Assembly: GCA_028718245.1 (NCBI GenBank)
Contig: JAQUME010000003.1
Location: 1-44,357, forward strand
DNA: 44,357 bases
Source of the DNA: Candidatus Omnitrophota bacterium
GTDB taxonomy: Bacteria; Omnitrophota; Gorgyraeia; Gygaellales; Profunditerraquicolaceae
Direction of reading: 5' to 3'
A program made the translations under genes and the position numbers. Of the stretch, positions 1 to 44,357 are shown one piece after another. The notes beneath the pieces are model-generated. The model was not told the origin of the DNA, did not search any database, and saw nothing but the letters and a program-made list of their open reading frames with translations. Numbering within the stretch: the stretch's first letter is position 1; each line of letters opens with the position of its first letter.

Positions 1-1
1 G

Positions 2-229
2 CGGAATTCCGAGAAATTCATTAACTATTCCATCTACAATATCCAAACTGGAAATGTGTCCATCAAAGACGGTAAGGCAACGGGAGTAGTTGATTATGAT
101 TGGGGGGGTTCTCTTGTTGAGGGAGGGAAAAAGGAGGGCGGCCATCTTGCCCGTTCAGTCCATTTGGCAAAAGAGGAAGACACGTGGAAGATAACCTACA
201 TCGGCCCTTTGGTCCCCGAGACACAATAG
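2..229 (+). CDS. Hypothetical protein, C-terminal fragment
   Basis: An open frame enters from the left edge and ends at TAG, giving about 75 residues with no start in the window. The readable end has the alternating hydrophobic pattern of a beta-rich domain and finishes with WKITYIGPLVPET, which resembles the last strand of small NTF2-like or lipoprotein domains. That resemblance is too weak to name a family. It is not in the ORF track because the start is missing. It is separated by about 220 bp from the glycosyltransferase gene, so it is probably the last gene of a preceding unit. Confidence 0.5.
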   Translation, partial: RNSEKFINYSIYNIQTGNVSIKDGKATGVVDYDWGGSLVEGGKKEGGHLARSVHLAKEEDTWKITYIGPLVPETQ

Positions 230-450
230 TAGCTTCAATTACGGCTTATCGCTGTTTTGCGTAAAAATAAGGCTCATCTTTTTGTCGTCCCCAAGATCGT
301 TTTAAGAGGATTAATTTTTATACGCCCCTATCTTAATAATACAGCTGCCTCCCTTTCAGGCCCACCCGGCGGCAGGGTTTATTTTTCCGCCGGAGCCGCG
401 GGGAATGCGGTCTGGTCAGCGGGAGCTGAAATCACGAAAGTAAATTTAAA

Positions 451-1446
451 ATGAAGGAGATTTCCGTATTAATAGTCTCTAACAGAAGGCCGGCCAAGCT
501 GAAGAGGCTGCTGGAGAGCATTGTAAAATTCGCTCAAGCCGAAAAAACGGAAACGCTGGTGTTGATAAACGGCGAGGACAAAGAGACCGAATCTTTGGTG
601 AATGATTTTTCCGCCCTTCGTCCCGACGTGCGTTACTTCAAAACCCCGGGGTTAAACAGGGGAGAGGCAAGGAATTTTCTGATAAAAAATTCAAACGGCA
701 GGATTCTGTATTTTCTGGATGATGACGTCCTAATAAAGAATGACGTATTTACTTTGATCGCCGATAAGTTCCGCTCATTCCGGGATATTTCCATTATCGG
801 GGGGCCCAATTTGAACATGCCCGGCAGTTCCTTGTTCCAGCAATGCCAGGGTTTCGCCCTGGCCTCTTTTTTTGGCACACTATGGATAAGCCGGAGGTAT
901 AAAAAGTCCGGCCAAGAGAGGCTGGTGGATGAGTCAGGATTGATATTGTGCAATCTCGCCGCGGAAAAAGATATATTCATTAAGACGGATATGCGTTTCC
1001 CGGACAACTTTAGTGCGGCGGAGGAGAATCTTTTGTTGGCAAGGTTAGCCAGGCTGGGTTATAAAGCCATGTATATACCGCGGCTTGAAGTTTTTCATGA
1101 AAGAAGGGCTACCTATGGCGAATTTTTCAAGCAGATATTTACTTATGGGAAAGGCCGCGTTCAGATATTCAAGTCCTTCCCGAGCTATATAAACCCGGTT
1201 CACTTCCTGCCTGTGATCCTTCTGCTTTGCCTGGCGGCCGCCCCCTTCATAAAGTCCCGGCTATATTGGAGCATTTTAATGATTTACCCGGTCATGGATA
1301 TATTTTTTTCTTCGCTAATATCCTTTAAAAAAAGAGATCTTCGCATATTCTTCATTTTACTGTTTATTTTTCCCACTATTCACCTGGCATACGCGCTGGC
1401 CTTTCTTCTCGAGATCTTAAGGAGAGAGCGCAGGATATCATTATGA
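451..1446 (+). CDS. GT2-family glycosyltransferase with C-terminal membrane segments
   Basis: A 331-residue protein that probably transfers a sugar from an NDP-sugar at the inner face of the membrane. The N-terminus (ISVLIVSNRRP) is the first strand of a GT-A fold. A DxD-type metal/nucleotide motif is seen as FLDDDV near residue 90, and SAAEENLLLARL near residue 190 fits the acidic acceptor-side region of GT2 enzymes. From about residue 245 to the end there are hydrophobic segments that should anchor it in the inner membrane. Its last codons overlap the DegT gene by 4 bp (ATGA type), indicating translational coupling with the following biosynthetic genes. The acceptor cannot be deduced. Confidence 0.85.
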   Translation: MKEISVLIVSNRRPAKLKRLLESIVKFAQAEKTETLVLINGEDKETESLVNDFSALRPDVRYFKTPGLNRGEARNFLIKNSNGRILYFLDDDVLIKNDVFTLIADKFRSFRDISIIGGPNLNMPGSSLFQQCQGFALASFFGTLWISRRYKKSGQERLVDESGLILCNLAAEKDIFIKTDMRFPDNFSAAEENLLLARLARLGYKAMYIPRLEVFHERRATYGEFFKQIFTYGKGRVQIFKSFPSYINPVHFLPVILLLCLAAAPFIKSRLYWSILMIYPVMDIFFSSLISFKKRDLRIFFILLFIFPTIHLAYALAFLLEILRRERRISL

Positions 1447-2654
1447 CGACGGTTTATCTTAAAGGCATATCGCAGGCCCTTAATTTGCTGAAAGCGCGCG
1501 CTAAGAAATATAAGCGGGCCTTAATAAAAATAACCTTTGACGATTTCGCGGAGGAGAACGTCCTCTTCATTGACGAGATCGCGGATGAGTTGGAAAAGGC
1601 CCTAAAGCTAAGGGATCTCTGCGAATTTGAAGTTTACCGGAAGGAATTCGAGGCTCAATCCTCGGATTATTTCGCCTGCCCCTACGCCTTGGCTACCTCT
1701 TCGGGAACGGCGGCACTTTCATTCTCCCTGACCGCGCTGGGAGTAGGCCCGGGGGACCAGGTGATAACCACTCCGCATACTTATATCGCCACCGCGCTTT
1801 CTATCTCGGACATAGGGGCTGTTCCCGTCTTCGCGGATATCGGAAAAGATTTCAATATAGACCCCGCTGAAATAGGAAAGAAAATATCGCCGCGAGTCAA
1901 GGCCATCCTCCCCGTGCATCTATACGGCCTGCCCTGCCGGATAAAGGAAATCTGTGTATTGGCGAAGAAACACGGGATCCGCGTGGTTGAAGATTGCTGC
2001 CAGGCTCAAGGGGCTTCTTTTGAGGGTAGACCCGTGGGCAGCTTTGGAGAGGCAGGCTGTTTTAGCTTTCATCCCACCAAAATCGTCAGCGGCCTGGGGG
2101 ACGGAGGGATGATTATCACTTCGGAAACGGCTGTGGTAAAGAAGGTGGAAAAGCTGCGCGAGGCTTTTTTTAACGACAAGGAAACGTTGAAGAGCCTGAA
2201 GACCCCCGCTTCTTTAGATGTCGTCCATATCCCGTTTTTAAAAGTGAAATTGCGCCATATAGATGAAATACTGGAAAAAAAGAGGAGCCTGGCGGGTGTT
2301 TATTCTTCTTTGCTCGCGGGTATTCCGGAAATAGTCTTGCCGCGGCCAGAAAGCAATGTTGCAAGCTCTTTTCGCAATTATACGATCATGGCCGAGAATA
2401 GGGGCGGCCTGTTGCGGCATCTGCTATCCAAGGGGATAGAAGCCAAGATCTTTTACGATATCCCGTTGCATTTAAGGCGGGAGTTTCTGCATCTTGGTTA
2501 CAGGAAAGGGGATTTTCCCGTTTGCGAGAGGATTTATGAAGAGATAATTTCTCTGCCGATATCCTACGCGCTCAAGCCTGAAAAAGCGGCGGAGATAGCC
2601 GAAGAAATAAGAAGGTTTTATGAGACTCTGCGTGCCCACAAATTGGCAAACTGA
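1443..2654 (+). CDS. DegT/DnrJ/EryC1/StrS-family PLP-dependent sugar aminotransferase
   Basis: A 403-residue PLP enzyme of the family that transaminates nucleotide-linked keto-sugars. Landmarks are ATSSGTAALSF (cofactor-phosphate loop), GVGPGDQVITTPHTYIATA, VVEDCCQAQGA with the Asp that contacts the pyridine nitrogen, and FSFHPTK with the Schiff-base lysine followed by GDGGMI. An N-terminal extension of about 70 residues precedes the usual family start and includes an acidic helical stretch, which is longer than typical members. It overlaps the upstream GT2 gene by 4 bp and the downstream U32-like gene by 35 bp, so the three are almost certainly co-transcribed. It suggests that an amino sugar is part of the product. 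Confidence 0.9.
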   Translation: MTTVYLKGISQALNLLKARAKKYKRALIKITFDDFAEENVLFIDEIADELEKALKLRDLCEFEVYRKEFEAQSSDYFACPYALATSSGTAALSFSLTALGVGPGDQVITTPHTYIATALSISDIGAVPVFADIGKDFNIDPAEIGKKISPRVKAILPVHLYGLPCRIKEICVLAKKHGIRVVEDCCQAQGASFEGRPVGSFGEAGCFSFHPTKIVSGLGDGGMIITSETAVVKKVEKLREAFFNDKETLKSLKTPASLDVVHIPFLKVKLRHIDEILEKKRSLAGVYSSLLAGIPEIVLPRPESNVASSFRNYTIMAENRGGLLRHLLSKGIEAKIFYDIPLHLRREFLHLGYRKGDFPVCERIYEEIISLPISYALKPEKAAEIAEEIRRFYETLRAHKLAN

Positions 2655-3825
2655 TTTATTGGGGAGCCTCAATAAATCCAAAGTTGTCGAGATCTACGGG
2701 AAATTGGATAGTGATCCCGTGGGGGGAGGCCGGCCCGCATTTATTATGCCCCACATTACCATGTCCGGGGCGAAGCGATATATCCGCACGGTTCACCGGT
2801 ATGGCCTGAAGTTCAACTATCTGTTAAACGCCACTTGCTTAGGCAATAGCGAATGGTCAATCGTCGGGCAGAAAAGAATAAGAAGGTTTCTTGATTGGTT
2901 GGCGGTCGCGGGGGCCGATACTGTTACCGTAAGCATACCGTACCTGTTGGAGTTGGTCAGGAAATGTTACCCGCATTTTAAAACCAAGGTGTCGGTATGC
3001 GCGCAGGTATCCAATGCCGCGCAGGCAAAATACTGGGAAGATCTGGGGGCTGATGAGATCGCGCTTTCCCCCTGGAGCGTTAACCGCGACTTCAACGCCC
3101 TGAGGAAGATCAGGCAGACGGTAAAATGCGGGTTGCAGCTTTACGCGAATACCAGGTGTTTGATCGGCTGCCCCTTTGCAGATTACCACTATTCCTCCCT
3201 AAGCCATTCTTCAAATTCAAACGGCATTAATGGGGAATTTTTCATCGATTACTGCATGTACTCTTGCGTTTATCTTGCGCTTCTTGAACCCTGGAGATTG
3301 ATCGCTTCATGTTGGATCCGCCCCGAGGACCTGCATTATTACGAAAGTGCGGGAATAAATTCGCTAAAATTGTCGGAAAGGGGCATGAACAGCGAAGATA
3401 TCCGGCGCATCGTCGGGGCTTATACCGCGGGAAAATATGACGGGAACCTTATGGATTTATTCCCCGGCCATTCAAAGAGCCTGATGAACCACGGGAGACA
3501 TGTTTGGAAAAAAATAAAATTCTTCTCCCATCCTTTTAAGCTGGACATTTTTAAATTACGCCGTTTCCTCGCTGTTATTCCGAGAGATGAACCTGTGCGC
3601 TTAGATAACAATAAGCTGGGGGGATTTCTTGATTTCTTCGCGGCAGGAAGGTGCCGTCAGGGCAATTGCGATGAATGCGGATATTGCCGCGGCATTGCGG
3701 AAAAAGCCTTAAATATTCCCGATGAATACAGGAACTGCATGCTGGGAATATACAAAGAACTTCTTGCGGAAATTACCGGGGGAGGCATTTTTAGAATCAA
3801 TCAGAGCGGGGAGATCTCCCGTTAG
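2620..3825 (+). CDS. U32-like iron-sulfur protein, copy A
   Basis: A 401-residue protein of the peptidase U32-like family. This family includes UbiU/UbiV and RNA-modifying members that perform oxygen-independent hydroxylations and carry [4Fe-4S] clusters. Visible hallmarks are a TIM-barrel-like repeat pattern, a CLIGC pair near residue 180 with more Cys downstream (CMYSC), and the C-terminal barrel motif WIRPEDLHYYESAGI...LKLSERG, equivalent to the KIEGR region of U32 proteins. A second Cys motif, CX4CX2CX2C near residue 345, is unusual for the family and could hold another cluster. The protein starts inside the DegT gene and has a full-length paralog 4 kb downstream (both begin with V-P-T-N-W). 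The substrate is unknown; proteolysis is unlikely. Confidence 0.75.
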   Translation: MRLCVPTNWQTDLLGSLNKSKVVEIYGKLDSDPVGGGRPAFIMPHITMSGAKRYIRTVHRYGLKFNYLLNATCLGNSEWSIVGQKRIRRFLDWLAVAGADTVTVSIPYLLELVRKCYPHFKTKVSVCAQVSNAAQAKYWEDLGADEIALSPWSVNRDFNALRKIRQTVKCGLQLYANTRCLIGCPFADYHYSSLSHSSNSNGINGEFFIDYCMYSCVYLALLEPWRLIASCWIRPEDLHYYESAGINSLKLSERGMNSEDIRRIVGAYTAGKYDGNLMDLFPGHSKSLMNHGRHVWKKIKFFSHPFKLDIFKLRRFLAVIPRDEPVRLDNNKLGGFLDFFAAGRCRQGNCDECGYCRGIAEKALNIPDEYRNCMLGIYKELLAEITGGGIFRINQSGEISR

Positions 3826-3827
3826 AT

Positions 3828-5393
3828 ATGAGAAGGGAAGAAGTGCGGTTGTTATTTAAGGGTAAATTGGCGGTTAATCTGGCCCTTTTGGCGATACTGG
3901 TCGTTGGTTTCGCCTTACGCCTGCACGATCTGGGCAAGCATGACCTCTGGTTCGATGAAATCATTACATATGATTATATTTCCAAGCCTTACTCCTGGGG
4001 CAGCCAGGATTTCATCAATAATTTCATTGAAAAAAACCCCCCTTTGTATTTCATTTTGTTGCGGCAATGGTCGGATCTCTTTGGGAAAAGTGAATTTTCG
4101 CTCAGGTTCCTTTCACTGTTCTTTGGGGTGTTGTCAATATTCCTGCTCTATAAATTGAGCAGGATCTTTTTTGATCACAAAACCTCCCTGCTCGGAGCGG
4201 TTTTTTTATCTTTGTCGCCTTTCCAGATATGGTATTGCCAGGAAGCCAGGGCTTTTACTCTTTCGCTGCTTCTCTCCCTGTCAAGCTCGTATTTTTTCCT
4301 AAGATCGTTTAAGAATAATGACACGAAAAGCTGGGTGTTGTATTCTTTTTCTTCGTTACTTTTGCTGTTTACTACTTATTATGCGGCGTTCATCCTTATC
4401 CCTCAAGGGCTCCTTCTGATTTTATATCAGCGTAAACTTTTCTTCAGATGGGCGGCTTTCCTCTTGCCCCCTGCGGCGTTATTTTTAATTTTTATTTTCC
4501 CCGTTTTTGCGCACCAGCTCGCTATAGTGCGCTACAAAAGCTGGCTTCCTCCTCCAGCTAATGCCGCCTCCATGCTTGAAACGCTGAAAAACTTTGTCGT
4601 GGGTTATAATGCCGGAGAAAGTGTTTATCTTTGCATTCTGCCTCTTATACTCGGACTCTGCCTATACGCCTCTTTTGGCATCCCAGCCGTTCCTTTGACG
4701 GCTTTGCTCCTGTTCGGCCTTGCGCCCGTAATCCTCATATTCACTTTTTCAAAGGCATTCTTCCCCGTTTATATTGACCGCCATCTAATAATTTTCTCCC
4801 CCTTCATTTATATTCTTTTATCCAAGGGCGTTGTTTCCATAAAACACGCCTGGCTCAAGCTGTTGGTGATCGTATTAGTCATCGGCTGCGTACTCTTCGG
4901 GGTTTTTAACTATTACAGGGATATCCTGCCGGACCGGCGCGCCAATACCATGGTCTTTTTGAAAAGACCCGTTAGGCCCATCGTTGAGATTTTTCTGAAA
5001 AATAGAAGAGAGGGGGATGCGATAGGGTTTTCTAATTATGGGTTCATGAACATTTTCCGCCATTACCTGGAAAATGAATCCAAAGAATATCCTGCGATAC
5101 CAAAGTTCTATTTTTTTATCCCCGGGGGGGATGAATTTTTCGAATTCCAAATAGGGGCCATGAAATCAAATGGATTCAAGAATGAATTTAAATTTATTAA
5201 CCTGGAAAAGTTCGCTCCTGAAGGTCTCGCTGGCAGAAGAATCTGGCTGTTTTCTTCATCCTGGAAGCGCAGCGGCAACCTGGAGCCCAACGGCCGCAAA
5301 GTAAAGTCATGGTTTGATGAGCATTATTCGAGGATCCGGGAATGGTATTATGACGGGGCCTGGATAGGGATTTATGAACCGCTGAAGAGATGA
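3828..5393 (+). CDS. GT39/ArnT-like integral membrane glycosyltransferase
   Basis: A 521-residue polytopic protein with roughly ten hydrophobic segments in its first 350 residues and a soluble C-terminal part. Near the N-terminus, after the first membrane segment, comes DLWFDEIITYDYIS, the acidic periplasmic loop of the GT39/PMT/ArnT superfamily. It is followed by NPPLYFILLRQW and the RFLS segment typical of these enzymes. Such proteins use polyprenyl-phosphate sugars to glycosylate lipids or proteins on the periplasmic side. The gene starts 3 bp after the U32-like gene. Together with the amino-sugar aminotransferase and GT2 this supports a membrane glycan or glycolipid pathway; the actual acceptor is not visible. 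Confidence 0.8.
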   Translation: MRREEVRLLFKGKLAVNLALLAILVVGFALRLHDLGKHDLWFDEIITYDYISKPYSWGSQDFINNFIEKNPPLYFILLRQWSDLFGKSEFSLRFLSLFFGVLSIFLLYKLSRIFFDHKTSLLGAVFLSLSPFQIWYCQEARAFTLSLLLSLSSSYFFLRSFKNNDTKSWVLYSFSSLLLLFTTYYAAFILIPQGLLLILYQRKLFFRWAAFLLPPAALFLIFIFPVFAHQLAIVRYKSWLPPPANAASMLETLKNFVVGYNAGESVYLCILPLILGLCLYASFGIPAVPLTALLLFGLAPVILIFTFSKAFFPVYIDRHLIIFSPFIYILLSKGVVSIKHAWLKLLVIVLVIGCVLFGVFNYYRDILPDRRANTMVFLKRPVRPIVEIFLKNRREGDAIGFSNYGFMNIFRHYLENESKEYPAIPKFYFFIPGGDEFFEFQIGAMKSNGFKNEFKFINLEKFAPEGLAGRRIWLFSSSWKRSGNLEPNGRKVKSWFDEHYSRIREWYYDGAWIGIYEPLKR

Positions 5394-5469
5394 AGTCGTT
5401 GGAGTCTTTTTCTGCCTCGGGGTCAGTTATTTTTTTAATCTCCGTAACCAGGGCAGGCTTAATGATAAA

Positions 5470-6561
5470 ATGTTGAAATCCTTTTACCGATTTATATACA
5501 GGCATGTAGATTCGCACAGCCCGGTGCACAATGCCGCCAGGAAAATAATCTTTGCCGCAATGAATTTTAAATACCGGGCGCTGAAATTACATGTAAATAA
5601 CAGTTGTAACTTGAAATGCAAAACTTGTTACTGTCATTTTGAGGGGAAGGGAAACATTTTAACGAGGGAGGAGATATTCCGCCTTATTGACCAGCTAAAG
5701 ATTTTTGGCCATAATTTAGATCTGCATATCCTCGGCGGGGAACCTCTCTTAAGAGAAGACATATTTGAGATTATCGATTACGCCGGCAGGAAGCTAAAGA
5801 AGATTTTGCTATTTACTAACGCTATGTTAATAAACCGTGAAACCGCGATAAAGATAAAAAATTCGCGCATAGCGGCGGTTATCGCAACGCTTCATTCTTA
5901 CGACGGGCATATCCATGATAGCATAACCCGGGAGAGTTTTTCCTGGGATAGGGCTATAGCAGGTATGCAGAACTTGATTGAGGCAGGCGTACCCACCTAT
6001 AGCTTCACGGTGCTCTTGCCTCATAATGCCGGGCATTTAGCCGGTATCGAACGGTTCGTCAAGGGGATGGGAGCCAAGACAATGTATTTCCCGTACATAA
6101 AGCAATGCCCCCAAGACAGCCTATGCATGGTCAATAAGAAGGAATTCCAGGAGGCGATATCCTGGGCGTTCCACAAAAGCAGGGAATATCAGAACAAGCT
6201 ATTGTCGATATTGAATAAACGTCCTAAAGCCTGCTCGGCTTTTGTGAGCACGATCAGCATAAAATCCGACGGCAACGTTACCCCCTGTCCTTTCCTGGAT
6301 TTGAGCCTGGGGAACATAAAAAATGAGAAATTTTATTCTATCCTGAACAGGGCTAGCCGCAATAAAGATCTACTGGGTTTTTTATCCGTGCCTGCGGAAT
6401 GCGGAAAATGTTCTCTGGTTGAAATGTGCGGAGGCGGCTGCAAAGCATTCAGGTATAATCATTATCGCGATTTTGTCTCCAGGGATGAGAATTGCTCAGG
6501 CCCATTCGAGGAAAAAATACCTCTTGAAAGGATAGGTGATTTTTTGCCGTATGTATTCTAA
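5470..6561 (+). CDS. Radical SAM protein with SPASM domain
   Basis: A 363-residue enzyme. CNLKCKTC at residues 46-53 is the CX3CX2C motif that binds the SAM-cleaving [4Fe-4S] cluster, and HILGGEPLL is the GGEP motif contacting the SAM amino group. The C-terminal part has CSAF...CPFL and ECGKCSLVEMCGGGC followed by a late Cys, the seven-Cys pattern of SPASM domains that bind auxiliary clusters. SPASM enzymes modify peptides or metabolites. No short precursor peptide gene is evident nearby, so a peptide substrate is not supported. About 75 bp separate it from the GT39 gene, the largest gap inside this unit. The 3' end overlaps the next gene. Confidence 0.88.
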   Translation: MLKSFYRFIYRHVDSHSPVHNAARKIIFAAMNFKYRALKLHVNNSCNLKCKTCYCHFEGKGNILTREEIFRLIDQLKIFGHNLDLHILGGEPLLREDIFEIIDYAGRKLKKILLFTNAMLINRETAIKIKNSRIAAVIATLHSYDGHIHDSITRESFSWDRAIAGMQNLIEAGVPTYSFTVLLPHNAGHLAGIERFVKGMGAKTMYFPYIKQCPQDSLCMVNKKEFQEAISWAFHKSREYQNKLLSILNKRPKACSAFVSTISIKSDGNVTPCPFLDLSLGNIKNEKFYSILNRASRNKDLLGFLSVPAECGKCSLVEMCGGGCKAFRYNHYRDFVSRDENCSGPFEEKIPLERIGDFLPYVF

Positions 6562-7969
6562 ACAGGAAGTAATGCTCATTCGCCCGCCAGGCGATCTTTC
6601 TAAACAGGGTTCGTTATTGCTCAGGGCATTGCAGGAAAGGGCCTGTCCGCCCCTGGGGCTTTTATATCTGGCTGCCGCGCTGGAGAAGGAGGGAATAAAC
6701 GCAGGCATAGTCGATTTAGCCCTTTTCAAAGGGGATATCCTCCGGGCGGCAGAGGCCATATGCCGAGCCAGCCCCCGTGTTATTGGGGTATATGTCACCT
6801 CTTTTGACCTCTCTTTTGTCAAAACAATGATAAGCCGGATAAAGAAGGATTCAAAAAACATAAAAGTCGTTATCGGGGGACCGCATGTAAACTATTGCCC
6901 GGATTCGGTAATTTATCTTGATGCCGATTTTGGGGTCGTTTCGGACGGCGAGCAAGCATTGCCGGAACTGGTTAAAGAGCTCTTGAATAACGGCGGTAAT
7001 TTCGAAGGCATCCCCAACCTTGTGATAAGGGAAGGGAATGGGATAAGAGCCAATGCCCTTAAAATGATCGAAGACCTGGACGCGCTGCCCTTCCCGGCGC
7101 GCCACCTTTGGAGGAGCAGGTTTTATTCCCCGTTGCTCGCGGGTAAAGCCGCCTCCACGGTGACTTCAAGAGGATGCGTTTTCAAATGCAGCTTCTGTGG
7201 GGTGCCCAATAAGGGATCTTTCAGGGCAAGAAGCGCGGAAAATGTCACAGAGGAGTTCGGCCTTATGCAAAGGCAGGGTTTCGACTATGTGGAGATTCTC
7301 GACGATACCTTTACTTACGATAGGAAAAGGGTAGAATTGATCTGCGAAAGGCTGATCAGGAGGAAAAACAGATTAAAGTGGACCTGTTTGACCCGGATAG
7401 ATTGCGTGGATAAAGCCCTCCTGCGCTTAATGAAAATGGCAAGATGCACGCACATCAAATTTGGCATCGAAACGGGCTCGGAGTTCATCCGCAATAAAAT
7501 TATGAAAAAACCCATAACCAACTCCCAGATCATAAAGGCGGTTAGAGAAACCAAGAGAAACGGTATTTTTGCCGAAGGATGTTTTATGCTGGCCGAACGC
7601 GAAGAGTCTTTGGCCGACATCAAGTTCACCGAGAAATTCATAAAAGAGGCAGGGTTGGATTATATCGATTTCCACCTGACCTGGTTTGTGCCCGGTTCAG
7701 AGATCCTGGAGAAAGCGATTAAAGAGGGGAGGGTTCCCTTTAACATATGGGAAAAGGTCGCCGGAGGGATGCCGATGCCATTTTCCACCCCCGAGACATT
7801 ATCCCTGGCTGGGGTCATTGATTTGAGAAAGAAGATCATGCGTAATTTTTATCTTCATCCCGCCTTCTTATTCAGGGAGGCTTTTTGCAGGACAAAGGAC
7901 TTAGCCTCTTTTTTTAATAAAATGAAAATTTTATTAGCCGGTTTAACTTCAGGATCGAGGCGGCAATGA
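6551..7969 (+). CDS. B12-binding-domain radical SAM protein (first copy)
   Basis: The N-terminal 140 residues show the Rossmann-like cobalamin-binding fold (MLIRPPG, ACPPLGLLYLAAAL, VVIGGPH, VVSDGEQALPEL). The radical SAM core starts with SRGCVFKCSFC at about residues 207-216 (CX3CX2C), followed by ILDDTFTYD and FGIETGS. Family members (BchE/HpnJ type) carry out methylations, cyclisations or C-C bond changes on hydrophobic substrates, usually without oxygen. The ORF track begins at a GTG at 6536, but the ATG at 6551 has an AGGTGA ribosome-binding site about 11 bp upstream and is preferred. It overlaps the preceding SPASM gene and touches the second U32-like gene (ATGA overlap). Confidence 0.85.
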   Translation: MYSKQEVMLIRPPGDLSKQGSLLLRALQERACPPLGLLYLAAALEKEGINAGIVDLALFKGDILRAAEAICRASPRVIGVYVTSFDLSFVKTMISRIKKDSKNIKVVIGGPHVNYCPDSVIYLDADFGVVSDGEQALPELVKELLNNGGNFEGIPNLVIREGNGIRANALKMIEDLDALPFPARHLWRSRFYSPLLAGKAASTVTSRGCVFKCSFCGVPNKGSFRARSAENVTEEFGLMQRQGFDYVEILDDTFTYDRKRVELICERLIRRKNRLKWTCLTRIDCVDKALLRLMKMARCTHIKFGIETGSEFIRNKIMKKPITNSQIIKAVRETKRNGIFAEGCFMLAEREESLADIKFTEKFIKEAGLDYIDFHLTWFVPGSEILEKAIKEGRVPFNIWEKVAGGMPMPFSTPETLSLAGVIDLRKKIMRNFYLHPAFLFREAFCRTKDLASFFNKMKILLAGLTSGSRRQ

Positions 7970-9174
7970 AATTATCCGTCCCCACAAACTGGCGAAATGA
8001 TTTCCTTCCCGGATTGAACAAAAAGAATATAGCCGTAATATACGGGGCGCTGAACAGGGATTTCGTAGGTTCCGGAAGGCCGAGCTCTATCCTGACAAAG
8101 ATAAGCAAAAGGGAAGCCGCGTTAAAAATAGCCGAAATCCGGCGGTACGGCATAAAGTTCGAATATTTGCTGAATGCTCAATGTTTGAGCAACCGGGAAT
8201 GGACCCGTCGCGGGCAGAGAGAGATCAGGAGGCTCCTGGATTGGCTGGTAGGCGTAAAAGTAGACGGCGTGACGGTGAGCATGCCCTATCTGCTCCAAAT
8301 GATAAAGAAATGCTACCCCCGCCTTGAGGTCAATATCTCGGTGGCAGCAGGGATCTCCTCTCTGGCCAAGGCAAGATACTGGGAGGATATGGGCGCAGAC
8401 CAGCTTACGCTTCTCTCCACCGAAGCGAACAGGGATTTTGAACTTCTGAGGAACTTGCGCCGGGCCTTGAATTGCCGCCTGCAATTAATAGCCAATCTGC
8501 CATGTTTGCATGAATGCCCGTTTTATGCTTACCATATTTCTTCTGTCAGCCATGCCTCGCAGACCGGCGATGTGAACAAGGGTTTTGTTATTGATTATTA
8601 TCCTTTATTGTGCAAATATAATAAATTATCCTCGCCCTGGAGGATGCTCGCCGCATCCTGGATCAGGCCGGAGGATCTGCATTATTATAAAGAAGCGGGC
8701 ATCGACAGGATAAAACTTATTGACCGGGGCTGGAAGAGCGAATATATCCAGCGCGCGGTAGAGGCCTATACCGATGAAAGATACCCAGGCAACCTGCTGG
8801 ATTTATTTTCCGATACGACAAAATACCAGGCATTCTCGGAAAGGTATTCCTGGAGAAGGTTAAAGTATGTATTTCACCCCATGAAATACAACCTCTTTCT
8901 TTTCCGCCGGCGCCTGAAGCCCCTGATTTTCAATGATCCGTCATTCCTGGATAACTCAAAACTGGAAGGATTCATCAAGTTTTTTATCGATGGAAAATGC
9001 AGATCCGGGAATTGCGATAAATGCGATTATTGCCGAGATTTTGCCGCAAGAGCATTCAGCGTTCCGGAAGCTTACCGGCAAGAAATGCTGAGCGCATGCC
9101 AGAAATTGCTGAACGATATCATCGGGGGGGCTCTATTTTATTACAAGAGTAAGCAAGGTTTCTCATCACGATAG
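7966..9174 (+). CDS. U32-like iron-sulfur protein, copy B
   Basis: A 402-residue paralog of the U32-like protein at 2620-3825, colinear along its whole length. The N-terminal SVPTNW, the CLHEC pair at residue 180, the WIRPEDLHYYKEAGI barrel motif and the C-terminal CRSGNCDKCDYC (CX4CX2CX2C) all match. It differs in the middle Cys region: copy A has CMYSC where this copy has a single Cys (LLCKY), so the ligand sets may differ. UbiU and UbiV act as a heterodimer of two U32 paralogs; by analogy copies A and B could form a pair, but this is inference. The start overlaps the B12 radical SAM gene by 4 bp, coupling their translation. Confidence 0.75.
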   Translation: MKLSVPTNWRNDFLPGLNKKNIAVIYGALNRDFVGSGRPSSILTKISKREAALKIAEIRRYGIKFEYLLNAQCLSNREWTRRGQREIRRLLDWLVGVKVDGVTVSMPYLLQMIKKCYPRLEVNISVAAGISSLAKARYWEDMGADQLTLLSTEANRDFELLRNLRRALNCRLQLIANLPCLHECPFYAYHISSVSHASQTGDVNKGFVIDYYPLLCKYNKLSSPWRMLAASWIRPEDLHYYKEAGIDRIKLIDRGWKSEYIQRAVEAYTDERYPGNLLDLFSDTTKYQAFSERYSWRRLKYVFHPMKYNLFLFRRRLKPLIFNDPSFLDNSKLEGFIKFFIDGKCRSGNCDKCDYCRDFAARAFSVPEAYRQEMLSACQKLLNDIIGGALFYYKSKQGFSSR

Positions 9175-9177
9175 AAG

Positions 9178-10575
9178 ATGAATAGGCGCGCAAAGAAGAT
9201 TTTTATTACCATTATTCTTTTGGCCGGATTTTGCCTAATATATTTTTCCGTTAGGCGGCCCCATGAGAAGCTTCTCAAAGTTAATATCATTCTTATCACC
9301 AGCGATTCTTTAAGGGCGGACCACCTGGGTTGTTACGGTTACAGGAAGAATACCAGTCCCTGTCTCGATAAGATCTCCGATAAGCTGACTTTATACGAAA
9401 ATTGTTTTTCGCCGGCCAGCTGGACTATCCCCGCGAATTACTCGATGCTGACTTCTTTATATCCGCCGCAGCATAATGTGATCAGCTGGGGGGCAAAGCT
9501 CGACGTCAACACCCCAAACATACTTTCTTTCTTGTACGATAACGGGTATTCTATCGGCATGTTCGGAAATCACGTGCTCTTCCTGCGGATAATCAAGGGA
9601 GAGTTCCCGCTTTTTCTGGATGGCTACAAAGAGGCCGGCGACGCCGCCGCGACGACCTCGGACGCCTTAAGCTGGATCAGCTCTCAGAAGGAAAAACCAT
9701 TCTTAGCGTGGGTTTATTATTTAAATCCTCACCGCCCTTACTCGCCACCTCCGCCCTATAGCACCTTGTTCGTGCGTAAGACAAATAATAAATTACCCAT
9801 CAAAAAGGCCGAAGAAGAACCTTATGGAGGGTGGGATTCCATTCCTTCCTTGATAGCGCAAAACGGCATAGATAATCCGGATTACTATAGGGCGCAATAT
9901 GACGGGGACATATGTTATCTTGACGCAGAGGTAGGAAGGCTCCTGGAGGGCCTGAAGAAAATGGGGCTCTTCGATAAAAGCCTGATAATTTTTACCTCCG
10001 ATCACGGGGAGAGCCTGGGAGAACACCACCTTTACTTCAACCATACCTTTACGCTTTTTAACGAGGTGATCAGGGTACCCCTGCTGATCAAATACCCTTT
10101 TCAGAAAAAAGGAAGGAAGGTAAAAGAAAATGTAAGCCTCATAGATATCTTCCCCACGATATTGCATCAGCTGGGTTCGGATATTTTTAAGCACCTTGAG
10201 GGAAAATCTTTGACCCGCCCTACCGGCCCCCTGCGGGCAGTGCTTTCTTGTTACGAGACGGGTAACATATCCGCCTTGATTTGCGGCAGGTGGAAAGTCA
10301 TTCAATATCCTTTTGAGAAGAACCTGCGCAATGGCTATATTAAATTATTTTTCCCGGGATATCCCGGCTCCAGGCTGCAATTGTTCGATATCCGCGCCGA
10401 TCCTAATGAGGAGAATGACGTAAAGGACAAGGAAAAACAGCTGCACCTGTGGATGACGCGCAAGCTAAAGGACCTCGAAGCTGCTTTAAAACGCCTTAAT
10501 TATAAAAGCGAAGATAAAATCGAGTTAAACGGGGAGATGATGAAGAAGCTGAAATCACTTGGCTATACCCAATGA
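9178..10575 (+). CDS. Alkaline-phosphatase-superfamily (sulfatase-like) membrane-anchored enzyme, Thr nucleophile
   Basis: A 465-residue protein with one N-terminal membrane anchor (residues 8-25) and a periplasmic catalytic domain. SDSLRADHLGCYGY contains the first metal-binding Asp, and TSDHGESLGEHH near residue 280 the second Asp-His pair. Where sulfatases have C/S-x-P-x-R this protein has SWTIPANYSML, placing Thr at the nucleophile position with no Arg after it. It therefore cannot form formylglycine and is more likely a phospho- or phosphoethanolamine-type transferase or phosphodiesterase than a sulfatase. The ending KLKSLGYTQ is typical of the family. The ATG lies 3 bp after the U32-like gene, and the stop overlaps the next gene. 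Confidence 0.8.
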   Translation: MNRRAKKIFITIILLAGFCLIYFSVRRPHEKLLKVNIILITSDSLRADHLGCYGYRKNTSPCLDKISDKLTLYENCFSPASWTIPANYSMLTSLYPPQHNVISWGAKLDVNTPNILSFLYDNGYSIGMFGNHVLFLRIIKGEFPLFLDGYKEAGDAAATTSDALSWISSQKEKPFLAWVYYLNPHRPYSPPPPYSTLFVRKTNNKLPIKKAEEEPYGGWDSIPSLIAQNGIDNPDYYRAQYDGDICYLDAEVGRLLEGLKKMGLFDKSLIIFTSDHGESLGEHHLYFNHTFTLFNEVIRVPLLIKYPFQKKGRKVKENVSLIDIFPTILHQLGSDIFKHLEGKSLTRPTGPLRAVLSCYETGNISALICGRWKVIQYPFEKNLRNGYIKLFFPGYPGSRLQLFDIRADPNEENDVKDKEKQLHLWMTRKLKDLEAALKRLNYKSEDKIELNGEMMKKLKSLGYTQ

Positions 10576-12137
10576 AAAAGAAAAAATTTATTTTAGTCAG
10601 GCCCCCCCGGTACCTGTGGCCGTTTATCAATGAATCCGATAATTTCCTTCTGCCTTTGGGCCTGCCTTGCATAGCCGCCGCGGTCAGGAGAGAACTCCTT
10701 CATATTGAGGTAAAGATAATAGATTGCCCGCCGCTTAAGATAGGGTGGCAGAGCCTGAAGGATATCCTGCGCAAGGAGAACCCGGATTTCATCGGGGCGG
10801 GAGAAGAGGCGCTTTATCATCATGAGGCTTTAAAATTATTCCGCCTGGCCAAAGAGATAAACCCGCGGGTAGTTACGATAGCCGGAGGGCATTTTTTTTC
10901 CTGGATGATAGATTACAGCCTGAACGATTCCCCTATAGATATTATCGTGAGGTTCGAGGGGGAAGAAACCATAGTTGACCTGATCAGGACCCTGGAAAAT
11001 AAAGGGGACCTTTCCGCGGTTAAGGGCATAGCCTATAAAGAGAACGGCAAGATAATTAAAAATCCGCTCAGGCCGCTGGCCGAAGACTTGAATGCTTTTG
11101 CCCTGCCGGCCTTTGACCTGATGCCTATGGGCAAGTATTCACCTTTCGGCTATCTTTGGCCGCGGAGCGTGACCCTTGAGCATTCCCGGGGGTGCGTTGA
11201 CCGCTGCAATTTCTGTTCACTTTGGACCTTTTGGGGTAAACAGTCAAAGACAGACGTGGAAAAAGGAGAACTGGAGATAATGCCCCGGTACAGGACCAAG
11301 AGCGTGGAGAGGACGCTGGAAGAGGTGGATATAATTTATAATAAATACGGCCGGCGTTACATCATCTGGGCCGATCCTACTTTTAACCTTGAACCAAAAT
11401 GGACTGATGAATTCTGCTCCGGACTTTTAAAGAGAAATTACAAGGATTTATACTGGTGGGCTTTCTTAAGGGCGGACTGCCTTTTAAAGGATGAACGTTT
11501 GGGGATACTGGAAAAGATGGTGCGCGCCGGCATGATCCATCCTTTGATCGGCGTGGAAAGAGGATGTACCGAAGATTTAAGGAAACTGCAGAAATCCGTT
11601 TACACCCAGGAATTAATAAAAGAGGTGTTTCAGCTTTTTAAAAGGAAATACCCGCAGGTGTTCAGACAGGGCACCTTTGTTACTTGCACCCCCTTTGACA
11701 CAAGAGAGTCAATGCTGAAACTGGTAGAATATGCCAAAGAGATTGATATGGATTATCCCGCTTTTCATCCGGTAGCACCTGTCCCCGGGACTTATCTTTA
11801 TCAGGAGGCCAAGAAGAACGATCTTCTTGAAGAGGATGATTTCAGCAAATACGACTGGGCTACTCCCTTGATGCGCTCATATACCGGTTTGTCCAGGAAT
11901 GATTTTGCCAAATTGAACATGGAAATAAACAAGCGCTATGTTTTGTACCGCCCCCACTGGCTCATCAGAGGACTCCTTTCCAGATATAAACATAAGCGCG
12001 GCCTGTATTGGTGGTTTTTTATCAACACCTTAAAAGTAATGGGAATGGAGCTTGCCGATACTCTCATCGGCAGGAAAAAGGTTAAGTATCTGACGGGTTT
12101 CAGGCGCCTGCGTAAACCCAGATGGTATGATTCTTAA
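10572..12137 (+). CDS. B12-binding-domain radical SAM protein (second copy)
   Basis: A 521-residue enzyme with the same two-domain plan as the product of 6551-7969 but clearly divergent from it. The N-terminal cobalamin-type domain is marked by ILVRPPRY, LPLGLPCIAAAV, IAGGHFF and VRFEGEETI. The radical SAM core is marked by EHSRGCVDRCNFC at about residues 204-215 and by IWADPTFNLEP and IGVERG. The C-terminal 100 residues are basic and aromatic-rich (RYKHKRGLYWWFF), which would suit membrane association. Overlap with the sulfatase-like gene (ATGA) indicates coupling. The reaction is unknown; methylation or cyclisation of a lipid-like substrate would fit the family. Confidence 0.85.
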   Translation: MKKKKFILVRPPRYLWPFINESDNFLLPLGLPCIAAAVRRELLHIEVKIIDCPPLKIGWQSLKDILRKENPDFIGAGEEALYHHEALKLFRLAKEINPRVVTIAGGHFFSWMIDYSLNDSPIDIIVRFEGEETIVDLIRTLENKGDLSAVKGIAYKENGKIIKNPLRPLAEDLNAFALPAFDLMPMGKYSPFGYLWPRSVTLEHSRGCVDRCNFCSLWTFWGKQSKTDVEKGELEIMPRYRTKSVERTLEEVDIIYNKYGRRYIIWADPTFNLEPKWTDEFCSGLLKRNYKDLYWWAFLRADCLLKDERLGILEKMVRAGMIHPLIGVERGCTEDLRKLQKSVYTQELIKEVFQLFKRKYPQVFRQGTFVTCTPFDTRESMLKLVEYAKEIDMDYPAFHPVAPVPGTYLYQEAKKNDLLEEDDFSKYDWATPLMRSYTGLSRNDFAKLNMEINKRYVLYRPHWLIRGLLSRYKHKRGLYWWFFINTLKVMGMELADTLIGRKKVKYLTGFRRLRKPRWYDS

Positions 12138-12152
12138 TTAAAGGTAAAACAA

Positions 12153-12803
12153 ATGTCCGCGGATAATAAAGAGATGAGGGGGATTTACCTGGGGCAGCCT
12201 GGTGATTATTATGTTAAGCAGGCAGATAACAATGGCATAAGGCCGTGGCTGCTTAAAAAGAGGCGGGATATCGTTTACAGGCTTGTGAAAAAATATTATT
12301 CCAGTGGCGCGGTCTTGGACATAGGATGCGGGAATTCACTCTGGAACAAAGATAGTGTCACTACGGTCGGGTTGGATATATGTGAAGCCATGCTTAGATA
12401 TAATAGCAATAGGGCCGCCGGGTCATTTTTCATAGAATCTGATATTTCCGCGGGCCTGCCGATAAAGAGCGACAGCGTAAACACGGTGGTTATTACGGAA
12501 GTCCTGGAGCACATTCAACCGCATGTTTTCTTAATCGAAGAAATAAGGAGAGTCTTAAAAAAAGGCGGGATAGTTATCGCTTCTGTGCCATACGATAAGT
12601 TGCCCGGTGTATGGGGATTAATTTTCCCTATTTGGTGCAGATATAAGGGTTGGAGGGATAATGATCCGTATTATTCTAACGGTTGCGGCCATACGGTAAA
12701 TTTTAATATTAAAAAACTTAAACAGGCATTTAACGAGTTTGCCCTGCTTGAATTAATAAATTTCAATTTCCTTACTATATTTTACGTGGCAAGAAAAGAA
12801 TAA
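12153..12803 (+). CDS. Class I SAM-dependent methyltransferase
   Basis: A 216-residue protein with the Rossmann-fold methyltransferase motifs: AVLDIGCGNSLW (motif I, SAM-binding), VGLDIC (acidic end of strand 2), LPIKSDSVNTVVITEVLEHI (motifs II/III) and RRVLKKGGIVIASVPYD. It resembles the Methyltransf_11 group that modifies sugars, quinones or lipids. It is the last plus-strand gene of this unit, 15 bp after the radical SAM gene, and converges with the minus-strand operon only 8 bp away. No clear terminator hairpin lies between the two. Confidence 0.85.
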   Translation: MSADNKEMRGIYLGQPGDYYVKQADNNGIRPWLLKKRRDIVYRLVKKYYSSGAVLDIGCGNSLWNKDSVTTVGLDICEAMLRYNSNRAAGSFFIESDISAGLPIKSDSVNTVVITEVLEHIQPHVFLIEEIRRVLKKGGIVIASVPYDKLPGVWGLIFPIWCRYKGWRDNDPYYSNGCGHTVNFNIKKLKQAFNEFALLELINFNFLTIFYVARKE

Positions 12804-12811
12804 CAGGTTTA

Positions 12812-13501
12812 TTATCGGTGGTCAAACCGCAACAGCGGGATTTTAAAAAAAGCCTCCGATATGATCTTTATCGTCTTCTTTGTTTTTCCAAACCTTCTCC
12901 TGCAAAAAATAATCGGGACCTCTTTTATGCTCAAGCCCTTTTTGCGCGCTTTGTAAGTAAATTCAGCCTGAAAGACAAACCCGCTTGAAATAAACTTATC
13001 AAGATCTATTGTCTCGAGAATTTCGCTGCGGAAGCATTTAAAGCCCCCCAAACAATCCGTTATTTTCAGGTTCAAGATAAATCGCGTATAAAGGTTGGCC
13101 AGAATGCTTAGAACCGAAACGTTAGGGAGTTTGCGCGAGGCAAGAAAACGCGAACCGATGACCAGGTCGCAGGTTTTGATCCCTTCCAAAAATCCGGGAA
13201 TATATTTAGGGTCATGCGAAAAATCCGCGTCCATCTGGATGATATAGTCCGCGCCCATTTTTAGCGCTTCTTTGAAGCCCGCGATATAAGCCCTGCCTAA
13301 CCCTTCCTTCTTTTCCCTATGCAGTACAGTAACCTGAGGATTTTGTTTTGCCAGCGCATCCGCAGCAACTCCCGTGCCGTCGGGTGAATTATCATCCACC
13401 AGCAGGATCATTGCTTGCGGCACAATTCTCAGGAGCTCTTCCGTCAAAAGCAGGATATTCTCCTTTTCGTTATACGTGGGGATCACAATGACAAGGTTCA
13501 T
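12812..13501 (-). CDS. Polyprenol-phosphate glycosyltransferase (DPM1/GT2-like)
   Basis: A 229-residue GT2 enzyme of the dolichol-phosphate-mannose-synthase type: VIPTYNEKENI at the N-terminus, LLVDDNSPDGTG, REKKEGLGRAYIAGF, IQMDADFSHDP (DxD) and VIGSRFL, with KITDCLGGFKCF and KEVPIIFCRRRFGKTK at the C-terminal end. No transmembrane extension is present. These enzymes load a sugar from an NDP-sugar onto polyprenyl phosphate, providing donors for GT39-type membrane transferases such as the one at 3828-5393. It follows the O-antigen-ligase-like gene with a 1-bp gap, as the last gene of the minus-strand unit. Confidence 0.9.
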   Translation of the reverse strand: MNLVIVIPTYNEKENILLLTEELLRIVPQAMILLVDDNSPDGTGVAADALAKQNPQVTVLHREKKEGLGRAYIAGFKEALKMGADYIIQMDADFSHDPKYIPGFLEGIKTCDLVIGSRFLASRKLPNVSVLSILANLYTRFILNLKITDCLGGFKCFRSEILETIDLDKFISSGFVFQAEFTYKARKKGLSIKEVPIIFCRRRFGKTKKTIKIISEAFFKIPLLRFDHR

Positions 13502-13502
13502 T

Positions 13503-14612
13503 TTAAGCGATAATTAGGCCCAGCATTATCCACCAGGTCGCCGCAACCTCCGGCAGAAAGAACGTAAAGTCAACAAAGTTATGCGTAAGGAAAATAGCAA
13601 TTGCACTTATCAGGGCAATGGCATAATTTTCTTTATCGCCGGATTTCAATTTATTGAACGCCGATCTCAAGGACCTGAATACAAGCCAAAGATAAGCCGA
13701 TATTCCCAAAATGCCCATTTCCGCCCATATCTGAAGATAGGAATTATGAGCATAGCGGCTCAGGGCCAGATTAAAATTTCCTATACCCACGCCGGTCAAG
13801 GGCCTGTCGCCTATTATTTTTAATGTTTCCCGCCAATAATCCAGCCTCATCAGGGCCGAAAATCCGGGAGCGGTGTGCGTTTTCAGGGTTATCGACCTGG
13901 TAACAAAAATCAGCCCGATTATAATTAATAGCCCAAAGATGGGAATGGCTCTTTTTATTTTTAAACCGCCCTTAAGATTCATATAAATGATCAAGCCCAG
14001 GAAGAGGCCCAAGATCGCGCCTAAAGATCCTGTAAAGATAAGGGCAAGGCCAATCGGCACAATGAACCAAAGCCTGTTTTTATTTATCAACGCAAGGGGA
14101 AAGATCATAGCCAGATATCCTCCCAAAGCGTTCGGGGTAATAAAAGGAGAGAAGATCCTTCTGCGGCTAATGTAATCCAGGACAAAAGGATCGGTTATCT
14201 TGTTTTTCACTATATAGTTTGAAAGATGGGTGAACCCAAAGAAATATTGATAGAGAGCCAGTAAGCTGATAACAAGTCCGGCTATTGAGATGGTTTGAAC
14301 AATGCGCCTTGCGTCATTCGGGTTTAAAGAGGCGCCGGCTATGAATAGCAGCAGGTAAGCTATGTAATTATAGAGGCATATCAGGCTGTTGATTTTGTTT
14401 ACGGAAAAGATCAATGAAACAGCCAGGGCCAGGCAAAACGCGATTAAAGGCAGGCCCGGGTATTGAATATTTTTATATGGTTTGTTTAAGGCCAGCCCCC
14501 ATATAATTAGAAATAATATAAGGAAAGCGGAATAGAGGGAATTCAAATAAGGAAAGGCCGCAGAGGAGATAAAGGGCCGGAGAAAAACTAAAAACTGCAG
14601 TATAATGAGCAT
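13503..14612 (-). CDS. O-antigen ligase/polymerase-like (Wzy/WaaL) membrane protein
   Basis: A 369-residue protein with about ten membrane segments. The conserved Wzy_C-type loop is visible near residue 275 as LTGVGIGNFNLALSRYAHNSYLQIWAEMG. Its His (HNSYLQ) is the signature residue of the O-antigen ligase/polymerase superfamily, which joins glycans on undecaprenyl carriers to lipid A or to each other, or glycosylates pilins. It starts 2 bp before the response-regulator stop and ends 1 bp before the polyprenol glycosyltransferase. Since pilin-directed ligases belong to this same family, pilin glycosylation is one possible role. Confidence 0.82.
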   Translation of the reverse strand: MLIILQFLVFLRPFISSAAFPYLNSLYSAFLILFLIIWGLALNKPYKNIQYPGLPLIAFCLALAVSLIFSVNKINSLICLYNYIAYLLLFIAGASLNPNDARRIVQTISIAGLVISLLALYQYFFGFTHLSNYIVKNKITDPFVLDYISRRRIFSPFITPNALGGYLAMIFPLALINKNRLWFIVPIGLALIFTGSLGAILGLFLGLIIYMNLKGGLKIKRAIPIFGLLIIIGLIFVTRSITLKTHTAPGFSALMRLDYWRETLKIIGDRPLTGVGIGNFNLALSRYAHNSYLQIWAEMGILGISAYLWLVFRSLRSAFNKLKSGDKENYAIALISAIAIFLTHNFVDFTFFLPEVAATWWIMLGLIIA

Positions 14613-14614
14613 TC

Positions 14615-15550
14615 TTAAGGCTTGCTTTGCCGCTTATCTTTGACGTAATTGCTTTTCTCAACGCTCTTGGCAGCCTTCTTCAGCTCCGCGCCGATCTCGC
14701 CGATCTGGGCTACATGGGTGATATCGCGCGTTTCATTGGAAACCACGCCGATAGAGACCGATAATAGGGGGATCTTCTGGATCTCTCCCCTGCGGTCGCT
14801 TCCGACGATAAAGCCGCTTTTTCTATCTTCTTCATTATAGAAGGAAGGGGAGATCTTGTCAAAATCGCGGATTATTTTTTCGCAGATCTTATCCGACAGG
14901 TCCGGGGTGGTCACTACCACGAAATCATCTCCTCCGATATGCCCGACAAAATCCTGTACGCTGCCGTATTCTTTGGATGCCCCAAGCAATATGCGGGCGG
15001 TCTCCCGGATCACGGTATCCCCGTGTTCAAAGCCGTATTTGTCATTATAGGCCTTGAATTTATCCAGATCCACATAACAAACCGCAAAACTCTTTTTTTC
15101 TTCTATGCGGCTGGAAAGTTCGTTGAGGATAGCCACATTTCCCGGAAGCCGGGTCAGCGGGTTTGCCTCCAGGTCCCTTTTTGTGCGTCTCAAGACCATG
15201 CGTATCCTGGCCAATAGCTCCTTTGGCTCAAAGGGCTTGACGATATAATCATCCGCCCCGGAATCAATGCCTTCGATCTTATCGCTTACCTCGCCTTTCC
15301 CTGTTACCATGATCACCGGCAGGTGCTGCAGCAGCAGGTCTTTCTTGATCAGGTTGCACAACTGCCGGCCGTCCATCTTGGGCATCTTGTAATCCAGAAG
15401 GACCAGGTCCAGGGGTTTGGCCCGGATGATCTTGAGCGCCTCCTCCCCGTCTCCTGCTTCAATGGTTTCGTAATTTTCCTCGGAGAGGGTGAGCTTCAGT
15501 ATATCCCGGATATCCGGGTCGTCATCGGCAATGAGTATTTTTATTCCCAT
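14615..15550 (-). CDS. Response regulator with degenerate GGDEF (GGDDF) domain
   Basis: A 311-residue protein. Residues 1-120 form a CheY-like receiver with acidic pocket ADDD, phospho-acceptor D53 in LLDYKMP, switch Thr in MVTGKG and Lys in IVKPF. After a short linker comes a GGDEF-fold domain (NPLTRLPGN, YVDLDKFKAYNDKYGFEHGD) whose signature reads HIGGDDFVVV instead of GG(D/E)EF. The upstream inhibitory site, normally RxxD, reads SVQD. The Glu-to-Asp change keeps a carboxylate, so cyclase activity is possible but uncertain; GTP sensing is the alternative. It is encoded 8 bp after its likely partner kinase. It is the only candidate cyclic-dinucleotide enzyme in the window, which also carries two c-di-GMP-type riboswitches. 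Confidence 0.85.
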   Translation of the reverse strand: MGIKILIADDDPDIRDILKLTLSEENYETIEAGDGEEALKIIRAKPLDLVLLDYKMPKMDGRQLCNLIKKDLLLQHLPVIMVTGKGEVSDKIEGIDSGADDYIVKPFEPKELLARIRMVLRRTKRDLEANPLTRLPGNVAILNELSSRIEEKKSFAVCYVDLDKFKAYNDKYGFEHGDTVIRETARILLGASKEYGSVQDFVGHIGGDDFVVVTTPDLSDKICEKIIRDFDKISPSFYNEEDRKSGFIVGSDRRGEIQKIPLLSVSIGVVSNETRDITHVAQIGEIGAELKKAAKSVEKSNYVKDKRQSKP

Positions 15551-15558
15551 AGTTTTAT

Positions 15559-17034
15559 TTAAGCACAGTTAAGCGTAAAGCTGAAGGTTGAGCCTTCCCC
15601 TATCTTGCTTCTTACCCATATCTTTCCGCCGTGAGCCTCGATGATATGTTTAACCAGCGTCAGCCCCAGGCCTGTGCCTTTTACCTCCTGGTTGATGGTA
15701 TTATCCACGCGATAGAATTCTTCAAATATCTTGTCCTGGGCTTCCTCGGGTATGCCGAACCCAGTATCGGTAATATCAATCTGGATCATTTTGTTCGTAC
15801 AGCGCGCATTTACGCTGATCGCGCCCTTTTCAGGGGTGAATTTCAGGGCATTACCGAGCAGGTTGATAAAGACCCTTTCGATCTGGCCGCGGTCAGCCAT
15901 TATTTTCTTGCAGTCTGCCGGTATATTGATACTGAAAGTGATACTCTTGGTTTTAAACTGTTCGGCAAGCATGTCCCCGACTTTCTCGGGTATTGGGGCA
16001 AGCTCCAATGCCTCTATGTTCATGTTTACTTTACCGGATTCAATGCGCGCGATATCCAGGAGGTCATTTACCATATGCACCAACTCGTCAGAGTGGCGGT
16101 TGATCTTGCCGAGCCGCTCTTTGATCTCATCCGGGACCGCCCCTAATTTACCGGCCAGCAATATCGCAGCATACCCTTTGATGGAGGTAAGCGGGGTCCT
16201 TAGCTCGTGGGAAACACTTGAAATGAAATCACTTTTGCGCTTGCTTATTATATTGACTTTCTCCAGGGCTTCGGTAAGCTGGCGGGTCCTCTCCTCGACC
16301 TTCATCTCCAGTTCCTGCTGGGACCTCCAGGTTTTTTCAAAGAGCCTGGCATTGTCCAGGGCCTGGCCGATCTGGTTGGCCAGTATGGTAATTATTTCTC
16401 GCTCACCTTCGGTTATGCGGGTTTCAATGTTTTGCGTGCCCACGAAGATAAACCCCTGATTCCCTTCCTGGGGGATGATCGGGCAGATAATGAATTCATT
16501 TACCTGGAACAGGCGGCATACTTTATCCTTCGGCAGAAAACCATCGGGGATGAATACGGAAGAGGCGGTCTTTCCGCCGTGCATCAGATCCAGGTAATGA
16601 TCTTTATCCGAGTTAACCGCGTTTTTTATTTTCAACGATTCCTCTTCGCTGTAACCTATGTTCAGGTACTGATGAAATTCCCTGGCCAGGGTGTCCCAGA
16701 GAAAAGCCGATGATTTCTCAAAGCCCAGTTCCTCCAGGTATTCGTTGCCTATCTTTTTAAAGATCTGTCTTTCTTCCAGGGTTGTGCTCATCTCCCGGGA
16801 CAGTTTCTGCAGAGTGGAAAGGCCGGCGATCTTTTTATCCAGCTCCTCCTGGGTTTTATTCAATTCTATATCCGTGCGGATGATCAGCTTGGCCTGCTCA
16901 TCCATCTCCTCAAGGGAAGCATTTAATCCTGCTGTGCTTTTTTCCAGCTCTTTTAACCTTTGCATTTTAAGAAGCAGGGCTATTCCCATGCCGGCGATAA
17001 CCAAACAAATAATGAAGAAAATGAGGTTTAACAT
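15559..17034 (-). CDS. Membrane-anchored GAF-domain sensor histidine kinase
   Basis: A 491-residue kinase with one N-terminal membrane segment (residues 1-22), a coiled coil to about residue 85, a GAF-like domain (about 90-225), then HisKA with SSVSHELRTPLTSIKGY (phospho-acceptor His near 278) and a full HATPase: N box NLLGNALKF, G1 DTGFGIP, F and G2 GTGLGLTLV. All catalytic boxes look intact. The lack of a periplasmic sensing domain suggests cytoplasmic input, perhaps from the FIST protein encoded just upstream. A GGAGG ribosome-binding site overlaps the end of the FIST gene, so the two are translationally linked, and the response regulator follows 8 bp later. Confidence 0.92.
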   Translation of the reverse strand: MLNLIFFIICLVIAGMGIALLLKMQRLKELEKSTAGLNASLEEMDEQAKLIIRTDIELNKTQEELDKKIAGLSTLQKLSREMSTTLEERQIFKKIGNEYLEELGFEKSSAFLWDTLAREFHQYLNIGYSEEESLKIKNAVNSDKDHYLDLMHGGKTASSVFIPDGFLPKDKVCRLFQVNEFIICPIIPQEGNQGFIFVGTQNIETRITEGEREIITILANQIGQALDNARLFEKTWRSQQELEMKVEERTRQLTEALEKVNIISKRKSDFISSVSHELRTPLTSIKGYAAILLAGKLGAVPDEIKERLGKINRHSDELVHMVNDLLDIARIESGKVNMNIEALELAPIPEKVGDMLAEQFKTKSITFSINIPADCKKIMADRGQIERVFINLLGNALKFTPEKGAISVNARCTNKMIQIDITDTGFGIPEEAQDKIFEEFYRVDNTINQEVKGTGLGLTLVKHIIEAHGGKIWVRSKIGEGSTFSFTLNCA

Positions 17035-17035
17035 A

Positions 17036-18223
17036 TTATTGGCCTCCTACAGCCAGGACATTTATGCTCTGGTTATGGCAGTAACTGCGCCCAAGATAGT
17101 TCAGAGATTTAAGCGGGGCCTGTTCCCCGTAAGTATAGATGCCTATCAGGGGAAGCTCTTCCCCGAAGGCCTCCTTGATTATTTCAAGCTCTCTTACGCA
17201 TTGCCTGCCTAACAGGGAGAATCTTGAGGCGGAATCAAAGACCATCACGAATCTTGCCTTCTGGCCCATAAGATTCTTTTTCGCGTCCGCGCAGGATTCG
17301 GCTGCGGCTTGGAGGCAGGAATCCTTGGTGCCGATCATCAGCCTGATCTTAGAGTCCTGCGCAATATCCCCCTGGGTCACCAGGGAACCGTCCTCTTTTA
17401 TGGAGATAACGTTACGCAGGAGATATTCCCTTTCTCCGGGAAGATAGATGCCTATCGGGTAAAAGATAGATATGCGCCGCAGCTCCCTGGCCAGCTCCGA
17501 GGCATCCTTGGCCAGGTAATCTTCGTAGAGTTTTACAGCCGGCCGTCCGTCGATCTCTCTGATCACGTTACCGTGGGAATTAGTGACACTGCGTATTTTT
17601 CCCAGGGGTTTCCATCCATGCTTGATGCCGTGCCCGAAATTCAGCCCCCCGCCGAAAAGAGCCCCGCAGCAGGAGGCGCTAAGCAGCTCTTTGTTGAAAT
17701 ACTGAAAGGTTTTCTGGAAGGTGAAATTATCCGAAGCCCCTGCCCCGACCAGGGGAAAACTCCTGCCCAGATTTTCCTGCAGGCCGTTGATCAGGTTCGT
17801 GGCGTCGGCTATCAACCCGTCTGAAAAGATTATGCTTAAGTTCCTGCGCACATTCTTGCAGCCGTAAAGCAGCTTTTCCCCCAACTCCTTTCCCGCAATG
17901 AGGCCGGTCTTTTTGTTTACATCTTTAACCGAGGCAACATTAAGGAACATCTGCCGGCTTAAAGCGATAAGCAGTATGGCAAACCCGTGTTTAAATATCC
18001 CTTTAGCCGTCATGATCCCCAGGGTACTGCAGCCTAATATAGGTATTTCCCCCAGCAGGTTATTGGCGGTCTTTAATACAAGCGGATGCGTAAATTCTAT
18101 GGTAGTGAAAATAATTGCCAGGTCGGCGGGAATATTACCCAGTCCGATCATCGCCTGGCCGACCGCTTCATTGGCGGCCCGGATATGGTCTTTGGTCTGG
18201 CTAAAACCAAAACTGACATTCAT
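17036..18223 (-). CDS. FIST N/C domain signal-input protein
   Basis: A protein of about 395 residues with FIST-N and FIST-C modules, small-ligand sensing domains usually wired to kinases, methyl-acceptors or cyclases. Indicative segments are ILGCSTLGIM and LVGAGASDNFTFQKTF in the first half. ARFVMVFDSASRFSLLG followed by PLIGIYTYGEQAPL closes FIST-C. The ORF track begins at a TTG at 18259, but that codon lies inside the -35 element of a strong minus-strand promoter. The ATG at 18223 (MNVSFGFSQTK) is the likely start, with no Shine-Dalgarno and almost no leader. It is the first gene of the FIST-kinase-regulator unit. Confidence 0.82.
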   Translation of the reverse strand: MNVSFGFSQTKDHIRAANEAVGQAMIGLGNIPADLAIIFTTIEFTHPLVLKTANNLLGEIPILGCSTLGIMTAKGIFKHGFAILLIALSRQMFLNVASVKDVNKKTGLIAGKELGEKLLYGCKNVRRNLSIIFSDGLIADATNLINGLQENLGRSFPLVGAGASDNFTFQKTFQYFNKELLSASCCGALFGGGLNFGHGIKHGWKPLGKIRSVTNSHGNVIREIDGRPAVKLYEDYLAKDASELARELRRISIFYPIGIYLPGEREYLLRNVISIKEDGSLVTQGDIAQDSKIRLMIGTKDSCLQAAAESCADAKKNLMGQKARFVMVFDSASRFSLLGRQCVRELEIIKEAFGEELPLIGIYTYGEQAPLKSLNYLGRSYCHNQSINVLAVGGQ

Positions 18224-18230
18224 GCCAGAC

Positions 18231-18259
18231 AGTATATAATGTAAATATACGAGGGTCAA
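18231..18259 (-). promoter_or_regulatory. Sigma70-type promoter for the FIST/kinase operon
   Basis: Read on the minus strand: TTGACC, 17-bp spacer, TATACT. The expected transcription start falls within a few bases of the ATG at 18223, so the mRNA would be leaderless or nearly so. Confidence 0.65.
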
Positions 18260-18267
18260 TAAAATTG

Positions 18268-18295
18268 TTGACTAAAGGCGCTTGTATAGTAAAAT
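18268..18295 (+). promoter_or_regulatory. Promoter of the tRNA gene
   Basis: TTGACT, 16-bp spacer, TAAAAT, ending 18 bp before the mature tRNA. It is divergent from the FIST promoter; the two -35 elements lie only 8 bp apart. Confidence 0.55.
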
Positions 18296-18313
18296 AACTC
18301 TACGTAATTTTTT

Positions 18314-18388
18314 GGCCCCATCGTCTAGCCTGGTCTAGGACGCTTGGTTCTCAGCCAATAAACACGAGTTCAAATCTCGTTGGGGCTA
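18314..18388 (+). tRNA. tRNA-Glu (anticodon CTC)
   Basis: A 75-nt cloverleaf can be folded by eye. The acceptor stem GGCCCCA/TGGGGCT closes with a G-U pair, and discriminator A follows. The D arm GTCT/GGAC has an 11-nt loop, the anticodon loop is TTCTCAG, and the T arm ACGAG/CTCGT has loop TTCAAAT. The anticodon reads CTC (Glu, GAG). The first anticodon-stem pair is a C-U mismatch, leaving four good pairs. CCA is not encoded. The 5' half (CCCCATCGTCTAG) matches bacterial tRNA-Glu well, supporting the isotype. Confidence 0.85.
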
Positions 18389-18404
18389 TTACATCATACA
18401 ACGA

Positions 18405-18421
18405 GCCCTCCGCAGGAGGGC
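18405..18421 (+). other. GC-rich hairpin downstream of tRNA
   Basis: A perfect 7-bp stem GCCCTCC/GGAGGGC with loop GCA lies 17 bp after the tRNA. There is no T-run, so it may mark a 3' processing or stability structure rather than a canonical terminator. Confidence 0.45.
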
Positions 18422-18511
18422 CGTTGGGGCGGCAAAGGGGCTATTAAAAAATATTTCTCTTGCTTTTTTTATTGCTTTATGATAAAAGTAAAACAATAAG
18501 AAGGAGGGTTG

Positions 18512-18763
18512 ATGCGAGAACATTTAGGTTTTTTGCGGACATCCAGCACAGCGGTGAAAGTTGCTGCCTGGATTTTTTTATGCCTAGGCATCCTCGGAGG
18601 ATCCTCTTTGCTGCTGGGTTTGGTACCGGGCAATCCCCGCTGGATGGGCCTGGTAGTTTTGGCGATATACGCGTTCCTCTTCTTCTTCCTGTACCTTATT
18701 GCCAAGATCGCCGACCTTTTGACCAGGATAATCAACGAGGTTCATGAAATAAAAAATAAATAG
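18512..18763 (+). CDS. Small two-TM membrane protein
   Basis: An 83-residue protein with hydrophobic segments at about residues 15-37 and 43-67 and a short charged tail (EVHEIKNK). No family is recognised. The track starts it at TTG 18509; the ATG at 18512 follows an AAGGAGGG ribosome-binding site at good spacing and is preferred. It lies 19 bp upstream of the parvulin lipoprotein gene and probably shares its transcript with the pilus genes, so an accessory role in the assembly platform is conceivable but unsupported. Confidence 0.7.
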   Translation: MREHLGFLRTSSTAVKVAAWIFLCLGILGGSSLLLGLVPGNPRWMGLVVLAIYAFLFFFLYLIAKIADLLTRIINEVHEIKNK

Positions 18764-18782
18764 TATTGGAAAGGGAGGATAA

Positions 18783-19706
18783 ATGCGTAAATTCACAAAT
18801 TTCCTGATAACTCTATTCGTCGCGCTCTCGTTTTCCGCTTGCGACAAATTGCCCTTTATAGGCCAGGCAGGGTCTGCCAAGCAGGCAGCAGTTAAACCTC
18901 CCGCGGGGGAAACGGTTGTCGCCATGGTGGGAAATTTTTATATCACCGGTTCTGACCTGAACAAAGAGGTAGATAATTTTAATTCCCTGGCCTCGGCGCA
19001 AAAGCTGGACAAGAATAAGATCGATACCAGGGATAAAAAGGTCAAGTATCTAAGGGATGAGCTTGTGCGTAAATACATCCTCTATCAGGAGGCGCTGGAC
19101 AGGGGTTTGGATAAGAAGCCCGAGATCGTAAAGGAGCTCGACGCCGTCAAAATGAACCTGTTGATCGCCGAGTTATTGCGTAAGGAGATCGAGAAGATAG
19201 ACGTGAGCAGCAAGGAGATCGAGGATTTTTATAACCAGAATAAAGAGCTGCTTAAGGAGCCGGAACAGAGGAAGATTTTGGAGATCATGACTCCTACCGA
19301 GGATGAAGCCAAGCAGGTTTATATAGAACTGCTCAGAGGAGGGGATTTTGCATCTCTGGCCAGACAGTATTCAAAAGCCAAGACCGCTTCAGCCGGCGGG
19401 GAGGTAGGGCTTATGGCTTACGAGGCAAATCCCGCGAACCGGATGAGGCCCGAGAAATTCTACGAAACGGCTTTCTCCCCGTCGCTGGAGGCAGGCGGCA
19501 CCAGCAGCATATTCAAGACCCCGGATGGGTTTTATATCATAAAAGTCGACAGCATAAAGAAATCCGAGCCTAAATCCCTCACCGAGCTGTGGGATAATAT
19601 AAAATCCTGGCTGTTATTTGAAAAGCAGCAGAAGGCCATTGTTGAACTGGCCAATAAATTGTCAGGGGAGACCAAGATAGCGATCTACGAAGAAAAGGTG
19701 CAATAA
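18783..19706 (+). CDS. Parvulin-type peptidyl-prolyl isomerase lipoprotein (SurA/PpiC/EpsD-like)
   Basis: A 307-residue protein with a lipoprotein signal peptide; the lipobox LSFSAC places the lipidated Cys near residue 20. A SurA-N-like helical region (VAMVGNFYITGSDLNKEV, then the YLRDELVRKYILYQEA helices) precedes the parvulin domain (EQRKILEIMTPTEDEA, GGDFASLARQYS, GGEVGLMA, FKTPDGFYIIKVDS). These chaperones help outer-membrane or surface proteins fold. Its position 3 bp before cpaB suggests it assists secretin or pilin assembly. Whether catalysis is retained cannot be judged from sequence alone. Confidence 0.88.
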   Translation: MRKFTNFLITLFVALSFSACDKLPFIGQAGSAKQAAVKPPAGETVVAMVGNFYITGSDLNKEVDNFNSLASAQKLDKNKIDTRDKKVKYLRDELVRKYILYQEALDRGLDKKPEIVKELDAVKMNLLIAELLRKEIEKIDVSSKEIEDFYNQNKELLKEPEQRKILEIMTPTEDEAKQVYIELLRGGDFASLARQYSKAKTASAGGEVGLMAYEANPANRMRPEKFYETAFSPSLEAGGTSSIFKTPDGFYIIKVDSIKKSEPKSLTELWDNIKSWLLFEKQQKAIVELANKLSGETKIAIYEEKVQ

Positions 19707-19709
19707 GTT

Positions 19710-20585
19710 ATGCAAATACAGGCGATTAAGAAATATTTACCGCTGATCATCGGCGGGATCTGCGGATTGATCGCGGTTGTCCTGATCAATAATTATGTCA
19801 AGCAGCAGACCGAAGAGGCCAAGAAGATAGTCGCGCAGAGCCAGAAAAATCTGGTCACTGTGGTAGTGGCTAAGCAGGATATCCCTGCCGGCGCCGCCAT
19901 AAAAGGGACCATGGTTGGCGAGATAACCCTTAACAGAAATATGGTGCAGCCGCGCGCGGCAGTATCCATAGACAGGGTGATGGGTAAGATCGCCATTGCC
20001 CCCATAGCCAAAGGTGAGCAGGTGCTTTTGAATAAGGTTACCGTTTCCGAAGAGACCGGTTCTTTAGCGATGAAAGTTCCCGCCGGCAAAAGGGCGGTAA
20101 CGGTTTCCGTGGACAATATCTCTTCGGTCGGAGGGATGCTCAGGCCCGGGGATCATGTTGATATCGTGGGAATGGTGCCGATACCGGTAACGAATGCCGA
20201 AGGCAAACAGGTAAATCAGCTGACCACCATGCCTTTATTCCAGGATGTCCTGGTTCTGGCAGTCGGCCAGGAATTTATGAGCGTTCCAAGCGTAAAGAAA
20301 GAGGAAAAATCCGCGGCATCATCTCCGGTTATAACCTTTGCCTTGTCTCCCCAGGAGGCAAACCTGATCGTTTTCGTGCAGGAGCAGGGCAAGATCCGGC
20401 TGGTATTGCGCTCTCCCGGGGACACCCAGGTGCAGCAGGTAGCCCCGGCGAGCTGGGACACATTGTTCAGGACCGTGATGCCGCAGGCTTTCCCGCAGGA
20501 AAAGGCAGTAGCAGCCCCGGCTAAGCCTAAAAAGACCGTCGAGATTTTCCGCGGGTTAAATAAGGAAGTAAAAACCCTTGAATAA
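19710..20585 (+). CDS. cpaB: Flp pilus assembly protein CpaB/RcpC
   Basis: A 291-residue inner-membrane-anchored periplasmic protein. One membrane segment (residues 10-27) is followed by a SAF/antifreeze-like domain (TVVVAKQDIPAGAAIKGTMV) and the RcpC-like segment KMKVPAGKRAVTVSVDN...GGMLRPGDHVDIVG, both standard for CpaB. CpaB is thought to couple the secretin to the inner-membrane Tad complex. The C-terminus has an extended Pro/Lys-rich tail (AAPAKPKKTVE). It immediately precedes the secretin gene, the usual Tad order. Confidence 0.92.
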   Translation: MQIQAIKKYLPLIIGGICGLIAVVLINNYVKQQTEEAKKIVAQSQKNLVTVVVAKQDIPAGAAIKGTMVGEITLNRNMVQPRAAVSIDRVMGKIAIAPIAKGEQVLLNKVTVSEETGSLAMKVPAGKRAVTVSVDNISSVGGMLRPGDHVDIVGMVPIPVTNAEGKQVNQLTTMPLFQDVLVLAVGQEFMSVPSVKKEEKSAASSPVITFALSPQEANLIVFVQEQGKIRLVLRSPGDTQVQQVAPASWDTLFRTVMPQAFPQEKAVAAPAKPKKTVEIFRGLNKEVKTLE

Positions 20586-20599
20586 ACTTAAGGATGATC

Positions 20600-22201
20600 A
20601 TGCATAAGAAAATAAAAGTTTTTATCGGCGCAGGTTTGTTTTTAGCCACCGCATTGGCGGGGACCGGTTCCATATCGGCGCAGGATCTGGGGCAGGAAAC
20701 ATTAAAATTAATTGTGGGTGAAACAAAGATAATCCCCGTGCAAGGCCCCACCCGGGTAATTATCGGCAATCCCCAGGTAGCTGATATTGCCGGCGTCACC
20801 GAATCGGAGATCACCCTTTCGGCAAAGGGCGCGGGCCGGACCTCGCTGGTATATTGGGATGTTTTTGGAGAGCAGTCCGAAAACATAAAGGTTATAAAAG
20901 AAGACATGACTCTGCTTAAACAGAGGGTAGATAACTTATTAAGCCAGCTGGATCTAGGAGAGGTTTATACCAAGGCAGAGGAGGATGAAGGGAAGGTTGT
21001 TATTTGGGGCAGGGTAAAAACCGCCAAAGATAAAGAAAGGATCGCCCTGACCTTGGCTGATTTTAAGGATAAAATATCCGATCTCGTAGAGGTCAAGGAG
21101 GATGAAACAATAATCGAGATCGATGTGCAGATACTGGAGCTTAATAAGGATGCCACAAAGACCCTGGGTTTTAGCTGGCCGGGTTCGATGAATTTGACCG
21201 AGGTGGGCTCTGCCGCTCTGGCAGCCGGAGGGACAACCTGGGGGAAATTATTCAATGTCGCCAATATAAGCCGCGCGGCTTTTACTTTAAAGCTGGATGC
21301 TTTAATACAGGAAGGCAAGGCGCGCGTCCTCTCCCGGCCGCGGCTCTCCTGCCAAAGCAATAAAGAGGCGGAGCTGCTTGTGGGAGGGGAAAAGCCCGTT
21401 TTTACCACATCCGTGTCAACGGGAGGAACTTCTTCCACAAATGTGGAGTATAAAGAATTCGGCATTAAATTAAAGATAAAACCGACTGTAACCGAAGATG
21501 ACCGCATAAAGCTGAATTTGTATGTTGAGGTCAGTGATGTTGGTGAAGCGGAAATCCTCGGTTCGGTAACCAATACCACTGCCAGGGCGTATCCTTTGAC
21601 TAAACGTTCTGTCTCCAGCGAGCTCTATCTGAATAACAGCCAAACCATGGCGATAGGCGGCTTGATCAAACAAAAAACAGAGGAGGATCTGCGTAAGTTC
21701 CCCTGGCTGGCGGATATACCGGTCTTAGGCATGTTCTTCAGGCAAAGAATCATTAAAGAAGGTAAGGGCACAGGATCAAGGGATGATACGGAATTATTCG
21801 TTACCCTTACTCCTACCATAGTTGCCCGGGAGATGCCTAAACTCAGAAAATCTTCTTCCTCCGCAGCCCCTGTAGAAGCAGAGGTTTCTTTTATTGAACC
21901 GGAATTACCGGAGAGCCTGGAAAATTATGTCCGGGTGGTCCAGGCAAAGATACTCAAAGCGGCTTATTATCCCCAGCAAGCCAAGAACGCCGGTTGGGAA
22001 GGCAACGTGAGGCTTAACCTCAACATTACCGCAAATGGGGGTTTAAAAGGCATAAAATTAGTGCAATCTTCGGGCTATAAGGTTCTGGATGACGCGGCTT
22101 ACGCAATAGCCGAGAAGCAGGCGCCCTATCCTCCTTTTCCTCCCCAGGTAGATTCCCAGGAGCTTTGGGTTGACGTTCCGATATCCTATAAAAGCAATTA
22201 A
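20600..22201 (+). CDS. cpaC: Tad secretin (CpaC/RcpA) fused to a TonB-like C-terminal domain
   Basis: About 533 residues: signal peptide (to SISA), pilus-secretin N-terminal domain (LKLIVGETKIIPVQGPTRVIIG), a BON-like region, and the secretin core (LIQEGKARVLSRPRLSCQSN, GGEKPVFTTSV, EFGIKLKIKPTV, MAIGGLIKQ, FPWLADIPVLGMFF, ELFVTLTPTIV). After about residue 437 an extra 100-residue module appears (AKILKAAYYPQQAKNAGWEGNVRLNLNI, SSGYKVLDDAAYAI, WVDVPISYK), matching the TonB C-terminal domain. Ordinary CpaC proteins end with the secretin. The module might contact peptidoglycan or a partner protein. ATG 20600 has AAGGA 5 bp upstream; the track start at 20594 is too close to it. Confidence 0.9.
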   Translation: MHKKIKVFIGAGLFLATALAGTGSISAQDLGQETLKLIVGETKIIPVQGPTRVIIGNPQVADIAGVTESEITLSAKGAGRTSLVYWDVFGEQSENIKVIKEDMTLLKQRVDNLLSQLDLGEVYTKAEEDEGKVVIWGRVKTAKDKERIALTLADFKDKISDLVEVKEDETIIEIDVQILELNKDATKTLGFSWPGSMNLTEVGSAALAAGGTTWGKLFNVANISRAAFTLKLDALIQEGKARVLSRPRLSCQSNKEAELLVGGEKPVFTTSVSTGGTSSTNVEYKEFGIKLKIKPTVTEDDRIKLNLYVEVSDVGEAEILGSVTNTTARAYPLTKRSVSSELYLNNSQTMAIGGLIKQKTEEDLRKFPWLADIPVLGMFFRQRIIKEGKGTGSRDDTELFVTLTPTIVAREMPKLRKSSSSAAPVEAEVSFIEPELPESLENYVRVVQAKILKAAYYPQQAKNAGWEGNVRLNLNITANGGLKGIKLVQSSGYKVLDDAAYAIAEKQAPYPPFPPQVDSQELWVDVPISYKSN

Positions 22202-22210
22202 CCGTTTCCC

Positions 22211-24373
22211 ATGTCGAAAACAATAGTCATCTTCAGCACAAAGGGCGGCGTAGGCAAGACCTTGGTGGCGACGAACCTGGCCGTCAGCCTTGGGTTTTAC
22301 CTGCGTAAAAAAGTCGCGCTTATTGACCTGGATCTGCAGGGCGCAGGAGACATGCCCCGCTGGCTTGATATCAAAGCGGATAAGTCGATGCTGGATCTGG
22401 CGGAAGCCCTGAAAAAAAATCCCGCCAAATCTTCTGTGACAGAAGACCTTTTGCATGTAGAAAAATACAGTATTGATTTCCTTCCCGCGGTCTTAAAACC
22501 CAACCAGATATTCCGCGTTGACTCTGAAAAGATCAAAACCGTCCTGGATGCCCTGGAAAAAGAATACGATTATGTAATTATAGACGCCGGGCGGGCCTTT
22601 ACCGAGAGCCTGTTCTCCGTGTTTAACCATGCCAACTTGATACTACTTGTGGTGACCCCGGATATATTATCTGTTTACCAGACAAAGTGGTCCCTGGATG
22701 TCCTGCAGTCCCTGTATATTCCTTTAGGGATGATCAAGATAGTTTTAAACCGCGCCCAGAGCTTAGGGGGAGTTAGCTGGCAGGAGGTGCGCGCGGCTAT
22801 ACCCTGCGACATAATCAGCCGCATTCCGTCGGAGGGCAAGGCAGCCGGATTAGCGTTGAACAGAAGGGTCCCGCTTGTCGTAGACTGCCTTAATTGCAAG
22901 GCCAGCCAGACGATCAGGAAGCTTTCCACTGACCTCACCGAGGATGAAAGCCTTTTTCTCAAGCATCATGAGATCGCCTTGCCTACCGCAGCCGGAGAGG
23001 GTTTCTTCGCCAAGGAGGGGGATTTCTGGAAGAAATTTAAATTAGGCCGCGATGCCTTTACCCCGGAGGGTGAGGATAAAGAGCCGGATGAGATAATTGA
23101 GCTAAAAAAGCGCATACATCAAAGGCTGATCGAGAAATTAGACCTTAAGCATTTAGAGATAGATATGAATGACCCGGCCAAAGCCCAGGCAATTCGGGAA
23201 AAGACCGAGAGGGTCATTACCAACGCGCTGGCCGAGGAAACCGGGGTATTTCTTTCTTCTCCCGACGTAAGAAAAAGATTGGTTAAAGAGATAACCGATG
23301 AGGCGTTGGGCCTGGGTCCGCTGGAGGATCTGGTCAATGATCCGGATATCTCCGATATAATGGTCAATAACAAGAACCAGATATATATCGAGCGCCACGG
23401 TAAACTGGAGCTGTCGCCCAAGAGGTTCCTTTCCAACGACCAGGTGCGCCAGGTTATCGAGCGCATAATCGCGCCCCTGGGAAGGCGTATCGATGAAAGC
23501 GCGCCAATGGTAGATGCCCGGCTTTCCGACGGCTCACGCGTCAATGCGATCATCCCCCCGCTTTCTTTGACCGGGCCTACGCTGACCATAAGAAAATTCG
23601 GGCGGGAACGGCTGGTCATGGATGACTTATTGCGTTTAAATACCTTAACCAAGCCAATGGCTGATTTCATGCAGGCCTGCATATTATCCAGGAAGAATAT
23701 CATTGTTTCCGGAGGTACGGGTTCAGGAAAAACAACCGTATTGAATGTCCTCTCCATATTCATCCCGGCTTCTGAGCGTATCGTCACTATTGAAGATGCC
23801 GCGGAAATAAAATTGAAGCAGGAGCATTGGGTGCGCCTTGAGTCGCGGCCGCCTAACGTTGAGGGGAAAGGTGCCATCACCTCAAGGGACCTATTCCGCA
23901 ATAGCTTGAGGATGCGTCCGGACAGGATCATAATCGGCGAGTGCCGCGGGGCTGAAACCCTGGATATGCTCCAGGCGATGAATACCGGGCACGACGGTTC
24001 AATGACCACGATTCATGCCAATTCCACCCGCGACGTCATCTCCAGGATGGATTCCATGATCCTTATGTCGGGGGCGGAGCTGCCGGTGCGCGCGATCAGG
24101 GAAATGATCGCCTCGGCGATCAACATCATTATACATACCGCCAGGTTGTCCGACGGCTCAAGAAAGGTAACCCAGATCTCAGAGATGATCGGTATGATTG
24201 ATGAGGAGCATATCGGGTTAAAGGATATTTTTATGTTCAAGCAGTCCGGAATTGACAAGGATGGCAAAGTCCTCGGTGAATTTAAGCCTACCGGTTATAT
24301 CCCCTCTTTCATGGAGATACTTAAGGTTCAGGGCATTTTGATCTCCAACGATATTTTTAACCCCGCTTTATGA
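22211..24373 (+). CDS. CpaE-CpaF fusion: MinD/ParA-like ATPase joined to Tad secretion ATPase
   Basis: A 720-residue protein joining two Tad components normally encoded separately. Residues 1-255 are MinD/ParA-like, with deviant Walker A KGGVGKT at 11-17, DLDLQGAGD and VIIDAG; the receiver-like N-terminal domain of classical CpaE is absent. After an acidic/charged linker, residues 290-720 are a complete CpaF/TadA hexameric ATPase: PLEDLVNDPDISDIMVNN, Walker A GGTGSGKTT near 500, Asp box TIEDAAEIKL, Walker B DRIIIGECRG, His box TGHDGSMTTIHANS. The C-terminus overlaps the DUF192 gene by 4 bp. The fusion would tie polar or positional targeting directly to the motor. Confidence 0.93.
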   Translation: MSKTIVIFSTKGGVGKTLVATNLAVSLGFYLRKKVALIDLDLQGAGDMPRWLDIKADKSMLDLAEALKKNPAKSSVTEDLLHVEKYSIDFLPAVLKPNQIFRVDSEKIKTVLDALEKEYDYVIIDAGRAFTESLFSVFNHANLILLVVTPDILSVYQTKWSLDVLQSLYIPLGMIKIVLNRAQSLGGVSWQEVRAAIPCDIISRIPSEGKAAGLALNRRVPLVVDCLNCKASQTIRKLSTDLTEDESLFLKHHEIALPTAAGEGFFAKEGDFWKKFKLGRDAFTPEGEDKEPDEIIELKKRIHQRLIEKLDLKHLEIDMNDPAKAQAIREKTERVITNALAEETGVFLSSPDVRKRLVKEITDEALGLGPLEDLVNDPDISDIMVNNKNQIYIERHGKLELSPKRFLSNDQVRQVIERIIAPLGRRIDESAPMVDARLSDGSRVNAIIPPLSLTGPTLTIRKFGRERLVMDDLLRLNTLTKPMADFMQACILSRKNIIVSGGTGSGKTTVLNVLSIFIPASERIVTIEDAAEIKLKQEHWVRLESRPPNVEGKGAITSRDLFRNSLRMRPDRIIIGECRGAETLDMLQAMNTGHDGSMTTIHANSTRDVISRMDSMILMSGAELPVRAIREMIASAINIIIHTARLSDGSRKVTQISEMIGMIDEEHIGLKDIFMFKQSGIDKDGKVLGEFKPTGYIPSFMEILKVQGILISNDIFNPAL

Positions 24374-24738
24374 AGGTAGTCAACAAAACCCGCCAGACAA
24401 TCCTGGCTGAAAATGCGGCTATTGCCAAAACTCCCTTAAAAAGGATGATCGGCCTGTTAAACCGTAAGACTTTTGAGCCGGGTGAAGCCTTGATAATCAG
24501 GCCCTGTAATTCTATCCACACCTGTTTTATGCGCTTCCCCATAGACGTGGCCTTTGTTGATCCCAATAACCGGGTTACAAAAATGATCCACAATATGCGG
24601 CCGTTTAGAATAAGCGGCATCTATCTGAACGCGCTATTTTGCATCGAACTACCCGCAGGAACCCTGGAAAAAACCTCCACCCATTCAGGCGATCTAATAG
24701 AAGGGACGTCCTTGAATCCAAAGCAGGGACGTTTCTGA
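24370..24738 (+). CDS. DUF192-family protein with 3' end inside a transposon repeat
   Basis: A 122-residue small beta-barrel protein of the DUF192 family (KTPLKRMIGLLNR, PCNSIHTCFMRFPIDVAFVD, ALFCIELPAGTLEK). DUF192 genes often accompany Tad pilus operons, but their function is unknown. Unlike many members it lacks a signal peptide. It overlaps the ATPase gene (ATGA). The last codons, EGTSLNPKQGRF and the TGA, lie within the left inverted repeat of the adjacent RAYT element, so the original C-terminus was replaced or extended on insertion; the core domain ends near HSGDLIE and seems intact. Confidence 0.88.
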   Translation: MKVVNKTRQTILAENAAIAKTPLKRMIGLLNRKTFEPGEALIIRPCNSIHTCFMRFPIDVAFVDPNNRVTKMIHNMRPFRISGIYLNALFCIELPAGTLEKTSTHSGDLIEGTSLNPKQGRF

Positions 24739-24764
24739 AGCTAATCGGAAGGGTGTCCCCCTTA
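24692..24764 (+). repeat. Left inverted repeat of RAYT element
   Basis: Contains AATCCAAAGCAGGGACGTTT and TGAAGCTAATCGGAAGG, which recur in reverse complement at 25434-25510. The outermost 8 bp (ATCTAATA) also match. It overlaps the 3' end of the DUF192 gene and the transposase stop codon. Confidence 0.85.
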
Positions 24765-25244
24765 GCTTAAATCGGGGATATCTAATAAACTGTTTTCAAT
24801 ATAACCCATTCTTTCCTTCCAGCTATTCCAGGGATAATCAAAAGGAGATTTATTCATTTTCGCTCTTATTGGATTCATCTCTACATATTCTATGCAATCC
24901 AGCAGGTATTTATTTTTCTGTATGAGCATACTTTTATATCTTCCCTGCCAAAGATGACCAACTTTGTTGTATTTTTTATTGAACCACATTGTATAAGTTT
25001 GGTTTAAGCCCTGCATAATCTTCCCCAACTTAACTGGTCTCCCAAGAGTTACTATTAAATGGACATGGTTGGGCATTAGGCAATACCCGTAAAGCTTAAA
25101 GCCGTATTTTCTTTTATAATGCTTTATTAATTTAAAATATTTAACAAAATCCTCATTTTCGATAAATGTGGTTTGTTTTTGGTTCCCCCGTGTCATTATA
25201 TGGTAGCACGCATTTTCTAGAGTTAGTCTTGCTGCTCTTGCCAT
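24762..25244 (-). CDS. REP-associated tyrosine transposase (RAYT, Y1/IS200-like)
   Basis: A 160-residue Y1 transposase: YHIMTRGNQKQ at the N-terminus, GYCLMPNHVHLIVT with the HUH-type His pair, QTYTMWFNKKY carrying the candidate catalytic Tyr, and HLWQGRYKS then YVEMNPIRAKM, which is the hallmark of the RAYT subgroup. The length is normal and no frameshift is seen, so it may be active. The ATG at 25244 is preceded by GGGGGTGAT. The stop codon lies at the inner edge of the left inverted repeat. It is transcribed against the pilus genes. Confidence 0.9.
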   Translation of the reverse strand: MARAARLTLENACYHIMTRGNQKQTTFIENEDFVKYFKLIKHYKRKYGFKLYGYCLMPNHVHLIVTLGRPVKLGKIMQGLNQTYTMWFNKKYNKVGHLWQGRYKSMLIQKNKYLLDCIEYVEMNPIRAKMNKSPFDYPWNSWKERMGYIENSLLDIPDLS

Positions 25245-25433
25245 ATCTTATCACCCCCAATCTAAGAGCAATAGACGCAAGAGGAGTTTAAATCTAACAA
25301 GGTCTATTCAACAGGCGTATCTTGAGCATAATTACTAAGCTACCTGTGATATTTAAAAACTGCTTGTTTTTATCAGATTGGACAATAAATAAAGATTATT
25401 CCTTGAGATAACAAAGTAAACGTAGTAAAACAT

Positions 25434-25510
25434 TAAGGGGGGGGACATCCTTCCGATTAGCTTCAGAAACGTCCCTGCTTTGGATTCGAGAACGTCCCTA
25501 TTTATTAGAT
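25434..25510 (-). repeat. Right inverted repeat of RAYT element
   Basis: Reverse complement of 24692-24764, with three extra G in the G-run and a handful of substitutions; CTTCCGATTAGCTTCAGAAA and CGTCCCTGCTTTGGATTC are identical in both. Confidence 0.85.
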
Positions 25511-25513
25511 AAC

Positions 25514-25524
25514 TGTCCAAACTG
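25514..25524 (+). repeat. TGTCCAAACTG site upstream of promoter
   Basis: One-mismatch copy of the 11-mer TGTCCAATCTG. It sits 7 bp before the -35 element of the next promoter, a position compatible with an operator or transposase-binding site. Confidence 0.5.
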
Positions 25525-25531
25525 ATTGATA

Positions 25532-25560
25532 TTGACATTGGTTTAATCTTGTAGTATACT
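25532..25560 (+). promoter_or_regulatory. Consensus sigma70 promoter for the HTH/transposase-like gene
   Basis: TTGACA, 17-bp spacer, TATACT, with the expected start near 25567 and a GGAGG ribosome-binding site before ATG 25596. It is bracketed by two TGTCCAA(A/T)CTG sites. Confidence 0.75.
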
Positions 25561-25576
25561 TTAATTGGCCCAAGAA

Positions 25577-25587
25577 TGTCCAATCTG
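25577..25587 (+). repeat. TGTCCAATCTG site between promoter and start codon
   Basis: Exact copy of the 11-mer that also occurs twice at the end of the pilus locus (36676, 36706), in the same orientation. Lying just downstream of the predicted start and touching the GGAGG, it could be an autoregulatory operator. Confidence 0.55.
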
Positions 25588-25595
25588 GAGGAAGC

Positions 25596-27257
25596 ATGGG
25601 AGTAATACATAAGTTAAGACCGGAAATAAAACAATCTATAATAGATGAAAAAAAAGCCAATCCTGCGATCAGTTGCCGGAGCTTGAGCTATTTGATCCTG
25701 CAAAGATTTAATATAGAGGTCTCCAAATCAAGTATTAATTCAGTATTCAAAGAAGCTGGCTTGAGCATGGCCGCGGCCAGGGTCCCTAAGAAAGAGATTA
25801 TAAAACCAGAGCCGGTTAAACCGGAAATCCCCATACCGGAGGCAGTCAAAGCGCCTGAGCCTTTGCCGTCGGAGAAGGCGCCTGAAAAACCGCCGGTGGA
25901 ATCGCCAAAGCTCCAGCCAGGGCCCCGCACCGACGAGCTCCCGCTACCGCCGGAGATGCCCTGTACAGGGGCAATTTTTCTGAAAGCTGCCGATTTTCTG
26001 CTCGGAGGAAGCCGGCGTGTCGCCGAATTGATCAAGAACAGCCTTAATATTGATAATGAGCAAATATGGTCCAAAACCGAGGCTCTGATCTATCTCCCGC
26101 TTTTTCAAGCACCCCAAGAAAGCCGGATAGGCGCATTACAAGCATTGGTCGGCAGAGGCATTCCTTCCGAAGATATAATCTCCTATCATAATGAATTACA
26201 ATCGGTTACGACATTAGGCAACGGTATTTCCCAGATCATCGGGGATGTATCTAAAGAGGCCCGCTGCATAAAAGTTGATTTCTCAACTAAAGACAGCTTG
26301 TATATTGATGGCCAGATGTATAGTGTCTGGTCTACCCCCCATACGCCGTATGATTTCTCCACAACTATATATAACGCAAATAGTTACATAAACAGGTACT
26401 TCAATAATGATTCGCCTTTGATCTTATTTACTGCGCCTGGTTATAACGCGCCCACCAAGGAGTTTTTCGGCTTTATCTCGGGGTTAGAATCACAAACCAA
26501 GAATATCACCGGCCTGAAGATCTACGGGAACAAATATGAGGAACTGGATTCGATCACCTTAGAGGGGGTCAAAAAGCGTTTTTTTGTTTTCGCGATGTGG
26601 CCCTGGCAGTTTGTAAATTATCGCAAGGTAGTAAAAATCGGGGAATTCAAACCGTTCTATTTCGAACCGTTGGAATTAAATCTCTATCTGGCGGATATAG
26701 AGATTGAATTAATGCAACCTGATGCTAAACAAAGACTTACGCTGAAAGGCTGCGCTTTGAAAACCCTGCTTTCGGAGAAGACCCGGGTGGTTATCTTAAG
26801 TAATCTTAGCCTTGAAGCGGCCCAGCCTGAGAACCTGGCAAATATTTACCTGAACCGCTGGCCCAATTTAGGGGAAACATTCCAGGATTACAGCCGCAAG
26901 ATCGAGCTCTTCACTTACATGGGCTCATCCCAGCGCTTTTTCTCATTGGAGAACCTAAAAACCGACCAAGCTCCCCTCGGAACCAAAACTATATTAACCG
27001 ATTACTTAAGGGTTTTGGACCTCTATGTGCGCTGGCATTTCCTGCCTGAAGGTTTTAAAGAAAAAGATTTCCCGACGATAAAAGAGCAGTTTTACGGCCT
27101 TAATGCCGTTGTCAAGAGGGGGAATGGCCGCACTATGGTGAAGTTCAGCCCTCCCCAGGGATATCTATTCCAGAAGGAACTGGAATATGCCTGCCGCAGG
27201 ATAAACGAGCAGGAAATCATGTTCGCGGACAACACCCGCCTTTGGTGCCTGCCTTAG
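25596..27257 (+). CDS. HTH plus DDE-transposase-like protein with proline-rich linker
   Basis: A 553-residue protein of unusual build. Residues 1-60 resemble a transposase-type helix-turn-helix (SCRSLSYLILQRFNIEVSKSSINSVF). Residues 65-125 form a Pro/Glu/Lys linker, and the remainder looks like an RNase H-fold DDE transposase: possible acidic residues in CIKVDFSTKD and LKIYGNKYEELD, then VVILSNLS...NLANIYLNRWPNLGETFQDYS, which matches the tail (LYxxRWxIExxF) of IS4/IS1634-type enzymes. No terminal inverted repeats flank it and its promoter is canonical, so it may be domesticated rather than mobile. It separates the two halves of the pilus locus. The family assignment is tentative. Confidence 0.55.
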   Translation: MGVIHKLRPEIKQSIIDEKKANPAISCRSLSYLILQRFNIEVSKSSINSVFKEAGLSMAAARVPKKEIIKPEPVKPEIPIPEAVKAPEPLPSEKAPEKPPVESPKLQPGPRTDELPLPPEMPCTGAIFLKAADFLLGGSRRVAELIKNSLNIDNEQIWSKTEALIYLPLFQAPQESRIGALQALVGRGIPSEDIISYHNELQSVTTLGNGISQIIGDVSKEARCIKVDFSTKDSLYIDGQMYSVWSTPHTPYDFSTTIYNANSYINRYFNNDSPLILFTAPGYNAPTKEFFGFISGLESQTKNITGLKIYGNKYEELDSITLEGVKKRFFVFAMWPWQFVNYRKVVKIGEFKPFYFEPLELNLYLADIEIELMQPDAKQRLTLKGCALKTLLSEKTRVVILSNLSLEAAQPENLANIYLNRWPNLGETFQDYSRKIELFTYMGSSQRFFSLENLKTDQAPLGTKTILTDYLRVLDLYVRWHFLPEGFKEKDFPTIKEQFYGLNAVVKRGNGRTMVKFSPPQGYLFQKELEYACRRINEQEIMFADNTRLWCLP

Positions 27258-27288
27258 AAAACGCTTTCCCGAAGGCGCTTAAGTATTA

Positions 27289-27317
27289 TTGACATATCTA
27301 ATAATAGGTGTTATATT
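27289..27317 (+). promoter_or_regulatory. Sigma70 promoter of the pilin operon
   Basis: TTGACA, 17-bp spacer, TATATT. The start is expected near 27324, directly ahead of the candidate riboswitch, making the 5' leader about 285 nt. Confidence 0.75.
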
Positions 27318-27330
27318 TAAGATGCGTTTA

Positions 27331-27465
27331 AAGGCGGCAGCGAAAAGCAATTCCGCTATGGAGGTAGCCGGATGCGCAAAGCCACGGGACGATGTTCGCC
27401 ACAATTTATGTTTCTTAATTTTCACGCTCAGGGTCAGGCGGGAACATTATCCGGGTTAGCTAAAG
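27331..27465 (+). ncRNA. Candidate cyclic-di-GMP-I (GEMM-I-like) riboswitch upstream of pilins
   Basis: Conserved GEMM-I pieces appear in order. AGCGAAAAGCAATTCC is a variant of the GGCAAACC strand. Next comes a hairpin closing with CGGAT, then GCGCAAAGCCACGGGAC, the invariant CGCAAAGCCacGGG core, and finally CCGGGTTAGCTA, the P3 strand of GEMM-I. The first hairpin loop (GGAG) is not a GNRA loop and the last helix is weaker than in the second riboswitch at 37020, so this copy is divergent. The promoter upstream and terminator downstream support a transcriptional switch. Cyclic GMP-AMP specificity cannot be excluded. Confidence 0.55.
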
Positions 27466-27506
27466 CCGAAGAGTCTTTTAATGGACGTTAAGACTTCGGT
27501 TTTTTT
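27466..27506 (+). terminator. Intrinsic terminator in the pilin leader (attenuator)
   Basis: Stem CCGAA/TTCGG plus GTCTT/AAGAC with a 2-nt bulge and a 12-nt apical region, followed directly by seven T. It lies 100 bp upstream of the first pilin, right after the riboswitch-like element, so it is the probable expression platform. Confidence 0.8.
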
Positions 27507-27551
27507 GTTTTTAGGCCGTTAAATAGTTTTAGAAAGTATTTATCAACTAGG

Positions 27552-27597
27552 CACACCGCGCTTATCGGATTTGCGCGGGTGTTGTCCTTACGGACAA
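27552..27597 (+). other. Two hairpins next to the first pilin ribosome-binding site
   Basis: ACACCGCGC pairs with GCGCGGGTGT (one bulged G), and TTGTCC-TTAC-GGACAA forms a perfect 6-bp stem whose 3' edge touches AAGGAGGTGA. These could stabilise the pilin mRNA or tune initiation. Confidence 0.5.
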
Positions 27598-27610
27598 GGA
27601 GGTGAGAAAA

Positions 27611-27784
27611 ATGTTAAGGAGCAGGAAAGCGCAGAGTACTCTTGAATACATCATCATCTTCACGGCGGTAGTAGGAGCGATACTCTTGGCAGCCAATACC
27701 ATCATTAAGCCAAAGATGAACAGTATGCTTGAGCACGTAGCCGGTGAAGCGGAGACCGCGGTCAAACACGTCAGTTTCCAATAA
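27611..27784 (+). CDS. flp: Flp-type major pilin candidate
   Basis: A 57-residue prepilin, the right size for Flp. The short basic leader MLRSRKA precedes QSTLEYIIIFTAVVGAILLAAN; cleavage after Ala would leave Glu at +5 and Tyr at +6, as in Flp and in archaeal class III signal peptides. The mature part is one hydrophobic helix plus a short amphipathic tail. The track start (GTG 27602) lies within the Shine-Dalgarno AAGGAGGTGA; ATG 27611 is the start. It is first in the pilin array and the only member lacking the KRG motif, so it is the best candidate for the main filament subunit. Confidence 0.85.
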   Translation: MLRSRKAQSTLEYIIIFTAVVGAILLAANTIIKPKMNSMLEHVAGEAETAVKHVSFQ

Positions 27785-27811
27785 AGCGATCTTTTTAAGG
27801 AGGTGAGAAAA

Positions 27812-28150
27812 ATGTTAAGGCGCACAAAAGCACAAAGCACGGCAGAGTATGTGATCGTGCTGGGCCTGATAGTAGCGGCAGTTATAGCTATGCAGACCTA
27901 TGTTAAAAGGGGCTTTCAGGGCAGGATCAAGGACGCGGTAGATTATACCGGCCAGAGCGGACAAAGCGGAGAAGCCGTTTCTTTCACAACCAAGCAATAT
28001 GAACCCTATTATCTGGAATCCCAGTTTGCCAGCGAACGCAGCTCCACTGATACCGAAGAATTGGCAGAAGGCGGCTCGGTATCCAGGGCATCCGAAGAGA
28101 CAAGCACCAGGAGCGGCTCTCAGACGATATTGGAGCCGAAGACAGAATAA
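27812..28150 (+). CDS. Pilin-like protein with KRGxQG motif and Ser/Glu-rich tail
   Basis: 112 residues: leader MLRRTKA, processing motif QSTAEY, hydrophobic helix, then MQTYVKRGFQGRIKDAVDYTG and a low-complexity tail rich in Ser, Thr and Glu that should be extracellular. The ribosome-binding site and first codons (AAGGAGGTGAGAAAAATGTT) are identical to those of the preceding flp gene, showing a tandem duplication of the gene start. The track start 27803 lies inside the Shine-Dalgarno. It shares the MQxYxKRGxxGK signature with four other genes in this array, which may form a dedicated subunit family. Confidence 0.8.
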   Translation: MLRRTKAQSTAEYVIVLGLIVAAVIAMQTYVKRGFQGRIKDAVDYTGQSGQSGEAVSFTTKQYEPYYLESQFASERSSTDTEELAEGGSVSRASEETSTRSGSQTILEPKTE

Positions 28151-28176
28151 AATATAATGAGGAGGAGGTGAGTTGA

Positions 28177-28497
28177 ATGTTTAATAAATTTAACCGGAAT
28201 AAGGCGCAGACAACCTTGGAGTACGCCATCTTGATCGGGGTGATCGTTGCCGGGCTTATCGCGATGCAGGTTTACCTGAAAAGAGGTTACCAGGGCAAAT
28301 TAAAGGAGAGCGCCGACAGCATGGGCCAGCAGTTCTCTCCGGGATATACCACAAGTAAATACACGATCACCAATACTTCTACGTCTACCGAGGAGCTTAA
28401 AGATAAGGTAACCGTATCTACGATCGGAAGCCAGGAGAGCCAAAAAACAGGCACGGAAGATGTCGCTGCTTCCGATAAAGAGTTCTGGTGGAAGTAA
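28177..28497 (+). CDS. Pilin-like protein with KRGxQG motif
   Basis: 106 residues: leader MFNKFNRNKA, motif QTTLEY, helix, then MQVYLKRGYQGKLKESADSMGQQ and a Thr/Ser-rich tail ending in FWWK. It is preceded by GGAGGAGGTGAG. It is close in sequence to the products of 27812 and 30650, which share the SADxxxxxFSPG-type segment after the helix. The tail is shorter and ends in aromatic residues, suggesting a specialised surface. It is separated from tadB by 32 bp. Confidence 0.8.
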   Translation: MFNKFNRNKAQTTLEYAILIGVIVAGLIAMQVYLKRGYQGKLKESADSMGQQFSPGYTTSKYTITNTSTSTEELKDKVTVSTIGSQESQKTGTEDVAASDKEFWWK

Positions 28498-28529
28498 GAG
28501 CCGAGAGGGTAAATTTGGAGGTTTTGTAA

Positions 28530-29381
28530 ATGCCGATAAAAATATTCTTATTTTTAGTGGTTTTCGCCGGGGTCTTTTATCTTGCCAGCCTGGCATATCC
28601 TTTTTTTGAGGCGCTGATGGACCGCTGGCAGAGAAAGAGGATGGATAAAATTACCCCGAAACTGGACCGGATGTTCCTGGATATTCCTTTAGAGAAGCTG
28701 CTGCTGATCGATGTGCTTTCCCCCCTGGCCAGCGGGTTGCTGGTTTTTTTCATCAGCCGCAATATCTGGGCTGCTACGGCAGGGGCAGTTGTGGGGTTGG
28801 CTTTCCCTATCCTGATCATCAAACGGCTTGAGGCCATGCGCAGGCAAAAATTCGCCGCACAGCTTGTTGACGGGCTGATGATCTTATCCAGCTCTCTTAA
28901 GGCGGGATTAAGCCTCTTGCAGTCATTTGAGGAGTTGGTGCAGGAGATGCCCAATCCCATCAGCCAGGAGTTCGGCCTTGTCATCCGCCAGATGCAGATG
29001 GGCGTCTCTCTCGAGGAGGCGATAACCAAGCTGAAAGTGCGCATGCGGCTGGATGAGCTGGATATGGTCGTAACCGCGATGCTGGTGGCCAGGGAGACCG
29101 GCGGAGACCTTACGCAGACATTCTCCCGGGTAATCTACACTATCCAGGAGCGGAACAAGCTTATCGGCAGGGTCAAGGCGCTTTGCGTGCAGGCGAACAT
29201 GCAGGGGGTAATTATGTCGCTATTGCCCATTTTATTCGGGATATTCGTATATAAGGTTAATCCCGGTTTCTTCGATGTGTTCCTTAAGGATAATTTTGGA
29301 AGAGGGCTTATGCTTTACGCTATCATCTCAGAGATACTCGGCATTATTTTTATACGTAAATTGAGTAAGGTTGATATATAA
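28530..29381 (+). CDS. tadB: Tad inner-membrane platform protein TadB
   Basis: A 283-residue GspF-type protein. Two N-terminal membrane segments, a cytoplasmic domain with LVDGLMILSSSLKAGLSLLQSFEELVQEMPNPISQEFG and the canonical MVTAMLVARETGGDLTQTFSRV, and C-terminal membrane segments (MSLLPILFGIFVY, then LGIIFIRKLSKVDI) follow the TadB pattern. TadB and TadC together form the platform on which the CpaF motor acts. It is preceded by GGAGG. In many Tad loci tadB directly follows cpaF; here the mobile element and pilin genes intervene. Confidence 0.92.
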   Translation: MPIKIFLFLVVFAGVFYLASLAYPFFEALMDRWQRKRMDKITPKLDRMFLDIPLEKLLLIDVLSPLASGLLVFFISRNIWAATAGAVVGLAFPILIIKRLEAMRRQKFAAQLVDGLMILSSSLKAGLSLLQSFEELVQEMPNPISQEFGLVIRQMQMGVSLEEAITKLKVRMRLDELDMVVTAMLVARETGGDLTQTFSRVIYTIQERNKLIGRVKALCVQANMQGVIMSLLPILFGIFVYKVNPGFFDVFLKDNFGRGLMLYAIISEILGIIFIRKLSKVDI

Positions 29382-29394
29382 AAGGAGTATATAA

Positions 29395-30303
29395 ATGGAA
29401 TTAATCGTGGTGGTTTTACTTTTAGCGGTCAGCGTTTACCTCCTTATCCTGCAGTTCGGCTCCAAGGCATTCGGCTTGGAGAAGATGCGGCTGCCTGCCC
29501 AGGTATTTGACAGTAAAAAGGTAGAGATGGAGTTGAGCCAGGATAAGTATACGGTAAAGCCGGATAATACCTGGCTTCCCATTACTGCCAGGTTCAAAGA
29601 TTTTGAGAAGCGGATCCCCTTCTCCACCGAGGGGATAAGAAGGAGATTGATCAAGGCCGGCTTGCCGATGGGGGTATTGGAATTCCTGGCTTTTAAGGTA
29701 TTGGCGATTATTTTTGTCCCGGCTGTGGCTTTAATATTCCTTAGCGGTAATTTACCTAAGAATATGGTTTTTGCCGTTTCTCTGCTGGTGGGTTTCTTTA
29801 TCCCGGAGATGTGGCTGAATCAAAAGATAGGCAAGAGGCTGCACAGTATACGGCGCGACCTGCCCAACATAATTGACCTGTTGAACCTTTGCGTAAGCGG
29901 AGGCATGGACTTTATGCTGGCGGTAAACCGCGTGGTCAAGGATTTAAAACCCTGTGACCTGACCCGGGAACTGGGAGAGGTTTATCGTGAGACGCAGGTC
30001 GGTAAATCCAGGCGCGAGGCATTGAAGAATTTCGGCTGGCGGGTGGATATGCCTGAAGTGCATTCTTTCGTGCGCACGCTGATACAGGCCGACCGCATGG
30101 GCACGCCCATGTCGGAGGCATTGAATGTGCAGGCCGAGGAGATGAGAGTAAGGAGATTCCAGATGGGCGAGTCAATGGCATTGAAGGCGCCGATCAAGCT
30201 GCTCTTTCCCTTGTTTGCCTTCATTCTGCCGGTAGTTATGATCATTGTAGGAGGCCCGATAATCCTGCAGTTCTCGCGCGGGGGGATCAATTTCGGGTTC
30301 TAA
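29395..30303 (+). CDS. tadC: Tad inner-membrane platform protein TadC
   Basis: A 302-residue second GspF-type protein: N-terminal membrane segment, RLIKAGLPMGVLEFLAFK, RRDLPNIIDLLNLCVSGGMDFMLAVNRVV, the conserved FVRTLIQADRMGTPMSEALNVQAEEMR, and the C-terminal KLLFPLFAFILPVVMIIVGGPIILQF. It has the length and order expected of TadC. It starts 13 bp after tadB with an AAAGGAG ribosome-binding site and partners TadB in the assembly platform. Confidence 0.92.
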   Translation: MELIVVVLLLAVSVYLLILQFGSKAFGLEKMRLPAQVFDSKKVEMELSQDKYTVKPDNTWLPITARFKDFEKRIPFSTEGIRRRLIKAGLPMGVLEFLAFKVLAIIFVPAVALIFLSGNLPKNMVFAVSLLVGFFIPEMWLNQKIGKRLHSIRRDLPNIIDLLNLCVSGGMDFMLAVNRVVKDLKPCDLTRELGEVYRETQVGKSRREALKNFGWRVDMPEVHSFVRTLIQADRMGTPMSEALNVQAEEMRVRRFQMGESMALKAPIKLLFPLFAFILPVVMIIVGGPIILQFSRGGINFGF

Positions 30304-30307
30304 AGAG

Positions 30308-30457
30308 ATGAAAAGGCATATATCCGGACAAAGCGTCATAGAATATTTCGTGATCCTTACCTTGCTTATGGTATTGGTGGCCTCCTCCGGGTTTATAGAT
30401 ACAGTGCGCAACGCATTTTATGATTATTTCAACAGGGGTGTGGCGTATTTGAAATAA
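30308..30457 (+). CDS. Very short pilin-like protein (49 aa)
   Basis: Below the ORF-track cutoff. The leader MKRHISG precedes QSVIEYFVILTLLMVLVASSGF, then DTVRNAFYDYFNRGVAYLK. Gly at -1 and Glu at +5 match prepilin peptidase rules exactly. The tail YFNRG recalls the KRG motif of its neighbours. It starts 4 bp after tadC, so it is translationally linked. The size is that of a minimal Flp subunit, so it may be an alternative or minor pilin. Confidence 0.7.
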   Translation: MKRHISGQSVIEYFVILTLLMVLVASSGFIDTVRNAFYDYFNRGVAYLK

Positions 30458-30474
30458 AGAAGGGGGATAGGGGA

Positions 30475-30639
30475 ATGTTAAAGGTCCTTTATAACAGGCG
30501 GGCGCAGAATTTCCTGGAATATACTATGCTGGTAATAGTTATTGTTACGGCCTTATTGGCGATGCGCCAGTATATCCAGCGCTCCATGAACGCGCGCTTA
30601 AAGCAGATCCAGACGGAACTGAATGAATCAAAGAGGTAA
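30475..30639 (+). CDS. Short pilin-like protein (54 aa)
   Basis: Not in the ORF track because of size. The leader MLKVLYNRRA precedes QNFLEYTMLVIVIVTALLAMRQYIQRSMNARLKQ and a short charged tail NESKR. Glu at +5 and Tyr at +6 fit class III/Flp processing with Ala at -1. The MRQYIQRSMNARLK segment is aligned with MQxYxKRGxxGKxK of the larger paralogs. An AGGGGG-type ribosome-binding site precedes the ATG. Confidence 0.72.
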   Translation: MLKVLYNRRAQNFLEYTMLVIVIVTALLAMRQYIQRSMNARLKQIQTELNESKR

Positions 30640-30649
30640 AGGGGTAAAG

Positions 30650-30988
30650 ATGAAGAATACCGCCCAGTCCTTAATAGAGTATGTGGTTCTTTTCAGCCTG
30701 ATAGTGGCTGCACTTTTCGGAATGCAGGTTTATCTTAAGCGGGGGGTCGCCGGCAAGATGAAGAGTTCAGCCGATGAACTAAGCGGCGGTTTTTTCTATT
30801 CTCCCGGGGCAACGCAAGCCACGACTACTATAGATACGACAACCGCGATAACAAGCAAATCATATGTTACAGATGTCGCTGGTTCCACCGATTACAAGGA
30901 AAGCATCATGGAAACCACATTAAAAAGCGACCGTACGACTGCCCGCGAAGAAAAGACCTTGCCTTTCAGCGCGGAGCCGCAGAGGTGA
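30650..30988 (+). CDS. Pilin-like protein with KRG motif and Thr-rich tail
   Basis: 112 residues from ATG 30650: leader MKNTA, motif QSLIEYVVLF, helix, then MQVYLKRGVAGKMKSSADELSGGFFYSPG and a Thr/Ala-rich extracellular tail. The track start 30623 overlaps the previous gene; 30650 follows GGGGTAAAG and gives a normal short leader. The conserved SADxxxxxF(S/Y)SPG segment links it to the product of 28177, suggesting a shared fold after the helix. Confidence 0.8.
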   Translation: MKNTAQSLIEYVVLFSLIVAALFGMQVYLKRGVAGKMKSSADELSGGFFYSPGATQATTTIDTTTAITSKSYVTDVAGSTDYKESIMETTLKSDRTTAREEKTLPFSAEPQR

Positions 30989-30992
30989 TAAG

Positions 30993-31385
30993 ATGAAACG
31001 GGGAAGCTCGTTGATGGAGTATATGATAGTTCTGGGGATAATTTCCGCGGTCCTCTGGGGAATGAATGTTTATGTTAAGCGAGGGGTGCAGGGAAAGCTC
31101 AAAGACCTTACGGATTCATTTATAGGTAAGGAGCAGGAGACGGATATTTCGCCTACTGCCGAAACTGCCAGCAGCGCCAAGAGTGGATTTAGTTCAACCG
31201 CGGAGACCCAGGCATCCCTGGGCGGCGGCTGGAGTGTTTCAAGTTCGGACAAGATGGAGTATGAGGCGGAAAGCAAAATAACCGATACTGACGTGCCTTA
31301 TACATCAAGTGATCCTGTGCCTGCTGAAGAAGGGTATAGCGTTCCCGAACCGGCTAAGCCGCCGAAAGAAGGATCAGGCGGCTAA
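30993..31385 (+). CDS. Pilin-like protein with KRGxQGK motif and Ser/Pro tail
   Basis: 130 residues: very short leader MKRG, motif SSLMEYMIVLG, helix, then MNVYVKRGVQGKLKDLTDSFIG. The long tail is rich in Ser, Glu and Pro and ends PAKPPKEGSGG, likely extended outside the cell. Gly at -1 and Glu at +5 support processing. GAGGTGATAAG overlapping the previous stop codon is the ribosome-binding site. Confidence 0.78.
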   Translation: MKRGSSLMEYMIVLGIISAVLWGMNVYVKRGVQGKLKDLTDSFIGKEQETDISPTAETASSAKSGFSSTAETQASLGGGWSVSSSDKMEYEAESKITDTDVPYTSSDPVPAEEGYSVPEPAKPPKEGSGG

Positions 31386-31405
31386 AGAGGCAGGAGATGA
31401 TTAAA

Positions 31406-32170
31406 ATGATCTACACAAATAAGAAAGGACAGGCAGTAGCGGAGATGGCGATATTCGGCACCTTGATATTGCTTATCTTCGGAGTGCTGATCTCTTTCAT
31501 ACAACAGCTCAATGACCGGCAATATACGCAGATGGAGGCATTTCGCCGGGCATTGGAAAAGGCCAACTCCTACACTTCAGATGCTGATGACGGATCAGGG
31601 GCCTCTGTGCAGTACACCCTGGTGCAAAACAGACACCAGCTAAACCTCGGCGGCGGTTACCGGCAGGGCAGTAATGTTACTCAAACAGGTTCTGCCAATG
31701 TTTACTGGGCGATCCCTAAATCCCAAAAGGGCTCTTCGGCAGAGAGTTTGCTTGTATTCAAGATAAATGAAGATGAAGGGCAATTTGAATACAATGATTT
31801 TATTCCCGAAGCGCACAGAAGGATAGATGCCGATGGCGAGGAGAGGCCTACCTATTGGGTGCTGCAAACAGAAAATATGGCCACCGAATCGGATACGCTT
31901 TTCAGTGAAACGAATGTGAAAAGCGAAGATACTTTTGCGATCACCAATAAAAGGACTTCTAGGCTAAAGGATGATATTGTTACCGCTGTGCCGTACAAAA
32001 TAGTGGAAAAGAAAACCGGGGATAAGGACTACGAGAACACGGTAGAAGAGGGGATCCTGTATCAAGTGCGTCAGGGTGTCTATCTTGATCCGGAGGGCCA
32101 GTATAAATACAGCCAGGGTGCGGTAGGGAATGAAGTAACCAGGGAGAAGACATGGGTAACTCCATTTTAA
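31406..32170 (+). CDS. TadE-like minor pilin
   Basis: About 254 residues: leader MIYTNKKG, then QAVAEMAIFGTLILLIFGVLISF, with Glu at +5 followed by Met, the TadE variant of the motif. A large polar domain follows (QMEAFRRALEKANSY and beyond) with many Asp, Glu and Thr, ending near EVTREKTWVTPF. Normal TadE proteins are 150-200 residues, so this one is long. The track start 31397 abuts the AGGAG; ATG 31406 gives 9-bp spacing and is preferred. Its end overlaps the next gene by 19 bp. Confidence 0.72.
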   Translation: MIYTNKKGQAVAEMAIFGTLILLIFGVLISFIQQLNDRQYTQMEAFRRALEKANSYTSDADDGSGASVQYTLVQNRHQLNLGGGYRQGSNVTQTGSANVYWAIPKSQKGSSAESLLVFKINEDEGQFEYNDFIPEAHRRIDADGEERPTYWVLQTENMATESDTLFSETNVKSEDTFAITNKRTSRLKDDIVTAVPYKIVEKKTGDKDYENTVEEGILYQVRQGVYLDPEGQYKYSQGAVGNEVTREKTWVTPF

Positions 32171-32400
32171 AACGCGGCCAAAGCACGACCGAAATAGCAT
32201 TTGTTTTTGCGGGGATAGTGCTTTTGTTTGTGGCGATAATGCAGATATGGTTCTGGGGCAATAAGCAGATCGTGCAGCGCCAGAAAGCTTATAATGCCGG
32301 CAGGGTAACCGCCGGGACATCTTCGGATAGTTATACCCTGCAGTGGCCGGTTTACAAGCCGGAAGAACTTAAAGAGGAATCGGTTTTGAAAGGGCAGTAG
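32152..32400 (+). CDS. Small TadE/TadF-like pseudopilin
   Basis: 82 residues: leader MGNSILKRG, motif QSTTEIAFVFAGIVLLFVAIMQIWFW, then NKQIVQRQKAYNAGRVTAGT and a short tail. Glu at +5 with Ile at +6 and Gly at -1 fit prepilin processing. It is too short for a full TadE head domain. It overlaps the upstream TadE-like gene, implying coupled synthesis, and the two may interact. Confidence 0.72.
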   Translation: MGNSILKRGQSTTEIAFVFAGIVLLFVAIMQIWFWGNKQIVQRQKAYNAGRVTAGTSSDSYTLQWPVYKPEELKEESVLKGQ

Positions 32401-32425
32401 GGACTGTCCTTAAGGAAGGCGACAA

Positions 32426-33796
32426 ATGTTTACATACTTTCACGATCACAAAAATAAATACAACAAGGGCCAGCTTGCCCCCATCTATATCCTTATCCTG
32501 GTGATCGTGATCATTATGGCTATGGTCACGGTTAATTTATCCAAGGTAGCGATGGTCAAGACCGATACCTCAAACTCTGCCGATGCCGGGGCCATTGCTA
32601 CGGGCGCGATCATGGCAAATGCTTTTAACAGCGCGGCTGTGCAAAACAGCCAGATGATAACCACGTATTGGTCAGCCTATGCTTCGATAGCCGTTATGTT
32701 TTCATATGCTTTTGTTAAGCTGACTATGGCTTATACCTCTGCATCTTTTGCATTGGCTCGGGCAACATTTGCGTTGGGGTTGCAACCACCTTGTCAAACC
32801 TCCTGCGGAGCTTACGCGATTATGGAGGCAACCTACCTTCCTTTGACTTCAGCACTCTTAAATATAGCTTCGGTTATTACAACTATTTATGCTATCGGAA
32901 TCGCCATTCTTAGCGCCAGTGTGGTCCAGCATTATTATTATGCTTCTATCAGGAAGATGGCGATAAAAGGCAGAAGCTCTTCTATAAGGAATGGCCACGG
33001 GTTTGTTTTCTCCAACAGCGGCACAGGCCAAAAACTTAAGGCAGGAAGCCCTCCTGCCGATGCGGGGGATTCTTTGAAGAGGAACGGCTACAGGGACTCT
33101 TATGTTAATTTCCTGGATGGTATAGGAGATGACGAATATTATAATTATTCCTGGAAGGATGGGGAAGACAGGTCGCATTCCGTGGATTCAAGGGTACATA
33201 CTAATAAGGTAGAGGATTTTGAATTAACAGTGGCGGTTTTGCCCTCTTTTGCAGAGACAGCAGCTCTGGCTGCTGCCAAATATCTTCTTGGAACAGTCGT
33301 GACCAATTTAACTTTAGTGAAGGCTGACTATATAGCCGCGGAAGGTGAGTTTGCTTTGGCATGCGAGAATTTTCTATGTTGTAACCCCACTCCTGCAGGA
33401 GCTGCTTGTTGTATTGCCTGCGACGCTCTCGCATTAAAGGGGAAGGGGTGGTTAATCCCCGCCATAGCGAATAATTCTGCCGACCTTATGATAATGACGG
33501 GAGTCTTCGCTTTGCTAGTCGGCGCATTGGCAGGTTTATTGCCCGGCCCGACAATTACCGCCAGCGGGGAATGGGATGATGCCATGTTTTTTGACTGCTG
33601 GGTAAATGATATCAAGCATGACCACCTGGTGCGGGTTGATACAAAGCAAACTCATGCGGGAGGGGACCTCGGGCTTTGGAAGAGCAGTTACCCCGATACT
33701 GCCAGCTACGCGGTGGTTGATTTTTCGGGAAGAGGAACTATATTCCCTCCTAACCCAAGATATGGTTCAGACATAGTTGAGGTAGACAGTAACTAA
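32426..33796 (+). CDS. TadG-like pilus protein
   Basis: A 456-residue protein with an N-terminal KG-QLAPIYILILVIVIIMAMVTVNL segment followed by KTDTSNSADAGAIATGAIMANA, the typical TadG N-terminus where paired small residues follow the membrane helix. Unlike the pilins it has no Glu at +5, as in TadG proteins that stay anchored. Several further hydrophobic stretches occur between residues 85 and 170 and around 360-375. A Cys cluster is seen near residue 315 (CENFLCCNPTPAGAACCIAC). No VWA domain is recognised, unlike some TadG proteins. It is preceded by AAGGAAGG. Confidence 0.68.
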   Translation: MFTYFHDHKNKYNKGQLAPIYILILVIVIIMAMVTVNLSKVAMVKTDTSNSADAGAIATGAIMANAFNSAAVQNSQMITTYWSAYASIAVMFSYAFVKLTMAYTSASFALARATFALGLQPPCQTSCGAYAIMEATYLPLTSALLNIASVITTIYAIGIAILSASVVQHYYYASIRKMAIKGRSSSIRNGHGFVFSNSGTGQKLKAGSPPADAGDSLKRNGYRDSYVNFLDGIGDDEYYNYSWKDGEDRSHSVDSRVHTNKVEDFELTVAVLPSFAETAALAAAKYLLGTVVTNLTLVKADYIAAEGEFALACENFLCCNPTPAGAACCIACDALALKGKGWLIPAIANNSADLMIMTGVFALLVGALAGLLPGPTITASGEWDDAMFFDCWVNDIKHDHLVRVDTKQTHAGGDLGLWKSSYPDTASYAVVDFSGRGTIFPPNPRYGSDIVEVDSN

Positions 33797-33807
33797 GGAG
33801 GAGCAAA

Positions 33808-34710
33808 ATGTTTTTCAGGCTTAAAGTTGCGCAATTATTCGGCCTCATTCTTTTAGTGATGACCATAACCGCGCATCCTCTTTATTCTGCCTGGTGGGAT
33901 AGGAATACCATACCGCTTCCTTCGGGAACAGAGGAGGTATTCCAGGAGACAAGAAATATTTCGGGCACAGAGTTTGTGCTTAAGTATTATACCAATTCCC
34001 AGGATGCCAAAGTCATAAGTGATTTCTTCCGTTCAAAGCTTACTGCTTTGGATTGGAAGGAAAAAGAATTGTTAAAGGAAATGGCCCAGATACCCGGCTT
34101 AAAGGTTCCCGCCTCTGTAGAGGATATGCTGGCTTCGAATTCTATCTTTGAAAAAGGGGAGGAGACAGTTATGATAAACTTCCTTCCCCGGGGAGCGGTC
34201 CAGGACGGAAAGACCAGGTTTACTGTTGCACGGGGGAACACAGAGGCCCAAAAAAAGCCTGAGGAGGATGATTTTATACCCAGATTATCGGGCAAGCCCA
34301 AGCTTGATATTGCCCCGGTTTATCCTGGGGCAGCTTTGATCTCCCTGTCGGAGAATACCGGTTTTATGCGGGCAACCTATTTTTCAAAAGATGATATTGA
34401 TAAAGTAGGCGAGTTTTATAAGAGCAAAATGCTTAATTACGGCTGGTCCCTTGCAGAAGAGAAACCGCTTCAGAAGCTGGATTCAGGGGAGGTTGACCTC
34501 TCCAGCTTGTGCCCCGATTGCCCTAAGGATAAGAATATCCAGCAGGCAATCAAGCCTGTGGATATGGAGGTGCAAGAGCTTAATTTCTCCAACGAAGCGG
34601 GGGATGTATGTATTGTAGCCCTTGGAGTTACCGGCCCGAAAGAGGGGGTTGGAGACAAATTAAAGAATACAACCACTATTATGGTGCAATATGAAAAAGC
34701 CGGGAAATAG
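33808..34710 (+). CDS. Secreted protein with two repeated alpha/beta modules
   Basis: 300 residues with a signal peptide (FGLILLVMTITAHPLYSA). Two related modules are visible. One is near residues 25-90 (VLKYYTNSQDAKVISDFFRSKLTALDW) and the other near 170-225 (RATYFSKDDIDKVGEFYKSKMLNYGW); both follow the pattern Y-Y/F-T/S-x-D-x-x-K-V-x-x-F-(F/Y)-(R/K)-S-K followed by W. A short Cys pair CPDCPKD lies at about 233. No family name can be given. A strong AAGGAGGAG ribosome-binding site precedes it. It overlaps the coiled-coil pilin gene by 20 bp, suggesting the two products work together. Confidence 0.7.
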   Translation: MFFRLKVAQLFGLILLVMTITAHPLYSAWWDRNTIPLPSGTEEVFQETRNISGTEFVLKYYTNSQDAKVISDFFRSKLTALDWKEKELLKEMAQIPGLKVPASVEDMLASNSIFEKGEETVMINFLPRGAVQDGKTRFTVARGNTEAQKKPEEDDFIPRLSGKPKLDIAPVYPGAALISLSENTGFMRATYFSKDDIDKVGEFYKSKMLNYGWSLAEEKPLQKLDSGEVDLSSLCPDCPKDKNIQQAIKPVDMEVQELNFSNEAGDVCIVALGVTGPKEGVGDKLKNTTTIMVQYEKAGK

Positions 34711-35590
34711 AGCGCAAACTTTTACTGAATACGCTATCCTTATAGCCGTAGTGGCGGCTGTCCTCTTTGGAATGAGGATATACATGGAGAGGGCTGTTCA
34801 GCAAAAATTCCGGGAGAGCGCGGATGTATTCGGCGAAGGGGAGCAATACGCCAAAGGGATTACCCAGGCTGCCTATAAAGATGATCCGGGCGCTCAACCG
34901 GTAACCCCTCCTTCCGGTAAGGATATCTGTCCTGGGGTTTTAAGTAAGGCAGAGGCCTTAGAGAATGAGATAGCGGATTTAAATGACCGCATAGCCTCAT
35001 TTGAGCAATCCAAGCGTGATTTAAATAAGTCGGCAGAGGATTTGAATACGCAGATCCCGGTATTAAGAGAACAGGCACGGCAGCTAAGGATACTTGCAGA
35101 CGGTTATGAGGCCCAGGCCGACGCAAAGGACGCCCAGGCTTTGGCTAAAAGGAACGAGGCAAAAGCTAAGAACGCCCAGGCGGATGGTAAGCAGAAAGAG
35201 GTTGATAACTACAAAAAGGATTTCCCGTTGTGTTTTACCTTTGGGTGCGGCACAAGCTGTGAAGAGGGGGACAATTGTTGCTGCGTGCTTAATGCCGTAG
35301 CAGCGTTAGAGGCTGAGATAGCCAGTTTGCGCAACGAAGCTGCTTTATTGAACGCCCAGGCAGCGGTATTGGAGGATGAAGCAAGAGCCCTGCATGCGAA
35401 AGCAGCCTCTTTGTACAAAGCAGCGGATGATGCCGACAGCGCAGCTAATGACCTGGTAGAAACACAGATCCCCAGCTTAGAAGACCAGGTTAAATCATTT
35501 GAAGAAGATATTGAAAAAGCCAAGAATGAGATTAAGCCAAAAGAGGAGCAAATAGAAAACTTTAAGAAGAATTATCCCAGTTGCTTCTAA
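34691..35590 (+). CDS. Pilin N-terminus fused to long coiled coil with Cys-rich hinge
   Basis: 299 residues. The leader MKKPGNRA and QTFTEYAILIAVVAAVLFGMRIYMERAVQQKFRESADVFG reproduce the array's pilin module. From about residue 80 two long heptad-like alpha-helical stretches follow (KAEALENEIADLNDRIASF and later AALEAEIASLRNEAALLNAQ), separated by a hinge CFTFGCGTSCEEGDNCCC near residues 180-195. Both the hinge and the C-terminus contain the pattern YxxxxPxCF (NYKKDFPLCF, NFKKNYPSCF). It could be a stalk or tip subunit projecting from the filament, or a periplasmic ruler. It is translationally coupled to the preceding gene. Confidence 0.75.
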   Translation: MKKPGNRAQTFTEYAILIAVVAAVLFGMRIYMERAVQQKFRESADVFGEGEQYAKGITQAAYKDDPGAQPVTPPSGKDICPGVLSKAEALENEIADLNDRIASFEQSKRDLNKSAEDLNTQIPVLREQARQLRILADGYEAQADAKDAQALAKRNEAKAKNAQADGKQKEVDNYKKDFPLCFTFGCGTSCEEGDNCCCVLNAVAALEAEIASLRNEAALLNAQAAVLEDEARALHAKAASLYKAADDADSAANDLVETQIPSLEDQVKSFEEDIEKAKNEIKPKEEQIENFKKNYPSCF

Positions 35591-35601
35591 GGAGAAGAAA
35601 G

Positions 35602-36675
35602 ATGTTAAGTAAACCAAGAGGATTGACATTCAGGCTTATTTCAGCTTCCTTGATATTTTTCTTCGCGGTTTCTTTTACCTTTCCTAAAGAATCACTGGCT
35701 TATAGAAGCAGAGATGGCGGAGGGGAAATCGCGGAATTTGATTTCGGCAAATGGGCGTTAGGTACCGCGGCAGGCGTGGTCTCTTCTACTTTAGGCAGTG
35801 CTATTATTTCAGGGGTAGGAGGTTCTTTGGGTTGGACACCAGGCGGTAGTTTTATGGAGTCTCTCTCCAGCTTAAAAGGAGCTGATACCTGGGCAAGCAA
35901 TTTTGTAAACAGCACGGCGGTAGGCCAGGTGCAGAACGCGATAGGAATGATGGGTAACTATTATGGGTGGGACCCGGGTTCTACCATTTTTCTAAGCTCG
36001 GTAGCAGGAGGGGTTGTAGGAGGAGGGTTAGCTCCAGGACATTTTGGCAGCTCGCTTGGCAGCGGTGTAGGTGTTTCCCAGAGTTTCAACGGCTCGTTAA
36101 ACTGGCTTAAAGGTGTGGGCATAGGCCTTGTTGAGGGAAGTGTTGAAGGCGCCATACTTATGAGCGCGGCGGATAAAAAAGGTCGTATTGATCCCATAAT
36201 AGGTAATGTAGCGAATTTAACCGGAAGCCTTGTTACAGGCGGCCTGGTAGGGGGCCTCACGGGTCCTACAGGAGAATTCAGTTTTGGGAACATGGGAGAT
36301 TTTAATCTTGCTAAGGCAGGCCAGGAAGCCATGCGCGTCACATTAAGAAGTATCCCCTCAGCCGGGCTTAGCATGGGGGTCCAGTCCATTACCAGAAGCA
36401 TGGATAAACAGGATGCTTATATCATCAAAAATGCCTTTTCAGGGGCTTATTATATGATAAATGTCCCCACAGGCTATTTAGTGGATAGTAAGATTGTGCC
36501 CTCTGTGTTTGGGGAGAGGTCGCGGGTTCGTATTAAAAACACAGAATTACCATCACCGCTATTAAAAGAAACTTTAAATCCAAGTTCCAAGATTCCTTCA
36601 GTGTCAAATTATAGCCAGTCAAATCCACCAGGATTTTCTCTTGAGAAAAGAATTGAAGATATAAGCACTAGATAA
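35602..36675 (+). CDS. Secreted glycine-rich hydrophobic protein
   Basis: About 357 residues from ATG 35602, which follows AAGGAGAAG; the track start 35581 lies inside the previous gene. The signal peptide ends near ESLAY. The body alternates Gly-rich hydrophobic helices (GTAAGVVSSTLGSAIISGVGG, SSVAGGVVGGGLAPG, GSLVTGGLVGGLTGP) in the style of RHS-associated or glycine-zipper membrane domains. The last 90 residues are polar (GYLVDSKIVPSVFGERSRVR). No family is assigned. It is the last gene of the pilus transcript and lies 630 bp before the giant gene. Confidence 0.65.
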   Translation: MLSKPRGLTFRLISASLIFFFAVSFTFPKESLAYRSRDGGGEIAEFDFGKWALGTAAGVVSSTLGSAIISGVGGSLGWTPGGSFMESLSSLKGADTWASNFVNSTAVGQVQNAIGMMGNYYGWDPGSTIFLSSVAGGVVGGGLAPGHFGSSLGSGVGVSQSFNGSLNWLKGVGIGLVEGSVEGAILMSAADKKGRIDPIIGNVANLTGSLVTGGLVGGLTGPTGEFSFGNMGDFNLAKAGQEAMRVTLRSIPSAGLSMGVQSITRSMDKQDAYIIKNAFSGAYYMINVPTGYLVDSKIVPSVFGERSRVRIKNTELPSPLLKETLNPSSKIPSVSNYSQSNPPGFSLEKRIEDISTR

Positions 36676-36686
36676 TGTCCAATCTG
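36676..36686 (+). repeat. TGTCCAATCTG site 1 after the pilus locus
   Basis: Exact copy of the 11-mer found at 25577, starting 1 bp after the stop codon of the glycine-rich protein gene. Confidence 0.55.
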
Positions 36687-36705
36687 TATTTTGTTGTTTA
36701 CAAAG

Positions 36706-36716
36706 TGTCCAATCTG
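36706..36716 (+). repeat. TGTCCAATCTG site 2 after the pilus locus
   Basis: Second exact copy, 30 bp after the first and in the same orientation. It is embedded in GTGTCCAATCTGACAC, whose ends are inverted repeats. Confidence 0.55.
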
Positions 36717-36728
36717 ACACAAAACAGC

Positions 36729-36787
36729 AAGGGAGTTGGCTAAAATCGTCCCGAATCAATGAATCCTCCATTCAGCCAGCTCCCTTT
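36729..36787 (+). terminator. Long-loop hairpin after the pilus operon
   Basis: AAGGGAGTTGGCT pairs with AGCCAGCTCCCTT (13 bp, one G-T) around a 32-nt loop, then TAATTTT. It is a possible terminator or mobile-element remnant; the U-tract is short. Confidence 0.45.
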
Positions 36788-36793
36788 AATTTT

Positions 36794-36852
36794 AGGGACG
36801 TTTCCCAATCCAAAGCAGGACCGGGTCCGGATCCAATCGGGAAAGTGTACCC
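36794..36852 (+). repeat. Solitary RAYT-type repeat
   Basis: Shares AGGGACGT, AATCCAAAGCAGG and AATCGG with the inverted repeats of the RAYT element at 24692-25510, in the same order and spacing, with a diverged centre. There is no transposase next to it, so it was probably moved in trans. Confidence 0.7.
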
Positions 36853-36857
36853 AAGAG

Positions 36858-36884
36858 AAGAGGGCTTTTTGAAGTCCCTCTTTT
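36858..36884 (+). terminator. Intrinsic terminator-like hairpin
   Basis: AAGAGGG-CTT, loop TTTG, AAG-T-CCCTCTT, then TT. Stable stem; the T-run after it is only moderate. It would separate pilus transcription from the giant-gene unit. Confidence 0.6.
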
Positions 36885-36978
36885 AAGCTGTTTTTTGCTT
36901 CAATTCAAGGCCTATTCAGGCCTATTATATAATAAATATTATAATAAGAAAACGCTACCTTTTCAGACGGAAATTTCC

Positions 36979-37008
36979 TTGACAAGCACAAAAATTATGT
37001 GTTATACT
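36979..37008 (+). promoter_or_regulatory. Sigma70 promoter of the giant gene
   Basis: TTGACA, 18-bp spacer, TATACT, with the start expected near 37015 and the riboswitch beginning a few bases later. An AT-rich palindrome (TATAATA-AA-TATTATA, 36928-36943) lies upstream; its role is unknown. Confidence 0.78.
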
Positions 37009-37019
37009 TTGAGCGTAAT

Positions 37020-37135
37020 ACAGATAAGTAGCGAAAGGGTAAACCCCGAGTAATCGGGGGGCACAAAGCCACGGATCCGAAGATCAACTCAAAGTAACAA
37101 GATAAGGACAGCCGGGCTGCCGAATATCGGAAGGA
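37020..37135 (+). ncRNA. Cyclic-di-GMP-I (GEMM-I) riboswitch upstream of giant gene
   Basis: Clear match to the GEMM-I layout: AGCGAAAGGGTAAACC, hairpin CCCCGA-GTAA-TCGGGG with a GNRA tetraloop, GGCACAAAGCCACGG core, a variable arm, and GGACAGCCGGGCTGCCGA as the final helix. Downstream, GAATATC can pair with GATATTT and CCGA with TCGG just ahead of TTTTTATTT. This gives a possible terminator that uses the aptamer 3' strand, so control by transcription termination is plausible. Whether the ligand switches expression on or off cannot be read by eye. Confidence 0.85.
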
Positions 37136-37305
37136 AGCAGGATATTTGACAACTCGGTTTTTATTTAATATCTTATTAAGTAGTTTTAGAAACGTTTTAT
37201 TAAATTAAAACCACATGTCCTTAAACAACAGAACAAAGATCATCAAAGCAGCTGCTGGGGTAAGGGGAAAACTGTTTTTCGCCTTTTATACATTAGGTAA
37301 TGACA

Positions 37306-40300
37306 ATGCATAAAAACCCTGAACCAAAAAACCAGGCAGAATCAAAACCAGGCCCGCAGGAGAAAACACGTTTTCAATCCAGCTTCAAGGCCTGGATCAG
37401 AATCGTAGCTTTCATAGTAGTTGCGGTCTTTCTTCCGGAGCAGGCAGCTCAAGCCGTAGAATATGATTGGCGCGTGCTTTGGAGCAAACCCGGAACACTC
37501 ACCTCATACTCCCCGAACTTAATAAAAGACCCGCGCCAGTTAGACATAGCAGTAGCAGTCAGGAACATCCTCAAAGACATTTCAGGCAAACCCGTAACCG
37601 CAATAAAGATCTCCCCCACTTTAACCATCAATTTAGAAAAGCCGCTAAACATCTCCAAGCAAAGGATAGAAGAGATCTACAATTGGCTGGCGGGAAGGCC
37701 CTGCGGCGCAAAGGCGCTTTATGATTTCTTAGCTTATAAAGGCGTTGCCGCGCAGGAGCAGGATATCGCGGTTATGGCCTTGACCACCGACATTTTAAGC
37801 GGGGTCCTTAAGCCGGAAGGCAACCCGAAGATCATCAAAAGCTCCCTTTATGCCTTATCCCGCGCCTCTGAATTCTTCGGCGCCAAGCTTTACCCGGTAA
37901 AATTTGATTTAAAGCAGGGCCTGACACCGAAAGGTGCTGTCCCCGCGTTACCCTTCATCGCTCATTTCAAAGCCGAACACTACATCCTGGTAACCCGCAT
38001 AACCGATGACAGGGTTTATTACGCGGATGAGCACAAAGAGGAGTTTCTGCCCAAGGATAAATTCTTAGATAAATTCAGCGGATACGCGCTGGTTTCCTCG
38101 GTCCCGGAGCAGGCGCAACTGCTCTCTGATAAAGAAGCGCAAGGAATAAAGGGCGCTAATGAATATGGCTATCAGGAAGATACGCCTGAATGGAATGGCG
38201 ATTGGGGTAATTATGACTATGGTTTTGATGACGGTTCTTATGAAGCAGCAATCGCGCAGGATCCTTATTATAACAGTGCAGCTTTCACGAATTACAACAT
38301 ACCGGATACCTATGGTTATAACTCTAACTTCAATCCTCCCTCTATTTCAAATTACTCCAATTACAATGTAAATTACAACGACGCGATAGCAATAGCCCAA
38401 AACGGAGGGACGATTTCGATTCCCACCCCAGTAGGCTCTACCGTCTTCTATAATGACTCAGGTATGGTTAAGATGGAGGTTTACAATGATGACCTGCGTA
38501 CAGTCAACGTAAGCCAGGTGACCGACAATTTAACGATCCCGCTGGCACAAGGAACCTGGGATAACAACAATAATTTTAGTATGCATGATATCGGGGCAGC
38601 AGGCGGGAATACTTTTGCCGCGTCAAATTTTCAAAATCCGCTTATGAACAATACCGTTAACTCAAATATAGCGTTTGATCCCAACGGCCCCACGATCGCA
38701 AGGGTTAAAAACGGGGAGACCATCGGCCTTTCCACTCCTACGGGATCTTTAGTGCTTTATCAGGATAATGGGATCACCAAGATGGAGAATTATAATGATG
38801 ACCTACACACAGTCAGTGTAAGCGCCGTGACCGACAACTTGACGATCCCGCAGGCCGGGAATATGGGAAATATTATTGAAGACGGAAGCAATAAGTGGGC
38901 ATGGAAAGTGGTTAATAAGGACATATATGTAGCCCAATTGGATGGAGGGGGCAACATCGGTGAGTTTAATCCTATGGGTAGAAGGACATTGTGGGGGCTT
39001 TTTTCGGGAGGGTTCTATCAGGATGTTTCCGGACCATTTAATCCGTCAATAGGCGATGAAGCTGCGCAAAAAATATTATCTACCGTATATGGTCCGAATG
39101 TTTCAAGCCGGCTTGATGATGTTGATTTCTCCGTAGGTATTTCAGGCCGTGAAGGGCAGGTTTATTTACACACATCCGGCGCGCCAAATCCCCATTATAC
39201 CGTTGTTTCCTCAAGTGATAAATTTGACGCGTTAAGTTTTGCCGTTAATAATCCTAATGGAGTCAGCGGAAGAGAATATTTCAATCCCGCAAGCGGCCAT
39301 ATTTTAGCAGAAACTATCGGAAGGGGTTTGTTTGATTCTCCAAATAGCACTTTAAGCGGTATTGCCCCCATGGGAGAGGCCATAGGGCAGTCGATGTATG
39401 GCCAGTTTACCACAACAATTGATTGGAATAACGGATATGTATCTTTTGCCGGCACAAAACCTGACGCGCTGTTGCAGGTAGTAAACGGCGCTCCGCAAAT
39501 GACTGCCGCGATAAATTCGGCGTGGAGCAGAGACAACAATGGGAAACTTTTAGAAATAGCCGGTCCTAATGGGACAAGCTTAAATAATGTCTTCTTAACT
39601 CCGGCAAAGGCATTCTTTGTTTCAGGTGGAGGCGGACCCGCAAAATCTTCTAAAGAGTTATTTGATGGGGTCTATAGTTTTGATGCCCAGAGTTTTAGGG
39701 GCCAGGGTCTGGATGCGATAGGCATTGATCCGTCGAGAGGTGGATCTTTTAATTTTATGGGCACCCGGCCGCACGCTACTTTAGGGGACTATGTGGAAAA
39801 TATCACAGGCTCTCCTACTCTTTACATGGTGCAAACAGATAGGGGGCTGAAAGAGCGCGTGCTTGATAACGCCCAATGGATGAAAATCAACAGAGGAGAC
39901 GGAAATTTAGTTATTGGCGCAGGAGCCAATCAGCCGGCATCACTTAGATTTGACGGTGTGGCGCAGGGAGAAACAATTAGCTTTAGAGAATCAGCGTCTT
40001 TTCTCGGAGGATATAAAGAAATTCTCCATAAAAATGTTTCACCCGTTCAAGAGTTAGTAGCTGACTATGGGCTGGGCAGAAGCTCAGCAAAGTTTACAGA
40101 CGGTTCGCATGACTTGATTGGAAGTGATGGAACGGTAAAGAGTTTTTCTTCCTACGGGGAATTAATAAACTTTTTAGATAACGGCCAGGTAGCGGCCCGT
40201 TCATTCTTTACAGAGAAGCCGGAAAGGGATGGCCCTAAAGATTCCGGTAAACAATCAGAACGGATATTAAACCCTGTTTTTGCAAACGCGCATATCAAGG

Positions 40301-43300
40301 TTGCAAACGCGAGAGGAGAAAAAGGAATATATTTTACTGCTACAGGCCTGGAATGGGGGTCTTTATTGAAATATGGCAGTACAGAATTTGAGCCGGAAAT
40401 AGGCCAAGGCACCCGTTTTTCCAGTATTAATCCAGATGAGAAAGTGAGGATAGGCAATAGTGATTGGCAGAATCTTTCCCAAAACCAGATCCGGGGAGGA
40501 GGTATTAGCCATGTCGATAATACTGGTTTTATTATTAACGAATCCGGTAAATCTCTGCCCATTATAAGAAACTACGAGGTAAACAATAAAATAGTGACTC
40601 TGGGAATTACAGATGGCGGCTCGAATTCTACAAGCAGCGCGCAAATCAACGGCATCTTAAATGGAAAAGTTGTTTCATTTGTTAGTGCCGCGGATCCCAA
40701 AAAAATTCAGTTAAGCGCTGATAAGTTAATATATGACGAAACAGGGGTGGTGATAGGGCGTCAACTTATAGATCCTCTGGTCCGCGAAAAAAGCAATATT
40801 AAGATTACAACCGGGACTCAAGCCCTGGATAAACTGTATTACAACGGCAATGCCTTGATGATCAGCGGAACCAACGGTTATATAGATGCTGTTGGGTTTA
40901 AGCCAGTAGAACGCAATCCAAATTCTCCTGCTTTGACGGAAAAAGAAGGCCCTGTAGAGTCAAATTTAAAGGTGACAAATATCCCGGATGGCTTGAGATT
41001 CAGTTCCATAGGACAAGACCCGACAGGGGCTCCTCTTGTTGCAGAATTTGAATTGGATTGGGCAAGAAGCTCATTACGCTCTACCTGGCAAGAAGCAGGG
41101 GCGCAGAACTGGATAACTGAACAAACCGCTATATTTGGAGAAACCTGGCAGCCGCACCCAGGCATAGAAACCGGACTTGTTTATTTTCAGGAATATCCGG
41201 GCAAAGATGATAAGGTTTCTGTTTTACCCGCGGGCGGCGCAGCCGAATTCACTACAGATCAATATCTAGAGGGGTATAGAATCAAGGGGACATATTCCGG
41301 AGCAAAGACATTAGACAGGACTGCTTTGGCCGAGAGATTAACAGGGGCGATTCAAACACAATTAGGGATATTTCAAAAAGAAGCAGCTAAGGCAAGCGCT
41401 AACGGCCAAGACCCGTTAGCTTCTTTAGAAAAGCTCCAGGCAGATAAATCAAGAGGCATCGTATTCCAAAAAGAGGAATTACAAGATCTTATAAAAGGCG
41501 ATAAAACCATAGCCAGTATCGCTGCCGCGGCTTTTGAAAGAGAGAATGCGGGAAGATTAGAGCAAGGTATCAGCCAGAATTTTAAAATGTCAGCCACAAT
41601 GAGTTTGGCAGCCGGTTTCTACCCGTGGGTAAGCAGGGATGGAAGCATATACGGTGACAGCGTTGACATAAGAAGCGGCGTGAGCCTTGAGGGAGTCAGC
41701 TCTGCCGATTCTACCGTGATCGTTACCACTCATGATGGACGTAAAATAGATCTATCCCAGTCCGGCATGCCGGTCAGCTACAGCAGCGGACAATTCAGGG
41801 TTAATCCTGCGGATGGGCTTAACTGGTTTTCTTTCCCGCTTAATACCGGCGGCGGCGAGGCGCCAAAACGCGAAGGAAATGTAACCGTAAAAGCCACTGA
41901 GTCCCGGTTAGTAGATAATTATTCTTCCTCCAACGGCATACCTGTAAATGCCAGCCTGCCGCGGTATATAGGCAATCCTTTGCTTTATGGCCAGGACAAG
42001 GTGATCAACCTAAATCTGGGAGCAGCGCAGCCGAATGTGATGAGTTTTAAGGGATATGATTTTGAAGGAAAGGTTCCTTTTTATGTCGGCGGGGAATTGG
42101 TAGGAGTTGAGGGCAGATTAACATTTTATGAGGATGGCGAGAAGAAAGGCCAGCCCAATTTAAGCCAAATCAAGAGCGTAGAATATCAATATAATCAGCC
42201 GGGATTTTTAATTGAAAGAAGAGAAGGCGCCAGCCCTGTTTTTATTCCTGCTGTGCATCTGGCAGGAAGCACTTATACAAACATGAAATTGGGGGATGAA
42301 AACCCCAGGTTTGTCCCTGCCGGAGCAAATCCCGATATAAACAACTATCTTAAGGTAAGCGAACAGGCCTTTTTCTTCAAAAACGGCTTACAAATAGCGG
42401 ATGTCATTAATAAAAATGTTTATGATGCAAATTCAGGCCTATTTAAAATAAGCATTGATACCAAAGGTGCCCCGATCGACTTTTTCAGCCGAAATGAAGT
42501 TCCGCCTACCCAGCGCCAGGAGCCTAACTTTGATCAGTTTATGAAAGAATCCATTATGACAGCACTGGGCGCACAAATGTTATCCTTCGAAGGCAGCAGG
42601 TTACAATTAGCGGATTTAGTGACTCCTTCGCTGTTAGCGAGCCGGGTAGATGAACAGTACCATACATCTATGAATATACCAAACGCCTCGCAATACCGTG
42701 TAAGCGGATATGATAAAGACGGCAGGGTTTTGGGCTTTGCTTATACCGGCAGCGGTAAACTTGGTTTTGGCGCCGGATTCGGCAACGACCTTATTCCTTT
42801 AGCAGGCACACCCGGTTCGCATTTTAAAGTTGACAGCGGAGAGTTCCAGGTATACAGGGATAAGCCATTTATTTATGCCGGGAAAGAAATTTCAGGAGGA
42901 CTGGAAGAGAATTTTATCGGCCAGCGTTCTTTAACTTATTCCGGCAGCCAGCCGTACAATGTATATATAGATCCTGAATATGGGACCTTTGCCAGCGCCG
43001 GAACGCGTTACAGGGAAGAGCGCACCTTCAATGGAGAAGACATTGGTAATAATAAAATTTTTACCGGGATAAGCGTGGTAGAAGGCAAGCATAAGACATA
43101 CTTCGAGAGAGAGAATACAAACTGGTTGAAGCATGGAATACGAAATGAAACAGGCCTTGATTCAAGGACCTCTGAACTGGTAAACAACGGGAAACCTACC
43201 CTTACGCCCTTTAGCCGTAAAGAATATATAAGCTTAGAAAGGGAGGGGAATAAGATATCTTCAGATAGTTTTCTTGAAGGGATTGTCCGTTTAATGCCCG

Positions 43301-44357
43301 AGAAAGGAAGAGTGGATTTCGTAAATTATGCCGTTGATCATCTGTATTTGTTCCAGAATAAATATCTGGTAGGCAAAGGCAATTACTGGATGCCTCATTC
43401 GACATTTGAGTCATATGGCGGCGGAAGCGGGAGTGAGGTTAAGGCAGGCCCCAGCGATGCGTTTCAACGTCCGAATCAAGCAGGAGGGGTTACCTATACC
43501 GGAGACCGGTTAGCTTTTAATATAGATTGGCAGGGCACATCATTATCGCTGCCAACAGCCTATTTTTGGGCGCCTGGTTCAACTATAAGGTTAATGGCCG
43601 GAGACAGATTTGTCAGCAACATTGAGATTAACGACGCCAAGGGTTTGATCACATTCCAAAAAGAATCAAGCATAGTTGATGTAAGAGGAGATTCAACCAT
43701 ATTTTATGCGCAGCAAACATCTCCGGACGGCAAAACAGTAACAGTGCCTTTTTATGAATCCGGGCACTGGTCGAATGGGACCTCAACAGATGGCGTTTAC
43801 TCCCAAAGTCCCGCCCCTAAAGGTAATCCCCAAGCCGACCTCATTAAATATATTTACCAGGGAGAAATGAGCGGCCCGCTTGCGGTTAAGTTTACTCAAG
43901 ATGCCGTGGCTTACGGGATGATACCTCAAGAGGAAAGTTTCCGCTATCAGGGCTATCAGAAGCTTGTGAATAAGACAACCTTTGTTCCCGACGCGGAGAA
44001 AGGGTTTATTACCGGAAAAAGCAGAATTGTGCCTGATCTTGAGCAAAATCCGAACTCTTTAACTTTAGAAGCCAAGATACGCGGCGGCGGTTTTCGCCAA
44101 GGATGGAATTATATATATGGTAAAGAAAATAGCATTGTGGGTTGGGGTCCCATTATCACAGACGGAAAGATTGGCAATGTGGGTCCCAAATCTCCGCTGG
44201 GCCTGGCTTTATTAACCCGAGGGCTGGAAATCTCAGGGGTTAGAAAAGGAAGCAGTGGAGAAGCCGATACCTATAAAGTAGACGCGCAGACATTAGCTTA
44301 TAATTTTGGGAATAAAGCTATAAATTTTGACAACCATCTTTTGCAGTTTAACGGGGT
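37306..44357 (+). CDS. Giant exported protein with N-terminal C39-like papain-fold domain (partial, runs off window)
   Basis: An uninterrupted frame of 2350 codons to the right edge; the track omits it because no stop is present. ATG 37306 has AGG 8 bp upstream; ATG 37300 is the only alternative because an in-frame TAG ends at 37296. Residues 31-50 form a signal-anchor with AQA at a likely cleavage site after a long charged leader. Residues 130-260 resemble a C39-type cysteine peptidase: CGAKALYDFLAYKG (Cys 133), AEHYILVTRI (His 225), VYYADEH (Asp 241). A Tyr/Asn-rich stretch and a duplicated 46-residue module follow, then more than 1800 residues of beta-rich sequence without recognised domains. 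It is probably a cell-surface or secreted adhesin or toxin-like protein. Confidence 0.85.
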   Translation, partial: MHKNPEPKNQAESKPGPQEKTRFQSSFKAWIRIVAFIVVAVFLPEQAAQAVEYDWRVLWSKPGTLTSYSPNLIKDPRQLDIAVAVRNILKDISGKPVTAIKISPTLTINLEKPLNISKQRIEEIYNWLAGRPCGAKALYDFLAYKGVAAQEQDIAVMALTTDILSGVLKPEGNPKIIKSSLYALSRASEFFGAKLYPVKFDLKQGLTPKGAVPALPFIAHFKAEHYILVTRITDDRVYYADEHKEEFLPKDKFLDKFSGYALVSSVPEQAQLLSDKEAQGIKGANEYGYQEDTPEWNGDWGNYDYGFDDGSYEAAIAQDPYYNSAAFTNYNIPDTYGYNSNFNPPSISNYSNYNVNYNDAIAIAQNGGTISIPTPVGSTVFYNDSGMVKMEVYNDDLRTVNVSQVTDNLTIPLAQGTWDNNNNFSMHDIGAAGGNTFAASNFQNPLMNNTVNSNIAFDPNGPTIARVKNGETIGLSTPTGSLVLYQDNGITKMENYNDDLHTVSVSAVTDNLTIPQAGNMGNIIEDGSNKWAWKVVNKDIYVAQLDGGGNIGEFNPMGRRTLWGLFSGGFYQDVSGPFNPSIGDEAAQKILSTVYGPNVSSRLDDVDFSVGISGREGQVYLHTSGAPNPHYTVVSSSDKFDALSFAVNNPNGVSGREYFNPASGHILAETIGRGLFDSPNSTLSGIAPMGEAIGQSMYGQFTTTIDWNNGYVSFAGTKPDALLQVVNGAPQMTAAINSAWSRDNNGKLLEIAGPNGTSLNNVFLTPAKAFFVSGGGGPAKSSKELFDGVYSFDAQSFRGQGLDAIGIDPSRGGSFNFMGTRPHATLGDYVENITGSPTLYMVQTDRGLKERVLDNAQWMKINRGDGNLVIGAGANQPASLRFDGVAQGETISFRESASFLGGYKEILHKNVSPVQELVADYGLGRSSAKFTDGSHDLIGSDGTVKSFSSYGELINFLDNGQVAARSFFTEKPERDGPKDSGKQSERILNPVFANAHIKVANARGEKGIYFTATGLEWGSLLKYGSTEFEPEIGQGTRFSSINPDEKVRIGNSDWQNLSQNQIRGGGISHVDNTGFIINESGKSLPIIRNYEVNNKIVTLGITDGGSNSTSSAQINGILNGKVVSFVSAADPKKIQLSADKLIYDETGVVIGRQLIDPLVREKSNIKITTGTQALDKLYYNGNALMISGTNGYIDAVGFKPVERNPNSPALTEKEGPVESNLKVTNIPDGLRFSSIGQDPTGAPLVAEFELDWARSSLRSTWQEAGAQNWITEQTAIFGETWQPHPGIETGLVYFQEYPGKDDKVSVLPAGGAAEFTTDQYLEGYRIKGTYSGAKTLDRTALAERLTGAIQTQLGIFQKEAAKASANGQDPLASLEKLQADKSRGIVFQKEELQDLIKGDKTIASIAAAAFERENAGRLEQGISQNFKMSATMSLAAGFYPWVSRDGSIYGDSVDIRSGVSLEGVSSADSTVIVTTHDGRKIDLSQSGMPVSYSSGQFRVNPADGLNWFSFPLNTGGGEAPKREGNVTVKATESRLVDNYSSSNGIPVNASLPRYIGNPLLYGQDKVINLNLGAAQPNVMSFKGYDFEGKVPFYVGGELVGVEGRLTFYEDGEKKGQPNLSQIKSVEYQYNQPGFLIERREGASPVFIPAVHLAGSTYTNMKLGDENPRFVPAGANPDINNYLKVSEQAFFFKNGLQIADVINKNVYDANSGLFKISIDTKGAPIDFFSRNEVPPTQRQEPNFDQFMKESIMTALGAQMLSFEGSRLQLADLVTPSLLASRVDEQYHTSMNIPNASQYRVSGYDKDGRVLGFAYTGSGKLGFGAGFGNDLIPLAGTPGSHFKVDSGEFQVYRDKPFIYAGKEISGGLEENFIGQRSLTYSGSQPYNVYIDPEYGTFASAGTRYREERTFNGEDIGNNKIFTGISVVEGKHKTYFERENTNWLKHGIRNETGLDSRTSELVNNGKPTLTPFSRKEYISLEREGNKISSDSFLEGIVRLMPEKGRVDFVNYAVDHLYLFQNKYLVGKGNYWMPHSTFESYGGGSGSEVKAGPSDAFQRPNQAGGVTYTGDRLAFNIDWQGTSLSLPTAYFWAPGSTIRLMAGDRFVSNIEINDAKGLITFQKESSIVDVRGDSTIFYAQQTSPDGKTVTVPFYESGHWSNGTSTDGVYSQSPAPKGNPQADLIKYIYQGEMSGPLAVKFTQDAVAYGMIPQEESFRYQGYQKLVNKTTFVPDAEKGFITGKSRIVPDLEQNPNSLTLEAKIRGGGFRQGWNYIYGKENSIVGWGPIITDGKIGNVGPKSPLGLALLTRGLEISGVRKGSSGEADTYKVDAQTLAYNFGNKAINFDNHLLQFNG
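38410..38547 (+). repeat. Giant-protein module repeat, copy 1
   Basis: Encodes TISIPTPVGSTVFYND to NLTIPLA; matches copy 2 (38720-38856) at both protein and DNA level, including CAATGATGACCT versus TAATGATGACCT. Confidence 0.8.
38720..38856 (+). repeat. Giant-protein module repeat, copy 2
   Basis: Encodes TIGLSTPTGSLVLYQD to NLTIPQA. Shared core KMExYNDDLxTVxVSxVTDNLTIP, about 310 bp after copy 1 in the same frame. Confidence 0.8.

What the first reader, a model, noticed from the sequence alone, without database searches (positions are those of the whole stretch)
36979..37306. c-di-GMP-I riboswitch drives a giant secreted protein
A consensus promoter, a near-textbook GEMM-I aptamer and a possible overlapping terminator precede an ORF of at least 2350 codons. 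Riboswitch control of a single giant surface protein suggests an adhesion or contact decision made by cyclic dinucleotide.
Basis: partly seen in the sequence, partly recalled or inferred. Interest (0 to 1): 0.85.

Follow-up and report, generated by a model that had tools for sequence, protein, structure and literature searches.

The report
c-di-GMP riboswitch controlling a giant gene
In a family of tiny uncultured bacteria (Omnitrophota), an RNA switch for the messenger c-di-GMP sits in front of one of the largest known bacterial genes, next to the genes for sticky pili, so making this enormous exported protein is probably tied to the decision to attach to another cell or surface.

Summary
RF01051 matches window 37028-37124 at 61.8 bits (cut-off 35), behind a TTGACA-N18-TATACT promoter. 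It covaries across 32 distinct homologous leaders (0 of 2000 shuffles as good) and is the more stable fold without ligand. That predicts a transcriptional ON switch for c-di-GMP. Aptamer covariation is very strong (97.8% of cells paired, 10 pairs changed on both sides).

The host is an Omnitrophota MAG. The contig ends inside the giant ORF. Relatives carry the same signal peptide plus C39-peptidase head on ORFs of 35,006 aa (complete) to more than 57,000 aa. By my tally 48 of 55 loci of this family with readable upstream DNA keep the riboswitch; 7 lost or degraded it. In 22 of 22 loci examined the giant gene lies 3' of a tad pilus locus. Only the first ~290 aa are broadly conserved.

Giant ORFs and riboswitch-controlled adhesins are both known. 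I found no description of this combination, with its conserved short upstream ORF. Ligand, switching and protein location are inferred.

The parts
36979..37008 (+). sigma-70-type promoter TTGACA-N18-TATACT
   Evidence: 11 of 12 matches; the same promoter precedes the homologous leaders and even the leaders that lost the aptamer
37028..37124 (+). c-di-GMP-I (GEMM-I) aptamer; the nucleotides equivalent to G20 and A47 of Vc2 are present
37112..37166 (+). intrinsic terminator overlapping the aptamer: 5' arm 37112-37124 (aptamer 3' strand), 3' arm 37145-37157, T-run 37158-37166
37172..37205 (+). conserved A/T-rich segment (CTTAnTAAGnAGTTTTAnAAAnnnTTTA), role unknown
37215..37313 (+). conserved upstream ORF of 32 codons (MSLNNRTKIIKAAAGVRGKLFFAFYTLGNDNA) overlapping the giant start codon
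37257..37267 (+). GGGGTAAGGGG motif inside the upstream ORF; nearly invariant in the family, one copy in this genome
37300..44355 (+). giant ORF, first 2352 codons; runs off the contig end
37378..37455 (+). signal-peptide region FKAWIRIVAFIVVAVFLPEQAAQA (hydrophobic segment aa 27-47, AQA before VEYDW)
37672..38103 (+). C39 cysteine-peptidase-like domain; Cys135 and His227 of the ORF are invariant in 48 homologs
18783..36675 (+). tad (tight adherence) pilus locus: CpaB-like, secretin, TadZ/TadA fusion, Flp-type pilins, TadB, TadC, TadE/G-like
27338..27464 (+). second, divergent GEMM-like leader in front of the pilin genes (A where G20 would be); tentative
   Evidence: no Rfam hit

Best explanation
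Window 36979-37313 is the 5' leader of a giant secreted-protein gene and works as a c-di-GMP-I transcriptional ON riboswitch. Transcription starts about 20 nt before the aptamer. Without ligand, the aptamer's 3' strand (CCGGGCUGCCGAA) pairs with UUUGACAACUCGG and forms an intrinsic terminator, so the long gene is not transcribed. When c-di-GMP is high the folded aptamer holds that strand, the terminator cannot form, and RNA polymerase reads on through a short upstream ORF into the giant ORF, whose start overlaps the end of the upstream ORF (probable translational coupling). The product is exported by an N-terminal signal peptide, carries a C39-type peptidase domain behind it, and has a very long lineage-specific body. 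Because the gene sits at the 3' end of a tad pilus locus, the most likely purpose is to make this costly protein only in the attached, high c-di-GMP state. Shown by computation: aptamer, covariation, mutually exclusive terminator, synteny, conserved head. Inferred: ligand, direction of switching, coupling, export, biological role.
For: RF01051 above cut-off. Aptamer covariation on 41 leaders, 0 of 500 shuffles for the score. G20- and A47-equivalent nucleotides invariant in 41 of 41. Terminator arm covaries with the aptamer strand, 0 of 2000 shuffles. Terminator fold more stable than aptamer fold without ligand, -37.0 against -29.4 kcal/mol in the window and likewise in nearly all homologs. Same logic measured for the Bc3-5 riboswitches of Bacillus thuringiensis (PMC4759541). 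48 of 55 family loci keep the riboswitch (my tally). Diguanylate cyclases present: 6 GGDEF domains in this genome, some in 30 of 30 relatives. Tad synteny 22 of 22. Upstream ORF stop within about -18 to +14 nt of the giant start in most loci. C39 identity.
Against: No expression, binding or termination data for this family. Seven family loci have lost or degraded the aptamer while keeping promoter and gene, so the switch is not essential to having the gene. In one group of the genus the terminator stem is weak (the outer C-G pairs are lost). Orthologs in other families have no GEMM-I leader. Energies come from a folding model without ligand or cotranscriptional kinetics.
Confidence: 0.78

Rival explanations
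1. The ligand is another cyclic dinucleotide such as 3',3'-cGAMP, as in the GEMM-Ib riboswitches.
For: GEMM-I RNAs can be retuned by one nucleotide (G20A; own knowledge of the GEMM-Ib work). A related leader at 27338-27464 in the same locus does have A at that place.
Against: The giant-gene aptamers keep G at the position of G20 and A at that of A47 in 41 of 41 sequences. GGDEF enzymes are present in every relative searched.
Confidence: 0.1
2. The switch works the other way round (OFF) or acts on translation, and the hairpin is not a terminator.
For: The leader goes on for about 135 nt beyond the hairpin, with a conserved A/T segment, an upstream ORF and a GGGGTAAGGGG motif that could carry a second layer of control.
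Against: The hairpin shares its 5' arm with the aptamer, is followed by a T-run, and covaries. No alternative antiterminator that would give an OFF switch was seen.
Confidence: 0.1
3. The riboswitch is a decaying relic and the giant gene is in practice constitutive or controlled elsewhere.
For: Complete aptamer loss in G019 and G020, degradation in G028 and G117, a partial deletion in G086 and replacement by a plain hairpin in G062.
Against: 48 of 55 loci keep it. Compensatory changes in both the aptamer and the terminator show selection across genera.
Confidence: 0.05
4. The upstream ORF is the main regulator (leader-peptide attenuation) and the aptamer only fine-tunes it.
For: The upstream ORF and its motif persist even where the aptamer is gone (G019, G020). 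The GGGGTAAGGGG letters are conserved at third codon positions too, which points to a nucleotide-level role.
Against: In several genera the upstream ORF is fused in frame to the giant ORF, which does not fit a separate leader peptide.
Confidence: 0.12

Closest known systems
c-di-GMP-I (GEMM-I) riboswitches, Rfam RF01051; ON examples Bc3-5 of Bacillus thuringiensis (PMC4759541) and Vc1 upstream of gbpA of Vibrio cholerae (PMC4744006)
   Same: Aptamer fold and contact nucleotides; for Bc3-5, a terminator built from P1, part of P3 and the C92 equivalent, which c-di-GMP prevents. For Vc1 the target is a secreted colonisation factor, switched on by c-di-GMP.
   Different: Target is a giant gene at the end of a tad locus. 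A conserved upstream ORF with a GGGGTAAGGGG motif lies between terminator and gene. The aptamer's P3 apex is a long variable loop.
c-di-GMP-I-GGC, Rfam RF03167
   Same: Most homologous leaders score above its cut-off; the window scores 58.9 against 59.
   Different: The RF03167 consensus has G where these RNAs have an invariant A (the A47 position), so the match reflects overall shape more than the family's diagnostic nucleotide.
Giant ORFs of Omnitrophota (Seymour et al. 2023, PMC10066038; West-Roberts et al. 2023 preprint, known to me only through its citation in PMC12057145)
   Same: Same phylum and size class. G180:C1 with a 39,687-codon frame starting right after position 29832 matches the LiM giant ORF (39,678 aa) and its tad locus 12382-29832.
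   Different: PMC10066038 contains neither 'riboswitch' nor 'cyclic'. It calls the giants poorly conserved; here a shared 290-aa head is found across the class.
C39 peptidases of PCAT/ComA transporters
   Same: Profile match to 6mpz (E 0.00018) and ComA chains (E 0.0014), with the catalytic Cys and His in register.
   Different: Here the domain follows a signal peptide at the start of a giant ORF instead of preceding an ABC transporter.

Membership tests
c-di-GMP-I riboswitch (RF01051) | Covariance-model match above the gathering score | tested here: met
   61.8 bits against 35
c-di-GMP-I riboswitch (RF01051) | Ligand-contact nucleotides G20 and A47 | tested here: met
   Equivalent positions invariant in 41 of 41; contacts named in PMC4744006 and PMC11218506
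c-di-GMP-I riboswitch (RF01051) | Ligand-contact nucleotide C92 | tested here: met
   It lies in the CC of GGGYUGCC: second C invariant, first C in 40 of 41; which of the two is C92 was not resolved
c-di-GMP-I riboswitch (RF01051) | Helices supported by covariation | tested here: met
   97.8% of cells paired, 10 of 20 pairs with changes on both sides
c-di-GMP-I riboswitch (RF01051) | Binds c-di-GMP | not testable with these tools
   needs in-line probing or ITC
c-di-GMP-I-GGC (RF03167) | Score above the gathering cut-off of 59 | tested here: not met
   58.9 for the window; most homologs do pass
c-di-GMP-I-GGC (RF03167) | G at the A47 position, as in the model consensus | tested here: not met
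   A in 41 of 41; that this nucleotide is the defining one is my reading of the model
cGAMP riboswitch (GEMM-Ib) | A at position 20 | tested here: not met
   G in 41 of 41
Transcription-terminating ON riboswitch | Terminator mutually exclusive with the aptamer | tested here: met
Transcription-terminating ON riboswitch | Ligand-dependent read-through | not testable with these tools
   needs an in vitro transcription assay
C39 peptidase | Catalytic Cys and His | tested here: met
Omnitrophota giant ORF | Single open frame longer than 20 kb | tested here: inconclusive
   7.06 kb visible before the contig end; homologs with the same head are complete at 35,006, 30,181, 13,262, 7,593 and 3,935 aa

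The most novel reading that the evidence does not exclude
The locus is a c-di-GMP-gated platform for building outsized chimeric secreted proteins. A fixed regulatory and secretory head (riboswitch, upstream ORF, signal peptide, C39 peptidase) drives bodies that are mostly unrelated even between genomes of one genus. Some bodies hold catalytically intact cytosolic domains, including GGDEF domains that could feed the same signal, and the giant would be cut into units by its own C39 domain like a polyprotein.
Probability: 0.07. Interest if true: 0.93.

Novelty: new variant of a known kind. Interest (0 to 1): 0.66.

Why it matters
Giant ORFs of Omnitrophota are among the longest genes known and have had no identified regulation. 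This gives one: a small-molecule RNA switch that can be tested in a test tube without culturing the organism. It ties the giant protein to c-di-GMP and to the tad pilus, the classic markers of a change from free to attached life, in a phylum thought to include predators and parasites of other microbes. It also defines a conserved head for recognising orthologous giant genes across the class, the one in Ca. Velamenicoccus archaeovorus included.

Tried and rejected
Filing the aptamer as c-di-GMP-I-GGC: rejected, since the window is 0.1 bit below the cut-off and lacks the model's G. cGAMP specificity: not favoured, G20 kept. GGGGTAAGGGG as a genome-wide repeat: rejected, one copy in 1.2 Mb. SSPV as a DNA repeat or recombination site: rejected, because codons differ from copy to copy. 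A second promoter inside the terminator arm (TTGACA at 37146): scan hit only; by eye its -10 is not conserved. GEMM-I upstream of giants in other families: searched in 27 loci with R1 and 20 with Rfam, none. The West-Roberts preprint is not in the library, so I could not check whether it mentions riboswitches.

Full report
1. The observation. Rfam finds a c-di-GMP-I aptamer at 37028-37124 with 61.8 bits against a cut-off of 35. A near-consensus promoter lies at 36979-37008, so the RNA should start around 37015. The ORF starts at 37300 and is open to the end of the contig, so its true length in this genome is unknown. The same search finds one further RF01051 copy in this genome, on another contig.

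2. What genome. Named homologous loci are all Omnitrophota or unnamed MAG 'bacterium' records. RF01051 hits occur in 53 of 58 relatives, often several per genome, and every relative searched has GGDEF proteins, six in this one. c-di-GMP signalling is therefore general here.

3. The aptamer family. I collected leaders upstream of the homologous giant-gene head. In 41 aligned aptamers the positions equivalent to G20 and A47 are invariant, and the CC holding C92 is conserved. With the c-di-GMP-I structure, 97.8% of cells pair against 86.1% for shuffles, 10 of 20 pairs change on both sides, and sliding the partner strand destroys the signal. Many homologs score best with RF03167, but its consensus has G where these have A, so I keep them under c-di-GMP-I.

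4. The terminator. The last part of the aptamer (CCGGGYUGCCGAA) pairs with UUUGACARYYCGG, which is followed by UUUUUAUUU. Over 32 distinct arm pairs, 341 of 416 cells pair against 325.8 in shuffles, none of 2000 reaching it, and swaps such as U-A to C-G, G-C to A-U and A-U to U-A occur. In the window the leader folds at -37.0 kcal/mol with the terminator and -29.4 with the aptamer intact, and nearly all homologs agree. The two structures exclude each other, so ligand binding should allow read-through: an ON switch. The same logic is described for Bc4, where P1, part of P3 and the binding-site C are the strands used by the terminator (PMC4759541).

5. Beyond the terminator. A conserved A/T-rich segment and then a short ORF follow. 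The ORF has an in-frame ATG 30-45 nt before GGGGTAAGGGG in most loci and stops near the giant start codon. In several genera it is fused in frame to the giant ORF. The motif is conserved even at third codon positions, so it is probably an RNA-level signal; its role is unexplained. Translational coupling is my inference.

6. The giant gene. The first ~290 aa are a signal peptide followed by a C39-type peptidase domain. This head occurs in 56 of 108 genomes of the family and, in a wider profile search that also picks up shorter C39 proteins, in 126 of 246 genomes of the class. Complete giants with this head include 35,006 aa (G119), 30,181 (G120), 13,262 (G067), 7,593 (G121) and 3,935 (G026). 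G101 exceeds 57,000 aa and runs off its contig. G010 (14,791 aa) and G040 (42,912 aa) each cross one run of N. Bodies are mostly unrelated: G000 and G010, of one genus, share 83% over residues 1-286 and nothing after.

7. Neighbourhood. The window holds a complete tad locus at 18783-36675, and the giant gene follows it. All 22 loci examined show the same order. In G101 and G103 one extra gene stands between riboswitch and giant. A second, divergent GEMM-like leader lies before the pilin genes in seven genomes.

8. Distribution. By hand count, 48 of 55 family loci with readable upstream DNA carry the aptamer. Seven do not (G019, G020, G028, G062, G086, G090, G117); most of these show remnants or clean deletions next to an intact promoter. 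Orthologs in other families of the class have no GEMM-I leader. Among them is G180, a single 1,974,201-base contig whose giant frame starts just after position 29832, which fits Ca. Velamenicoccus archaeovorus LiM as described in PMC10066038. There the giant ORF's peptides were 3-fold higher in cells attached to larger cells. That supports the contact role of the protein, not of the riboswitch.

9. Verdict. Observation confirmed, interpretation supported. The aptamer is an ordinary c-di-GMP-I member. The combination with a conserved upstream ORF, a giant-protein head and a tad locus, kept by selection across genera, I did not find described in the papers I could read. Ligand, direction of switching, coupling and cell location remain to be tested.

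Noticed in passing
window 27338-27464; also L170, L163, L165, L178, L181, L179: Divergent GEMM-like leader with its own promoter and terminator before the pilin genes of the tad locus. Where GEMM-I has G20, four of seven (window, G010, G103, G085) read A by eye and three read G; its ligand may differ.
   Followed up: partly
giant ORFs of G119 (L148-L153), G120 (L230-L234), G121 (L235-L236), G040 (L242-L248): Embedded GGDEF domains with RYGGEE[F/I/M] signatures in four giants; G119 also holds ABC ATPase, HMGL, sigma-70, radical SAM, patatin, GNAT and HEAT regions in one 35,006-aa frame without N.
   Followed up: partly
giants of G120, G121, G004, G010, G067, G040: Recurrent protein-level linker SSPV: 59 copies against 1.4 expected, often at domain edges, encoded by varied codons; absent in G119. 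Linker or processing site unknown.
   Followed up: partly
L222, L221, L223, L220, L217, about 150 nt before the giant start: Orthologous giants of another family (G180 included) share a different, conserved, non-Rfam leader (GTGTTCTGTGGCGGGACAC...GAGGAAAGGAGGACGTAGG), possibly a new structured RNA.
   Followed up: no
L102, L103, L063, L077, L098, L099: Natural aptamer losses in front of intact giant genes: clean deletion (G019, G020), replacement by a plain hairpin (G062), loss of half the aptamer (G086), degeneration (G117, G028).
   Followed up: partly
L071, L066, L057, L059, L076, L081, L094, L095; also L214, L228: A copy of AAAGCCACGG, the aptamer core motif, stands just upstream of the aptamer in many leaders and remains alone before a terminator in another family.
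   Followed up: no
window 37145-37157 and homologs: One A-C mismatch in the terminator stem is kept in 29 of 32 arm pairs, keeping a TTGACA sequence; reason unknown.
   Followed up: no
L033 (G000:C80) 1872-1951: The genome's other RF01051 aptamer precedes a 482-codon secreted-looking protein with repeats resembling BNR/sialidase-type repeats.
   Followed up: no
window 18314-18388: A tRNA gene lies directly 5' of the tad locus, a possible integration site.
   Followed up: no
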